From positions 1,614,701 through 1,678,700 of the forward strand of contig OZ038450.1 in the NCBI GenBank assembly GCA_964036195.1: a DNA stretch of 64,000 nt. Reading direction: 5' to 3'. The notes beneath the pieces were generated by a model. The model worked only from the letters and a program-made list of their open reading frames with translations. It was not told the origin of the DNA and searched no databases. This document shows positions 1 through 64,000 of this stretch, piece by piece. Numbering within the stretch: the stretch's first letter is position 1; every line of letters starts with the position of its first letter. The stretch comes from Sphaerolaimus hirsutus (taxonomy: Eukaryota; Nematoda; Chromadorea; Monhysterida; Sphaerolaimidae). The position numbers and the translations under genes are program-made.

Positions 1-300
1 CTGTGTCGCGCGTTCCCGCTGCTCCAGCTGCGCGGCCGCGGCCGCCGCCGCCGTTGCGGCCGCTGCGCCAACGCCGCCGCGTGTCTGCTGGAGCAGCGCA
101 GCGCTGCTACCGGTATAGTTTCACGTGCGGCCGCTGCTTTGGCTGGCCGCTTGATTCCAGAGGATTTTCCAGACGGCATATGCGACATCGTGGTGGTGTC
201 ACCACCGACTGCCGTCGGCCGCGGCGACAAGATTGACCCGTCGGTCGCCTGTCCTGACCATTATTTCTGTCTACTTGTTATTATAGGTATTTGCATTTAG
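1..300. other. GC-rich segment, coding status unresolved
   Basis: This is the only strongly GC-rich, CpG-rich stretch at the left edge, and it drops to AT-rich DNA after about base 250. A + strand frame is open from base 1 to a TAG at 298-300. On the - strand a frame from about 131 down to 1 reads through an alanine run and then QLEQRERATQ, which looks protein-like. A second - strand frame starts with an ATG at 188-186. All three are partly products of GCN/GGC repeats. It may be a CpG-island promoter, a first exon, or an exon of an opposite-strand gene running off the window. I cannot choose between these, and no domain is recognisable. Confidence 0.35.
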
Positions 301-555
301 TGAGCCTGCAACGCATGCCTGTCACATTACCGCTTATTAAACGCATTCTCTTTCGTCTATTAAATATTCATCCTCTTCTGAAGTTTTTGTTCAAGTATAA
401 ATGCTAGCTGCGTCTTGAAATATATTGAAGTTGTTTGTAGCTAGCGACGCATTTGAAATATGTACTTCTATCAATATAAATATCGGATGTAGCTTTCATA
501 CTACTTTCTTCTTTCATGATGAAATCCTTTCCAACATCACTAATTACGTATACTG

Positions 556-665
556 CATTTCCTCTAAATATCCCCCATTGAATTACCCCACCCCTTCGAA
601 ATACCCCCAGCTCTGAGCGAGAAAATACCCCCCCCCCCCTCGAAATACCTCCAGTCTGGAATAAG
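556..665. mobile_element. Family B element, fragment
   Basis: TTTCCTCTAAATA is followed by blocks of CCCC and TCGAAATACC, the hallmark of family B (C-rich elements ending in CCGTATTTCC). Only one end is visible. The partner end may lie in the neighbouring assembly gap. Confidence 0.6.
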
Positions 666-785
666 GTACGTCAAGTATGCAAGGTAAATACATGTTGTAT
701 TTATTGATATCAATTTGCATCGCAGTTTTACGTTGATATGTAAATATAAGTATATCCTGTTAGGTCACGCTTATAACCAGCTTTG

Positions 786-985
786 NNNNNNNNNNNNNNN
801 NNNNNNNNNNNNNNNNNNNNNNNNNNNNNNNNNNNNNNNNNNNNNNNNNNNNNNNNNNNNNNNNNNNNNNNNNNNNNNNNNNNNNNNNNNNNNNNNNNNN
901 NNNNNNNNNNNNNNNNNNNNNNNNNNNNNNNNNNNNNNNNNNNNNNNNNNNNNNNNNNNNNNNNNNNNNNNNNNNNNNNNNNNNN
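786..985. other. Assembly gap (200 N)
   Basis: Exactly 200 consecutive N. The round number suggests a gap of arbitrary size, so coordinates across it are not reliable. It interrupts a family S element whose right end is at 1296. Open frames crossing it are artefacts. Confidence 0.99.
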
Positions 986-1296
986 TTTTGAGAAATTTTG
1001 TCTCAATTGTTGCTCAAAATCCCTAATTTTCATACCATTTTATAGTTTTTCACCTTCAAAATAGCGGCTTTCCCCTATGTACATGTTTAAATACCTATTT
1101 TTAGCCATTTTTAGCCCGTTTTTACCAATTTTTTCCACTTTTTGTCATCTATGCACTGAAAAAACCTCTATATTTTGCCCCCGCGAGCCCCCCCCCAAGC
1201 CCCCCCCCAGAAAATTTTTTCAGCTATCTATCCCTCCAGAGGAGCGATTTGCTATCTATCCAGCCCCCGCGAGGGCCAAAATCCTGGAGACCCCTG
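986..1296. mobile_element. Family S (hAT-type MITE), left part in gap
   Basis: This is the right-hand part of a ~510-bp element. It shows C runs, AAAATTTTTTCAGC, CTATCTATCC blocks and an end reading GGAGACCCCTG. It matches the intact copies at 8343-8847 (opposite orientation) and 19916-20431, whose 8-bp target duplications point to the hAT superfamily. The left terminus lies inside the N gap. Confidence 0.75.
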
Positions 1297-1677
1297 CTCG
1301 GGACTGGGGGATTATTTGAGGAAACAAATTTTTTTCGTTATAGCCCAGAACCCAAACCAAAACATACTCAAAGGGCATCAAAATCGCCCAACATACAACA
1401 GAATGGGACACATTTCTATGAAATCGCAAAAAATACAAGAAACTTAGTTCACACCCAAATACATTGGAAGGGTGACAAAAAACTAAAACGTAAAGAATGA
1501 ATGGTGAGAATGTTCAAATAGATATTACCTAAATTCCAGCATTCAAAAAGATATTTATTGTTGACAATGAAAAATATTGACACAAAATGGAAGAGCACTA
1601 ATCTATTAGAAGAAATACAGAAACCATAAAAGGGATTTAGCATCACAAACAAATTGTTGAGTCTGATACTTTGAAAG

Positions 1678-2055
1678 GACTGTATTTCCTTGAATTACCC
1701 CCCAAGGTGTTCATTTTCAGAATGGAAATTTAGGGGGAGGGTTAAACGAGGGGGTATTTCAAGGGGGGCGGTATTATTTCACCAGAAATTTCTTGAACTC
1801 CCAGTACTTATTCATTGTTTTAAATGTACTCAGATGTACAAAAATGCACAAAACCACGATGTAAAAGACTCAATAGACTTATAAATATATTTAATTATGT
1901 AGCTAGTATAAACCCTGGCATTTTACAGGGTCTAATTCATGACACATGACATTTTACACTTTACAGGGTATTTTACATGGTCTTGAACTACCTCCTGGGG
2001 GCATTATGAGGAGGATCCATTCAAGGGGGGGGGTTAATTCGAGGTAATACGGTAT
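1678..2055. mobile_element. Family B element with a family A fragment inside
   Basis: It starts CTGTATTTCCTTGAATTACC and ends GAGGTAATACGGTAT, so the ends are inverted repeats. C/G runs lie next to both ends. Inside, at about 1914-1990, are the family A words CATTTTACAGGGTCT and CATTTTACATGGTCT, which suggest a partial family A insertion. No open frame of note. Confidence 0.65.
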
Positions 2056-3030
2056 ATGCATTCCCCCTCTCACTCACTATAAACTACTTGCTCACACACT
2101 TATATAAGCAACTATGGTAAACTCCAGTGCCTCTTGAAAAATTTACTCATTGTCGTCACAAAAAAATGAAAAAAAACACGTTCGCAGCTTGTGGCGACAA
2201 TCGACAACAAAAATCAGGCTCCCATGACAACATTGTTTCTTGTGTGACGACAAGCACTCATCGTCCCATTGTCGCCAATGAAAAGCTTGTGCCGACAACA
2301 ACATTTTATCGATGCAAAAAAGCGAACCGACAACGCAAAATTTTTCAAATGCTTATAACTATGAGACGAAAAGACCGATTTATCTGAAATTTGGCATGTG
2401 AGTGCACCTAACTAGTGAGTATACTGACCTGTTTTTTCTCGCAGATATGGAACTTTTTTCTGGATTTATGGAACTTTTTCACTTTTTGATTTGTCGGCAC
2501 ATTTTGCAGTGTAAACGCCGCTTTAACTGAAATATTTGTAAATACTCAGGGAAAGCGTAAAAGTAAGGAATTTTTCGATTTTGTACCTAGGAACACGTAA
2601 AAATGAGTATAGGTGAAAGCGAGAGTCGTCGCTATCCCTACCCATCGCGAATTCTATAATTTCAGCTGTTAGTTTACGCTATTTTTTCAGCCGTTTTTAT
2701 TCGTGTTAGTGATTTTTTGCTTTTTATGCACTCAAAGAATGTTCTCAATTACGCTTTCTGTACACGCGTACTTTACTGTAAAAGTACGCGAGTAGGTGAG
2801 TACCAGTATTTTTTCGGGAGGAAACGTAAATAAACGTATTTACGCAGCACTCGAGTATACGTATTTATCGAGTAAACGTAAATACGTTTGTACAACTATA
2901 CATTACGGCCGGATTTACTTTACGGCCGGGTTTACTTTACGGCCGAGTTTTCGCCGGCGCCAAGCGCCAAGGAAAACAAGATCAGCTAACGTCGGGCTAA
3001 AGTTAAAAACAGTATTATCAGGTATTTAGC
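2056..3030. other. Intron or intergenic DNA, no gene seen
   Basis: AT-rich. It contains diffuse repetition of GTCGCCA/GACAACA words (2110-2310) and of CGTAAATA and ACGGCCG words (2800-2945). The 86-codon frame at 2127-2387 is made of these repeats and is not convincing as a gene. Confidence 0.5.
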
Positions 3031-3213
3031 GCCACTCCCAGACCAGACCAGGATGTAAAATGTCATGCAATGCATCAAATTTCATGTAAAATGACCTGGA
3101 AAATGCCAAAAGAATTTTTTACTGGTTGTTTGCCATTTTCCTGGGTATTTTGCATGACTTTAAACACTTTGCATGACATTTGACATTTTACAGGGCATTT
3201 TACAGAGTCTGCT
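3031..3213. mobile_element. Family A MITE
   Basis: It starts GCCACTCCCAGACC and ends CAGGGCATTTTACAGAGTCT, with internal ATGCAATG..GTAAAATG and TTGCATGACATTTGACATT blocks in inverted order. The dyad structure and length (about 180 bp) match the other family A copies. Confidence 0.75.
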
Positions 3214-4510
3214 GGTGGGTTCACTTGGCGTAAAAGGGGATAATTCAAGGGCCAGGCACATTTCCATCACTAACAGTACACGTTCCTGGTTTCCCAGCTT
3301 GTGGTCTGTTTTGGTATTGTGGCTTGACTCATGAAATTGTGAAGGTTGATGAGTTTTTCCTGTTTTGTTTACTTGGAGTCTAATGACATCACACCACACC
3401 TTGAATATTTCCTATCCGAATAAAAAACCATTTCATTACATATCTCTCGCTACTAGGGTCGTTTGCTGCATGTTTTCATGTGACTTTATTCATGAAAACA
3501 CTGTAAAACTGTTTGCCTATACATAGCGCTCAGTCCAATCGCTATAAATAGTTTTGGCTGATTGTTGATTGAGTATTTTTTTCCTTCTTTTTTTCAAGTT
3601 CTACTTTCTATTTTTCAAACATTTTTCCGCATGCACTTTGCATCTCTCCTCTTAATTTGAGGGCGCGAAAAATTCCTTTTTTTTGTGTGTGGCTTTGGTC
3701 TTGGTAAGTATAATATTTTAACTTCACTAAATTCACCCATGAAGTTATGTTAGGAGTGAGTGTATGCAACATTTTTGAAGTGCTTTTTGTTGCATGTGAA
3801 TTTCGAATATGGCACGTGCGTATATTCTGAAGTGTTTTCATCCTATTTTTCAGTCAAATGCGATTTAGTTTAATTCGATTGGGCGGTTTTTACTTTTATA
3901 ATACAAGGTTTTTATGTATTTATTTACCTGCCACATTTTCCGTGCGAACTTTTTTCATGCGAAATTGCGACAACTTTTGTCGCTCTCTACATTTCATTTT
4001 TGTGTAAAATACACAAAATTCCGTTGGAACTCCCTTTGTGCCGTTGTAACGGCGTTCGCTCTGAAATTTTTAATGTGTATAAAATTGAAATTGATCGGTA
4101 AAATTATTGGATAGAATTTTGATGAATTTAGAAGATCATTGTGCTTTGAAGTGCATAATGCTAATCGAATGTGTCGGGTGAAATTTTTATGAGTTTTGAA
4201 TTTTGATATTGAGCCTTATTACATTTTAGCGAGGTACCTACTTATTTTTCGTCACTCCGTGGAAGCGAAAAACTGGGAAAATTTATGTCAAAAATTGTAT
4301 TTATGATTAACATAACATAACATTTCCATGTAGGTTAGTGAGTTTTTACAGTATTTTTAGGTCTTTGCAAAGTGCTACAGATTTTGTCAACACATTTACT
4401 AAATTTAATGATCACACAAGTATATGATCTGTATGTGGGTAATTTCCACTATGCATTTCCAATATTTTGACGAATGTAAAAATAAATGGAGCTTTCATTA
4501 AATGTTCCAT
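3214..4510. other. AT-rich non-coding stretch
   Basis: No exon-like open frame, RNA gene or clear transposon terminus seen. Only short AT-rich frames are present. Confidence 0.5.
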
Positions 4511-4857
4511 ACAGGGTGGGTAAAAATAAACAACCCTTTGTCGAGCCTACAGTATTTGCTAAATGTAATAATTATTTTCAATCATATTTTCCTCGCATTT
4601 TAAGTATATATTGATTCATGTGAGTGTTGAAAAGTGGGTACGCGCAGGGGTTCAGTATCGGGGTTGGGGGGGGGGGACATTTGACCCGACTTTAGACACT
4701 TTGCATGACATTTTACATTTTACAAGGTCTGGGAGTGGCACCAGATCTCCTATATATTGCATGCGCGGATCGATTTCCACAGGCACCATGCGTTTTTACC
4801 CCACTTAGCACTTTATCCAAAACTACAAATCGATCATTTTGCGCCACCCTGCACAGC
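4511..4857. mobile_element. Possible ACAGGGTGGG element with half a family A MITE
   Basis: ACAGGGTGGG at 4512 and GCCACCCTGCA at 4850 are in inverted orientation. Similar pairs occur at 59555-59695 and 55355-55440. Between them, 4691-4742 is a family A right half (TTGCATGACATTTTACA, then GGTCTGGGAGTGGCACC). The matching left half is not evident, so the inner element is truncated. Confidence 0.4.
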
Positions 4858-5565
4858 TTTCCATTTAATATTACCTATGTATTTTCTGTACACAAGCCGT
4901 AATGTGTGATGTATTAGGGCAGGCGGCGCTTTTCATTATTATACTCCTATTCTTCTTTTGAGTGAAATGAAATTGAAATGTGGAAAAAATAGTGGTCGGT
5001 TTTACCTGGCTGCAGGTATAATAATGTGCAAATGAATGGCATGCCGTTTCCTTTATAATATCCCGTCTGAAACCGCATAGAATTGTCTAGAAACATATTG
5101 GTTTTTGGTTATTCGTGGATGAAACGAACTGGTTTTCCTGGTGTAATTCCATGATATTTTCAATTGTGATGTGCCTGTGATTTAGTATTTGAGTGCTCAT
5201 GAAAAGTTTTGAATGGAAATTGATAGTTATTTCCCCGTTTTTATGTCTCTCCCGCTATTAGTTGTATGGGACAATTGTTTAGTTAAGTTATGGGTTTTTA
5301 ATGTTTCTTGATGGAAATTTAGAACTTGTTTGTTTGTTGAATTTTATGCATGTATTCATTCGAAGTTTGCATTCTCACTTTGACTTCTTTAAAAAATATT
5401 ACCATTTTTTCTATGAAAGCAGCCAGTATTCTAGTGATGAAAGGGGAGTTCCATGCATTTTTCATCCCATATGCATGACTCCTGCAAGTGTTTGCACTTG
5501 CTGCCGCACTTATACAGGGTGGTTCATTTTTACTTTGAAATTAGATTTTTTACCTCTGTCTGTTA
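4858..5565. other. Non-coding stretch
   Basis: AT-rich sequence. Nothing gene-like or clearly repetitive seen apart from an ACAGGGTGGTTC motif near 5515. Confidence 0.45.
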
Positions 5566-5716
5566 ACTGCCGTGTAAAATGCCTAATATCATGCAAAGTG
5601 TGAAAGGTCATGTAAAATTCGCTTTGAATGTCAAATGTACAGAGAAGAAAATTGTTCGTTTTCCAGGGCCTTTTACGCACATTTTGACACTTTGCATGAC
5701 ATTTGCCATTTACAGG
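5566..5716. mobile_element. Family A MITE, degenerate
   Basis: It has the family A order: GTGTAAAATGCC, ATGCAAAGTGTG, then inverted CACTTTGCATGACATTTG and a final TTTACAGGTC. The outer GGTGCCA termini are eroded. Confidence 0.6.
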
Positions 5717-8342
5717 TCCATGTAGGAGTTGCCCAGGTACCTGGGCCACGCTGTATTTGCGGTGTGCTGCTGCACTCGCCAGTGCATGATTCTTGACCGA
5801 TGATCTTTCTTCCGGTATTTCTCTTGAACATAAATACCCAGCCCTCGTACCTCGCCGCTGGCTGACGTTTCACGGATTGAAAATTGTCAAATTTGAAGTG
5901 ATTCAGAGTTGACTTTTTACAATTTTTCGGTAGTTTTAGGGATGTATTAGGTAAACTCTTTCATAAGATGTAGGAAACTTTCACGGATATTTGTGCCAAT
6001 TCTGCAAGTGGACAAGGAACAAGAAAATTGGTGATCAGTTAAGACGGTATTTCAGTCAAGCTATTTATAAAGATTACGTGACACTTTTAATTTTACACTT
6101 TCTTGACTTACCACCTAAACGTTACTTAACACTTACCACATTTCTTGGCACTTTTCACTACCGAAATTGCACCTGAAATATCACCCATTATAAATGTAAA
6201 AGTGAAAATTTTCCGGCACCTATTATCTGGTTTCCGGTGGTCAAATATCACTTTTCTACTGACTCGATTTGCCAATATTTCCACATGGGTCGCATGCTCA
6301 TTTTACATGTGACATTGACACTTGACATGTCGCGTTTTCATATCACTTCAATAAAGCGCACTTTTTGAATATTGGCTGCCCATTTTCAGATGTTTTTTGG
6401 GCCGCAAATTGACCTTTTGATTGATTGAAATTGACATTTTGTGACATCCGCAGTGGGAAATTTGCAGCTGTCGTGTGTTTTTTTGCTGTTTTGTCTGACA
6501 GTACTGATAAACGTTGAAACGCCGATTTTTTCCCATTTTAACAAAAAAAAAGTGAAAAACTATCCAGAGTTATCATTCTCAAATTACCCCCATGGTTCTT
6601 GTTTTTCTTCCAAAAAAGTCGCGATTTTCTCTCACTCAGCTGTCGGTTTTGCGGTTCAAACTTCAATCAAATTTTGAATGAGCACATTGCGCTGTTCACT
6701 GCTACACAGCTGTCTTACCCCTCTGTGGCACATATTACATACATGCTGATATTACATACATTATATTGGTGTTTCCTTTTACTCATTATGCAATTTTATT
6801 TGAAAGAAATAGGTTTATTAAATTTTTTATTTTTAGTTATAAATGCCAATTAAATTTCAAAAATATGGGGAGGCGTTGTACTTGTGGTGCTAAGTTAGCT
6901 GCTAAATATATTCAAATATTGTGAATTTTCCAGGTAAAGCATGTTCAGTGTCATGCTTTAGCGAAGAACTCAGCTCGCATAAAAAAATAGAGATATAAAT
7001 ACAGGAAGATAGGATATATACAAAATAAGGGATATAAAATATAAATACAGGAACAGAAAGTTTCCTAGCAGGAGCCAGTCTGTCAAAATGTCCAGTAGAA
7101 CTTTACCAGATGTTGTACACTTTCACATGATGCTTTAGAGGTATGCGAATACATTGAATGTGTATGTAAAAAGGCTGAGTGATGTACATAAATTGTATGT
7201 ATTTCTGCTGAGTGTGAAATCTGAAATGATGCATCTTGTAGGGCACGGTGATGGTTTTTCGTAGGTGGAAAATTCACCGCACATTCACATCAAATTTGCT
7301 CTTTTGATTCAGTGGATTTTCCACGTATGCAGTTTTCTGTTTGCAGGAAGACTTTACCACATTTTAAACCCGGACTCAAAATAAAATCGAGTTTATAAAC
7401 ATCCTGTGGGCCATTTCCTGGGACATTTTGTCACATCGCTTTTTTAGCCGCGGATTAGATTTCCTGTCATTTTGAAGATAGTGTTTTTGTAGAATAAAAT
7501 GAACTTGCTCGCGGCTATCCAGTTTCACATCAGCTGCATTTTCCCGTCATTTATCTAAAAGCATTAGTGCACTGTCCCGGTAAAAAAATTTCTTACCCCG
7601 AACGTTTTCATTAAATTTTTCACATTTTCCCTGTTTGCCAGCCATGAAAGCTTTTGGCACGCATCCAAAAAGCTCAGTCACATAAAATTCCCTTTGTTTA
7701 TCCCATGTGAATAATTTATTAATTTACCTGTCTGACGCACCTGAATTGCGAATTTATGCCCCCGGTTTTGGCTTCACAATGAACCATTTTTGCGCGAGTT
7801 TGACCTTGGAAATGAAGGAAATTACTAGACTGGCGTGTTTTGAATACACGAATAAAATTTGTGTCAATAAAACTGTTTTTCTGCATTCGGATATTCGCTC
7901 TTTGTGCTCTGAATTCATTGTGATTTAAGGTGAAAATGGGAAATTATTGGAAGTTCATGCCCTTTTTATAGGCATTTTGAGGTATTTTTGCTTGGCTTAT
8001 TGCCAAATTTCCCGTAATTGCATCCATCCAAGTCGTTGATTTCGCTGTGATTTTTATATTTGTGACTTTGTGACTGTAAATTTGCATTCTGAAGATGTTT
8101 GCCATCGATCTTGTATCGATTTCAAAGTGTTTCGCAAATTTTGGGCGGAATTGTCGCGGGCTTGTTAAATGCTGAGTATTTACTCGACGCCAGGATCTAG
8201 TGCCAAAGTGATGCCGTTTTGTTGACGCCTCATTCGTTTTTGGATTCAGTACAATATTCATGAAGGGATTTATTCCTGAATGTAGATTTTTTGTTTCATA
8301 CATTTTCTACGTTATTTGAGAAAATGAAAATTAAGGGGTTTG
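5717..8342. other. Long AT-rich stretch, no gene recognised
   Basis: Several open frames of 60-120 codons occur on both strands. The longest, 119 codons, is on the - strand at 7944-8303. None has flanking splice sites in a consistent phase, a domain, or a composition clearly different from the background. I regard them as chance frames. Confidence 0.5.
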
Positions 8343-8847
8343 CAGGGGTCTCCAGGATTTTGGCCCTCGCGGGGGCTGGATAGATAGCAAATCGCTCCTC
8401 CGGAGGGATAGATTGCTGGAAAATTTTTCTGGGGGGGGGCTTGGGGGGGGGGCTGGCGGGGGCACAATATATAGGCTTTTTCAAGGTTAAGAAGGCATAA
8501 AGGGGAAAAAATCGCTAATAATCAGTTAAAAGTAGCCAAAAGTAGGTATAAAATGGCTAAAAATTGGTATATAACCATGTATATAGCCGGAAAGCACGAT
8601 TTTGAAGGTGAAAAACTATAAAATGGTGCGAACATTAGTGATTTTGAGCGAAAGTTGGGGCAAAATTTCTCAAAAACCACTCCAGATAGATAGATAGCTG
8701 AGCGATTTGGGGGGGGTCTTTTGGGGTAGTAGCCAAAAATTTTGCTTCGGGATAGATAGATAGCTGAGCGGCCTCCGGGATAGATAGATAGCTGGCCGAT
8801 TTGGGGGGGGGGCAGCCCCCCCAGCCCCCCCCCCTAGGAGACCCCTG
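8343..8847 (-). mobile_element. Family S hAT-type MITE, intact
   Basis: The termini are CAGGGGTCTCC and its inverted copy GGAGACCCCTG. The 8 bp GGGGTTTG lies directly outside both ends. An 8-bp duplication and a 5' CAGGG terminus are typical of hAT transposons. The 505-bp interior has long G/C runs and GATAGATA blocks and no transposase frame, so the element is non-autonomous. Confidence 0.85.
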
Positions 8848-9413
8848 GGGGTTTGTACAAAAAGAGTTTTCCGACGTATGCATCTTTTAATTTTTGTACA
8901 AACATAGAATTAAGTGCACCCCCAATTCCCAGGTTTGCCGAGTTAACTTCAAAGTGTAGTGGACAGTGGTCACTACAAAGTGTAAATATCTTTCACTTTA
9001 TTTACGTTGTTTCCATTTACGTGGTGTAGTACTGCAGGTATGTATTCGTGTCTTAAAATGATGAAATACTCTGTGATGAATTTGTGACAGCGGTATCATT
9101 TGTGTCGAGTGATAAATGTGCTCATAATACAGTTATGTGTAGTTTTGATGGTGCCGAGATGTGTTCGATTTTTACTCCTTTGGTGTGTCCAGAATTTAGA
9201 CCTTCCATGTTTACACCGATGTTGGTATTTTACATTTGAAAGCTCTTAGGTACATTTCCGCATGCAATAAGGAAGTTGCAGATTGATTAATATTTTTTAA
9301 CCTCTACTGAGGCTTTTTTAGTTTTCATTGTTTCGTTTCTTAGCTGCATATTTAAATATAATAAATACAATCAAAAAGTATTGTACATAACTTTTTGTAT
9401 GCAAACGTGTTTT
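8848..9413. other. Non-coding stretch
   Basis: Nothing gene-like seen. AT-rich. Confidence 0.45.
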
Positions 9414-10008
9414 AGGGCCCACACACTGGTTGACCTCGCAAATCCGTGTCAACTCCATGTAAACTGAATGACACAATTTTAAAAAAAAATCACACTTAAC
9501 AGAAACAATGAATATCAAGTGTCGCGATATAAAATTAACTACCGTATTTCCTCGAAATACCCCCAGGGGGTTTATTTTTTCAGAGGGGAAACTTTGAGGG
9601 GGTATTTCGAGGGGGGCTTATTCGAGGGGGTTTAATATTTCGCCAGAAATTTTCGTAAATATCGTAGTAAAGAATGTGCTTTTACATACCCAAAACTGGT
9701 AATAACTCGATGTATAGCTGCGCTGAGATTCGACCCCAATGAATACATCATGTACATTGAAGATTGAATACATGATTTACATCATTCAAGACGGGGGAGG
9801 TATTTCGAGGGGGTTAATTCAAGGGGGGTATTTCGAGGGGGTTAATTCAAGGGGGGTATTTCGAGAAAATACGGTAAATAGGTATGCTCACACAAATAGG
9901 TAAATAGGTAACATAGGATAGGATAGTTGAAATCACACAATTAAACAAAATTTAATTGAACTTACCTAGTTGACACGAATTTTGATGTCAACTAGGGTGT
10001 ATGGGTCA
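9414..10008. mobile_element. Family F element hosting a family B element
   Basis: The left end GGGCCCACACACTGGTTGACC and right end GATGTCAACTAGGGTGTATG are inverted repeats of each other (family F). The interior is interrupted by a complete family B element, so the family F element was there first. Confidence 0.7.
9539..9877. mobile_element. Family B element nested in family F
   Basis: It starts ACCGTATTTCCTCGAAATAC and ends GAGAAAATACGGTA, with G/C runs just inside both ends and TA at each border. No coding capacity. Confidence 0.8.
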
Positions 10009-10430
10009 AAGGGTCGCCCAAATTGGAGACTTTTGCACATCACAGTAGAGAGTTTGGCGCCCAGAAATTTATTGTCCGTATTTAGTTCACTTTCCCATCT
10101 CACAACTAATCCATCTTTCATATCTCCCCAGCCAAAATGCGCTATAAAATTTCACTGGCGCATTCATAAATTATGGATTTAGGAGTTCAGCAAAGTTCAA
10201 ATATTGTTCCATAAATGGTCGTATTTGATTTGTACACCTACGAAATTGTCTTCAATTTGATATTATATAATATTTTCGTTTCCGCTTGATTTCACGCGGG
10301 CGCCGATTCATTCCATTGTCAACTGGCAAGAAAAGTGTCAATATTCAAGATAAGTTTCGAAATATTTGATTGCAAAGTGTCAAGAATCTGTAGGTGTCTG
10401 TTCAATTGGCACATGTAACTGGAAGACAAG

Positions 10431-10735
10431 ACCACTGTAAAATGTAACACGGTCCTGTAAAATGTAATGTCATGCAAACTGTCAAGAGTCATGTAAAATG
10501 CCGTTTAAAATGGAAAATGTCTTGCACAGTGTCAAAGGTAATGTAAAATGAATGCTCTGTATAATGTAAAATGTAATGCAAGGTGTTAAAGACTTGTAAA
10601 ATTGCCCGGAAAATGTCACATATTATGCAAAGTGTCGTCTGTAAAATGCCAAATATCGTGCAAAGTATCAAAAGTCATGTAAAATGGAAAGCTTCGTGAC
10701 TTTTGACACTTTGCATGACAATGCCAATGTCTGGA
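10431..10735. mobile_element. Family A-like element with tandem core repeats
   Basis: About five imperfect tandem copies of GTAAAATG..ATGCAAAGTGTCAAAAGT are followed by an inverted CTTTGCATGAC block. The terminal GGTGCCA motif is not clear. Compare 31597-31905, where the same core is also amplified. Confidence 0.65.
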
Positions 10736-11185
10736 ATTGGATCCTGGATTTTCTGGAGACAAAAATCGTGTGACCACTGAGGCGTCTTATCTGTGACTTT
10801 GACTGACTTTCAGGTTCCATTTTGTGTGAACTTTGCCGGGAAATTTTGCATCACGAATTTTTTGTGATGGTTCATTGGTATAGATAAAAATGTGTCGCAT
10901 ATACTTTTTCAATAGTGGATTTTCGATTTTCCATTGCAAAATTTAATCTAAAAATTGGACGGGTTTGAGTGTGTGCCAGGAAATTTGCATTTTGCCGCAT
11001 CAGCGAAATCTACCGGAAACGAAAATGGCCAAGCCTTATTTCATGGGCCAACGACCATTCCAATTTTGGGGCTTATCGTGACATAAATATATTCAACCTT
11101 TTCTTCAATCCTTGCTCTTTATTTTGCCCTATTTATCACTCTTTGCTTAGAGCGAAGGCATACCATGCATAAAAATATCTACCTA
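10736..11185. other. Non-coding stretch
   Basis: Nothing gene-like seen. Confidence 0.4.
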
Positions 11186-11640
11186 CCGTATTTCCTCGAA
11201 ATACCCCCCGGGGGTGATTGTTTCATAGTGGTCCAGAGAGGGGGGGGTTAAACGAGGGGGGGGGGTATTTCGAGTGAGGGGGGTTATTATTTCACAAGAA
11301 AATTTTTGAAAACCAAGTACGAAATTGTCGTCTGAAACGTACGCAGACGTCGAAAAATGCAACAAAAACCGCCATTAATAAGGTTCAGTAGACTAATATT
11401 AGTATGTAGATGGTATGTACACTGTTGTAACGTGACACCGACATTGTTTTAACGTGTGTTCTGCAGTACACCGAACACAAACTACAGTTATCGTCATGTA
11501 CGTTCCCTTTACACTCAATTTGGGGGGGGGGGTATTTCGAGGGGGGGGTGATTGTTTCATAGATGTCCCGAGAGGGGGGGGGGGGGTCAAACGAGGGGGG
11601 GGTATTTCGAGGGGGGGGGTATTTCGAGGAAATACGGTAT
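11186..11640. mobile_element. Family B element (subtype b)
   Basis: It starts ACCGTATTTCCTCGAAATAC and ends TTCGAGGAAATACGGTA, with long G runs beside the ends and AAACGTACGCAGACGTCG inside. The interior is the inverted counterpart of the element at 56278-57166, defining a subtype distinct from the copies at 12577, 53867 and 56531. Confidence 0.8.
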
Positions 11641-12576
11641 ATTGAAAGTCAATAAATAAATGGATTCCTCATGTTATTGAATTTAAATTTCCCTTGGCCT
11701 ATTCGACAAGTAAACACGTAGCAAAGAGTGGTACCAATGTTAAGTAAATTTATAACTGATAAGTCAAGTTACAATATGTTAGAACAAGTTAGTAACAAAA
11801 ATCTACCTAAATTTGACAACTGATAATTGTTTAGTAGACTGAAAATATACTGACACAGTTTACTTGTCACATTACTTACCACTTAATATAACTGTACGTT
11901 ATTACTTGATGTCACTTTTTCAACTTGTGGGAATTGATCCTGGGTCACTTTATTTACTTGGTGTCGTTTTTATTGAAAAAGCGCCACGCCATTCCATTGC
12001 TATGAAAATGGTGCCTTTTTCATTTTTTGACGCTATTTTCGATTGTGGCGTCTTGGCGCTAGCGCCACAAAGAAAGCCTGGCGCTTTTAAAATCACCTTA
12101 TTTCACTCTAAAATAGTGCCATGCATTTTTGTTGATTGCTTGAACGCGTAAAACGACAGTCAAAGACAAACGTTCAGCTATGTGGCATCGTAAAATGTGG
12201 CCCATAAAATCCATCGTAATGTGGACACTTTTGGCACTTTGCCAGCGAAAAATGGGCCGTCTTCAATCGCTTTGAAGTGTGTCATAACTTCGATTCGAAC
12301 TGAAGTGCCGTCGCACATCAATTTTCTAGCACATTTTGTTTGCACTGTAGTATTCCATTTATTTGAGTGTTGATGCGAGTTTCTATTCTCGCGTGTGTAC
12401 GATTTAGTGGTTTTCCAAGATTTTGAAGTGCCAAATCGGCACTTTGGGTTGTGCGCTTGAATTGAATGCAGTTTGTGTTGAGTGGAGATGGGAAATATTT
12501 TTGGAAGTTTTATTTTTAGTGGCGTCTTTTTTACGAGATCAGTATCTAGGTGGGTATTTTACATCAAGTTCTATTT
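11641..12576. other. Non-coding stretch with GGCGC words
   Basis: No exon seen. GCGCCA words at 11980-12070 resemble dispersed GGCGCC-rich palindromic sequence also present at 34530-34640, 48550-48600, 54480-54530 and 59150-59175. Confidence 0.4.
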
Positions 12577-13257
12577 ACCGTATTTCCTCGAAATACCCCC
12601 CCTCGAAATACCCCCCTCAAAATGGACACTATGAACTTATAACCCCCCCCCCCTCGAAATACCCCCCCAAATTAAGTGTATAGCGAACGTAAATGGCAAA
12701 ATCTGCGGTTTGTCATCTGGGTATACTCGGCGTACGTGATACTCTGCCCTCGCACTGTTTTATGTCTCGTGTTGGAAGTGTGCCAATGATTATTAAATCA
12801 TGCGATTTCCGTAAAAAAATGAAAAAAATTCATCGATGTGAATATGTTAATCAATAACATTATAACAACAATCAATCGTGTCATCTTTTTATGAAACTTG
12901 GACGCGTTGACCATCGTTGGCACACTTCCAGCGGGAACCACGCGTGCAGGGTGTAAAGTAACCGGAGTATAATGCAAAACACACGTTAAAAACGATGACT
13001 CTGTTATGTGAGAACAGTGATTATACGTCTACACACTTATACAAGCCTTTAGAGTCTTATAAATGGCGATTTTTGTTGCATTTTCGACGTCTGCGTACGT
13101 TTCGGACGACAATTTAGTACTTGGTTTTCAAAAAATTTCTGGCGAAATAATAAACCCCCCTCGAAATACCCCCCCTCGTTTAACCCCCCCCCCCCCTCAA
13201 AATTCTCACTCCGAAAAAATAAAATCCCCGGAGGTATTTCGAGGAAATACGGTATTT
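12577..13257. mobile_element. Family B element (subtype a) hosting a family C MITE
   Basis: The ends are ACCGTATTTCCTCGAAATAC and GAGGAAATACGGTAT. The interior matches the inverted copies at 53867-54317 and 56531-56982, but is split by a family C element at 12722-12971. Removing that insert restores the alignment to the uninterrupted copies. Confidence 0.8.
12722..12971 (+). mobile_element. Family C MITE, copy 1
   Basis: A ~250-bp element bounded by TATACTCGGCGTAC and AACCGGAGTATA, with near-identical copies at 29880-30129 and 40004-40252. The borders fit a TA target duplication, as in Tc1/mariner-type elements. The interior carries GTGTTGGAAG..GTGCCAATG and GGCACACTTCCAGC blocks in inverted order. 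No open frame. Confidence 0.85.
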
Positions 13258-13416
13258 TAAAACGACAGAAATTATTCTAGTTTTCAATGCAGGCATTTCC
13301 CAAATCTTGCAATTGCATGTGCAAAGCAATTTGCACAGTAATTGATCCTATGAAACTATTCACAGGAACCATTCTGTGACCTAAGGCGTTTGTCTACGTA
13401 GGAATTTGTTGATAAT

Positions 13417-13573
13417 GTGCCAATCCCAGACCCTGTAAAGTGCCCTGCAAAATGGCAAATGTCGTTTAACAGTTTGCAAGTGTTTGACATTTCCTAGATT
13501 ATTTAACAAGACTTTTCACACCTTGGATGACATTTGAGATTTTCCAGGACATTTTCCCGTGTCTGGGAATGTC
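13417..13573. mobile_element. Family A MITE
   Basis: It starts GTGCCAATCCCAGACCCTG and ends in GTGTCTGGGAATG, with diverged internal CATTTGAGATTTTCC blocks. Confidence 0.7.
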
Positions 13574-14392
13574 TCTAAATTTTGCTATTTACTGCTGCTT
13601 CTCTGTACATGAACATATTCTTTTTTCTTCATTTCTTAAGAGATGGAAAGTTTCTATTTAAATTTAAAGTCTTAACATTTGTTATTTGCAAATATTTGAT
13701 TATCACGCTACGTAGCAATGGTGAAAAAACTCGAAAATAATATAATAAAAAATTAGAAATATCGAAATTTATTTTTGCATTCATTAATTTCCATCGGTTT
13801 TACAGATTCATGCGTTGACTTTTAGGGAGTTTGGAAATTGGGCTCGGTTTGACCGAATGAAATTTCTGGGTCATTTTTCGGGTGTTCTGTTCTCGGTAGA
13901 TTTTTATCTCAATGAAAGATTTTGTTAGAGTGAGCAATAAAATTAAGAAATTTATTGACTCTCCCAATTTTGTTCAATTATGGTTCAGAATGGAGTTCAT
14001 TTGATAAATTTTTTTCCCGAGTGAACTAGACATCACCTGCAAAAAGTGTAGTTCTCATTCTGATATTTTCCAACCTCGATTTGCTCACTTGACATGATTA
14101 TACGTACATAAGTATTTCTTTTGCTTCCGATGTGTTATTTGAGGTGTGGCTCGATAATTTTTTGTCAGTTTTCAATTGAATGTAGGATCAGTATGAAGGC
14201 TGGAAAGACTACTAAATACGTAAAAAATGCACTGTTCAAAATGAGATATTTTGTAAAGCTGTAAGCGTTTGTAAGCGGTACAAATGGCGTCAAGCAAATC
14301 AGTTTGCATGTGCAAATAGAAGACGTGCATATACGTTGCATTAGCATTCAAGTAAAATAAATGGTGTTGTTCCCCAGACAAATTGCACATTA
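13574..14392. other. Non-coding stretch
   Basis: AT-rich, no exon, RNA or repeat terminus recognised. Confidence 0.45.
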
Positions 14393-14497
14393 ACCTTATT
14401 TCGTCGAAATACCCCCCTCGTTTAACCCCCCCCCCCTCAAAATTCTAACTCTGAAACAATCACCCCGGGGGTTATTTCGAGTAAATACGCTACATCA
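14393..14497. mobile_element. Short family B element
   Basis: ACCTTATTTCGTCGAAATAC at the left and TTTCGAGTAAATACGCTA at the right enclose only C-rich sequence. It is a ~105-bp internally deleted copy. Confidence 0.7.
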
Positions 14498-14825
14498 TGA
14501 CATTTGATTTGACATTGACCAGTCAGCATGCGGACCCATCATCCACGATTCACTTCAGCGTGTCTGATATCTTACGTTCTAATTGAATCTCGGCCCAGGT
14601 GTGCATTTTGTCGTCGCACCTGTTAATTCTCACGCATTTTGCGTGCGTGATATTGAGATCCGATTCGAACGCGTGAAATTTGCGCATGGAACCGTGTCCC
14701 GTTTCCGATAAAAACATTGCCGGGAAGTGATTAGTTTGAGGTAAATATTTACCGTCTGAGGGTGGCCATTTTTTTGGTTAAAATGCTAAGTACGGGATGT
14801 TTTTCCCCTGTTGTTTTTCTTTTCA

Positions 14826-15265
14826 ATTGCCCTACACACACTATAGTTGACAAGGGCACAAAATGTCAACTGGTTCGGACCCCAATTCAAAGCTTTCTGA
14901 CGAGCTGAAGAACGACGTTCAAATGCAAAAGTGTTTACCGTATACTTTACTACGATATTTACGAAAATTTCTGGCGAAATAATAACCCCCCCTCGAAATA
15001 CCCCCTCAAAATTTTCACTCTGAAAAAATAAACCCCCTGGGGGTATTTCGAGGAAATACGATAATCATGTTGAAAATGAAGCTGTGTTGAAAAAGATATT
15101 GCGGTATATTTATGTGGAATTTATTTACGGTATATTTATGTGGAATTTTTTTACAAGGGGGCATGAAGTATACATGCATACAAAATTGCGTAGTGTTACT
15201 CCTCTGCTAGCTTTGAATTGGGATGGGAACCAGTTGAATTTGTTGTCGTTGTCAACTAGGGCCAA
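14826..15265. mobile_element. Family F element hosting a family B element
   Basis: The left end ATTGCCCTACACACACTATA is followed by GTTGACAAGGGC, and the right end is GTTGTCAACTAGGGCCAA, an inverted relation. Inner blocks GTCAACTGGTTCGGACCCC and GGGAACCAGTTGAA match the intact copy at 51917-52082. It is interrupted by a family B element. Confidence 0.7.
14937..15064. mobile_element. Family B element nested in family F
   Basis: ACCGTATACTTTAC at the left, then TTCTGGCGAAATAATAACC and C runs, ending TTTCGAGGAAATACGATA. This short copy lies inside the family F element at 14826-15265. Confidence 0.7.
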
Positions 15266-15813
15266 AGTTCGGTTTTTCTCACGTGTCTGTGTTTGCTGTT
15301 AGAGCTACTGCACCCAGTAATTTCATAAAATCTGGGTCGATTTTTGTTTTTAGATTTTTTGGCGATGATTTTGGTCTGTTTATTTACTGTGTACTCTTAT
15401 AGTTGAACTAGTTTTTTTTCTACATGCGAATGCAATGTGAAAGTTAAATTCGAAAGTGTTCGAATCTTATCAAGTGGATCAAAAGTTTTATTTATACTCT
15501 GTGATTTTGTCGGTTCAACTTCAGCGATGCAAAAGTTCTGACTTAGTGCAAATTGCAAATTCCCTATACCTATTTAAATATGATATTTTGCAACGATTCA
15601 GTGATAAATTTGTTAATGCAACTGAAAATTGGCCCCACATAATTTCCAGATCAATTATTTCATCTTTCTACCCTGGAACTTCGCATAATACCCGCCCTAA
15701 AAATGCGCATTCATGCACTAAATTTCTTATCGAATTCATATGCGTGCTCAAAATTGCTCCATAAAATTCATTGCCGTTGAATTTTCCGACAACAAACTTC
15801 TAATCCGTAATAG
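15266..15813. other. Probable intron upstream of an exon
   Basis: A 102-codon frame at 15456-15764 has AT-rich, intron-like composition and no flanking splice pattern that I trust. A possible splice acceptor (CTAATCCGTAATAG) ends at 15813. Confidence 0.4.
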
Positions 15814-16558
15814 AAATTTCGCCATTCATGCGGCAAAAAATCGATGAAAATGGTCTCGAAAACTATCGGCGATAATCCTAAAACTAATAATTCACGATCA
15901 TATTCTCAAGAAGTGCAAAATAATAACATGCAATCAAATTTGTCCGCAAATCACCTAGCCGAATATGGACAAAATGGGACAATTTCCGGCCGAAATGAAA
16001 TTAGCGGAACAAATGTCAACCAGAAATTATCCGGCAACTGGAGGCAGATGTTCTCGGGTAAATTCGACATCAGTTTGAGCAAGGAAAAAGCGCCGAAAAG
16101 AAGTCAAAGTCAAGATCCGAGTTTGAGACAGAAAATCGTTTTGCGCCCGGAAAATACCGCCATCGCTGCGAAAATTCTGACAGACAGCGCCACGGTGGAC
16201 AATTTCACATCTGTGGTCGATCAAAGTCACAATCAAAATCGAAATTCGACTCAAATTTCGTCAAACTTGGCTAAGAAACACAGTCAGAGGCTTCCGTCTG
16301 GGGCTAAAGTAGTCAGAGCTATACCGCCTCCTCCTGAAGTGCTAAAGTCCATTTCTAAAGTTCCCGGACAGTCTATTAAAGTGAGACAAGAGAACTTTGA
16401 TTTGGGCAATTTTTACCAGTCGCATCAGTGGTCCCTGGACGATTTGAGCAGCTCAAATTCTAGTGATCAGAAAATGTTGAGACAAGTGAATTTTGGCAAT
16501 GATATGATGAGAATGCAGAGGTGGAGACAGAATTGGTTGGTCTTCTACTCTTCTGAGG
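15814..16558 (+). CDS. Long exon of an unidentified protein, possibly the PTPN4-like gene
   Basis: The frame is open for about 248 codons with coding-like composition (KEKAPKRSQSQDPSLRQK, AIPPPPEVLKSISKVPGQ, SLDDLSSSNSSDQKM). It is Ser/Asn/Gln/Lys-rich and probably disordered, with no recognised domain. An in-frame TAG at 15811 sits in the suggested acceptor, so the exon likely starts at 15814 in phase 0. The first Met is at 15844, which could instead be a start codon. The right end is uncertain: a GT at 16559 gives phase 1, and AG|GTGGAG near 16520 gives phase 2. A family A MITE begins right at the end. By position and style it may be an upstream linker exon of the PTPN4-like gene, but the phase to 37621 is not proven. 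Confidence 0.6.
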
Positions 16559-16742
16559 GTAGTCCCAGACCGTGTAAAATGGCATGGAAAATATCAAATG
16601 TTATGCAAACTGTCAAATGTCATGTAAAAGGTCCTGGCTAATGGCAAACTCGTTTGCCATTTTACAGGGGATTTTAGATAACTTGAGACACTCTGCATGA
16701 CTTTTGACATTTGAAATTTTACAGGGTATGGGACTGCCCCCT
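16559..16742. mobile_element. Family A MITE abutting an exon end
   Basis: It starts GTAGTCCCAGACCGTGTAAA and ends TTTTACAGGGTATGGGACTG followed by CCCCC. Core ATGCAAACTGTCAAATGTC and its inverted partner are present. The start coincides with the end of the 15814 coding frame. The downstream side runs into a family P element rather than into coding sequence. Confidence 0.8.
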
Positions 16743-16978
16743 GGGGATAATTCTGCAGATAGACAAGTGACAAGAAAAGTGCTAAGTGCTAGGTAAGAGT
16801 GTAAGCAGTAAGTTGAGTGACTAGAACTTGTATTTATTCATGGTATATATTTACCTATAAATACTTGTTTCCATTAATAATTTTTTTGTGACCGTTAAGT
16901 TTATGTGTCAGTTGACTTGCCTGCCACTTATCGCCTATCATTTTGCTTGTTACTTGTCCACATGCGGAATTGGCCCTG
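16743..16978. mobile_element. Family P element
   Basis: The left end ATTCTGCAGATAGACAAGTG and right end TTGTCCACATGCGGAATTGG are inverted, with AAGTGACAAG / CTTGTTACTTG words inside. It lies directly next to the family A copy. Confidence 0.7.
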
Positions 16979-17483
16979 TTTTTATATATTTTTTTGAAGT
17001 TTCATGTGGTTCTACGTGGTTTCGAACCATGCATTCCCGATAGGTTTTGACAGATGCATTCAAACATTTTTTGTTCTATTCAAAATTATTTTCCAAACTT
17101 TTGAATATGCTCACTGCACCATAACTTTTGTTTTATATTGCTGCATTTCTATTCACTCCATCTCCATTTTACATAACATTCCATGAATCGTTCTCCAGTT
17201 TCTCCCTTGCGTCATACATACATAATTTATCAGAATTTTCTGTCAGTAAATCTTCGTTTTGACATGAATTTCTTAACACTTCAGTAATCCTCCCCCTTAG
17301 AGTGTCCCATTTTACATGAAACTAGCCATAATGGGAACTAATTATCTTCTATAGTCGGTTTACTGCACAGTTTACAATGAAATCTACCATATCCAATATG
17401 AACAAAAAGAAAAATTACGTTTTTCTCATCACAATACATTTATACAGAAAAATACAGTAAAATTGTGAATAGGATGCAGTTGA
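16979..17483. other. Intron DNA with half of a family D repeat
   Basis: At 17367-17400, CAATGAAATCTACCATATCC matches one arm of family D (see 32603-32768). The other arm was not found. Nothing else recognised. Confidence 0.4.
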
Positions 17484-17683
17484 CTGCCACTCTCAGACCC
17501 TGTAAAATGCCGTGTAAAATGTCAAATATCATGCAAAGCGTCAAAAGTCATGGAAAAGCTCTGGAAGATGACCATTCGTTAGCCATACGTTAGCCATTTT
17601 GCAGAGCATTTTACATGACTTTAGACACTTCGCATGACATTTGACATTTTACAGGGCATTTTACAAGGTCTGAGAGTGGCACC
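17484..17683. mobile_element. Family A MITE, well preserved
   Basis: It starts CTGCCACTCTCAGACCCTG and ends GGTCTGAGAGTGGCACC, with symmetric GTAAAATGTCAAATATCATG and CATGACATTTGACATTTTAC blocks and a ~200-bp total length. This is the cleanest intronic example for comparison with the exon-splitting copy at 38014. Confidence 0.85.
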
Positions 17684-19802
17684 CGATCTGTATAAAACTG
17701 TTTCATAATTTGTCTGACACCACAAACAACATCAAAGACAACTGGACTGCGCGGCGCTAATCTCATGCATAGATCTTCATGTAAAATTCAACAGTTTTTG
17801 TCCGATGTAAAGTGATGTGCCGACTGGATGACGGGGCATTGACGGAAAACATATTTTCCTTGATTTTGGCAGCTTGCCAGTTAAAAGTGAAGTATGTCGA
17901 ATGGGGAGTTTAGGTGTGAATATAAGGATCTATGCATGTTTTACCGCGGATGTTTCCACACTTTGATGTGCTAATATCACGCGTCAAATTATGCACCAAA
18001 TACACCTATAGTCAAGGCAATGTATTAACCTGATGAAGAAAAAAAATTTATTGTTTTTTTTCTGATGGAATACGGTGGATTTCATAGAAAATTATGGTCA
18101 GGATAGTATATTCATGCCCCTTTCCATTATTTTCCGCCACATTCGTAGCGGAACTTGTGGAGCCTTCATGTTCACAGTTGTGTTGTTCAAGGTCATCCCA
18201 TTTCTCATTTTTTTTTACTTTCGTCCGAGTTTTTGTGGAAAAAATTCTCTAGGTGTTAGAATTTTTAGGCATTTTTCTTCACATGACTTGTCATGTTTTG
18301 CTTGAAAATGGAGTACATTAGATACTAAAACTGGTTAAACGAAAGTATTTGAACTTCTTGCTATTTTTATTTGACCATTTTTTCTGTTTCAGGAAAAAAA
18401 TTATCGGGGGCATTTACACGAACTATCGCAAAGTGTCCTAATTCGATGTCGCACGTGAAATTTCCCACTCAAATTGCGCATGAAAAATGCTCTTTTCTAT
18501 TTTTCAAACGGAAAAAGCAGGTAATTTGAAAATTGATTACGTAATGACGTATTTCTAGTGAAAGGGTGTGCTCACTGAAAATTTCTCCATTGAAACCACA
18601 AATTGATAGATTATTTTCACCCACCAAATTGCACTGACTTTCATGTCGCTTTTATTCAACATTTTGATGCGAAAGTTTTCGTGTTTTTACGTTTTTTTAA
18701 GTGGTAAAGTTTGCGCGAAATAGCTATGTTTTAGCTAAAAATGTGGTATTTACCTTCAACTAAACGTTCTTTTAGGTTGAGTATACAAAACTCTAAATGG
18801 TGAACTACATATTTTGTTTTGACCAGACACTATTTTATTTAGTAAAACTGGTTTTTTACTTTTCTAATGCCTCCCTTAAATAATGATCTACGATTTTTGG
18901 GATTATTTGGTAGTTTATAAGTGCCCAGGTAAAGCGAAGCTTAAGAGATTGTTTTTGTGGAAACAAATTGTTCTGTAAAGTTTTGGTATTTTATGAGTGT
19001 CCTTGGTTCACTTTTTAAGGCCAAATATACATAATTTTTCAGTTTTTCATAAAAAACGTGAAAAAAATATCCTGGGGGATTTACCAAGGTGATAGGAATT
19101 CAAGATAATAAATAACACTTATTTACGTATATTTTTGGTGGTCTTTTCTTAAACTTGAAGGGATACATATGAAAAGTGGGATAAACTTTTTTATGTCTAG
19201 GACTAAAATATCCATTTTACTTTCACACTTTTTCAGCACTTTTTAGTTAATTTTATTCCACCCAGGTATTAAACTTAACAGGTGTTTTACTATGTAAAAT
19301 TTTTATAGTATAACTGAGAAATGTTTAGTGTTTGGTTGCCATGGGGAAATGCCATTTCACAGTGGGTGGTTGCATGAACGCAATATAAAACCTTGGAAAA
19401 TATCACAATATCATTATTTATAGATAATAAATGGTTTTCTATGGTCTTTGCGTGCTTTCTTCACGGATTAATCTGTTACTTCAAAGGTGTTTTTTGGAGA
19501 ATGATATTTTTCGGTACTATTTAATTTAAAGTAAGCTAAGGTAAAGATATTTAACGTAGAACACTTACGTAACTTGAAATGTTTGCCACTTGATAAAGTT
19601 CAGAATTAGCGTTTGTATAATTTTCTACTCGTGGATAAATATGTACTGGATTTTTAAAATATGATATTTTGCCGCAGAAAACATTTGAAGGAGCAACAGC
19701 TAAATTTATCTTCTTTGAAACCATAATTTAAATCGTTTTGTCTCCTTAGTAACACATTCGAAAAATAAAACTAATAAGTATCTAAATACTTAGGGTAAAT
19801 AA
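17684..19802. other. Long intron DNA, nothing recognised
   Basis: AT-rich. No exon-like frames, RNA genes or clear transposon ends seen. Confidence 0.5.
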
Positions 19803-19915
19803 ATATTTGCTTGAATAACCCCCTTGTATAATACCCCTCTTGAAAAAATGAGATAGGAAAAATTATACACCCTTTAGTCATATGGTAATTTGGTTGTGCC
19901 CAAACAGGCTCTGTT

Positions 19916-20431
19916 CAGGGGTCTCGAATGGGGGGGGGGGGGTTGGGGGGGGGTTACCCCCCAAACCGCCCAAGTATCTATCCCGGAGGCCGCTTAGCTA
20001 TCTATCTATCCCGGAGGGCAAATTTTGGGCTACTACCCCCTAAACCACCCCCCAAATCGCCCAACTGTCTACCTATCTGGAGCGATTTTTGCGAAACTAT
20101 ACCCCATTTTTCGCTCAAAATCGCTATTTTTCATACCTTTTTATAGATTTTCACTTCCAAAATCATAGTTCTGGTTCCTATTTGTTTATTTTCAGCTATA
20201 TTTAGTACAATATGCCATTTTGAGCCATTTTACACATACTTTTAGCGATTTTTCTCTCTTTTCTTCCTTCTACGCCCCGAAAAAGCATATATATCGAACC
20301 ACCACAACCCCCCCCCCCGCAATCCCCCCCCGACCCCCCCCCCCAGAAAATTTTTCAGCTATCTATCCCTCCAGAGGAGCGATTTGCTATCTATCCAACC
20401 ACTCTGAGGGTCAAAATTCAAGATACCCCTG
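19916..20431 (+). mobile_element. Family S hAT-type MITE, intact, nested
   Basis: The 516-bp element has CAGGGGTCTCG at the left and GATACCCCTG at the right. The 8-bp direct repeat GCTCTGTT sits immediately outside both ends. Long G and C runs and CTATCTATC blocks fill the interior. No transposase frame. Confidence 0.85.
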
Positions 20432-20576
20432 GCTCTGTTTAAGAGTATATATATCATAAAATGTGTTGATAGAAGTATGCTTGACAATTTTGACAAAAAA
20501 ATAATTCACTTAGAATAACCCCCCTTGAATTATCCCCCCTTCAGAAATGTCTGGCGAAATAATAATTCCCCAGGGG

Positions 20577-21268
20577 CCAGTTCCGCAAGTAGACAAGTTA
20601 AGAGTTAAAAGTTAAGAGTTGAGTTAAAGGTTAAAAGTTGAGACAAAAGTTGAGTTAAAAGTTAAGAGTTGAGTTAAAGGTTAAAAGTTGAGACAAAAGT
20701 TGAGTTAAAAGTTAAGAGTTGAGTTAAAGGTTAAAAGTTGAGTCAAAAGTTGAGTTAAATGTTAAGAGTTGAGTTAAAGGTTAAAATGTGAGTTAAAAGT
20801 TGATTTAAAAGACAAATGGGTCATTCGTTGCAGAAGCGCGATACGCTGATCTTCAATCATATTTTGTCCCCGCACGGCCATTTTGAAACAACGTTCCGCG
20901 ATTTTTTTTTAGCGATAATTTTTTTGGATACGTTATTTTCAAATGTCGTGCATACAACATTGGCAGCATGCCAGCGAACAGCCATATCAATACCAATTTC
21001 ACATTTTTATTTTTTTACCATCATTTTCCACTTGTCTCTTAACTCTCAACTCTCAACTCAACTCTTAACTCAACTTTTAACTCAACTCTTAACTCTTAAC
21101 TCAACTTTTAACCTTTAACTCCACTCTTAACATTTCACTCAACTTTTAACTCAACTCTTAAATTTTAACTTTTCTCTTAAACTTTAACTTTACTCTTAAC
21201 TCGCCATTTGTCATTTTACTCAACTCTTAACTTTTAACTCTTAACTTGTCCACTTGCGGAACCGGCAC
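20577..21268. mobile_element. Family P element with tandem-repeat arms
   Basis: The termini are GGGGCCAGTTCCGCAAGTAG and CACTTGCGGAACCGGCACC, inverted. The left arm (20597-20815) is a tandem array of GTTAAAAGTTGA / GTTAAGAGTTGA units. The right arm (21030-21250) is the inverted array of CAACTCTTAACT units. A full-length hairpin with arms of roughly 200 bp can form. Confidence 0.8.
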
Positions 21269-21297
21269 CAGGTTATTTATTTGAGCGAATACGGCAT

Positions 21298-22428
21298 AAT
21301 ATTCACCGATATGGTAAACTTGTATCCAATTACGTAGGTATGAAGCAAATAAATGTCATTTTTAGTGATTAAAAGGTGACCTGTTTACAATTATCCACTA
21401 CAACTCACCATGTTATTTAATTGTGAACTTTGTGCTCACCATACCATGTATTAATTTGCACCCAAGGTGAGTAAAGTTGCGATGCGAATAAAATGTTGTC
21501 AACATTTTATGTCAGTGTTAATGCAATTTTTAACAGGTGTTTCAAAAGTTTTTATTCGAGTTGTATTTATCCTGATAAATATTGTTGTTTTTAGGGTATT
21601 TTGTCATTTATTTATAATAACTACAACGAATTTTTGCAGTTAATTAAAAAAACAACACAAAACGTGAGAAGTTAGGTTGAAAACCAATGTATCACTTTTC
21701 CGAAAAACACTTGAGCATTTTTGATGACTTTTTGGGAGTATGTGACTCATCAGAATGTGTTTTACCTCCCACAGTGAAAAAATACAACAAAAAACGGATA
21801 AAAGAAAAAATGTCCTATATTCAGTATTACGTATGTCTACAAAAATACTTTCCATTCCAACAGAGTTATTGTCACATGTTACGTCAAAAGTTGTGCATAT
21901 CTGAATAATAGACTTCAGTATATACATATTTAAGTAGGGTTGTGCAAAGCTACTTCAAATACATTTTACATACACAAGTAAATAATATTTTAAAGGCAAA
22001 CAAAGTTCCATCGTAATGTTTCACCGTTTTACTGTATTTTTAATATTAAAAGTATTTAAGCTAAAAACCTTCAAAAAACTCGTGTTTAACAGGTGTTTTC
22101 GTGGGTGTACAAAGTTTAATGTCAAATGTTATTTTATTTTATGTGAACAACATTATGTCTTTGACCTACAGAGTCTAGAGTTTTTTGCTTTTAAGGGTGA
22201 AGTCATTTTTCCTCATGTACCTAGTTTTCAATGTTTTGTGACTTTTTTTGAATGCTGCGAAATGAGGTTTGGTTCCATTTCGATGGAATTATATATTTAT
22301 CTATTCGAGGATATCTCATTGCAGCAAATTAACGTTACGTATTTTTTGTAATTGTGAAAGCGTTCCAAATGTAATAATAATGTTATCTCTAAAATACACA
22401 GAATTATTACATTGATGCTAAAATTTCT
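21298..22428. other. Non-coding intron DNA
   Basis: Frames of 70-110 codons occur on both strands (22016-22351 on +, 21640-21927 on -) but overlap each other and have background composition. No domain or splice context found. Confidence 0.45.
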
Positions 22429-22605
22429 AGTGAAGCAGACATTGTACCGAAATCTACCATATCTCATCTGAATAATGTAATTAGGTAAACGTGTATTTTT
22501 TAAAGAAAACGTATTTACATTACTTTTCGACTGGATAATTGACCACAAAATTTATTAAATGCCATTATTCATAGAATTATGGTAAACTTCTATCCAAAAC
22601 ATGTT
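22429..22605. mobile_element. Family D hairpin repeat
   Basis: GCAGACATTGTACCGAAATC, then TACCATATCTCATCTGAAT, make the left arm. ATTCATAGAATTATGGTAAAC then TTCTATCC make the inverted right arm. Length and arm spacing match 32603-32768 and 52580-52745. Confidence 0.6.
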
Positions 22606-24547
22606 GTTGGGTCAATTCAGTATAACAAAATTGTATAAATGAATACAAATTCAAATGAAATGTGGACTGAATTCGAACGGAGGTAAACTGCATTGCAAAA
22701 TGTAAAATGTAAAATAAAATAAGTGAGTGAAGTGCCCCCAAAACTCAGTTCACATACTTCTGTGTTTACTTTGAAATGACTGCCCAATTATTGACTTTTG
22801 TGACTTTTGTCGCACCGGTAGCGCTGTTTGAATAGGAAACCATTGTCAAGTGAATTTCATTTTTATTCTGCGAACAGTTTTGGGACATTTCCTCTTTTCT
22901 GTTGTGTTTGGGAAATGTTTGTTCCGTTTTTCCACTTGACTGTGTTCGAATTTTTTTTCGAAAAACCTTAAGAATTGTTGAATATTAAACTTCTTGACAC
23001 ACCGTCAACACTTGATGCTGACTCTGTTTGAGTGAAATGCATTTCAGTGAAATTTTGGTTCATTTTTTCGAATTTTTGGTGAATATTATTTGAGTCGTAT
23101 GCAAATTTGTGTAAATATTGGTGTCGAAAGTTTTCAAAAATACAAATGTAGGTGTGTCAATATAAATTAGGTACTGAAAACGTTGTGTTATACGTTAAGC
23201 GATTTCTATTAAATTGATAGTATTTTGATTAGGTGTCAAATTAAAATACATGTCATCAATTAGTTCATTACTTATAACCTCACATGACACTTTTTATGGC
23301 TTGCTTGTCTACTTGCGGAATTTATTTCTGAGTGCATGGAAAGCATATTTTGTGTTCTGTTTACCTGGCACGGAAATACCACCATTTTCAACTTAATGTC
23401 CCTATTTAGCTGTCGTTACGTGATTAAGTACACCCCCTTTCTATGAAAGTGTCAGATTTTATGTCACGCTTTATACTTACCTACTTTTTAACCATCACAG
23501 AAGGATATTTGTGTGATTGTGATATTTATAAAAAATCAATTCCACAAATTATTGACCCTAATTCTTATTACCTAATTATTAATCTAAAAAGTCCTACGAA
23601 TGAGTAATGGCAACCCATAAAGTGTTTGTGGTACACGCCCGCCCTGCATTGGCTTAGTGAGTTTTTCTGGGTATTTTGGGTTAGAATATTTTATTTTTAG
23701 TGAAGTTTTGTTCTTTTGTGAGCAGAACAGTTGACAACATCCATATTCCCTGTCGTTTTTCCTTTATTTTTTTGCCATTTTTCACTTATTCATATGAGAA
23801 AATTACCGGACAAAAACTCTCATCCATTCATTATGTTTGGTGGAAACTAGTCTTTATTATTTCACGTTAATCTCTGAAACTTTTTCTATTTACTCAGCAC
23901 TTTGTAAGCCGTGCCTGTTTATTTCCTTCAGCTGAAGTAAGCTCTTGTAAATAAATATTAGCCAATATTCATCCTGTTTTCAATCATATTAACTACACGG
24001 TTGCATTCTGACGAAATTACACTTTTATTTGATATTTTTTGTTATTATATTAGCTTTACTGTGATGTGAAGATACCATTTTTGTGATTATGCTGCATTCC
24101 ATATACATTTTCGGATATTGGAGTTAAATATGTATTATATGTTAAAATTTTTTGCAACATTTCTTGTGTCTTGCTATTTTTACAGAAAAACCACCTGCTA
24201 TTTTTACAGAAAAACCACCTATAAGACGTTTTTCTGTATTTTTTCTGCTCCAACCGTTTTTCCCTTAAAATCGCTTAGAATACCTGAAAAACTTTTTTTT
24301 CCATAAATCCAGAATTTAAGTAGGGTATAAATACTTGTAATCTCCGTGTTTTCTGCCTTTCGAGATTGCCTAAATTTTCGTTTTCCATGTTTCTCGTTAA
24401 ACAAAAACACAAATTCTAAAAAAGTGTGATTGAAAATGTGTTTTGACACCGTTGCTTACACGGCACTGTGCCGTGAACATTATATGAGGTTATTTAATTA
24501 CCCAAAACGCATTATCTCTGTACATTTCCATCCATGATATTACCAAA
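22606..24547. other. Long AT-rich intron DNA
   Basis: A few short inverted words, and a direct duplication of CTATTTTTACAGAAAAACCA at about 24172-24222. No exon recognised. Confidence 0.45.
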
Positions 24548-24935
24548 TGCACCTGGGCCCAGATTCAATTAGAACGTAAGGCTCCAGATAGCTGAGTAAG
24601 TGTTGAAATAGTGAACTGGGGACAATCCCAGACGCTGTAAAATACCCTGCAAAATGACAAATGTCATACAAAGTAAGTGAAGACATGGAAAATGCCACGG
24701 AACATGGCAAACGTACATTTTCCATGACTTTAGACACTTTGCATGACATTTGGCATTCTGCAGGGCATTTTACAGGGTCTGGCATTGCCCCTGGGGTCAG
24801 ATCCAATAAAATAGATCATAAGGTGCCCGACATCCGAGTTGAAACGGTGCCCAGTTCACAATGTCGATGCTTACTCACGTAGGGCGTCTAACATGCGCCT
24901 TACCTTCTAATTGAATCTGGCCCCTGGCCTCAAAT
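24548..24935. mobile_element. Family E element hosting a family A MITE
   Basis: The ends GGGCCCAGATTCAATTAGAA (followed by CGTAAGGC) and GCCTTACCTTCTAATTGAAT (followed by CTGGCCCC) are inverted repeats. The middle is occupied by a family A MITE, so the family E copy is older than that insertion. Confidence 0.8.
24617..24791. mobile_element. Family A MITE nested in family E
   Basis: It starts GGGGACAATCCCAGACGCTG and ends GGGTCTGGCATTGCCCC, with GTAAAATACCC and CATTTTACAGGG flanking blocks and an ACTTTGCATGACATTTGGC core. Confidence 0.85.
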
Positions 24936-25812
24936 GTGGGTGTGCCTTGTGCAGTGCACTGCAAATAGATTTTTATATACATAAATAGCAGATTTTATTT
25001 GCTCGGCAAATGTGAATACATTGAAGCTTGTGTTCACATCCGCCAGAATTTTCATGTTGATGGAAAATTAGCGCATGATTTCTAGGTGAATTTTTCTGAC
25101 GGTTGACAGCTGAATAAATATATCAATGTATTTACAGTGTAATTATCGGTGCGCGGAAATTTGGCATACTTCTCCGACAAATTATGGGATTTCAATTTTT
25201 TTTTTCCGAATATAAGGTTGAAGCCATTTTTAATTTTCGATTTTTCCTACAATTTTTTTCCTACAAACGTAAAACTTTGCCGTTTCCTCACTAAACAAAT
25301 ACGAAAACGATTCGCTGTAATTTGTGTGGGTAAATAAAAATCAAATCATTCTACGTCGGTGCACAGCGCACCTGCACCTGCGCCGGAAGTGACAACATGC
25401 GGTGCACCGCCTACCGTAAACCGCCGAATGTAAAATTCATGCGTTTGACGGAATGTAAAGGCAGCTTCACTATTGTAAAAATGTCTGCTGCATATTGATC
25501 GCCCTTGATTTGATTGTTGAACCTTGGACCCGATATAGGGCTTGAAATTTGGTAATCGGAAAAAAATATACCAAAATCGGATACAACCCAATCGTAATTT
25601 GGAACTTCTTTCCCGAATTTGGATTTTCAGCGAGTCGCATGATGGAAAAATCTAAATGATGGCTGACAAAAAGCTGGACCTATGTTTTCCCAATTTGTAC
25701 CGCGCGCCGAAAATTTCACGTTATCTCATCCCAAACATCAACCCGGGTTTTCGCAACCAAAAGTTGACCCGAGTTGAGTTCGAGTCAATTCGCCATGCAT
25801 TCCAAATCCCAG
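24936..25812. other. Intron DNA, becoming GC-richer to the right
   Basis: No recognised gene up to about 25650. From there GC rises toward the candidate exon at 25813. Confidence 0.4.
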
Positions 25813-25975
25813 CCCCTCACCTCCCAACCCTCACGCCACAATGGACGCTACGTATTTGGATACCATTCCGCCGGGTCGGCCCGCAAAAACGCAAAGCCCT
25901 TATCCGAATGCAGTGCGACGCAATGAACGGAAGTGCTCGGCGCGCCGGCGAATGCCACCGGAGTGGCCTCTGAAA
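25813..25975 (+). CDS. Candidate exon in a GC-rich patch, unproven
   Basis: An acceptor-like CCAAATCCCAG ends at 25812. The following frame encodes a Pro/Arg-rich peptide (PSPPNPHATMDATYLD, then TIPPGRPAKTQSPYPN) ending before GTGGCG at 25976 in phase 0, the phase needed for the exon at 37621. An ATG at 25841 in strong context (CCACAATGGAC) would also allow an alternative start. A competing frame (25656-25973) is longer but has no supporting splice sites. No homology recognised. Confidence 0.3.
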
Positions 25976-25990
25976 GTGGCGAGGCGCGCG

Positions 25991-26206
25991 TAGCCGGGGC
26001 TAGGTTCAATTGGAAGGTAGGGCGCCCGACACCTGTGCAAGTTTCATGCACTTACTCGTCTATGGGGCACCTTATTCTGGGCCTCAATTCAATTCGAACT
26101 TCCGACTTCGACAACCGTGTACCCGGACCAGGGGCCAGATTCAATTCGAACGTAAGGCGTCTTACGCGCACCTTACGTTCGCATTGGATCTGGCACCTGG
26201 GCTGGG
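25991..26206. mobile_element. Family E sequences, one short perfect copy
   Basis: CTAGGTTCAATTGGAAGG at 26003 is a partial family E end. The second, compact copy (26128-26206) runs from CAGGGGCCAGATTCAATTCG to GGATCTGGCACCTG and is an almost perfect ~80-bp palindrome. The 117-codon frame across it is a by-product. Confidence 0.65.
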
Positions 26207-26784
26207 TACCCGGTTGTCGCAGTGCTGCGCGACTGAAATGTGCGTATTTATGTGTAGGTGTGCATAAAAGGCTGCTTGGAGAATAGTTGGGTCGTTGCGA
26301 AAGTTTTCACACCGGAAAGAATTTTTTTCTCTATTTTCATTGACATTTTCAGTAAATTTTTGTTTATGTTATTACTTATTTCAGTGTTGATAATTTTTGT
26401 GATTTAGCAATATATTTATTCTTTCCGTGCAATACTTTCGGAATGAGGTCCGTAATTGTCACGCGGAAACTTTGACTAAATGGTCGCAATTCTGTGCTCT
26501 TTTGGTCGCGATTCCCTTCGACTTTTATATCGCATCATTTTCTACCATAAACTGCGTAAACATGTACATCTACTGAACTCGTGACTTCTCCCTTTTTCTT
26601 CCATCAAAGCTACCTATTTTCAAAAATTATGCGCACATAAATTTCCCAGGGCGCATTCAAAAAGCCGGCTGGAAGGGGCGCCATTTGTCTGGGTTTGATT
26701 GGAATTTGGAACCTTTGCTCGGGCGTGAATTGTAAATTATACGCGTATTCGTATACGCAGTGCCCTGCTTGCAACCTACGAGTC
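26207..26784. other. Intron DNA
   Basis: Nothing gene-like or clearly repetitive recognised. Confidence 0.4.
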
Positions 26785-27520
26785 CGCGTCACTTTATATG
26801 CTGGCCACTTTTCATGAAGTGAAAAAGTGCCACTTTATATGACACAAGGGCGACAGTTTATATACTCAGGTAAACTTCTCTCATGCCAGGTAAACGCGAC
26901 ACTTTATATACCTACTCAATTTATGTTCTCTCATGCCAGGTAAACGCGACACTTGATATACCTACTCAATTTATGTTCTCTCATGCCAGGTAAACGCGTC
27001 ACTTTATATGCTATGTTATGTTCTCTCATGCTGCATTTATTAATTAGTGACATTCAATATTTAAGTTGTTGTCAGTGGATGGTCAAGTTATTGTTTGCTA
27101 ACATTTTTAATTGCATTTGATTTGCTTTATTTAGATTTTTTACACATTGTTCAAGCTTCCCGTTGTTAACGCAATTGAAAAGTTGATTCGCAAAGCAGGA
27201 ATTCAGGTGTATATAAAAAGATTCAGAAATCATGAGTATATAAAATGAAATTTTACAAACAAAATGGTGGCAACATAAACAACAGCATCAAACATAAATA
27301 TGTGGCATCTAAAGTGATGCATTTAAGCAGCATGAAGGAACAAACAGTAGTATGAAAACAGTTGCACTTTGGCATATAAAGCGTCGCATTCTAGCAGCAT
27401 GAGAGAAAAAAATCCTAGTATATAAACTGTCGCACTTTGGCATCTAAAGTGTCGCACTTTGGCATCTAAAGTGTCATTTTTGTCAGTATATAAAGTAGCC
27501 AGCATAGAAAGTGTCCTGGC
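26785..27520. mobile_element. Element with ACTTTATATGC tandem arms
   Basis: The left arm (26785-27030) repeats ACTTTATATACCTACTCAAT and CTCATGCCAGGTAAACGCG units of roughly 58 bp. The right arm (27330-27515) carries inverted units such as GCATCTAAAGTGTCGCACTT and CAGTATATAAAGTAGCCAGC. Similar ACTTTACATGC-type structures lie at 43139-43256 and 49797-50535. No coding capacity. Confidence 0.6.
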
Positions 27521-27529
27521 CTCGCTTGC

Positions 27530-27652
27530 AACGGCTGGGCCGAAATTCAATTTGAACGTAAGGCGCCACCTCCTTGCACAGTTTCTCGTGTTTACTCGCA
27601 TATCAGTTTCCTTACAAGCACCTTACGCCCTAATTGAATGTGGCCCCTGGAA
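27530..27652. mobile_element. Family E element, short
   Basis: GGGCCGAAATTCAATTTGAA with CGTAAGGCGCC at the left and CACCTTACGCCCTAATTGAA with TGTGGCCCC at the right, inverted, about 120 bp apart. Confidence 0.75.
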
Positions 27653-27766
27653 GCACATGTGAATGCAGTGCTCCGCGCGCAGGTGGGATCTTCTGTGGCA
27701 CACCTTGGTTTGGAAACCCGTCGGAGCATAGTATTTATACACCGAAATAATTTGCTTGTACGCGTA

Positions 27767-27925
27767 AATGCTACAGACTACCATAACCAATCTGAATAGA
27801 TAACAAAAAATTGCATACTTTTCCTCACTGTAATGTATTGGTTTCAGCATGGCATGCCGCAGCACAAATTTTATCACACGACTTTATTCATCAAATTACG
27901 GTAACATTCCGTGGAAAGCAGTCCA
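27767..27925. mobile_element. Family D hairpin repeat
   Basis: GACTACCATAACCAATCTGA on the left and TTCATCAAATTACGGTAACA on the right give the family D arm arrangement. Confidence 0.6.
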
Positions 27926-29879
27926 GTATACCTACATATGCGTTATATTGGGTAGGTAAATGTGTCTGTGTGGTGGTGTGAGCACATGCTTCATGTCTAG
28001 AATCGCACACATTTGCTTGTGAATGAATGCATTTGCCTGTTGCCTTTTGGCAAATATGTACCTTTATGTACATAGGTAAAAATGTGTACCGTGAAGGCAT
28101 GTGCATCAATTGTTTGCTTTGTTTTGGTAGATCATGCAGCATGTGACAGATTGCATGATTGTTCATGATTTTTGAGTTCTGGTTTTCTATGGATCATTTA
28201 TTTAGTGTGGCAGGTGGATATTGTAAACTATTTTTAAGCTGTTTACCTTGAAATTGGAAAATCATGAAAAATTTTCTATCTTGTAATTTGTAAATTTCTG
28301 GCAATTCACATTAGGTTATTTGCTGTTATTTGTGCTTATTTTTTCGCAAATAATATATCTGTTGTTTTTGAATTGAATGGTGAATATTCAATTGCACACA
28401 GTACAGCAAGTTATTCAATATTCACCTTTCCCTAAGTTTATCATGCTAAATTTCTATTGCCCACACAAATCACAAGCAGCGAAGCTTCTATTGCGAAATC
28501 GATGATATTGGCTGCATATACGCAACCTCAAACCGCTGCAAGTATTTACACACGCTTCACTGAGCCTCAGCTCAATTTCACGTATCATTTCTAATGACCA
28601 TAAGCAGCTAATGTACGAAGCAACATGCTTTCTGCCACGTTGAAGAATGGAGCTTGATTTTAGTCGCGTTCCGAGCACATTTTTACCATGTGGTTCGAGA
28701 TTTTCGGCGTTTTTTTATATTTTGTATTCTACTGTGGAAATAGGTAAGGCGTCAAAAACCGAATAAAAAACATTGAAAAAGTGCTCAAAATCGATATGAC
28801 GTCATCGTTGAAGGTTATCTCCTGTTGGTATCGTAAGATATTCTATTGGGTTATCTAGGTACATTTTACCTCCCTACACAAATCCTCACGATTATTCTTG
28901 ACAATAATGTCATAGTAATTTGCGATTTTTAAGTCCAAAAAGTGCTTTTTGGGAGAGCTTTTGGGGCATTTACAGCATGACTTATTCAGAATAGAATTTT
29001 TGTTAATTTTACGCCTTAGTCAGTTTCATGACGTAACATTGACTGAAATCGCCAAAAATCAGTATCTCCATGAAAATTTTTGACTTTGAAGTTGTATTTA
29101 TCCGCTATTTTTCGTCATGCTGAGGCCCTTTAAACGGACCACCCTGTAGCAGGAAAATGTGCCGTGTTCGAAACAAGATAAAGGTAAATTGCACGGAACC
29201 TCACGCCCCGCTTGTTGCTATTTGCGCTATGTACAATTTCTTCGTAATTGAAGTGCTTCTCTGCCAGTTTGCTCACTATTATCAGACGGGAGTGACTAAA
29301 ATCCGTTATTGTGGATACCGTAGTTCTTCTAATAAAATGCCATTCAATAGTAGGGCACTACTGTGACAGGATGCACAAATTTAAAAGAAAATAATGTGCT
29401 CACTCGCAATCGCTGTCCACTACACAGAACATCAACTGTATAATGTAAACTAGTGTATCGCTTGACTTATCACCAAAAATGCATCATTAATAATGCATTT
29501 TTCTGCTGTCTTGGTTTAATTAGTATACCTATATTAATATTTTTTTGCCATAGTTATATTTATGATAACCTTTATTTGTCCAAACTAATTTATATTCATA
29601 GTACATATAGGTAATACAAAATAAAATAACATAAATAAATATGTGTGATATTTATAAGCTTATCATTATTAGCAAGCTTTAATGTGAAATTGTGCCCACG
29701 CACACCGATTTAATTTCTGAAGGACAGTATTTTTAATAATTGATTTGTCAGCTTTGGAAATTTAGGTTGTCGACTACTGCGTGTAGATCCAAATGTGAGA
29801 ATTCATTTAGGTAACAAGAATGCTTAGATAAATTATTTTAAATAACGATACTGAAGTGTTTTGTATCGATGATAGCTTG
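27926..29879. other. Non-coding intron DNA
   Basis: Short frames only (for example 74 codons on - at 28454-28678). No domain, no RNA gene. A CCACCCTGT motif occurs at 29140. Confidence 0.45.
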
Positions 29880-30129
29880 TATACTCGGCGTACTTGATAC
29901 TCTGCCGTCGCACTGATTTATGTCTCGTGTTGGAAGCGTGCCAATGATTGTTAAGTCATGCGATTTCCGTAAAAAGATGAAAAAAAATCATCGATGTGAA
30001 TATGTTAATGTATAACATTATAACAACCATCAATTTTGTCATCTTTTTATGAAACTCGCATGCGCTAACCATCTTTGGCACACTTCCAGCGGGAACCACG
30101 CGTGCAGGGTGTAAAGTAACCGGAGTATA
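29880..30129 (+). mobile_element. Family C MITE, copy 2
   Basis: TATACTCGGCGTACTTGATA at the left and GTAACCGGAGTATA at the right. Nearly identical to 12722-12971 over the full ~250 bp, with a few substitutions. Confidence 0.85.
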
Positions 30130-30407
30130 AGTCATCCATGTTTCACCTTCCATTTTATTGAATATATAATCAACACACCCTTCATTAAAAAATTGCGAAC
30201 AAAAAATTAATAGAAAAACAGCCATAGAATGACACTTCCAATGGGATGGGATGTAGGTGGAGTGGTGCCTGCGAAAATCAATTTGTGCGTAAATACAATG
30301 ACCGCAGTGGCATATGAGTAGGTATATTGAGTTGATCACCTACAACCAAGAATACACATTCACCTACAATTGTTGCCCCATGACAGTAACCAATCAGGGA
30401 CTCTTCC

Positions 30408-30505
30408 CATACCCTGTAAAGTGCCCTGTAAAATGTGTAATGGCATGTAAAGTGTGTCAAAGTCCTGTAAAGACCACGACAAAATGTCCTGTAGAATAGC
30501 AAACG
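30408..30505. mobile_element. Family A left half
   Basis: CCATACCCTGTAAAGTGCCC, TGTAAAATGTG and ATGTAAAGTGTG blocks of family A without the inverted right half. Confidence 0.55.
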
Positions 30506-31596
30506 AATCCCCTGGTAAATATGAACCACCTTGTAATCGCGTGGCATTCTGGTCAGGGATTGAATTTCATATTTTGGAACCCATTTCAGTTCTATTATTG
30601 TTTATTAGTGGTCTCATGGCAAATGCACATATTTATTTGTACATAATAAAATGTGTTTTGTGACTGAGTACCTAATGGTGGAAAATTTGAATCGATTTGA
30701 TGAATATAAGGAGTCAATTTGGCTACATAAGTTTAATAGGTCAGCATGCAAACTGAGAAATCCTGAAAAATGGAATCAAATCCTCAAGAAACTTGAGAAT
30801 GAAGTTTACAATAATGTGTTAAATGTGATCTCCATCAACTGTGTTCAAAATTTGAGCGTTTCCCTTAACCAAGTTTAAGTTTCCGATTTTTCAGTTGACC
30901 GCTCGCCGACTGTCAACTAGTGTTTTAGTAGCATAGGCAGACGGAAGCTTTTAGTGCCTATGATGTCACGCAACGCTGTTTCATTTTTATAAATTTTTAT
31001 TGAAACATACTAGGTAATTTCCATAGCCACAGTGATTTAAGGTTGACTTATTAAATCCCAAAAGACACATATTTACCTTATGATATTATCACCATAGTAA
31101 CCGTAGCTCAGGTACTTTGTGATTTCTTGATATGTATAAATTTTATTTACACTTTCTGAGCCGGTTAACACAGGAAAATGTATTTTAGTAATCCGAAAAT
31201 CACAGGTTCTATCGAGACAATTTCGCCGTGAATTTTTCGAAAATGATGTTTTTCTGATGTTTTAGATGTCGATGAATAGTTGAATATTCTGTGTAACATT
31301 CAGTGTACTTTTATTTGGACAAACAAGTATGAATTTTCACCAAAGGAATCATTTCTTTTTTCATATTTTCAACATGTATTCAGTATTATTTGTGGGGCTG
31401 GAGCCAAGCCGCGGAAAATTAATTTCGCTCAAAATATTCAATAAAAACATCAGACGGATGCTGTCAACACGAAACTATTACTTTTTAATCCAGTAATCCC
31501 CAATTGCCTGTCAGCTGGACTTCATTGTGCATGCTTTTCCTATTTTATTTCTACTTTATTGAGTAAATTCAGGCGTGGTTTCTGGCGGGGACTCTT
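30506..31596. other. Intron DNA with one odd open frame
   Basis: The 75-codon frame at 30651-30878 (+) has a fairly protein-like stretch (EYKESIWLHKFNRSACKLRN). It lacks convincing splice sites or a known domain and could be a decayed coding fragment. A GTCAACTAGTG word near 30910 resembles a family F terminus. Confidence 0.25.
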
Positions 31597-31905
31597 GGTG
31601 CCACTCCCAGAGCCTGTAAAATGCCATGTTAAAGTTCAAATGTCAGACAAAGTGTCAAAAGTCTTGTAAAACGCCTGGAAAATGTCAAATGTCATGCAAA
31701 GTGTCAAAAGTCTTGTAAAATGCCCTGGAAATGAGAAATGTCATACAAAGCGAGAAAAGTTTTGTAAAATGCCTGGAAAATGTCAAATGTCAACCAAAGT
31801 GTCAAAAGTCTTGTAAAATTCCCTGGAAATTGTCAAATGTTATGCAAACTGTCAAAAGTCTTGTAAAATACCCTAGAAAACGTCAAACGTTAGTTCGACA
31901 TCTTA
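31597..31905. mobile_element. Family A element with 5-fold tandem core
   Basis: It starts GGTGCCACTCCCAGAGCCTG. The core block (CAAATGTCATGCAAAGTGTC, then AAAAGTCTTGTAAAATGCCC) is repeated about five times with a ~50-bp period. The right terminus is not recognisable. It looks like internal tandem amplification of one MITE. Confidence 0.75.
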
Positions 31906-32602
31906 CAGGACATTTTCCAAACCGAAACCCCTGTCCCATTTACCCCCCCCCCCCAAATAACCCCCCCCCCCCATCCCAATTCCGCAACTTTGCACCGATG
32001 CGGCGGTGCCGCAATTGCCCCCGCTTTCGCTTGATACGTCCTCTTGTTGTCGTCGCGTTGCGTTGCACTGCACGATACAATGCAATGAAATGCAGAGCAC
32101 TGCTTGTGGACGCCCGGTCCGTTCTAGTGCACTTGGAGTTGCGGTGGTTGGATTGTGATCTTGGATGGGTGTGTTGAATTGATAAATGGGGGTGAAGATT
32201 GAATGTGACCCCCCCCCCACTTGGGGGTTGTTTTTGTTGTAAGATTGAGGGTTCTGTGATTATTTATGTGCGTAGAAAAACTTTTAAATATTTCGAAAAG
32301 ATGTTTTAATGTGGAAAACAAATATAAGCAATATTTTGCTAGATTGTGTTTTTGCTCAATTGCCGGAAGAGCTAAATATAGACTGCAAATTTCCTCTCCC
32401 CCAAAAAACAACAACAACAACAACAACTCAGCACTATCCATTCGTTTCCCAGTCACAACAAATTTCAGCCATTTTCAATCGGCGCCACGTTTGCCCAATT
32501 CGGAGAAACCCATCAGCGCTCATATTTTGGTTTGAGCCAAAGTCATGCTATGCCAGCCATAAGTCCATGGCTCTTGTATTTATTATATGGCTTGGTGACC
32601 GT
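31906..32602. other. C-runs, GC-rich patch and AAC microsatellite
   Basis: Two C runs (31940-31975) precede a GC-rich patch (31980-32160) with no frame I can support as an exon. An (AAC)n run lies at 32408-32427. The patch could be regulatory, but that is a guess. Confidence 0.35.
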
Positions 32603-32768
32603 ACATTTTACAGTGACATCTACCGTATGATATCTGAATAAAGAGCCAAGAAGTTTCATTTTTTCATAACATTAAATCTCTGTCACTGTCGTTTGATTTC
32701 GTGCATAATTTCTCATAGATGACCTTATTCATCAAAATACGGTAACATTCCCTGTAGAGCAGCCGGTC
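32603..32768. mobile_element. Family D hairpin repeat
   Basis: ACAGTGACATCTACCGTATG and TATCTGAATAAAG on the left, CTTATTCATCAAAATACGGT and AACATTCCCTGTAGAG on the right. About 165 bp, inverted arms. Confidence 0.65.
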
Positions 32769-33063
32769 GATTCACTTATAAATAGTATATATCCATATGC
32801 GATGGAATAGAGGCATACATTGCTTCACTGCAAGTGACAGTGCGCTCTACACAGACTCGTACTGCAGCTGACTATCATAGTTGTTAAAATGTCTTTGCAT
32901 TTTGTATGATAAATGCATATTCTCGAGAAAATGTATTTCAGAAATTTTGATGTGGGACATAAAAATGACTACACTGTTATGTATTTATGGAAATGATTGG
33001 ATTGGGTATCAAAACATATCTGTTATGTCTCCCGGTGTAAACAAATTGTGCCCTCTTACATTT

Positions 33064-33190
33064 TCCATGAAAAATATCTACTTTACACTTTCTATAGAAA
33101 ACTATCCACTTTACACTTTCTATAGAAAAGTATCCATTTTACACTTTCTATAGAAAAGTATCCACTTTACACTTTCTATAGAAAAGTATC
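33064..33190. repeat. 28-bp tandem repeat
   Basis: ACTTTACACTTTCTATAGAA plus AAGTATCC is repeated about 4.5 times with small changes. Non-coding minisatellite in intron DNA. Confidence 0.85.
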
Positions 33191-35361
33191 ACTTTTCTCT
33201 GAAAAAAGTTGTTTTACTCACATTTACTCACGAGCTCGAGTAAAAATATTTTACTCTACATTTTCTATACTCGGGGTGTGAGTAAATTTTTGTCTCATCT
33301 ACGTATACTCCGAAGAAGTTATTTCAACTTAAAATCAATTTTAAGTAATTTTAACAACTCTGCTGAGTATGTGCTAGCGCCGCTTGCAGACATCACGATC
33401 GCACGCGTGAAGCTTCTTTCGGCTTGTCAGCAACTTTGCAGAATGTACAGGGTGTGCGATTGAAGTGCGTGATTTGTGTTGGCGCATTTGGAAAGTGTTG
33501 TGAGTTTTGTATATACTGATACGTGACAATAAAGTGATAAGTTTTGAGAATAATTGCAAGTTGTTTTAGGTGTTTAGTCAAATGACAAGAAAACTTCTAA
33601 TATAGGTAATTGATAAGTATTTTTTGTAGATGTTTTGTCACTTGATTTGCCGTTGCCACTTATTACTTTACTCACCAGTGACAACGTTTCTTGTCAAATG
33701 TCGACTTGCAGCCTTTCCCTAGATGGTCCCTGAATGATCTAAAGCAAAAATTAAAAAAAGAAAGCTATGAAAATTGTCACATTTCATCAAACACTCGGTA
33801 TTTTGTATGGAATAGTGCACTCCTTTACATGGCTTACTTTTAGGTGTGATAAGGAATTATATCATGGATCTTTATTTTTGATAATTTGTTTTTTTTTCTT
33901 CATTTATTTGTGTGTAAAATTGTGCCGATACCTTCAAACTGTTTCCAAATTGGAACTGGGCACTTCTTGACTTGGATTTGACTGCAGTGGAACTTTATTA
34001 AATTGATTTTGAAATTGCGCGGCCTCAACTAAGCGTTTCAAATTGAATGAACTTATGCAACTTAAGCAGATTTGTGAGGCTACTTTGTAGTCGCAGCAAA
34101 TTCTGATTGTGCATGACTACTAATGCATGCATTGCTGCGCAGATTTTAGCATAAGTAGCGATTGTATACTTTGTGTGGGACGAAGTTCATTTTGAATGCG
34201 ACTTGTGCTGTAGAAATGTCGGGAACACTCGCATGAAGCACAAAATGTATTTTAGTTCCTGTGTTTTCGTTTTATTATGCACGGAAACATGGGAAACTAG
34301 GTGTAATCGTGAACGAAATCAAATGGAGTATGGAGACTCAGAATTGTCAAGTTTGCTTGCATTTAACTCCGGATTTAAAACACAAAAAATAACATTTCCA
34401 TATCTTATTTTTGAAAAACCAACAGCCGTTTTTGGATGCTCCAACTGTTCCCAAAGCCAACTTTTACACCGCTGATAATGCAAGCGTGTAGAAGTCAAGG
34501 CTAGTGATGTGAAATCGCCATGCCACTTTTGGCGCTTGGCGCATATTTCATGTGGCGCCATTGGCGCCAGGTGCGGTGCCCTGAAAAGCGCCATAGAATT
34601 TTTTGCTCTCGGCGCCAAAGTCGTGGCGCTTTTAACCTCACTATTCCACAGTGAGACACGTTTCTCATGGATTTGTCACACAATCAAGCAAGTAATCGGT
34701 CATGTCTGCGCCCAAAAACCAAAGCGAATATAACGCGGCTGGCGCCACTCATCTACTTTTCGATCAATGCACTTTTTCTACGCACTTTTTCAATGGAGCT
34801 TCCCCGTGTGAAAGCATTGCTAATGCTCATACAGGATTTATTTGAAAAGTGTCACATTTTCGCTGCGCACTTGAGTGCCCGGCATTTTGTTAGGAGCACC
34901 CAGCTACTTGATTTTATTAGCCCGACACGTTTATCGGGCGGCCCGATTTATGTTTTTTAGTAAATCGAAAATTACGAAAATCCCACAGGTATGATGGAGA
35001 ATGGAAATGATGACAAGCAAACATAAAAGTTTGAAGTGGAATGAAAGTCTGCATGAAAATACTTGTCACTTATAAGTTTACCTGTCATTTGACCACAAAC
35101 GGATACATCTGAACACGTACCGCTTTTCTTTTCACCTATACATTTTCGGAATTGACCCAGGAGCATATTTAATTCGGCAGGGTAAAATTTCAAATGAAAT
35201 GAAATTTACCGAAAAATGTGACGGACTAATTAAATTTTATCCACAGAAATAATAGATTCATTTTTTATTTCTCGAGCGAGATTTGAGATATAAGCTTAAT
35301 TTTATAGGCTTAATGTTTTCGCTATGTTACTTTCCATCCATTATTGCGCATAATATATACA
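33191..35361. other. Intron DNA with a GGCGCC-rich patch
   Basis: A ~110-bp patch at 34528-34640 is rich in TGGCGCC/GGCGCCA words in both orientations, like other dispersed patches in the window. Overlapping frames on both strands there are repeat by-products. Nothing else recognised. Confidence 0.4.
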
Positions 35362-35370
35362 GATATTTAG

Positions 35371-37513
35371 GGTATGAGCCCATTGTGGCCGCGACATTGT
35401 GTCCGCGGACGTTGTGGCCGCGCCGTTCTGGCCGCGGGACACGAAGGCCGCGGACATTGTGGCCGCAGGACACGAAGGCCGCGGCCACAAAGTCCGCGGA
35501 CACGATGGCCGCGACCCCATTGTGGCCGTGGACGCGATGGCCGCGCGTACATACCTAATTACAAAACAGACGCCACTGCACGCTTTTCATTGTTTGTTTT
35601 TGGCTAATTAAAGAGAAACAAAAACGGCATATGTGCAGGAGTGCCTGTAACAGGCGCGTGAGATTGCATTATGCAGGTAGACGTACAGTGTGTATCAGTG
35701 ATGTAAGATCAAAGGCAATTGATGGCTAATCTGCATTTGAATGGAAGTACCCAGTATAAAACCCATGAATACCTTGTTGATGACAGTGAGCGCAATTAAT
35801 CCTGGGATTATATGAGAAAAACAATTAGAAAATATTGATGATAAATTTTTTGAGGTAAAAATGGAATTTCTTTTCACACAACTCAATACATATTTTTTAC
35901 AAATCAAAATTCCAAGTTTCAGACATAAATAAATATGCCTTTGCAATGAATAAATATGCTTCTGCAAATTGATATTTCAATCTCCAGGGGCCAGATTTAA
36001 TACTCCCTACAGATTTGTAGGGTAGGGCGTGCGCCCGACAGATTTTTTTAAGTTTAGCTGCATCGACGCACATGCACCGAGAGCAAGGCGGTTCGTAAAA
36101 TATACGAAACCATCCCTTAAGGTTGCCGATATTGCAATATGACGTATATCACTTCGATTTTGGCCCGGAAATCACGATTTCGTCATTTCTTGGCCGTCTC
36201 CCAATTTGTTTTTTATTTTATTTTGTCGGGGGGGTTACTCGCATAGGTCACGCTTTTGTGTAGTCAGGTGGTCACTTTTTTAGTGTTCACTGTCTGCAAC
36301 TGAAACCATGAGGGCAGCGACAAGAAAGAAATGCATGCACAAGCGTACAAAAGCGCGACTTATGCGAGTAACCTGCCCGACAAAATAAAATAAAAAACGA
36401 AATTGGCAGATGGCCGAGAAATGACGAAATCGTGATTTCCGAGCCAAAATCGAAGCGATATACGTCATATTGCAATATCGGCCACCTTAAGGGATAGTTT
36501 CGTGTATTTTACTCACAGCATTACACATAGGGGTTTCAGTTGACATGTCACAATTTATTTACACCTGGAGATTGAAATATCAATTTGCAAAAGCATATTC
36601 ATTCATTGCAAATGAATATTTATTCATGTCTGAAAATCGAAATTTTGATATGTATAAAAATATGTACTGAGTTGTGTGAAAAGAAATCCCATTTTTGGCT
36701 CAAAAAAATTTATCATCAATATTTTCTAATCGTTTTTCTCATATAATCCCATGATTAATTGCGCTCACTGTCATCAACAAGGTATTCATGGGTTTTATCC
36801 TAGGTACTTCCATTCAAATGCAGATTAGCCATCAATTGCATTTGATCTTACATCACTGATACACACTGTACGTCTACCTGCATAATGCAATTTCACGCGC
36901 CTGTTACAGGCACTCCTGCACATATGCCATTTTTGTTTCTCTTTAATTAGCCATAAACAATCAATGAAAAGCGTGCAGTGGAGTCTGTTTTGTAATTATG
37001 TAAACCCCTGTCAACTTCATTCCGGACGGTCGTGAAAATTTCATTCGACAATCGGTTCTGCCCGACCGCGGGCAATTTTCAAAACTTTGGCCCTATGAAA
37101 AATAAGCCCAGACATTTGTCCAAAAATATGTTGGGGCGCCCTGCGCCAGAACCGACTGTGGGCCGTTTACATGGCTCACAGTCGGTTCTGGCGCAGGGCG
37201 GCCCAACATATTTTTGGACAAATGTTTGGGCTTATTTTTCATAGGGCCAAAGTTTTGAAAATTGTCCGCGGTCGGGCAGTATCGATTGTCGAATGAAATT
37301 TTCACGACCGTCCGGGATGAAGTTGACAGGGGTTTACGTTCGGCCATCGCCTCCGCGGCCACAATGGGGTCGCGGCCATCGTGTCCGCGGACTTTGTGGC
37401 CGCGGCCTTCGTGTCCTGCGGCCACAACGTCCGCGGCCTTCGTGTCCCGCGGCCAGAACGGCGCGGCCACAACGTCCGCGGACACAATGTCGCGGCCACA
37501 ATGGGTGTCAACC
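35371..37513. mobile_element. 2.1-kb foldback element with 9-bp target duplication
   Basis: The two halves are inverted copies. Outer arms (35379-35545 and 37340-37505) are GC-rich arrays of GTGGCCGCGGACA-type units. The next segments (35590-35990 and 36545-36975) are AT-rich and match each other inverted. An inner palindrome covers about 36112-36505. GATATTTAG occurs directly outside both ends (35362-35370 and 37514-37522). The long arms and a 9-bp duplication resemble foldback or Mutator-type elements. The many GC-rich frames in the arms are not genes. The right end is about 107 bp from the exon at 37621. Confidence 0.85.
37003..37334. mobile_element. Palindromic TA-flanked MITE nested in the foldback
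   Basis: AACCCCTGTCAACTTCATTC at the left and its inverted copy ending CAGGGGTT at the right enclose two long arms (CCAGAACCGACTGTG / CACAGTCGGTTCTGG near the centre). TA flanks both ends. The left foldback arm lacks this sequence at the matching site (about 35551-35556), so it inserted after the foldback formed. Confidence 0.85.
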
Positions 37514-37620
37514 GATATTTAGGTACATACTGTATAAACATTTTTCCGTCGAAAATAGACTTTTATTTATCAACTTTTCAGACTCCATAAAATCATCTCA
37601 CAGTCCATTTTTAATTCCAG

Positions 37621-38013
37621 CTTAATGCAATGCTCAAATTTGTGGTGCCCCCGGGCGGATTGAATCAACTAAAACACGACGCATTAACAAGCGACAAGGC
37701 GCCCAGCGTCTCGCCTACATTATCTAACTGCGAAACCCGGTCCGGTTCCGGTTCCGATACCCGATTCCGAAACCCGAGAGACGAGACCCGAAAGGAGAAT
37801 CGATTCAGCGGAACTGATCAACTTCGATCGAGAAGCGTCGGCCCGCCCGCCACGAAGAGGATATGGAATTACGAGAATGAGGAAAAACTTGGCACCTTGC
37901 CAAATGCGAGCGAAAGTAAAAAAGATTGCACCTCACCAATTACCGTAACCGCTACCGTAACCGTGAGAAGACCGCGTCAGTTACGGTCGGGAAATAAGCG
38001 TCGGGCAGCCCAG
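37621..38013 (+). CDS. Exon of the PTPN4-like gene (linker region)
   Basis: An acceptor TTTTAATTCCAG ends at 37620. The frame enters in phase 0 and is open for 131 codons with coding composition: FVVPPGGLNQLKHDALTSDK, then a Ser/Arg-rich part (SGSGSDTRFRNPRDETRKEN) and RPRQLRSGNKRRAAQ. It ends CAG at 38013 just before GTGCCA, in phase 0. Reading on into the following family A element meets a stop at 38083, so the element must be spliced out. The protein is probably disordered and no domain is recognised. Membership in the PTPN4-like gene is inferred from strand and the phase chain. Confidence 0.75.
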
Positions 38014-38223
38014 GTGCCACTCTCAGACCCTGTAAAATGCCCTACAAAATGTCAAATGTTATGGAAAGTGTCAAAAGTCATTTAAAATGCCCTGGAAAAT
38101 GGTAAATGTCATGCAAAGTGCAAATTTCATGTAACATGGCCTGGAAAATGCCATGACTTAAGGCACTTTGCATTACATTTGACATTCTACAGAGCATTTA
38201 ACAGAGTCTGGGATTGCCCCCAG
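38014..38223 (+). mobile_element. Family A MITE that is exactly an intron (introner candidate)
   Basis: The 210-bp copy starts GTGCCACTCTCAGACCCTG and ends GAGTCTGGGATTGCCCCCAG, and carries the family core GTAAAATGCCC / ATGCAAAGTG with inverted CACTTTGCATTACATTTGAC. The upstream exon is open to 38013 and the downstream exon is open from 38224, both in phase 0 (RRAAQ then LAQRLAALV). The GT is the element's own second and third terminal bases. The AG lies at or just outside the right terminus. Retention would introduce a stop codon. Confidence 0.85.
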
Positions 38224-38421
38224 TTGGCTCAAAGATTGGCGGCTTTAGTTAGCCCCAGAACATCGAGAAAACAGCTCCTCAGTTTGTCGAATAAAAATGA
38301 TGATGGTAATTTGAGCGACTGGGATGAAAGTGAAGATTTCCACGCTCAAGATGTCTATTTTCCGGCAAAAGTAAACCAGGGCAAGTTTACCAGGGCGCTG
38401 CAAGTTGCAGAAATGAGACAG
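38224..38421 (+). CDS. Exon of the PTPN4-like gene (linker region)
   Basis: It begins directly after the family A intron: LAQRLAALVSPRTSRKQL, then NDDGNLSDWDESEDFHAQDV and VNQGKFTRALQVAEMRQ. It is entered in phase 0 and followed by GTGAAA at 38422 in phase 0. Charged and acidic, no recognised domain. If the following 78 bases are not spliced, it is continuous with the exon at 38500. Confidence 0.75.
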
Positions 38422-38499
38422 GTGAAATTAATAATTGGAATTTGTACAATTTTTATGTCAATAAAAATTATCCAATTCGATAAAATTGACAAAATGCAG
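38422..38499 (+). other. 78-nt mini-intron or retained segment
   Basis: It starts GTGAAA, ends ATGCAG, and is 78 nt (26 codons) without an in-frame stop. It is AT-rich and, if translated, gives a hydrophobic stretch (LIIGICTIFMSIKIIQF) quite unlike its acidic neighbours. It is probably a very short intron, and its multiple-of-three length would let retention pass unnoticed. The acceptor lacks a good pyrimidine tract. Confidence 0.5.
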
Positions 38500-38642
38500 C
38501 AAAATCAGTGCGACGCTTCGATCGTTCTGATCGAAAGTAGGCGAAAATCTATGAACTGTGGAGATTTTGACAGCGGGTCGGCTTTTCATGCGCCGACCAA
38601 TTTGCTGATCGACGACAATACTTTCTGCCCGCATTGTGTCAG
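38500..38642 (+). CDS. Exon of the PTPN4-like gene (linker region)
   Basis: QNQCDASIVLIESRRKSMNC, then GSAFHAPTNLLIDDNTFCPH and CV. It ends with AG before a good donor GTGAGA at 38643, in phase 2. The next exon (41357) starts in the matching phase, giving an Arg codon at the junction. A CPHC motif at the end is suggestive of metal binding but stands alone. Confidence 0.75.
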
Positions 38643-40003
38643 GTGAGATTATTATTTTTCCTGTGTATAGTCCAGCTATCGCACACTTTGCAATGAAATA
38701 TACCATTTCCCATCTGAATAAACACAATATTTCTCGTCGAATCATTGCTTTCACTACCCTTCCAATTATCTAATTTAATCGTTTACATGGAAAGGCAAGA
38801 TATTTCTGGGAAGTTTGGTTATGATACGCTTTTTTTTGTTTTACGCCGGATAGCCAACAATTTACGTATAGTTACCATATCAGCTTTTATAACTCCCCTG
38901 GGACCAATTTTTTTCCGCACTCCGCATTTCGAAAAGATCCATTTCACACAAAGTTTGCAGCTAAAATGTCCTGTAGAAAGTTTGGTCAGTCAAAATACTG
39001 TAACCAGTAGAAATCGAACGAAAAATTCCCCAGCCAGTTTTCTCAGGAAAATATGGCATATTATACGGTAAATACTACCTACCTATATATGTTTCAGTTC
39101 TAAATTCTCATCTCCCCATTCCATTGTCTCTTTCTACAAATAGCCACTGCTTACAAAGTTAAACATAAGATAAATAGACAAAAACAAAACGTTTCTGGTT
39201 GACAATGCCCAAGGGACTTTTGTTCCAACCGAAGTGTATATTTTTCTCTGCATTTTGGTTGCCAAAGTTGTACTGAGGCATTGATTTTATTGAGATAGGA
39301 TATTAAATACTTTTTTTGGGCAATTTTTCAGCCCTGCACTATTTTAGGCGGATTAGGCACGTCTGCAAATGCAAACCATATTATTTAAAATTCCAGTAAT
39401 CAATCATTTGAGGAATCAGACCATTATTTTATTTTTACATAAAATTTGTCGTAAAGTGTGAGAAATCATTGAAATTATTCTTCCCGATTCCTTGAAAGTT
39501 TATCAAAATTAGAGGCATTTTTGCAGAATAAAGATTGTTTTCAAAGACAAAGTAATGTCATGCGATGTTTCAGCCTATTATTTTGTCTAGAATTTAGGTC
39601 ACAATCGAAAACTTTTATTTCTTATTGCTTTCCATTTTCACTTTTGCTTTTGCCTGTAAAATGTGAAATGTCATGCAAAGCCTCAAAAGTTGTGTAAAAT
39701 GCCCTCGTAAATGGCAAATTAAGTGTGCCATTTTACAGGGCATTTTACATGACTTTTGATCCAGTGAAATGTGTGGGTGCTGAGTTCATTCAGTTTACAC
39801 TTATTTAGGACATTCATTCATTTGAATTTCTATTTATTCACGTGAATCTTTCAAAATCCTCTCTTATCCTCCCATGAATCTTTTCACATGCATTTTGATC
39901 GGAAGTGCCACTTGCGTAATTTTTGCGCTACCGAAATGTTTGCGAGATTTTGAAGACTTCGCTACCGAATTTTTTTTCTTCTGTGAATAGTTCTTTAAAT
40001 AGG
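38643..40003. other. Intron with family D and A pieces
   Basis: One family D arm lies at 38678-38735 (TTTGCAATGAAATATACC, CATCTGAATAAAC). A degenerate family A element is at 39651-39765 (CCTGTAAAATGTGAAATGTC and CAGGGCATTTTACATGAC). No exon seen. Confidence 0.5.
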
Positions 40004-40252
40004 TATACTCGGCGGACATGATACTCTACCCTCGCACTGATTTATGTCTCGTGTTGGAAGCGTGCCAATGAGTATTTAATCATTCGATTTCCGTAAAAAG
40101 ATGAAAAAATTCATCGATGTCAATATGTTAATGAAAAACATTATGACAAAAATCAATTTTGTTATCTTTTTATGAAACTAGCACGTGTTAATCATCGTTG
40201 GCACACTTCCAGCCGGAACCACCGGTGGAAAGTGTAAAGTAACCGGAGTATA
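40004..40252 (+). mobile_element. Family C MITE, copy 3
   Basis: TATACTCGGCGGACATGATA at the left and AACCGGAGTATA at the right. The flanks (AGG..GGTAGG) fit a TA target duplication. About 250 bp, colinear with the copies at 12722 and 29880. Confidence 0.85.
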
Positions 40253-41356
40253 GGTAGGTACAATGTTTTCATGTATTTCTTTGACAGTTCATTGTCACTA
40301 TATATATATACGATATCCCATGTGTGAACCAATATCTGCTAGTTATCTTTCGCACAGTAACGATCTTATAATCGGTGAATTTAGTGCATAATTTTCATTA
40401 ACAACATTTTTTCTGTAAGGCATGTCGATCAAACAGTTGAAGAATGTATTTATGCCGACAAAAAAAAAGAATAAAATTTCGAACAGCTAAAAAAGTAGTT
40501 TTTTGAGAGCAGACGATAGAAATCGATGATAATTTTCAAAATTCTTTCCCAGAATATCTCCCTCCCCCTATTGACATATCTGCTCCCTACGCATAAATAT
40601 TTATAGATAAATATAAAATTTGCGGTCATGAAATGACATCTCCCACGGTCCACTAAATTGCTATATAGTGAAAAATTGATAAATTGACGGGTGACCTATT
40701 ATTTATTCATTTCGCTAAATAATACTCGGAATTTTGACTGAATTCACACTGCGTATCGGTTTATGGTTACACAGCCACTGTTAATCCGTTCATTTTGGAC
40801 ATTTTGATTACTTGAACATTTTTATTTGGTATTTTATTTATGTAGGCACTTTTGGTAATGTTATAAATTATTTACTGATCAGACCACCCACTTAACTGTG
40901 AAATCTACATTTGAATTGAGTACAAGATTGTTTTTATTTTTTTCCCATCACATTACATGGATTACACTTTGGGTTTATTTGGGGTGAATTTTTCACGTCA
41001 GTTTATTCATAAAAATACGGTAACATTCTCTGTAAAACATATGTCCGGTCTTCGAATACGCGTGAACTTAATAGTGATGGGTCAAGTTTCAAACATTAAA
41101 AAACTTATGAATTGCAGATTATTTAAATATTTGGAAGTTGTCATGTATGTACACTTATCAAATATATTATCATGTGACTTATGTACCTAAGTTACTTAGT
41201 TACCTTCCCATATGTTTCATTCTTATCTCTATTTCCTGCATTTTTATCACATACCCCACGTAAAACATTGCTGATAATTTTTTAGAAGACACTCATTTGT
41301 GCAGTTCCAAGGTCGACATAAAATTCAATTTCGAAGCACCCCTCCCTGTTTCAAAG
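40253..41356. other. Intron with a family D repeat
   Basis: Family D arms lie at about 40895 (ACTGTGAAATCTACATTTGA) and 41005-41047 (TTCATAAAAATACGGTAACA). The exon at 41357 is preceded by CCCCTCCCTGTTTCAAAG, a plausible acceptor. Confidence 0.5.
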
Positions 41357-41625
41357 GCATCAAAGTACCAAAAATACCCATTCCATTGCATACTCAAATA
41401 CCCACCCCCAAATACTCAGCGATACCCACCACCAGCACTCTGCGGGCACGAGTTCATCCAGTCACTCAGCCAGTTCAACCAATCGAGCGCATACTTCAGC
41501 CACATTCAGCCAGCCTCGTAGTTTGGTGTCTGGAGGGAGCGTCAGTGGACATCCAAATCAAAGTAGACCCCCTGTGCATCCGAATAGCGCGCCTGGGAGG
41601 AGGCAACACCAGTTGACTGTGAATG
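41357..41625 (+). CDS. Exon of the PTPN4-like gene, Ser/His-rich linker
   Basis: It is entered in phase 2 and completes the Arg codon left by 38642. The peptide runs HQSTKNTHSIAYSNTHPQIL, SAGTSSSSHSASSTNRAHTS and SGGSVSGHPNQSRPPVHPNS, low in complexity and probably disordered. An in-frame TAA at 41319 rules out an earlier start in this frame. It ends GTGAATG before GTTGGT at 41626 in phase 1, which pairs with 42077 to make a Gly codon. Two other frames open over the same DNA are shadows, because only this one joins both neighbours. Confidence 0.75.
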
Positions 41626-42076
41626 GTTGGTTGGGTTATCTAAATATTTGTGCAATTTCACCACTATTGCAATAGCCTTTTCCCTATTGGGTTTGGTGGA
41701 TTTCTCTTTCTTGGCATTGAGTACTTTTTGATGTTGAATAAGTAGCTACATATGACGAAAGATCAATTTTGAGATTGGATAATGTGTGAACATCGGATAT
41801 AGAGCATTTGTAAAATTTGTAAAACAAATTATCACTTACTTACTAATACCCTCAACTCTTAACGCAGTTGCCTTTCTCTCGCGTTGAGTATTCTGGGTAT
41901 TATTGGGTATTGTGCACGTGGGGTGACGTGGAGTATTCATTTCTAAAAGAAAATCGTGGTGCCCATTAAATTGTAATTTTTACCACTACCAAAAAGATAC
42001 ACTGTTCCTTTAAAGGAAGTCTTATACAAAAATGACACCTATCCACCATGCGTCACGCAAAAAAAAATGAATTTAG

Positions 42077-42213
42077 GCAAGCCGTACCCGCGCGCATCCC
42101 AAAATCACGAGACAACTTTCGGCGTCATCAGCGTGCCCCCCGATGCGGAAAATCACCATGGATATTCGAATCACGGACATAGACTCGATGGCATGATTGT
42201 GACCACTGCGCAG
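42077..42213 (+). CDS. Exon of the PTPN4-like gene
   Basis: The acceptor ATGAATTTAG ends at 42076. The exon is entered in phase 1: GKPYPRASQNHETTFGVISV, then PPDAENHHGYSNHGHRLDGM and IVTTAQ. It ends CAG before a strong donor GTATGT at 42214 in phase 0. The next phase-0 acceptor exon I can find is 62414, about 20 kb downstream. An ATG at 42067 upstream of the acceptor is probably not used. Confidence 0.8.
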
Positions 42214-44036
42214 GTATGTTCTGGACATTTTTGGGGGTGCGGGGTTTTAGTTGCCCGACACGTTTTTCGGGCAGCCCGATTTATTTGATTGAAATTTTGC
42301 GCATATTTGTGGTTCTGATGTATATTATGAACATTCTCAAATGCCCCGTGGCTGTCTGCGAAAATTGTCAAGTGAAAACGAAGTGGAAGTGATAAGTACA
42401 GTGGAAAGTGGGAAATCGACTGACAAGTGAACTTATAAATGACAGGCAAATTCGAAAATTCAAATACTTGTCAATGAGTTAACATATCAGTTACCACCTT
42501 CCTTGTTACTTGTCCACTTGCGGGAATTGCCACCTCTTAGTTTACATATTTTAAACATATTTTCTTAATGATAAGGGTGAACACACATGGGTGGAACTTG
42601 ACTTCGGACTTGACAAAGTATTTAACACTGTCAAATCCGCAGTTTTGTCACCCCCCCCCCCCTTGGTAATCAGTCATGCTTAATTGAATCTGGATACCCG
42701 AAAAACATGTCGGGCAATTTGAATTTCGTAATTTTTGTGGTTGCGAATAAAAAGTTTTGTGCGGTGGTGTAGCTGACTTTTCCGAGGAGGATATTGTAAA
42801 TAATTTTGTATTCCAGCCTGACTAAATATTTTGTTTGCTTTTACACTTTGCGCGAAAGTATGAATTGCGCAGTGAAATGCAGTGCTACATTTTAGCTTGG
42901 GAAATTGCAAAAATAAATATTTACCGAGTTGTGCGTGCAAAGTACGTTTCATATCCATCGGTTAAACTCGCTTTTTCGCTAAAAAAATCGTTCATTTTAG
43001 CGGGGCGATCTATCACGCAAGCTGCAATTTGTATTTATATTTTATTCAAATCTGGCGTCATCGCTTAAATATAGGGGGTAGGGCACACCCACGCTACTCT
43101 ATTTTAAGATCATATTTGCGTGATTCGTTCTGAAACCAGGACACTTTACATGCTAGCCACTGCTGTCAAAACGACACTTTACATGACAAAACGCAGCATT
43201 TTAGATGCCATTTCAGTTTCATGTAAAATGTCCAGCATGTAAAGTGTCACGAACTCGTTAGAATCAATCGAATTGGGCTGAGTAAAATTTCACGGGTCTT
43301 TCGGGTCTCACACATGGGACCGGATTCAATTAGAACGTAAGGCATAAAAGTGTGTGAAAAGTTTCATGGGCTTACGCCTTACACTTTTTATCATTGTGTT
43401 CACTTTATGTTCACATTGAATCTGGCTCCTGCGCTTAGATAATAATTCTTGCCGTTCAGTTCAGACATTGTTATATACAATTCATATGAGTGTTTTAAAA
43501 TGGGATTGTTTACCACCCACATGCAATTGTGGATGTGCATATGTCCGTGTGTCGTGATATATAACATGTATGTAAGCTTGCGCTCTAGTGACTCATGTAG
43601 TGGGTCGGAATTTGGAATGAGTCACATGCACCACAAGTGCATTTCACTCGTTTCTGGCTGTTCCATTTGGCTGGTTGGTGCCACAAAATTTGGATTTGTG
43701 AGAGCTTTTGGTTTTACAAATGGTAAGACATTACTATTTTTGGGATTTTTCATTTATTTTACCTGCGCCAAGTGAAATCTCACAAAATACAAAATGTCAA
43801 TAAAATTTGTCAACTGTCATGTAAAAGGCCTGGTAAGATACCAGGCACTTTCCATTTTACAGGGTGCGGGACCGACCCCAGCTTTCAAGCAAAGCTTTTT
43901 TCAATTTCCCATTTTCGACCTCCCCCCCCCCCTCCAAACACATATGCCAATGTCACGCACCGCCCCAGTATCAATTCTACTCGCATCATGGCCAGCTGTA
44001 AATAACGGCATCCAAAATTTAGCTATGCTATTTTAG
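42214..44036. other. Intron with several small elements
   Basis: Family P words lie at 42395-42530 (GACAAGTGAACTTATAAATG, TTGTCCACTTGCGGGAATTG). A 118-bp ACTTTACATGC palindrome is at 43139-43256. A family E element is at 43318-43433 (CCGGATTCAATTAGAACGTA and CACATTGAATCTGGCTCC). A small family A relic is at 43789-43879. The 108-codon frame at 43449-43775 has no exon context. Confidence 0.55.
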
Positions 44037-44405
44037 TGACCAGATTCATTTTTAACGTAAGGCGCCCTACACACGTGTAACATTGGAAGTACATTTCGAC
44101 ATAAAATTTCACTACAAACTTGATTACGTTAAAAGTCGATCATTTTAAGACAATTTTACGTCATTACTTTCGATGTAACATCATTGAAAAAGTCGACCGT
44201 TCACACTGAGTTTTGGGCTCGATTAAGGTAAAATATTGATAAATATATTGTCCACGCCAAATTGAAGACCTGTAACCACTTTTATGTAATAAATTAAGTG
44301 AATAAGTCCAGCTTAAGCGCTGAAATTGTGCATAATACACTGAGCACATCCGCATGTCAGGCGACTTAACTGCGCCCTACGCCCTACGCTCAATTTGGGC
44401 CCTGG
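44037..44405. mobile_element. Family E element, long form
   Basis: It starts GACCAGATTCATTTTTAACG then TAAGGCGCCC and ends CTACGCTCAATTTGGGCCC. The interior (GACCGTTCACACTGAGTTTT) is shared with the element at 55503-55977, so the two form a subtype distinct from the short family E copies. Confidence 0.7.
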
Positions 44406-44794
44406 TGCTGATATCATTAGATTTGGCTCGCTTGCGTTTGTTCATTTGTGCGGCTATAGAAAATTAGGTTTCGGGTGTTTTACTGGCTTTCATAATGATT
44501 TTGATGCTGATTTAATTACCTAGTTGCGGCTGTATTTTTGGCATAAATACGCGCCAACATTTGGGGAATTTCTGCTTCAGTTGATTTGGGACGATAGCTG
44601 TGGATGTTTTGAAGGTGTTTACTGGTACTGCTACGAGATAAATTCCATGTAAAAAGACAAATTTTTAGGTATTTTCGGTCTTATTTTTTTAGCTAGTTAG
44701 TATCGAATTACAAATTTTGTAAAATTTCAGATGTCTCGTCAAGTGACATGTTGACCTTGGGATATTCCGTGAACGTTCAACAAAGCTACTATGT

Positions 44795-45127
44795 ACCGTA
44801 TTTGCTTGAATAATCCCCCTGGGGGATTATTATGTCGTCAGACATTTTTGAGGGGGAACTATTCGAGGGGGGGGGGGATTATTCAAGAGGGGGAATTATT
44901 TTTTCGTCAAAATTTTCAAGCCTGTTTCTATCAACTCATTTTATGAAATATGGTTTATAAACACAATAATGTGGCATATTTGTTAAACTTAGGTACAACA
45001 CATTAATCAAATCTTTTAAGGGGGGATTATTCAAGGGGGGAATTATTATTTCCTCACTCGTCTTACACGGGGATTATTCGAGGGGGGCGGGATTATTCAA
45101 GGGGGAACTATTCAAGCAAATACGGTA
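44795..45127. mobile_element. Family B variant (TTGAATAATCCCCC type)
   Basis: It starts ACCGTATTTGCTTGAATAAT and ends TATTCAAGCAAATACGGTA. The interior matches, inverted, the blocks at 20450-20580. This is the uninterrupted reference for the doubly invaded copy at 19803-21297. Confidence 0.85.
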
Positions 45128-46557
45128 CTTAGTATTTTACACCTCTGGTCACACTTTGTAAATACGGCATACGAAAGTCGGTCTGAAATATATATCTTTT
45201 CGGGGCATTTAAATTTTTTGTCTGCAATTTTTAATGTCAATCGGAAATATAGCAAACTGCAGGATTGCCTCATAGTTTTCTGTTTTACTCTTTTCTTTTA
45301 CATTTTCTCAGTCCAAATGAAAATCCAAATTCCTTCAATCAATCCTCAAGATTAGAGCTTGAAGCCACTTGTCTTGTCACTTCATGCGCTCAGCGCGTCA
45401 ACATTACGCTTAGATGAGCCAAAACAAAGTGCACCAGATACTAGCGTAAGGAAATTGGCCACACCGTACCGGTAGTTTCCGGTAAATGGGTAAATTTACC
45501 GTAGCGTTTACCGCGAGGTTTTTGTCAAGCTCAGACTAAAAATTATTTTTCAATTTTTTGGTGTCATTTTATGACATTTTTAGAATTTCTTGTTGGTTTA
45601 CGTTTAAGACACGAAACTGTCAGAAATTTACCGGTAAATGACGAAAATTTACCGCTCCGTTTACCGGGAATCTCTATGTTCCGTGCTGAAAAGGAAGTTC
45701 TGTTTCCAAAACAATTCCAGTGTTTTGCCAATTGCTAGTGGGAGAACATGGTAAATTGGGCTGGCATGAAATGGCGCTGTGCCTCAACTCAGCTTACAGC
45801 ACCGCTAATGTGCAGCGCCGGGGAATTGCAACTTTCTCAACCGTAGTGTTAAATTGGATCCTAGCCCGACTTGTCAAAACATTTCTGGTCCTGGTCCCGA
45901 TCGCGAAAACCTAGTCCCTATTTTAACTCCTTTTCAAACTGAATCTTACACAATACTGAAATCGGATACAAAATATGCAAAATTTGTATTAAAAACCCTG
46001 TGGCACGTATAAATTGAGGCAACCGAATCCGCTAAAAAAAGAGTCGAAAAGAAAACGGAGACAATGTTATACTCAGCTGACCGCAAAGTATGCGCCCAAA
46101 ATTTTTTATCTCGTGGTCAATAACGCATGAGCAGGATACTTATGTATGCACTTTCACAAAAAGAAAACATTTTAAAAAGAAAAAGGCGGAGTCGCGTACA
46201 AGCAAAGAATGTTTTTTCCTGAGACGTTTTTTTGCTTATTTTTTAACGATGACGTCATGATGGAGTGTTTCCTTCGGAAAAATGCATAGCGAGTGGTCTG
46301 AGGGGTATGTCATATAAAATATTCCAAAATTTCCCCGCCAATGTCCCCCTAGGTTAAGCTTATTTGTGTTCATGCAGCGTTCATTCCTATCATTGCCGTT
46401 GCAGCGATTTTGAATCACCCACATATTTCACATTTATTTACATCTGTATGTAAATGGGTATTGGTCGGAAAGTGGCAAATAGCCATTTTGGATGGCTATT
46501 TTTGCTGAGGTTTCTTTTCCGATGAAGTTTCAGTGTCATTATCTTGATCGTTTTTAT
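45128..46557. other. Intron DNA with a GGCGC patch and a CRE-like inverted block
   Basis: ATGGCGCTGTG and CAGCGCCGG words occur at 45765-45820. At 46190-46290, GATGACGTCATGATGGAGTG then TTTCCTTCGGAAAAATGCAT match, inverted, a block at 53060-53115. An ORF-like stretch at 45720-45914 lies in the first patch and is not supported as an exon. Confidence 0.45.
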
Positions 46558-46905
46558 CTATTTTTTTGGTGTGAGGCGTTTGTGTGGATGTTTTCCCTTA
46601 CTGAAACCTTGAATTTGAGATTTCCACCATTTTTCCTCGCAAACCTTAAAATCGTGTGCGATAAAATATCTCGGACGTGTCCCGCGAGTAACATCAGAAT
46701 GTTTCGTACAAATGGCAGTGTGCTTCCAAATATTACCCTTGATAAAACTTGGGCATTGATGTCTTACATTCTGCATGTTGGATGCACAAAAAACATGAAA
46801 CCCATTCATGATTGATAGCTTGTCTGATGTTATGTGCCGCATTTCTCTGCGTAAATGGAGGCCCATTTCTTTACATGCCTTCCGGGCAGCTACTGCCCTG
46901 ATCAT
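46558..46905 (-). pseudogene. Possible decayed zinc-finger-like frame
   Basis: A 115-codon frame with protein-like, basic composition. A CPSFIKGNIWKHTAIC stretch resembles a C..(x)..W-K-H-x3-C zinc-finger half in which one cysteine is missing. It then runs through PRYFIAHDFKVCEEKWW. I do not recognise the family and no splice context supports it. It may be a transposon-derived relic or chance. Confidence 0.2.
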
Positions 46906-46917
46906 GAGATACTTTCA

Positions 46918-47012
46918 GGTGCCAGTCCCAGACCCTGTAAAATGTCAAGTGTCCTGCAGTGTTTAATAGCATGGAAATTGTCCTGCAAAATGGCAAACGA
47001 AGTGTCTCGGAG
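46918..47012. mobile_element. Family A left part
   Basis: GGTGCCAGTCCCAGACCCTG is followed by TAAAATGTCAAGTGTCCTGC and then breaks off into family P-like sequence at about 47013. Confidence 0.65.
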
Positions 47013-47245
47013 TGCTCCCATAGCCACACTTCCACACTTTGTCAAGTGACAAAACAAGTGCCAAGAACAAGCAAGGTTGAATAGTTCATGTGACGTGTCA
47101 GGCAATTATTTGTAAACAATTTTGAACCTTGAGTGGCAAGTAAATTTCTTAATGAAAATACCGTTACTTATAAGTTTACTTGTCACTTGAATTATAAATG
47201 ACTTTATGACTATCCAATTTTCTTGCCTGTTGTCCATTTGCAAGA
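47013..47245. mobile_element. Family P element, eroded ends
   Basis: CACACTTTGTCAAGTGACAA near the left and GTTTACTTGTCACTTGAATT and TTGTCCATTTGCAAGA near the right show the family P pattern between two family A pieces. Confidence 0.5.
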
Positions 47246-47254
47246 TAGGCTTCT

Positions 47255-47468
47255 GGTGCCACTCCCAGACCATATCTGCTATGTCCTGTCACATTTAAGT
47301 GTCAAATGTTATGTAAACTGCCCTGTAAAATGTAAAATGCAAAATGTCAAAGGTCATGTAAAGTGCCCTTTAAAATGTCAAACTTCGTTACAGGGTATTT
47401 TCCGTGACTTTTGACACTTCGAAAAACATTTGACATTTTACCGGGTCAGCCCTGGGACTGCTGCCTGT
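47255..47468. mobile_element. Family A MITE
   Basis: It starts GGTGCCACTCCCAGACCATA and ends GGGTCAGCCCTGGGACTGCT then GCC, with repeated GTAAAATG cores and an inverted CTTTTGACACTTCGAAAAAC block. Confidence 0.75.
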
Positions 47469-49458
47469 GCTCATGCTTACTCACAATCTTTTCATGTTAA
47501 GTACGAAAAGAGTATTCAAACTCTAGCTTTCACCTCAACAACAAATTCAATATGCCAAATGCCATACTGCTATAATGGCTCCCTCAAGTTTCAGATTTCG
47601 TGTGCCTACACTCTTCACTTTGTTACCCGTGCATTCCAGAAATATTGGGACAGAGACAGCTACCTATTTCTGTAGCTACTTATGAACATACTTAACCATA
47701 CTAATGAAATGCAATTTTTCCCCTCAAGTCACATTAAACTTAATTGCGAGAAATAAATTGCCATTTCATTTTTCACCTTTTAATTCCATTGCATTTCATT
47801 TCATAAACGACTGATGATGGCAGGGCATCAGAGGCAAATTACAAAAAAAGTGTTTGTTTACAACAGATACTTATAAGTATTCACTTATAAGTTTACTTTT
47901 CTTTTAACTTTTCACCTCTCATTTATAAATTGATTTTTTTTCTCCACTTCCGGAATTCGCTCCAGGTAAAATTGTGCAACTGTAGTAACTAGGTAGTTAT
48001 AGTGGAGAAAACTGTCCACATATTTCTGGAACGCCCCAAGTAAATAGTTTACCTACTTCTAGTTTCAGTGAAATTTTCAGTCTTTCAACGCGCGCCTATA
48101 TACTTTCTTCATGCTTCGGTTATGGTGTTTCATAATTATTGAAACGCTTCTCAGCGGTTTAATGCGTAATATTGCGTGAAAATAAGCTGCAATTTTAGCT
48201 GAGAATTTGCTAGATGCGATGCAGAGGTGTACTAAATATATAGATGGATTATTTTCACTAGAAGCTTGTGAATATCATCTTAGGTGGTCCGATACATTTC
48301 TCGTCACTTTACTGGATATTTCCATTACAAAATTTACTAGCATTCACTTAACTGTGAATTCGAATGCGTCTGATATTGGTCACTTTATGGAGCACTTACA
48401 AAGTGTCATATACGAGCCAGCCGGAAACGGATGGGCTGCGGTTGTGGTTTTTTGTTGTCGCCCTGACTTGACTTTGAGATAGGCGCCATTTATTTTCACT
48501 TTATTCAGAACCAGGATTTGTGACCCTAAAAATTTTACCTACACTTTGACGCAATTGGCGCATGGCGCCATTGTCGTTGGCGCTGGCGCCAATAACCGCT
48601 GTATTTGTATGTGATATACAGCGACAGGAACACCATTCGGTGCATTTTACAGCTATAGGGACTGATCTAAATATTTACTTATAGTGGCTTGTGTGTGGTG
48701 AGAAAATGCTCGAAAAATTTGACACAAAACATTTAAAATTGACACGAAGATTAGCATTTCTCTGGAATTTTCATGTCTCTGTGGCCCTCCCTTTCCGCTG
48801 GATTTGTCCTTGTTCTGGGCTGACAGTTTTTTTGTTCACACTGTCCCAATGTTTTCGTCCAGGTGTGTAGTTTTAACTATGGACAGGTAAGGTTGCAACT
48901 AATGCCGATTATTAAGAGTTCTATTTTTAAAAAATAAATGGGTGTGTATCTGATTCATCTAATTAATTTTATTCATTGCTTATTGGGTTCAAAAATACCA
49001 TATTGGTTATTTACCATATTGGTTGTTTATTTTTAATAATGCGTCGTTTCAGTTGATTACATACCGTTAAATAGCAGAATTGAAGATTAGGGGTGGGTGG
49101 GATTTCTTTCCACCGCCCCCTCCGCATTTTGTAGCGTAAAAAGCATCATATTTTCCAACAATAAAAATATTTGAGCGATTGAATTTGAATTTACAAATAT
49201 ATCATCAGGGGGAAAATAGATTTTTTTCTTTTTTTAAGTTTTGGGCGATATTTTTTGGCCGCTCCCGAACGCCAAACAGCCAGATTTTCCCAAACAGAGC
49301 CACATTTGAATCGCTTCGGGTAATTAACACTGCGCGCACTATTTAAAACACCACCGAAATTTGGGAAACTTATTTGGGTGACTCTGTCATGAACACATTT
49401 TGAGTTTACTTGAATCAGTAGTCTGTCAACTACTGTTGACGGCGATCAAAAATAGTCC
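47469..49458. other. Intron DNA
   Basis: Family P-like words occur at 47865-47965 and a GGCGCCA palindrome at 48550-48600. The 91-codon frame at 48207-48482 lacks splice context and a domain. A C-rich stretch with a GGGTAATT donor-like site near 49300 did not give a phase-consistent exon. Confidence 0.4.
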
Positions 49459-49710
49459 ATTGGCCCTACACACACTAGTTTTCACCGTGACATGTGTGAA
49501 AACTGAAATGGCCTCATGGCGATATTCAGCCTACTCTTATTGTATGCTATACGTGTTTTAGTTTTCAAATTTTCAAAGTTTACTTTTCGTTAATTTAAAT
49601 TCAAACTTAAATTTAATTAAATAATTCAACCGTGTCGATTTATTTGCACTTTAAAAAATTCCAGTCTTCACACGAAGTAACGGTGAAAACTAGTGTGTGT
49701 AGGCACATTG
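49459..49710. mobile_element. Family F element
   Basis: ATTGGCCCTACACACACTAG with TTTTCACCGTGA at the left and TAACGGTGAAAACTAGTGTG then TGTAGGC at the right. Inverted termini and a ~250-bp AT-rich interior. Confidence 0.75.
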
Positions 49711-49796
49711 TGGTAAACTCAATTGTGATCAAAACAGATTTACCAGTTTCCCTAATTTCGGTGGTCTTCTAGTGTGCGTCAAAGAGCGATTTCCAT

Positions 49797-50535
49797 GTTT
49801 CATCCCATACGGTTTACATGCTCACGGTTTTCATGCCATTCTGTGTCACTTTACTAGCTAAGTGTGACACTTTACTTGCTACTCTACTGTGCCAGTTTTC
49901 ATCCAAAGTATTACACTTTACTTGCTATAAGTATGCCACTTTTCAAGCCAAAGTTGTGTGTTTTGCGCCAATTTACTCTTTTACATGAAATGTGGCATAC
50001 TGTATTTCTTCTAATAGAAGGCGTCTCCAATAGAAGGTACATAGTAAAACTGCTGGAAGTGCTGATGTCAGACAGTTCCATCATTTAATATGATGAAAAT
50101 AAGGTTCTAAAAATTTTGATATCGTTGTTATTGTTCTTTAAAAAAATTCTATGAATTGTTTCGAATGATGCTTAATAACGACTGGTCAGTATGCCATGTA
50201 CAATGTTGGCTGACATTGAAGAAATTGGCTGAAAAGATGATGAAAAAATAGAAAAGCAATCTTCATAGAAGGGTGGGTAAAAAAGTTGTTGAAAAAATAG
50301 AAGGGCGCCTTTCTATTAGACGAAATACGGTATTTGGTGGCGTGCCTGTGGCTTGTAAACCGTAATACTTTGGCACGTAAAGTGGTATACTCTGGCATGA
50401 AAGGTGACACATCAATTTGACATGTAAAAACATGGCTTGGGCTTGAAAACCGTACGTTTCAGCAAGTAAAATGGAGCATTTTAGATGAAAATTGAGCATG
50501 TAAACCGTAAGGGATGAAAAATGGAACACACTCGT
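49797..50535. mobile_element. Element with ACTTTACTTGC tandem arms
   Basis: The left arm has GTTTCATCCCATACGGTTTA then CATGCTCA and several ACACTTTACTTGCTA units. The right arm has inverted units and ends GAGCATGTAAACCGTAAGGG then ATGAAA. The interior includes a short family B-like tail near 50320 (GACGAAATACGGTA). No coding capacity. Confidence 0.6.
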
Positions 50536-51464
50536 CCCAACGGAATGATCAAATTTGGTCCCTGGTATCGACATTTAGAAGCCTTTTTCGCGTCTATATT
50601 AGTCTCCAGACTGCACACTTGCATGAAATCTAAAAACCTTCATCCTGAAATAACCCCCAAAAAAATTCACTGTAAATTGTTTTCACTGCGGGTTAAATTA
50701 TTGAATGTAAATATTTTTCACCAGACTTTGTTCATAAAATTATGGTAAAATTCTGTGCAAAGCATGTGCTCCAGTCAGTATAACCTCTTGTTTACCCAAA
50801 TAATATTTAAATGTTGCTTGTTTTCAATAATAGTTGGTGGGCGTAAATATGTTGTGTACGATTTATTTATAGATGACTTTATCCCAATTTTCTGATGTGG
50901 CAGTGTATGGATTCATGGAATACAACTGAATTGTTTGATTGCTAAATTAAAGCAAAATGTGCTGTGTAACGTTTTTGTTATCGGTTATTCTGGATAAAAT
51001 AAAAATCAAGGAATGATACCGAAGGTTCTTGGATTAAATCTACGTGAAAAATTTCAAATTCTAACAAAATTTCACGGTTTCAAGTGACGCCATAACACGC
51101 ATTTATTGTGAAGTCAATTTTTGTTGGTATTCTACGTGCGATTTGCAACTTCCCTCAATTTTCCGCTTTTTATTTTCACTCGAGTCTCACCATTTTTTTG
51201 TTTTGCTGCGGAGCTGTTCCTTACCACTGCGCAATCAAATAGCCTTCTTTTATTTAGCTTTGAAAATTACCATGCATTGAACATTTTCCAACGCAAAATG
51301 ACTTCGCTTGCCGATAGACTTTTCTTTTTCCAAAAATAGACACAGAAATGGCCATCAAATTTCATTCACATCACGTTTTCACTTGTCAAAGTAAATCAAC
51401 ATTCCGCATGCAGGAAGTATTTAGGAGCGAGTCCATTCTGTTGAATTGAAACACGATGCTATCA
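50536..51464. other. Intron DNA with one family D arm
   Basis: TTCATAAAATTATGGTAAAA at about 50728 is a family D right arm without a left arm. Nothing else recognised. Confidence 0.4.
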
Positions 51465-51652
51465 GGTGCCAGTTTCACACCGTGTGAAATGGTAATGTAA
51501 AATGTCTCGCAAAGTGGCAAAATTCTTGAAAATTCCCTGGAAAGTGTCAAAAATCATGTAAAATGGCCTGGAAGATTTACACGTAGCCACCTTCCAGTAC
51601 ATTTTACGTGACTTTTGACACTTAACATGACATTTTACAGTACATTTTACTT
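51465..51652. mobile_element. Family A MITE
   Basis: GGTGCCAGTTTCACACCGTG at the left, GTAAAATG cores, inverted TTTACGTGACTTTTGACACT and ACATTTTACAGTACATTTTA at the right. Outer right terminus eroded. Confidence 0.7.
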
Positions 51653-51722
51653 CTGGTCAACTGAAATGTGTCTAAAACAGATTTATGAGTTTCCCAAATT
51701 TCGTCGGTGTACTAGTGTGCCT

Positions 51723-51854
51723 GGGAGCAGTTCCACACCCTGTAGAATGTCCTGTAAAATGGCAAACGTACGTATTATCCAGTGCATTTTCCATGACTTT
51801 TGACACTTTGTAATATGACATTTCGACATTTTACGGAGTCCGAGAGTGGCCCCA
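51723..51854. mobile_element. Family A MITE, short
   Basis: GGGAGCAGTTCCACACCCTG at the left and CATTTTACGGAGTCCGAGAG then TGGCCCC at the right, about 130 bp. Confidence 0.7.
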
Positions 51855-51916
51855 TGTGCCCATTTCGCAGGGCGCGGTCTGTTGTTTTTAAAGCTGTTCA
51901 ATTCGTTGCATCAGCC

Positions 51917-52082
51917 ATTGGCCCCACACACTAGTTGACGTCGACATCAAATGTCAACTGGTTGCGATCCCAATTCAATGCTTGCTGACGAGCCAACATC
52001 GACGTTCAAATGCAAGCTTGGAATTGGGATCGGAACCAGTTGACATTTGCTGTCGATGTCAACTAGCGTGTGTGGGACCAAT
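51917..52082. mobile_element. Family F MITE, intact
   Basis: A 166-bp element: ATTGGCCCCACACACTAGTT then GACGTCGACATC at the left, GATGTCAACTAGCGTGTGTG then GGACCAAT at the right. Inner blocks are also inverted (CCCAATTCAATGC / AAGCTTGGAATTGGGAT), so it is one long imperfect hairpin. Best reference copy of family F. Confidence 0.85.
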
Positions 52083-52579
52083 CTAACCACAAACTCAGAT
52101 GCGACGTGGCTACACGCACTAGTTGACCGATGAGATTGGTGGTCAACTGAAAAATCATTTTTGCACACGCTAGATTTGACTGGAACGCGCCAGGCTTCTC
52201 TGTATCTAAATATCAACGCGCGTTTGACGGGAACACAAAGTTGGACATTGTAGTTTTTTTTTAGTTTGCGTATGGTTGGAACGATATCACTTTTCTGTAC
52301 CGATATTTTATGTCCAGTAACACTGCAACCAAAAAATAGACAAACCGAATGAAAAAAATCTCAGACTGAATCTCAGGATGAATGTTTTTGCCATTTGTGG
52401 ACAGTTCAATGCTAAAATTGGCTATCTGCACACTCTGTGCCATTTTGTTATACTTTTTTATTCGAATAGATATGTCTGGGTTTGATTTTTCAATTATACA
52501 TAATAGCTTTGTTGTGAGGTTTGAAATTAGTAATAATGTGGTTTGGTTTAAGGAAACAAGTATACGCGGTGAACATCGC

Positions 52580-52745
52580 ACTTAGTATGAAAACCTACCA
52601 TAACCCATCTGAATAATGAGCCAAAACTTTTACATTTTTATATCATAATATTTCGTTTTCACGATGAAAAAATCAATTGCAAATTTTATGACAAAATTTT
52701 ATTCATAAAATTATGGTAGGTTTTCATACTAGATGTGCTGTCCGC
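52580..52745. mobile_element. Family D hairpin repeat, best preserved
   Basis: GCACTTAGTATGAAAACCTA then CCATAACCCATCTGAATAAT at the left, and ATTCATAAAATTATGGTAGG then TTTTCATACTAGATGTGC at the right. Arms of about 40 bp are nearly perfect inverted repeats around an AT-rich centre. Confidence 0.8.
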
Positions 52746-53628
52746 CGAGTATATATGCAAATACAATGCCATTTAAGTTTCAATTTAACAAATTGCAAGC
52801 ATATAGCCTTTATTAAATTGATATTTGATGACAACTGATATAGAAGTAAATAGCATGTTACCAGGTGACCAAATTGATGTTAGCTGCTGTGCTACAAAAT
52901 TATTGGATTAATGAGCTGTGATCATCATCATAAACGCCAGCAAATTGAGTGACGAAACGACACTTCACTATTTCTCATCTTATGAAAATTTCCTAAGTGC
53001 TTTAAGTGACAAGTAAGGCGATAAGTGCTATACTCCACGCCCACTGTTCGCATGCTATGCATTTTTCTGAAGGAAACACTACGTCATGACGTCATAATTA
53101 ATAAGATAAACGTTGTTTTAACAAAAGAAAATTATATTTTGTTTGCACTCGACTCCGCCTTTTTTGTGAAACTGCGTGCATAAGGTGGCAAGCGGAAACA
53201 CGCTGTGCTGTCAAATGCCAGTAAACTTATATTTAAAAAGAAATTTCCCAAAAAAATTCCCTTGTGACTTGTAAGTAAAGTAACACGAATTCTCACTCGT
53301 AGCTTTACTTGTCAATTACCATTTTCGATTTACCTGTCCCCTTCCGGGATTGGCTAACGACATTCATCAGTGTTAAGTGTTGTTTTTAATTAAAAACGTA
53401 AATACATAAATATTACACGCGAAAGTACGCAGTCTCTTACCAGATGCAATTGAAAGTACCTTGATGAAAAATAATACGTCATGAAAAGCTATCATCCTAA
53501 CGCAATTAGCGTGGGCATATTATGTCACGTACAGACAGTGATTTTCATCATTAGTATTTAACAGCGCCACACGTAGCTAACTTCCACATTACGATCAAAT
53601 GCATCTGGTCCGATCGACAACAGATATT
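52746..53628. other. Intron DNA with repeat fragments
   Basis: A CRE-like block (CATGACGTCATAATT at 53085-53105) is the inverted partner type of 46240-46290. Family P-like words lie at 52995-53030 and 53270-53350. No exon seen. Confidence 0.4.
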
Positions 53629-53790
53629 GTCTGAGACCCTGTAACATGTCAAATGCCAAAAGTATGTGCCTAAATGTCATGAAAAATGTCAAACGACCAG
53701 TAAAAATACAGGAAAAATTGACATTTTACATGTATTTTGACACATTACATGACATTTGACGTTTTTCAGGGTCTGGGAGTGGTGTGGCCC
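53629..53790. mobile_element. Family A MITE
   Basis: TGTCTGAGACCCTGTAACAT at the left and TTTTTCAGGGTCTGGGAGTG then GTGTGGCCCC at the right, with inverted ATGTCAAATGCC / GACATTTGACG cores. Confidence 0.75.
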
Positions 53791-53866
53791 CTGATGAGTA
53801 TGGTTCACACTTCTGCCATTGGATAATATAACATCATAATAATAAGCGTTCAACCCAATGTATCTA

Positions 53867-54317
53867 CCGTATTTCCTCGAAATACCCCCGGGGGGTTTAT
53901 TGTTTCAGAGTGAGAATTTTGAGGGGGGGTTAAACGAGGGGGGGGGTATTTCGAGGGGGGGGTTTATTATTTCGCCAGAAATTTTTTGAAATCCCAGTAC
54001 TAAAATGTCGTCTGAAACGTACGCAGACGTCGAAAAATGCAACAAAAATAGCCATTTATAAGACTCTAAAGACATTTATAAGTGTGTAGACGTACAAACA
54101 CTGTTCTCACATAACATAGTCATCGTTTTTAACGTGAGTTCTGCATTGCCGGGATGACAAACCGCAGCCTTTGTCATTTACGTTCTCTATACACTAAATT
54201 TGGGGGGGGGGGTATTTCGAGGGGGGGGTTTATAAGTTCATAGTGTCCATTTTGAGGGGGGGTATTTCGAGGGGGGGGGTATTTCGAGGGGGGGGGTATT
54301 TCGAGGAAATACGGTAT
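53867..54317 (-). mobile_element. Family B element (subtype a), young copy
   Basis: TACCGTATTTCCTCGAAATA at the left, TCGAGGAAATACGGTA at the right, TA at both borders. The ~450-bp sequence is nearly identical to 56531-56982, with only a handful of differences in about 450 bp, pointing to recent transposition or duplication. Confidence 0.9.
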
Positions 54318-55502
54318 GTAAATTACCCCCGGTATCACCCACCTAAAATTGGAAAAATGGAATTATTCAAGGGGTAGTCATTCTAGAATTTGCGATTCAT
54401 ATAACTGGATATCTTGTGATCACTTGAATATAAGGAAGCAAAACACTAGTTAAATTATACTTATGGATCCCATAACTCATGCATTTTATGGCGCTGGCGC
54501 CAAATGTGGCGCCAGCGCCATAAAGGCAATAATCTAAACTGCTATTGTGCCCGTTATGAAACGCGTGTCTTTAGGCGTGAAACCAGCTGAAATTTTGTGT
54601 AGGTGTCATTTTTTGCCTAAATTTTCTGCCTCCAGTTGCGATTTGTCTGATAGTGTCTCTTGAGATTTCTATCGCATTTTTCATGTTTTCAGATTGTAAT
54701 CTTTTTGGCAAGGAACTTTTGGTCTATGTTTAAAATGGGAAATTGACCGTAGCGTTTACGCGGTCTTTTATGACTGCATGATTTAGTGCTTCATTAATAA
54801 AATATTTATAAATATACGTATCGAAAACACTGAGTCTTCAGTATAACACCTTTGTTAAACTTTCCCCTTTTACAAGTCCATTTTCCTAGTTGTTGTTTTT
54901 TTGCAAAACACCACGGCAATATGCGAATAGCCCAAAACAAATAAAAATATCTGCACTTTTGCTGTGCTTAATGCTGAGTGTGCAAACTTCCCCCTTTTAT
55001 ATGGATTTTCGTACGTGTGAGAATAAATGGAGGGATGTATATGAGAAAGTACGTTTGCTGTGGACTTTATTGTTTTGTGGTGCAAAGAATTTTTTGGTAG
55101 GAAAAACGTTTTTTTTTATTTGAGGGTGTAAACACCTAATTTTTTGTGTGTGCTGATTTGTCAAGTGAATATTTGTGATTATATATACCAATATACTTTT
55201 GCTTTTGTATTGTTTTTTGGTGAAGGAAATTCTTAGGAATTTCCCGGATTATTTTTTTCCAACACATAAGAATCCTTGTACGGATTCCAAATAAAAATTG
55301 CTTTATTCCGTACAAAAGTATTACCCATTTTTGGCAAGCAGCAGGTGTACAACCAGGGTGGGTTATTCTGAAAACTCCAAAAATACAAAAACAAGATCAA
55401 TTTATATCATACAAATCCTTTGTGAACCACCCTTTAGTGAGCAAAACAAACTTACAAACCCTGTTTCTCGTGGAGAAAATAGAAGCTCTTCAAGTGTCAC
55501 CA
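54318..55502. other. Intron DNA
   Basis: A TGGCGCTGGCGCCA palindrome pair lies at 54489-54523. Otherwise AT-rich with short overlapping frames near 54870-55190 that I do not support. Confidence 0.4.
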
Positions 55503-55977
55503 GGAGCTACATTCAATTAGGGCGAAAGGCGCCCTCAAGCCGGAATTATAGCTCGATGCAAACGTAAAATTTCAACGCAAAATTGATTACTCAAAAGTTG
55601 ATGACGATACAGGTCTTAAAAATTTTCATGGATAATGCTTAGACGGGTTCGAAACTCAGCGTGAACTGTCAACTTTCAAAGATATCGATTTTACAATGAT
55701 TTTTCGTCAAAATTTATGACGTAAAATTGACTTAAATCATTGAGGAATTGAAATCATCTCTAAAAAAGACCGTTCACGCTGAGTTTTGCACACGATTATT
55801 ATATTGATTAGTAAATATGTTGTCCATGACAAATCGGAGACCTGTAAATATCATCATCCACTTTTATGTACTTAATTTTGCGGTAAAATTTTACGTTTGC
55901 ATATGAAAATTCCAGCTGTACTCGCTATCGGGCGCTTTATATGCGCCTTACGCTCTTATTGAATTTGACACTGGGGA
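55503..55977. mobile_element. Family E element, long form
   Basis: GGAGCTACATTCAATTAGGG then CGAAAGGCGCC at the left and GCGCCTTACGCTCTTATTGA then ATTTGACACTGG at the right. The interior shares TTCACGCTGAGTTTTG and related blocks with 44037-44405. Confidence 0.75.
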
Positions 55978-56277
55978 ACATTTGTCAAGAACCTATCTAT
56001 CTTGCTCGTCTGTCACTTTTCTTAGTATTTTAGTAGTAAAACGGTCCTTGGTAGAGTTTTGAGTAAGGTTGTCATGTGGTGCGCGGTGAGAAAAATATAA
56101 ATTTGTGCGAATGCACAATTTTGGCACCGTTATTTTTACTATAAATGAGCCCTCGGGTTGTTCCCTTTAGGGGAGTTTGTTGCCAAAAATGAGAAAAATT
56201 GATTCTACTCAAAATGTATTTTAATACACTTTGATGTAGGAATACTTCCTAGGCTGTTGAGATGACATCGGAAAACG

Positions 56278-57166
56278 CTTACCTTATTTCCTCGAAATCC
56301 CCCCCCCCCCTCGAAATACCCCCTCGTTTGCCCCCCCCCCTCTCGAGACCACTATGAAACAATCACCCCCCCCTCTAAATACCCCCCCAGATTGAGTGTA
56401 AAGAGAACGTACATGACAAATACTGCAGTTTGTGTTCTGCGTAATGCAGAACACACGTCAAAACACTGTCGGAATCACGTTAGAACAGTGTATATACCAT
56501 CTACGTACTAAAATTAGTCTACAGGAGTCTACCGTATTTCCTCGAAATACCCCCGGGGGGTTTATTGTTTCAGAGTGAGAATTTTGAGGGGGGGTTAAAC
56601 GAGGGGGGGGGTATTTCGAGGGGGGGGTTTATTATTTCCCCAGAAATTTTTTGAAATCCCAGTACTAAAATGTCGTCTGAAACGTACGCAGACGTCGAAA
56701 AATGCAACAAAAATCGCCATTTATAAGACTCTAAAGACATTTATAAGTGTGTAGACGTACAAACACTGTTCTCACATAACAGAGTCATCGTTTTTAACGT
56801 GTGTTCTGCATTGTCGGGATGACAAACCGCAGCCTTTGTCATTTACGTTCTCTATACACTAAATTTGGGGGGGGGGTATTTCGAGGGGGGGGTTATAAGT
56901 TCATAGTGTCCATTTTGAGGGGGGGTATTTCGAGGGGGGGGGGGGGTATTTCGAGGGGGGGGTATTTCGAGGAAATACGGTATACATGTCAGTTATTGAT
57001 GCATTTTTCTATCCCAGCACACGTCACAAACAACGATTTTGTACTGGGTTTTCAAAAAAATTCTGGCGAAATAATACCCCCCCCCCCCTCGTTTAACCCC
57101 CCCCCCCCCTCTCGGGACCACTATGAAACAATCACCCCCCGGGGGGTATTTCGAGGAAATACGGTA
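56278..57166. mobile_element. Family B element (subtype b) hosting a subtype a element
   Basis: The outer ends are CTTACCTTATTTCCTCGAAA and TTTCGAGGAAATACGGTAC. The two flanking blocks (56400-56530 and 56983-57075) together match, inverted, the interior of 11186-11640. The middle is the complete subtype a element. Confidence 0.7.
56531..56982 (-). mobile_element. Family B element (subtype a), nested, young copy
   Basis: TACCGTATTTCCTCGAAATA at the left and GAGGAAATACGGTAT at the right. Nearly identical to 53867-54317. It splits the surrounding subtype b copy, showing that subtype a was active later. Confidence 0.9.
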
Positions 57167-57212
57167 CTTTTCTTTCGAAATGTTTCACTAAAAATGTTAT
57201 GTTAGGAGCTTT

Positions 57213-57412
57213 GGGTGCCAATTCCGCATGTGAACAGGAATTGCAACAAGTGATAAGTAAGGTTAAAAGTGGTATCTCAAGTCACAAAACTACTTAGTGA
57301 CAAGTAAATAACCAGGAAGACCTTTCACTTGAATATTTGGTAGTCACTTGACTTTCCATCACTTCACCTACCACTTATTACGTTGTTACTTGTCCACTTG
57401 TGGAATATGCCC
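57213..57412. mobile_element. Family P element
   Basis: GGTGCCAATTCCGCATGTGA at the left and TTGTCCACTTGTGGAATATG then CCCTGG at the right, with AAGTGATAAG / CACTTATTACG inverted inside. About 200 bp. Confidence 0.75.
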
Positions 57413-59880
57413 TGGAGTCGTGAAATTAAAAACATTTCATCCAAATTCCATTTGTCAACACCATTTGTTACTCTAGATTCATTAACGTGCTCTTCGGAAC
57501 CAACTTTTAGGTAATGTTCAATACATAGTGGTATTCATTCAGTTCCTTTGAAAATGAACCCAGTGTTGTTGTGTTGTAAAATGAGCCATTCACAGTCATC
57601 TATGTGGGGCGTAATTTCATTTCTGTGCCCCATTCAGTGCTACTTTTATTTCCACCCACCTTTCCGTTTAGTGAATCTCTTTCTAAGTAATTCAGAAAGT
57701 ATTCAGCTATTTATGCATCTCGGAGAAAGTCTTGTTTTCGTTCGAGCCGCCACTTAACTTTCCGTGACTCATTTTTTTCCGGTTGAAGTAATTTTTCTCT
57801 GTTTTTCTTCAATTTTTTATCGATTTCACCTGAGGCGTTTTATTCTGCAATACTTATCGATGTTTTGTGGCCAGTGGAATGGAAAATAAATAGGTAAATA
57901 TTATACATAGACACTGTATGAAGTCAAAGTCTTTTTTCCGATGTGTCGGGCAGAAAATCTTTGGAAACTTTTGTAGTGAATTTTGCACGATTTCCCATCA
58001 ATGTTATCACGTGTCATGCACGCAAACTTTTGCCGACGATAAATATTTTACAACTGCGTGTAATGGGTACTTATTTTTCACCCACATTGCAGATACTGTT
58101 ACGGAATTGTCAATTTCCGTTGTTTTTGGTATTTTTTTCGTGTACTTTAGGTATCGAGTCAATTTTTCATTTTTATCGCGAAATTGAACATTCGCAAAAA
58201 ATCAATTTGAAAGGTGTCATTTCTGATCTTTCAAATAGACAAAATTCCCAATTTGAGAGACATTTGAGCTCAATCTGTCTTCATTTCGGTGCTTGTTTAG
58301 GCGCAGTACGTAAATACATCACATTATTTCTGCACACCAAATGTGTTGCGAATGCAGACTTGCAAAATAAAAAAATTAGGATTAAAAATCTGGCATCATG
58401 TGGTTTTGTGTGGGTTGAGGAATGCTAGGTGTGTAGGCAAACTTGTGTAAGACCGTAGCTGTGCAAAATGTGATCACCTGGATACTTTTTTTGCTACCGT
58501 CACTTCTTTCAATATTGTTATTATCTAAATGTGTGTCGCAGAAATTTTTTCTAACTTTTTTGTAAGTATATAGTGGTTCGAAAGAATCACTCTAGCGTGA
58601 AATGACTGGGATACAAATGTTTTGCACGAGAAAATGTAAATTGTATATAATCCAATTTTGGAGGAAATCCCATCTTCCACATGTCTGATTATTTGAGTTC
58701 ACGAAATTTAGGACTTTTGTATTCTATGTATTTACATCTAGGATGGATTTATAGCCTAGATTTATTGAGCCTGGACAAATATGCAACATGTGTTTCCATC
58801 CTAAAATGTTTCTTGTCAATGTCAACTTTTAAAATTCCTTATTTCAGAGGAACCTGATGAAATTCAGTTTGTGTTCCTTTATAAATTAGAAAGATACTAT
58901 TTGGATATGTGTGTATTTTACCTTCATATGTACATTTACATATCTGTGTAAAATGTGTCTTCAATTATTTGGCCTTGAATTTCAGGCACACTGTCTGTCA
59001 TGGCATTTTGTAGCATTGCGTACATCCTTTAGTGTGAAATTTTGTTATGTTGAATATAATGTAAATAGAATGGATGATTTCATGGTGAATGTGGATTCAG
59101 CCTTTCCATTGGATCAAATAGCGAATTTAGTGGTGTAAAAACGCCAGAGGAAATGGCGCTGGCGCCAATGACCATTCAAAATGACACCGGGAGCGTTCCC
59201 GCAGACGGTAGAGCCTCAAACGTGTGACAAAATTAGTGAAAGGTAAAATGACTGATATTTACAGTGTAGAACAATTTACCGGGCTAATCCAGCTTACATG
59301 ACATTTTGTATGCTGCGATGAAATTGGCGGTGCTAATTACGCTATGAAATTGCGCTGTCAAAACATGGCGTTAAGTGAGGAAAAGGCGCAAAGCCAAATG
59401 GCGCCACCCTCAGCATAACGGCGCATAATTTTCATATTTATGCAACAGTGGGTGAATTGGATTTCGATGATCGATTGGCTCAGTGATTTGTGATGAGTGG
59501 GTCCACTTTTTGGCCTTGCGCCCCCACCCGTTGTGCTAGATAAATTCGCCTAAATAGCGGGTGGTTCATTTTTTGGTAATTTTTTTCCATAGAATTATAA
59601 TGAGTTTCTTGACAAGGTGTCTTAGAACTCCCCTCCTAAAATTCCTAGCATGTTTTAAAATATTTTTTTCGCAATTGAACGACCCACCCTGCAACGTGTT
59701 CATTGTGTTGAATGTAAAGTGTGCACTGGTGGGGATCGGTAGAAATTACGCGCGGCACTGTTCTGGCGCTCGAATACAGGTTCATGTTCGTGTTTGCCCA
59801 TGCAAAAGTAAAGCCAACCTACCCTGTAATCGTGACTATTGCGTGTTTCGTTCGGTCCAGTCCATTTCAGAATGAATGGA
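57413..59880. other. Intron DNA with small inverted elements
   Basis: Two overlapping frames of 89 and 161 codons (57918-58428) have background composition and no exon context. A GGGTGGTTCATTTTTTGG / CGACCCACCCTGC pair at 59555-59695 is a possible small element. A GGCGCTGGCGCCA patch lies at 59153-59166. Confidence 0.4.
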
Positions 59881-60012
59881 CTGTCGCCTCAGTATATATG
59901 ACGCACTTTTCGTCCTGTCTCGATTCGTCAAGTCCGCATCGGTCCGTTATCACTATTTCAATACTGAGCTGCACTGTCTCGTCAGATTCTCACCCACTTT
60001 GGTCACAGCAAG
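59881..60012 (+). promoter_or_regulatory. Possible alternative promoter / 5' UTR
   Basis: CG content rises here relative to the surrounding intron (TCGATTCGTC, CCGCATCGGTCCG), just upstream of an ATG in fair context (CAAGATGTC) that opens a coding-like frame. This is an inference from composition and position. No TATA box or initiator is clear. Confidence 0.35.
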
Positions 60013-60082
60013 ATGTCGTCATGTGACGAATCAGCAGATTCCCAAACTGATTGTGACGATATTGAACACATCCTCCCTCGTG
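60013..60082 (+). CDS. Candidate alternative first coding exon
   Basis: The ATG at 60013 opens MSSCDESADSQTDCDDIEHI then LPR, acidic and protein-like. Two donors give the same phase 1: GTATTC at 60083 (this end), or GTATAT at 60110, which would add GIPSSERMR. Either joins the acceptor at 60242, giving an Ala or Thr codon followed by FRFAIKKMTAESQ. Without splicing the frame stops at about 60114. No homology recognised. Confidence 0.5.
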
Positions 60083-60242
60083 GTATTCCATCATCTGAGC
60101 GCATGCGCAGTATATGATCCCTACCCCCGCGCGGCCGCGTTTTTATTGCGCTTTTTATGCAGTTTTTATGCAGTTTTGATATCTTTTTTTATGCGCGCAC
60201 TATATGTTTCGGTTTTTCGAATTTTTCTCGCCCAACTTTCAG

Positions 60243-60640
60243 CGTTTCGCTTTGCGATTAAAAAAATGACGGCCGAATCTCAAGCGAAAGTGGCTAACGG
60301 CGGCGGAAAATGTTTTAAAATGCCTACTAGCTCCTGCGACAATAGCAGCAGCTTTCTATCGAAATCCATGCTCACATTGGCTACTAAAAGGGGCAGGAAA
60401 TTCGCCACGGCGCTGACTAGAAGCGGCAGCGATAGAAGTTTGAAAAAAGCTGTAAAATCGTCTCTAAATGTGATGTCGGGTCCAGAAAACGACATTCTAA
60501 CTGGTTCATGTATTTCGTCCCTTACTTCGCCGCAATCATTCGCCGATTGGGACTTTATAGATGATGATGTTTTCGATGAAATCACAGCCGTATACGCCAC
60601 TGGCAGTCCCAAATGCAGTCCCGCGTGGAATCACGCTAAA
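60243..60640 (+). CDS. Second exon of the alternative 5' end
   Basis: A strong acceptor TTTCTCGCCCAACTTTCAG ends at 60242. The exon is entered in phase 1 and reads FRFAIKKMTAESQAKVANGG, then SKSMLTLATKRGRKFATALT, then SFADWDFIDDDVFDEITAVY and SPAWNHAK. It ends AAA before GTGCAT at 60641 in phase 0, compatible with 62414. That donor is weak. GCC|GTATAC near 60591 is another phase-0 option, and TTA|GTAAGT at 60739 is stronger but gives phase 2. An in-frame ATG at 60266 could be a start if the upstream exon is not used. No known domain. Confidence 0.65.
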
Positions 60641-61201
60641 GTGCATTTTTTGTTTTTGAAATTGGTTTTATTTTTGTTGTTTTCACATTTTTCGATGTGC
60701 TCTGGAGAAGTCAGCTACATCAATATTTTGAATACTTAGTAAGTATATATTGCAGAATCATATTTTGCATAGAAGGGTTTTCGAACGTTGCCGGAAGGGT
60801 TGTTCGTTTAACACAGTAAACTATAACAGCCGGTGCGAAAGCCTTCCTAGCATTAGAGGGAAACCCATTATTTAACCACAGCGACTCGTAACCCATCGAC
60901 TCGTAAGCCAAAGTACATCAAGATTAAAGCCAAAGTGCCTCGTCTCTAAAGCCGCAGTCAATCAATCGACCCATCACCAAAAGTGTATCATTATTTAACC
61001 CCATTGTGTCATTATTAAAGCCATGCGTACATAGTGCATATTTTGTGTCATTATTAAAGCCATGTGTACTAACGCCTCACCTGGTGTAGCGTACATTATA
61101 CATTATACGTGTGGCTGTTTCGTGTTGTCGGGATCAATTACAATGAGGTTGCCACTGCAAAATAATAAAACATGTCATTAAGCTGTGGCACAATTTTATC
61201 G

Positions 61202-61415
61202 ATAACTTTTTTATTTGGAGGCGGATTTGATTTAAAAAGTTTTTCTGAAAGCACTTTTCCTTCTGATTCCAATGCAAATGCCGCTTTTATATGAAGAAAA
61301 AAAAATGAAAACAATATTGAAATCAAAAAGCGACATGTGCATTGGAATCAGAAGAAAAAGAGCTTTCAGAAAAACGTTTTTTTAATCAAATCCGCCTCCA
61401 AATAAAAAAGTTATT
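61202..61415. repeat. Near-perfect 214-bp palindrome
   Basis: ATAACTTTTTTATTTGGAGG then CGGATTTGATT at the left is matched by AATCAAATCCGCCTCCAAAT then AAAAAAGTTAT at the right, continuing through TCTGATTCCAATGCA / TGCATTGGAATCAGA. Arms of roughly 85-90 bp. Confidence 0.85.
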
Positions 61416-61545
61416 GAGGAAATAGCAACAGTAAATATATCATAAAAACAGGTGCTAGATAAATCTGTATTTATATACCTAATTAGTTCCAGAAAAATAT
61501 ACTGTGATTAATGTGACACATTCAGCATTCAAATACCTAGGTAAC

Positions 61546-61962
61546 TTACACAATGCAAATGAGTGGTGAAGTAGATTTGGCAGTCCCTTTGTTGCATTGC
61601 TTACACAATGCACACGCGTAGTATTTACTTCCAGCTTTTGAACTTTGCAGGTGAAATTTGTAGTAGTGCTGTGGGAAGGACTGACTTTGAATAAATAGAA
61701 TTGGCTTGTTCAAGATTGACAAGCCATGAATTACATGGTCATCAGTAATTTTTCCAAAAGTTGGTGCCAGCCATTCCTGTGGAATTTTATAGATAAAAAA
61801 TTGATAGTTGAACAAAATTGATGAAAAAATGCAAAACAGACACGAAAATACAAGGGAGCAGAATATAAAACAAACCGTTTTTTTTCTCTGTATGATGCTC
61901 TCATGCAGGATATGCCATTTACGTCTGTTATCCATCTCTTTGTTCACACCGAAATTCTCCAT
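61546..61962 (-). pseudogene. Transposon-associated frame with FLYWCH-like end
   Basis: A 138-codon frame inside the element. The C-terminal part (HYYKFHLQSSKAGSKYYACA then LCKQCNKGTAKS) has the aromatic-then-CxxC layout of FLYWCH-type zinc fingers, which accompany some Mutator-like transposases. A good donor GTAAGT overlaps the stop, so it could be one exon of a decayed gene. The middle part (FIFCSLVFSCLFCIFSS) is hydrophobic. The assignment is tentative. Confidence 0.3.
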
Positions 61963-62413
61963 GATCCACTACATTGAGCCAAACAGAAATTGGCCACACG
62001 TGTCCATTCAAAAGCGGATTACCCCAAAAATGGCTGTGAAGTTACCGCCACATGTATTTAAAAACTATACATCCATTTTGTATGTGTATCATTAAGTATT
62101 TCCCTGTATTGCGGCTTGCGAGTCGACATATTGGCTTTAATAATGACACACAATGGCTTTAATAATGACACATTTTTTATGACCGTTTTGGCTTTAATGT
62201 CGCTATACTTTGGCTTACCTAGCGAGGTACTTTGGCTTTACAGTCGATGGGTTAAATCTCGGGTAGCTTTAATGACGCTATACTCTCCTAGCATTACCAT
62301 GATGCATGATCTAGCATAACCGTTTTTTTTACACCCGTATAGGTCAATACTTATACGGGTTTCCAAATACACAAAATTGAACACTACAACCACAACAATC
62401 CCCCCATTTATAG

Positions 62414-62606
62414 CGCGCAACAGTGGCCTCCACACATCCAAGCTGCGCATCGACTTCGTGCCCGGCACCGCCGCCAGCGAGGGCACCTTCGGCCAGCTCG
62501 GCAAGGTCATCGCTGACGCATAACAGCCAGCAGTCTGGGTCGAGGACGAATAGTCCAAAAGCCACCATGGTTAATGGACACGATGCGGCTTTGGCGCTCA
62601 ATGCTG
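62414..62606 (+). CDS. PTPN4-like gene, linker exon
   Basis: The acceptor CCCCCCATTTATAG ends at 62413. The exon reads RATVASTHPSCASTSCPAPP then ARAPSASSARSSLTHNSQQS and TNSPKATMVNGHDAALALNA, low-complexity Ser/Ala/Pro. It is entered in phase 0, so it can follow either 42213 or 60640, and it ends in phase 1 before a good donor GTGAGT at 62607. The junction to 62935 gives an Ala codon. The chain to the PDZ exon is unambiguous. Confidence 0.85.
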
Positions 62607-62706
62607 GTGAGTGGGCATTTGGTGTTGGGTGTGTTTATAATGTACTTTGTGGGCATGTGTGGTGTTTACCTGTGCAGATCTTCTTGCACAGGTAAATGGA
62701 AGATTT

Positions 62707-62872
62707 GGTGCCACTTCCAGATAGTGTAAAATGTTCTGTAAAATGTAAAATATCATGCGAAGTGTCGAAGATGCTCGTAAAATGCTCTGGAAAATAGTAA
62801 ACGTATTTACGACTTTAGATACTTTGCATGACATTTTACAGGGCATTTTGCCGTGTCTGGGATCGTTCCAGG
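62707..62872. mobile_element. Family A MITE in the intron
   Basis: GGTGCCACTTCCAGATAGTG at the left, CATTTTACAGGGCATTTTGC and GTGTCTGGGATCGTTCCAGG at the right. Ordinary intronic copy, 100 bp from the preceding donor and 62 bp from the next acceptor. Confidence 0.8.
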
Positions 62873-62934
62873 GAAGTTTATAAGCTACCCAACCAGCATG
62901 CAAAAAAACCCTCGAAACCCCCCCCCCCCCTCAG

Positions 62935-63136
62935 CGACCCCCCTGGCGCTGGCGCAATCTCTATCAGCGCAGTCGAGTACGAACAGTTCTGCGGGGTGCT
63001 CCTCGGCCAGCACCAGCGCACCGGGCCAGCACCAGGGGCACCACAACGGGCACCAACAGCACCACAACGGTGCCGTCAATGGCGCAGCCGCGCTGGTGGA
63101 ACAGCAGACCAGTCAGAGATCTAGCGTGGCTAGCAG
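62935..63136 (+). CDS. PTPN4-like gene, Gln/His/Ser-rich linker exon
   Basis: A C-rich acceptor (CCCCCCCCCCTCAG) ends at 62934. Entered in phase 1: TPLALAQSLSAQSSTNSSAG, then CSSASTSAPGQHQGHHNGHQ and NGAVNGAAALVEQQTSQRSS then VASR. It ends AG before GTGAGG at 63137 in phase 2, completing an Arg codon with 63502. 202 nt, disordered, no domain. Confidence 0.9.
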
Positions 63137-63174
63137 GTGAGGGTTGGGGATTAGATTTGGAGGTGGTCAATTTG

Positions 63175-63305
63175 AGTGGAGAAGTAAAAACTATTTGAGA
63201 AGTGAGAAGTGAAATGAGGAGTGAGAGGTGAAATGAGAAATAAATTCTCACCACTTTTCATTTCACTTCCCATTTTGTTTCTCACTTGCACAATTGGCAC
63301 CTGGT
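63175..63305. repeat. GAAGTGAGAAGTGA tandem repeat with inverted partner
   Basis: GAGAAGTGAGAAGTGAAATG units are followed by inverted TTTCATTTCACTTCCCATTT and a CACTTGCACAATTGGCACC end that resembles a family P terminus. It lies within the last complete intron. Confidence 0.6.
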
Positions 63306-63501
63306 TTTTGGGCTTTTTGAAAACAGGAATATTAGTAAGGCTTTGTGAAAATTCACGTGATTCATTGTTATCTTTTTCCTCATTATTTCGAAAGCTTTTC
63401 CTCGATAATTTCGAAAAATTTGGACTGTAAAAACCCGAAAAACAATATTCGAAGCTAAATAAAATATTTTCATAAAAATTTCAATCCTTTCACCCTTCCA
63501 G

Positions 63502-63751
63502 ATCCGGTTCCAGTCAATCCTCTGTCGCTCAATCGTCATCGCAAAACTCTGGCGCCAACGCCAACGCCATGGCGCCAGGTTGCCGTAGCGCCACCAATGG
63601 GCACCAAGTGAGCCCCAAGCGCCAATCGCCAACGTGTTCATTAGGTAACGGCTCACTAGGTAACGGCAGCGTGAATGGCGACATCAATGAGTCTTTGATT
63701 GTGATTAAGATGAAACCCGACTCGCAAGGCAGATTTGGATTCAATGTGAAG
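63502..63751 (+). CDS. PTPN4/PTPN3-type protein tyrosine phosphatase, exon with start of PDZ domain
   Basis: The acceptor CCTTTCACCCTTCCAG ends at 63501. The exon is entered in phase 2 with SGSSQSSVAQSSSQNSGANA, continues with SPKRQSPTCSLGNGSLGNGS and ends with LIVIKMKPDSQGRFGFNVK before GTGGGT at 63752, phase 0. The last 19 residues fit the first strand and carboxylate-binding GFNV loop of the PDZ in PTPN4/PTPN3 (insect Ptpmeg), where MKPD..GRFGFNVKGG is characteristic. These enzymes have an N-terminal FERM domain, a linker, one PDZ and a C-terminal phosphatase domain, and act at the membrane-cytoskeleton interface. The rest of the PDZ and the catalytic domain must lie beyond the window. The linker is far longer and more repetitive than in vertebrates, if the upstream exons belong. 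Confidence 0.85.
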
Positions 63752-64000
63752 GTGGGTGTGGCTTGCGTTTTTGGTTCTTAGCTAAAGCTGCTTGCTAAAT
63801 AAGCGGATGTGGATGTGTTTTTGAAGCGTGACACTATTGCACTGAATGGAAATGTGTAAATAAAAAAAATCCACAACTTGTAAATTACAAAAACTCAAAT
63901 TTTCATGTATAACATGCAAAATTCCCTGTGAATATTTTTGCCAGTCATTTAGGATTTTTCGCGTTATCTTACAGTGTTTTACATTGGTCCCTTGTAGTCT
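63752..64000 (+). other. Start of the next intron
   Basis: Begins with donor GTGGGT. No exon is seen before the window ends. The next expected exon would continue the PDZ with a Gly-rich start. Confidence 0.7.

Follow-up and report, generated by a model that had tools for sequence, protein, structure and literature searches.

A palindromic, CWG-duplicating MITE family as a probable source of introns in protein-coding exons of the nematode Sphaerolaimus hirsutus

Introners, repeated elements resembling non-autonomous DNA transposons that give rise to introns upon insertion into exons, rank among the main explanations offered when introns are gained in bursts, and a 2022 survey names only two animal groups possessing them (Gozashti et al. 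2022, PMC9860276). Elements carrying the 5' splice site and co-opting the 3' site are described therein from Chrysochromulina, where they generate a 4-bp duplication and lack TIRs; the class of mechanism considered here is, hence, already known. The family of the present study, termed family A, resembles the surveyed introners in being repeated, non-autonomous and DNA-transposon-like and in apparently converting exonic insertions into introns, and it shares TIRs and target duplications with many of their families (PMC9860276). It differs from them in that it duplicates 3 bp of CWG, is palindromic over its full length but for two asymmetric positions, and resides in an animal. As far as the literature searched extends, the family is new, as are its CWG rule, its break of symmetry at two positions and its occurrence in an animal.

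Among PIF/Harbinger-related (PHIS) transposons, the NuwaI group is defined by a CWG duplication; its members reside in animal hosts and have TIRs usually beginning with GGG (PMC4482050). Family A has the CWG duplication and an animal host in common with this group, and one of its termini (GG-end) starts with GGGGC like NuwaI TIRs. The NuwaI group, however, is defined on transposase-bearing elements, whereas family A is a MITE in which no transposase was found and whose other terminus (GT-end) starts with GTG. Since the GG-end fits the GGG start of NuwaI TIRs, the GT-end would be the derived one, if the origin is NuwaI-like. No mention of introner activity of the NuwaI group was found in the accessible text (PMC4482050), and the literature searched, one paper on fungal genomes excepted, did not reveal an introner link to CWG-duplicating PIF/Harbinger relatives. 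In the introner elements of Amoebophrya, inverted repeats can pair the intron ends in a hairpin, and direct repeats of 3–5 nt are located at the exon/intron borders (PMC7789003). Hairpin-forming inverted repeats and short direct repeats also characterize family A; the Amoebophrya elements, in contrast, were defined among introns with non-canonical splice sites in a dinoflagellate host, whereas family A is a single family associated with putative GT-AG borders.

Within the window (the entire 64,000-nucleotide stretch of S. hirsutus DNA analysed), a single open exon of 812 nt is broken by a 210-base insert composed of a family A element and one 3-bp duplication, the excision of which keeps the frame (Table 1). 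Translation confirmed the preliminary description with respect to the phase 0 frame open to 38013 and from 38224 as well as to the stop encountered upon retention, and its estimate of about 20 family A copies in the window agrees with the approximately 19–20 places counted. Its assignment of all of 38014–38223 to the element holds for 38014–38220, but the terminal CAG represents target duplication. Joining 38013 to 38224 (empty site) yields 273 open codons, as compared to a 95th percentile of 156 codons for 3000 random joins in the same window, 30 of which reached at least 270 codons, many of them probably because they fell on long frames already present in the window and left unmasked. The interrupted exon gave two sub-threshold Pfam matches only, no PDB match and no protein-database match at E 10. 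Its second part harbours an in-frame AT-rich stretch of 78 nt (38422–38499; 22 % GC), which starts with GT, ends with CAG and could be exon or mini-intron. Directly 5' of the exon, nested long inverted repeats are located (35379–37505), the 96 % complementary arms of which measure 300, 178 and 165 nt.

In the proposed donor CAG^GTGCCA (^, exon/intron border), the GT belongs to the element; in the proposed acceptor CCCCCAG^, the C residues belong to the GG-end and the AG to the target duplication. The donor departs from the usual consensus at positions +4 and +5, and the TTTAAC ahead of the downstream exon resembles a branch-point motif.

Table 1 Interrupted exon and second exonic copy in the window, and family A loci whose empty-site frames match known proteins
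Feature	Position or locus	Strand	Basis and remarks
Coding exon part 1	37621..38013	+	393 nt; phase 0 open frame; acceptor TTTTAATTCCAG ends at 37620
5' target site duplication CAG, last codon ahead of insert	38011..38013	+	Sequence
Family A element of 207 bp in sense orientation, from GT-end to GG-end (...TTGCCCC)	38014..38220	+	Sequence and genome relatives
Proposed 5' splice site CAG^GTGCCA, GT from element terminus	38014..38019	+	Sequence; use inferred
In-frame TAA if insert is retained	38083..38085	+	Translation
Branch-point-like TTTAAC, ~23 nt ahead of downstream exon	38197..38202	+	Sequence; use inferred
Proposed acceptor CCCCCAG^, including the C tract	38217..38223	+	Sequence; use inferred
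3' target duplication copy CAG	38221..38223	+	Second copy of CAG 38011..38013
Coding exon part 2	38224..38642	+	419 nt; phase 0 open frame; donor CAG^GTGAGA after 38642
Second family A copy in open exon frame, CTG/CTG duplication, diverged	16556..16740	+	Frame; 264-codon empty-site frame
Possible intron GTAGTC...CTGCAG, coding then to AG^GTAAGAG at 16792	16559..16758	+	Splice sites inferred
TSP_1 (TSP-1 repeat)	L003		Pfam, above curated cut-off; no gap at junction
TFIIA	L010 8219		Pfam, below curated cut-off; CTG/CTG duplications
AMP-binding	L013		Pfam, above curated cut-off; alignment gap near junction; GG-end first
GRK2	L016		PDB; 3' duplication reads TAG
STAG (cohesin SA)	L019		Pfam, above curated cut-off
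Band_3_cyto (SLC4)	L022		Pfam, above curated cut-off; match starts 12 residues downstream of junction
RRM_1	L023		Pfam, below curated cut-off; CTG/CTG duplications
Lig_chan-Glu_bd (glutamate receptor)	L035		Pfam, above curated cut-off; junction spanned only in PDB alignment
Zip (ZIP)	L040		Pfam, below curated cut-off

The intron proposed for the second exonic copy in the window is less certain, the copy being diverged and its GT-end altered. Further family A copies, located outside recognised exons, were observed at 47256–47464 (CTG/CTG duplications), 24619–24790 and 51724–51852 (both without GT-end) and 62708–62869. Several copies of a different repeat family, which has G/C tracts and whose ends resemble TACCGTATTTCCTCGAAATACCCCC, are also present (11183–11482, 53863–54162, 56528–56827). 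An open frame on the + strand at 63476–63778, ~25 kb downstream of the interrupted exon, matches the first part of the PDZ domain of PTPN4. A PTPN3/4-like gene on the + strand over part of the window is plausible, the interrupted exon being linked to this PDZ exon solely through strand and position. Pfam scans of all three + strand frames of 1–15002 and 16800–31801 yielded no domain at E 0.1; the FERM region that a PTPN4-like gene should possess was, therefore, not found in these two stretches.

The assembly searched for relatives of the element comprises 348 Mb in 762 contigs. A first search returned 4379 first-look candidates, 40 of which were scored and gave 40 places including the window element, all of which were retrieved; the selection followed similarity to the window element and was not random, and fractions calculated from this set are not genome-wide. 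CWG flanked 67 out of 93 termini detected at the model threshold (41 CTG, 26 CAG; 27 loci and the window), compared to a background of 2.7 %. Both ends were recognised in 47 copies (39 loci and the window), 43 of which carry T at position 2 in exactly one end. The notion that every terminus supplies a GT is thereby ruled out: the ready-made donor of the preliminary description applies to one end, but not "always", and the first G of its terminus GGTGCC usually lies outside the element, where it closes the target duplication. Identical CWG duplications were found in 24 of the 43 oriented copies (9 of them CTG/CTG), an analysis in which end positions could shift one base towards CWG, favouring CWG duplication; without such shifting, three-base flanks were identical in 15 out of 34 pairs.

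The majority consensus of ten oriented copies of exactly 192 bp (agreement below 60 % at 5 of 192 positions) is a perfect palindrome except for positions 2 (T versus G) and 4 (C versus G). This terminal asymmetry places GTGCCA, the putative donor, at the GT-end and, in the sense orientation, TGCCCC with its C tract beside the duplicated CAG at the GG-end. Palindromes with two GG-ends were detected at only 8 genome places, a count based on another core pattern than the duplication counts below and only roughly comparable to them. Short size, inverted termini, CWG target duplications and high copy number identify family A as a MITE. For the consensus RNA, a single hairpin of -169 kcal/mol is predicted, in which the first four and the last seven bases (duplication included) remain unpaired, whereas the more diverged window copy (38014–38220) reaches -72 kcal/mol; judged from the modelled fold, the hairpin may bring both splice sites together. 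No Rfam match was obtained at gathering thresholds. A further subfamily, which shares these ends but differs in its body (...CCCAAGCCCTGTAAAGTGTAAAGTAAAGTG...), is recurrent among the listed genome pattern matches, and two copies in one locus (L017, 6619–6806 and 8901–9087) have identical flanks, indicating local duplication.

Exact two-ended patterns amounted to 1394 in total across the genome, and none was found in any of the reversed-pattern controls. For sense elements, the 5'/3' duplications read CAG/CAG in 684, CTG/CTG in 408, CTG/CAG in 229 and CAG/CTG in 73 cases. In the absence of selection or end bias, CAG/CAG should equal CTG/CTG, and the two mixed classes should be equally frequent. 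Both pairs deviate from this expectation (p 6e-17 and 7e-20, respectively), the p-values being too small since segmental copies are not independent. Likewise, among 19 oriented retrieved copies with unequal duplications, the 3' one terminates in AG in 10 cases, as compared to 2 cases for the 5' one. The putative acceptor AG, earlier attributed to target or terminus sequence, can be specified as that of the duplicated target CAG; the 3' duplication is enriched in AG genome-wide.

From the copies in the retrieved loci, 20 empty-site frames were chosen by eye as coding-looking and scanned. Nine of them matched known proteins, eight by fitting Pfam domains and GRK2 via PDB (Table 1); the other 11 had no convincing match. 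An assignment of L028 to TRAF found no support on scanning. The junction resides inside the match (Pfam or PDB) in all of the nine except SLC4. Across it, 65 residues align gapless to solved GRK2 and 45 residues to cohesin SA-1, and in the glutamate receptor an alignment gap of three residues follows the junction. An intact second copy of the GRK2 gene may be present elsewhere. Read in gene sense, the insert is led by its GT-end in 8 of the 9 genes. In the exception (L013), the leading GG-end results in a junction without GT; in L010 8219 and L023, CTG on both sides results in a border without AG, where a nearby exon or element AG would have to serve as acceptor. In the nine genes, the element ends lie at the junctions predicted from frames and homology, with one putative splice site away from the element end in these three loci. 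Upstream of 4563–4860 in L023, the RRM exon is apparently bounded 5' by another family A terminus (translation HLTFYRAFYRVWDFPL) and may, therefore, lie between two family A elements.

Retention would introduce an in-frame stop inside the insert in all 13 copies checked, the window copy included. The longest sense empty-site frame had a median of 110.5 aa in 42 of the 43 oriented copies (one was dropped, its flanks being too short or containing N) versus 59 aa for 2211 control joins in the same loci (p 3.7e-11); antisense frames (median 85) also exceeded the controls (p 1.9e-4), which could in part stem from GC-rich flanks alone. The genome search for intron-like copies suggested in the preliminary description provided nine homology-supported exonic sites. 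Its reading as an introner is supported by the CWG duplications, by exonic copies with in-frame empty sites in conserved genes and by the over-representation of AG at the 3' duplication. As judged from sequence, family A is very probably a non-autonomous foldback MITE, NuwaI-like among PIF/Harbinger relatives by its CWG duplication, that acts as an introner.

A candidate source of transposase may be sought in the DDE_Tnp_4 family (PF13359), for which at least 163 matches were found in the genome upon scoring 150 of 306 candidates, many of them with near-identical score. In the one copy inspected (L041), family A ends were not found within the 3.8 kb retrieved, and this copy is not supported as partner transposon. 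In this transposase family, the DDE region is divided between two frames, possibly owing to a short intron.

According to the mechanism proposed, family A would insert at CWG and duplicate three bases. Given a CAG target on the coding strand and the GT-end first, the arrangement CAG^GTGCC...TGCCCC CAG^ would result. Splicing from the GT of the element to the duplicated CAG would then remove the element together with the duplication and, thereby, restore the original coding sequence. At a CTG target, the AG would have to be provided by nearby sequence or by a T-to-A change in the 3' duplication. For the window, this implies that the element probably inserted recently into an intron-less site and is spliced via GTGCCA. 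We lean slightly towards the full scenario, in which a palindromic CWG MITE became an introner by two symmetry-breaking substitutions (GGGGC to GTGCC) that created a donor at one end and retained the C tract at the other, with the duplicated CAG completing a perfect intron and both splice sites located at the open base of one hairpin; hundreds of new introns would have arisen in this way in an animal, including those in GRK2 and cohesin, and CTG sites would have been mended by T-to-A in the 3' duplication.

Splicing selection and integration bias of the GG-end could both give the observed ratios of duplications. If the GG-end tended to carry its own CAG, the predominance of CTG/CAG over CAG/CTG (229 and 73) and of CAG/CAG over CTG/CTG (684 and 408) would arise without selection. 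Such a bias is compatible with family A being an introner; it does, however, not account for exonic copies with intact frames and sits poorly with the identical CWG duplications in 24 of 43 oriented copies, 9 of them CTG/CTG (ends shiftable one base), and we regard it as a rather unlikely cause of the excess. A different splice site would be used if the donor were CCCT^GTAAAATG, which is positioned 18 nt inside the window element: each insertion would then add six in-frame codons (VPLSDP here), and the introner would leave a small coding footprint. GTAAAA occupies element positions 19–24 in 32 of the 43 oriented copies, the product of this donor stays open without loss of frame at the window site, and placement of GTAAAA near both ends by the TIRs would also serve the GG-end-first L013. 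Yet the base ahead of this GT is T, and six extra residues would interrupt conserved stretches in GRK2 and cohesin SA, the exact-excision products of which align gapless; use of the internal donor, therefore, appears improbable. CAG^GT, on the other hand, matches the exon-side donor consensus.

That family A insertions are not spliced at all, the carrying alleles being disrupted or the genes being pseudogenes, agrees with the retention stop in 13 of 13 copies. GRK2, cohesin SA, TFIIA and other genes would, however, all have to withstand this disruption while their frames remained open on both sides, and neither the leading GT-end in 8 of 9 genes nor the AG excess at the 3' end would be expected; we deem this very improbable. 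Hardly any weight is given to an older intron at the window site that was later replaced or filled by a family A copy. Other copies in the window indeed reside outside recognised exons, e.g. that at 62708–62869 just 5' of a probable acceptor. The intron proposed here, however, consists of the element and one duplication only, and this duplication is that of the exon's own CAG, as would be expected upon insertion into an exon.

Family A is, thus, probably a source of new introns in protein-coding exons of an animal, where the birth of introns has rarely been caught. Its simple target rule, the two diagnostic positions and the many intron-ready copies make intron birth directly readable, with respect to the working target strand, the surviving orientation, the correction of a wrong CTG target and the possible help of a hairpin in splicing. 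If true, this reading would tie introners to a named transposon group, the CWG-duplicating relatives of PIF/Harbinger.
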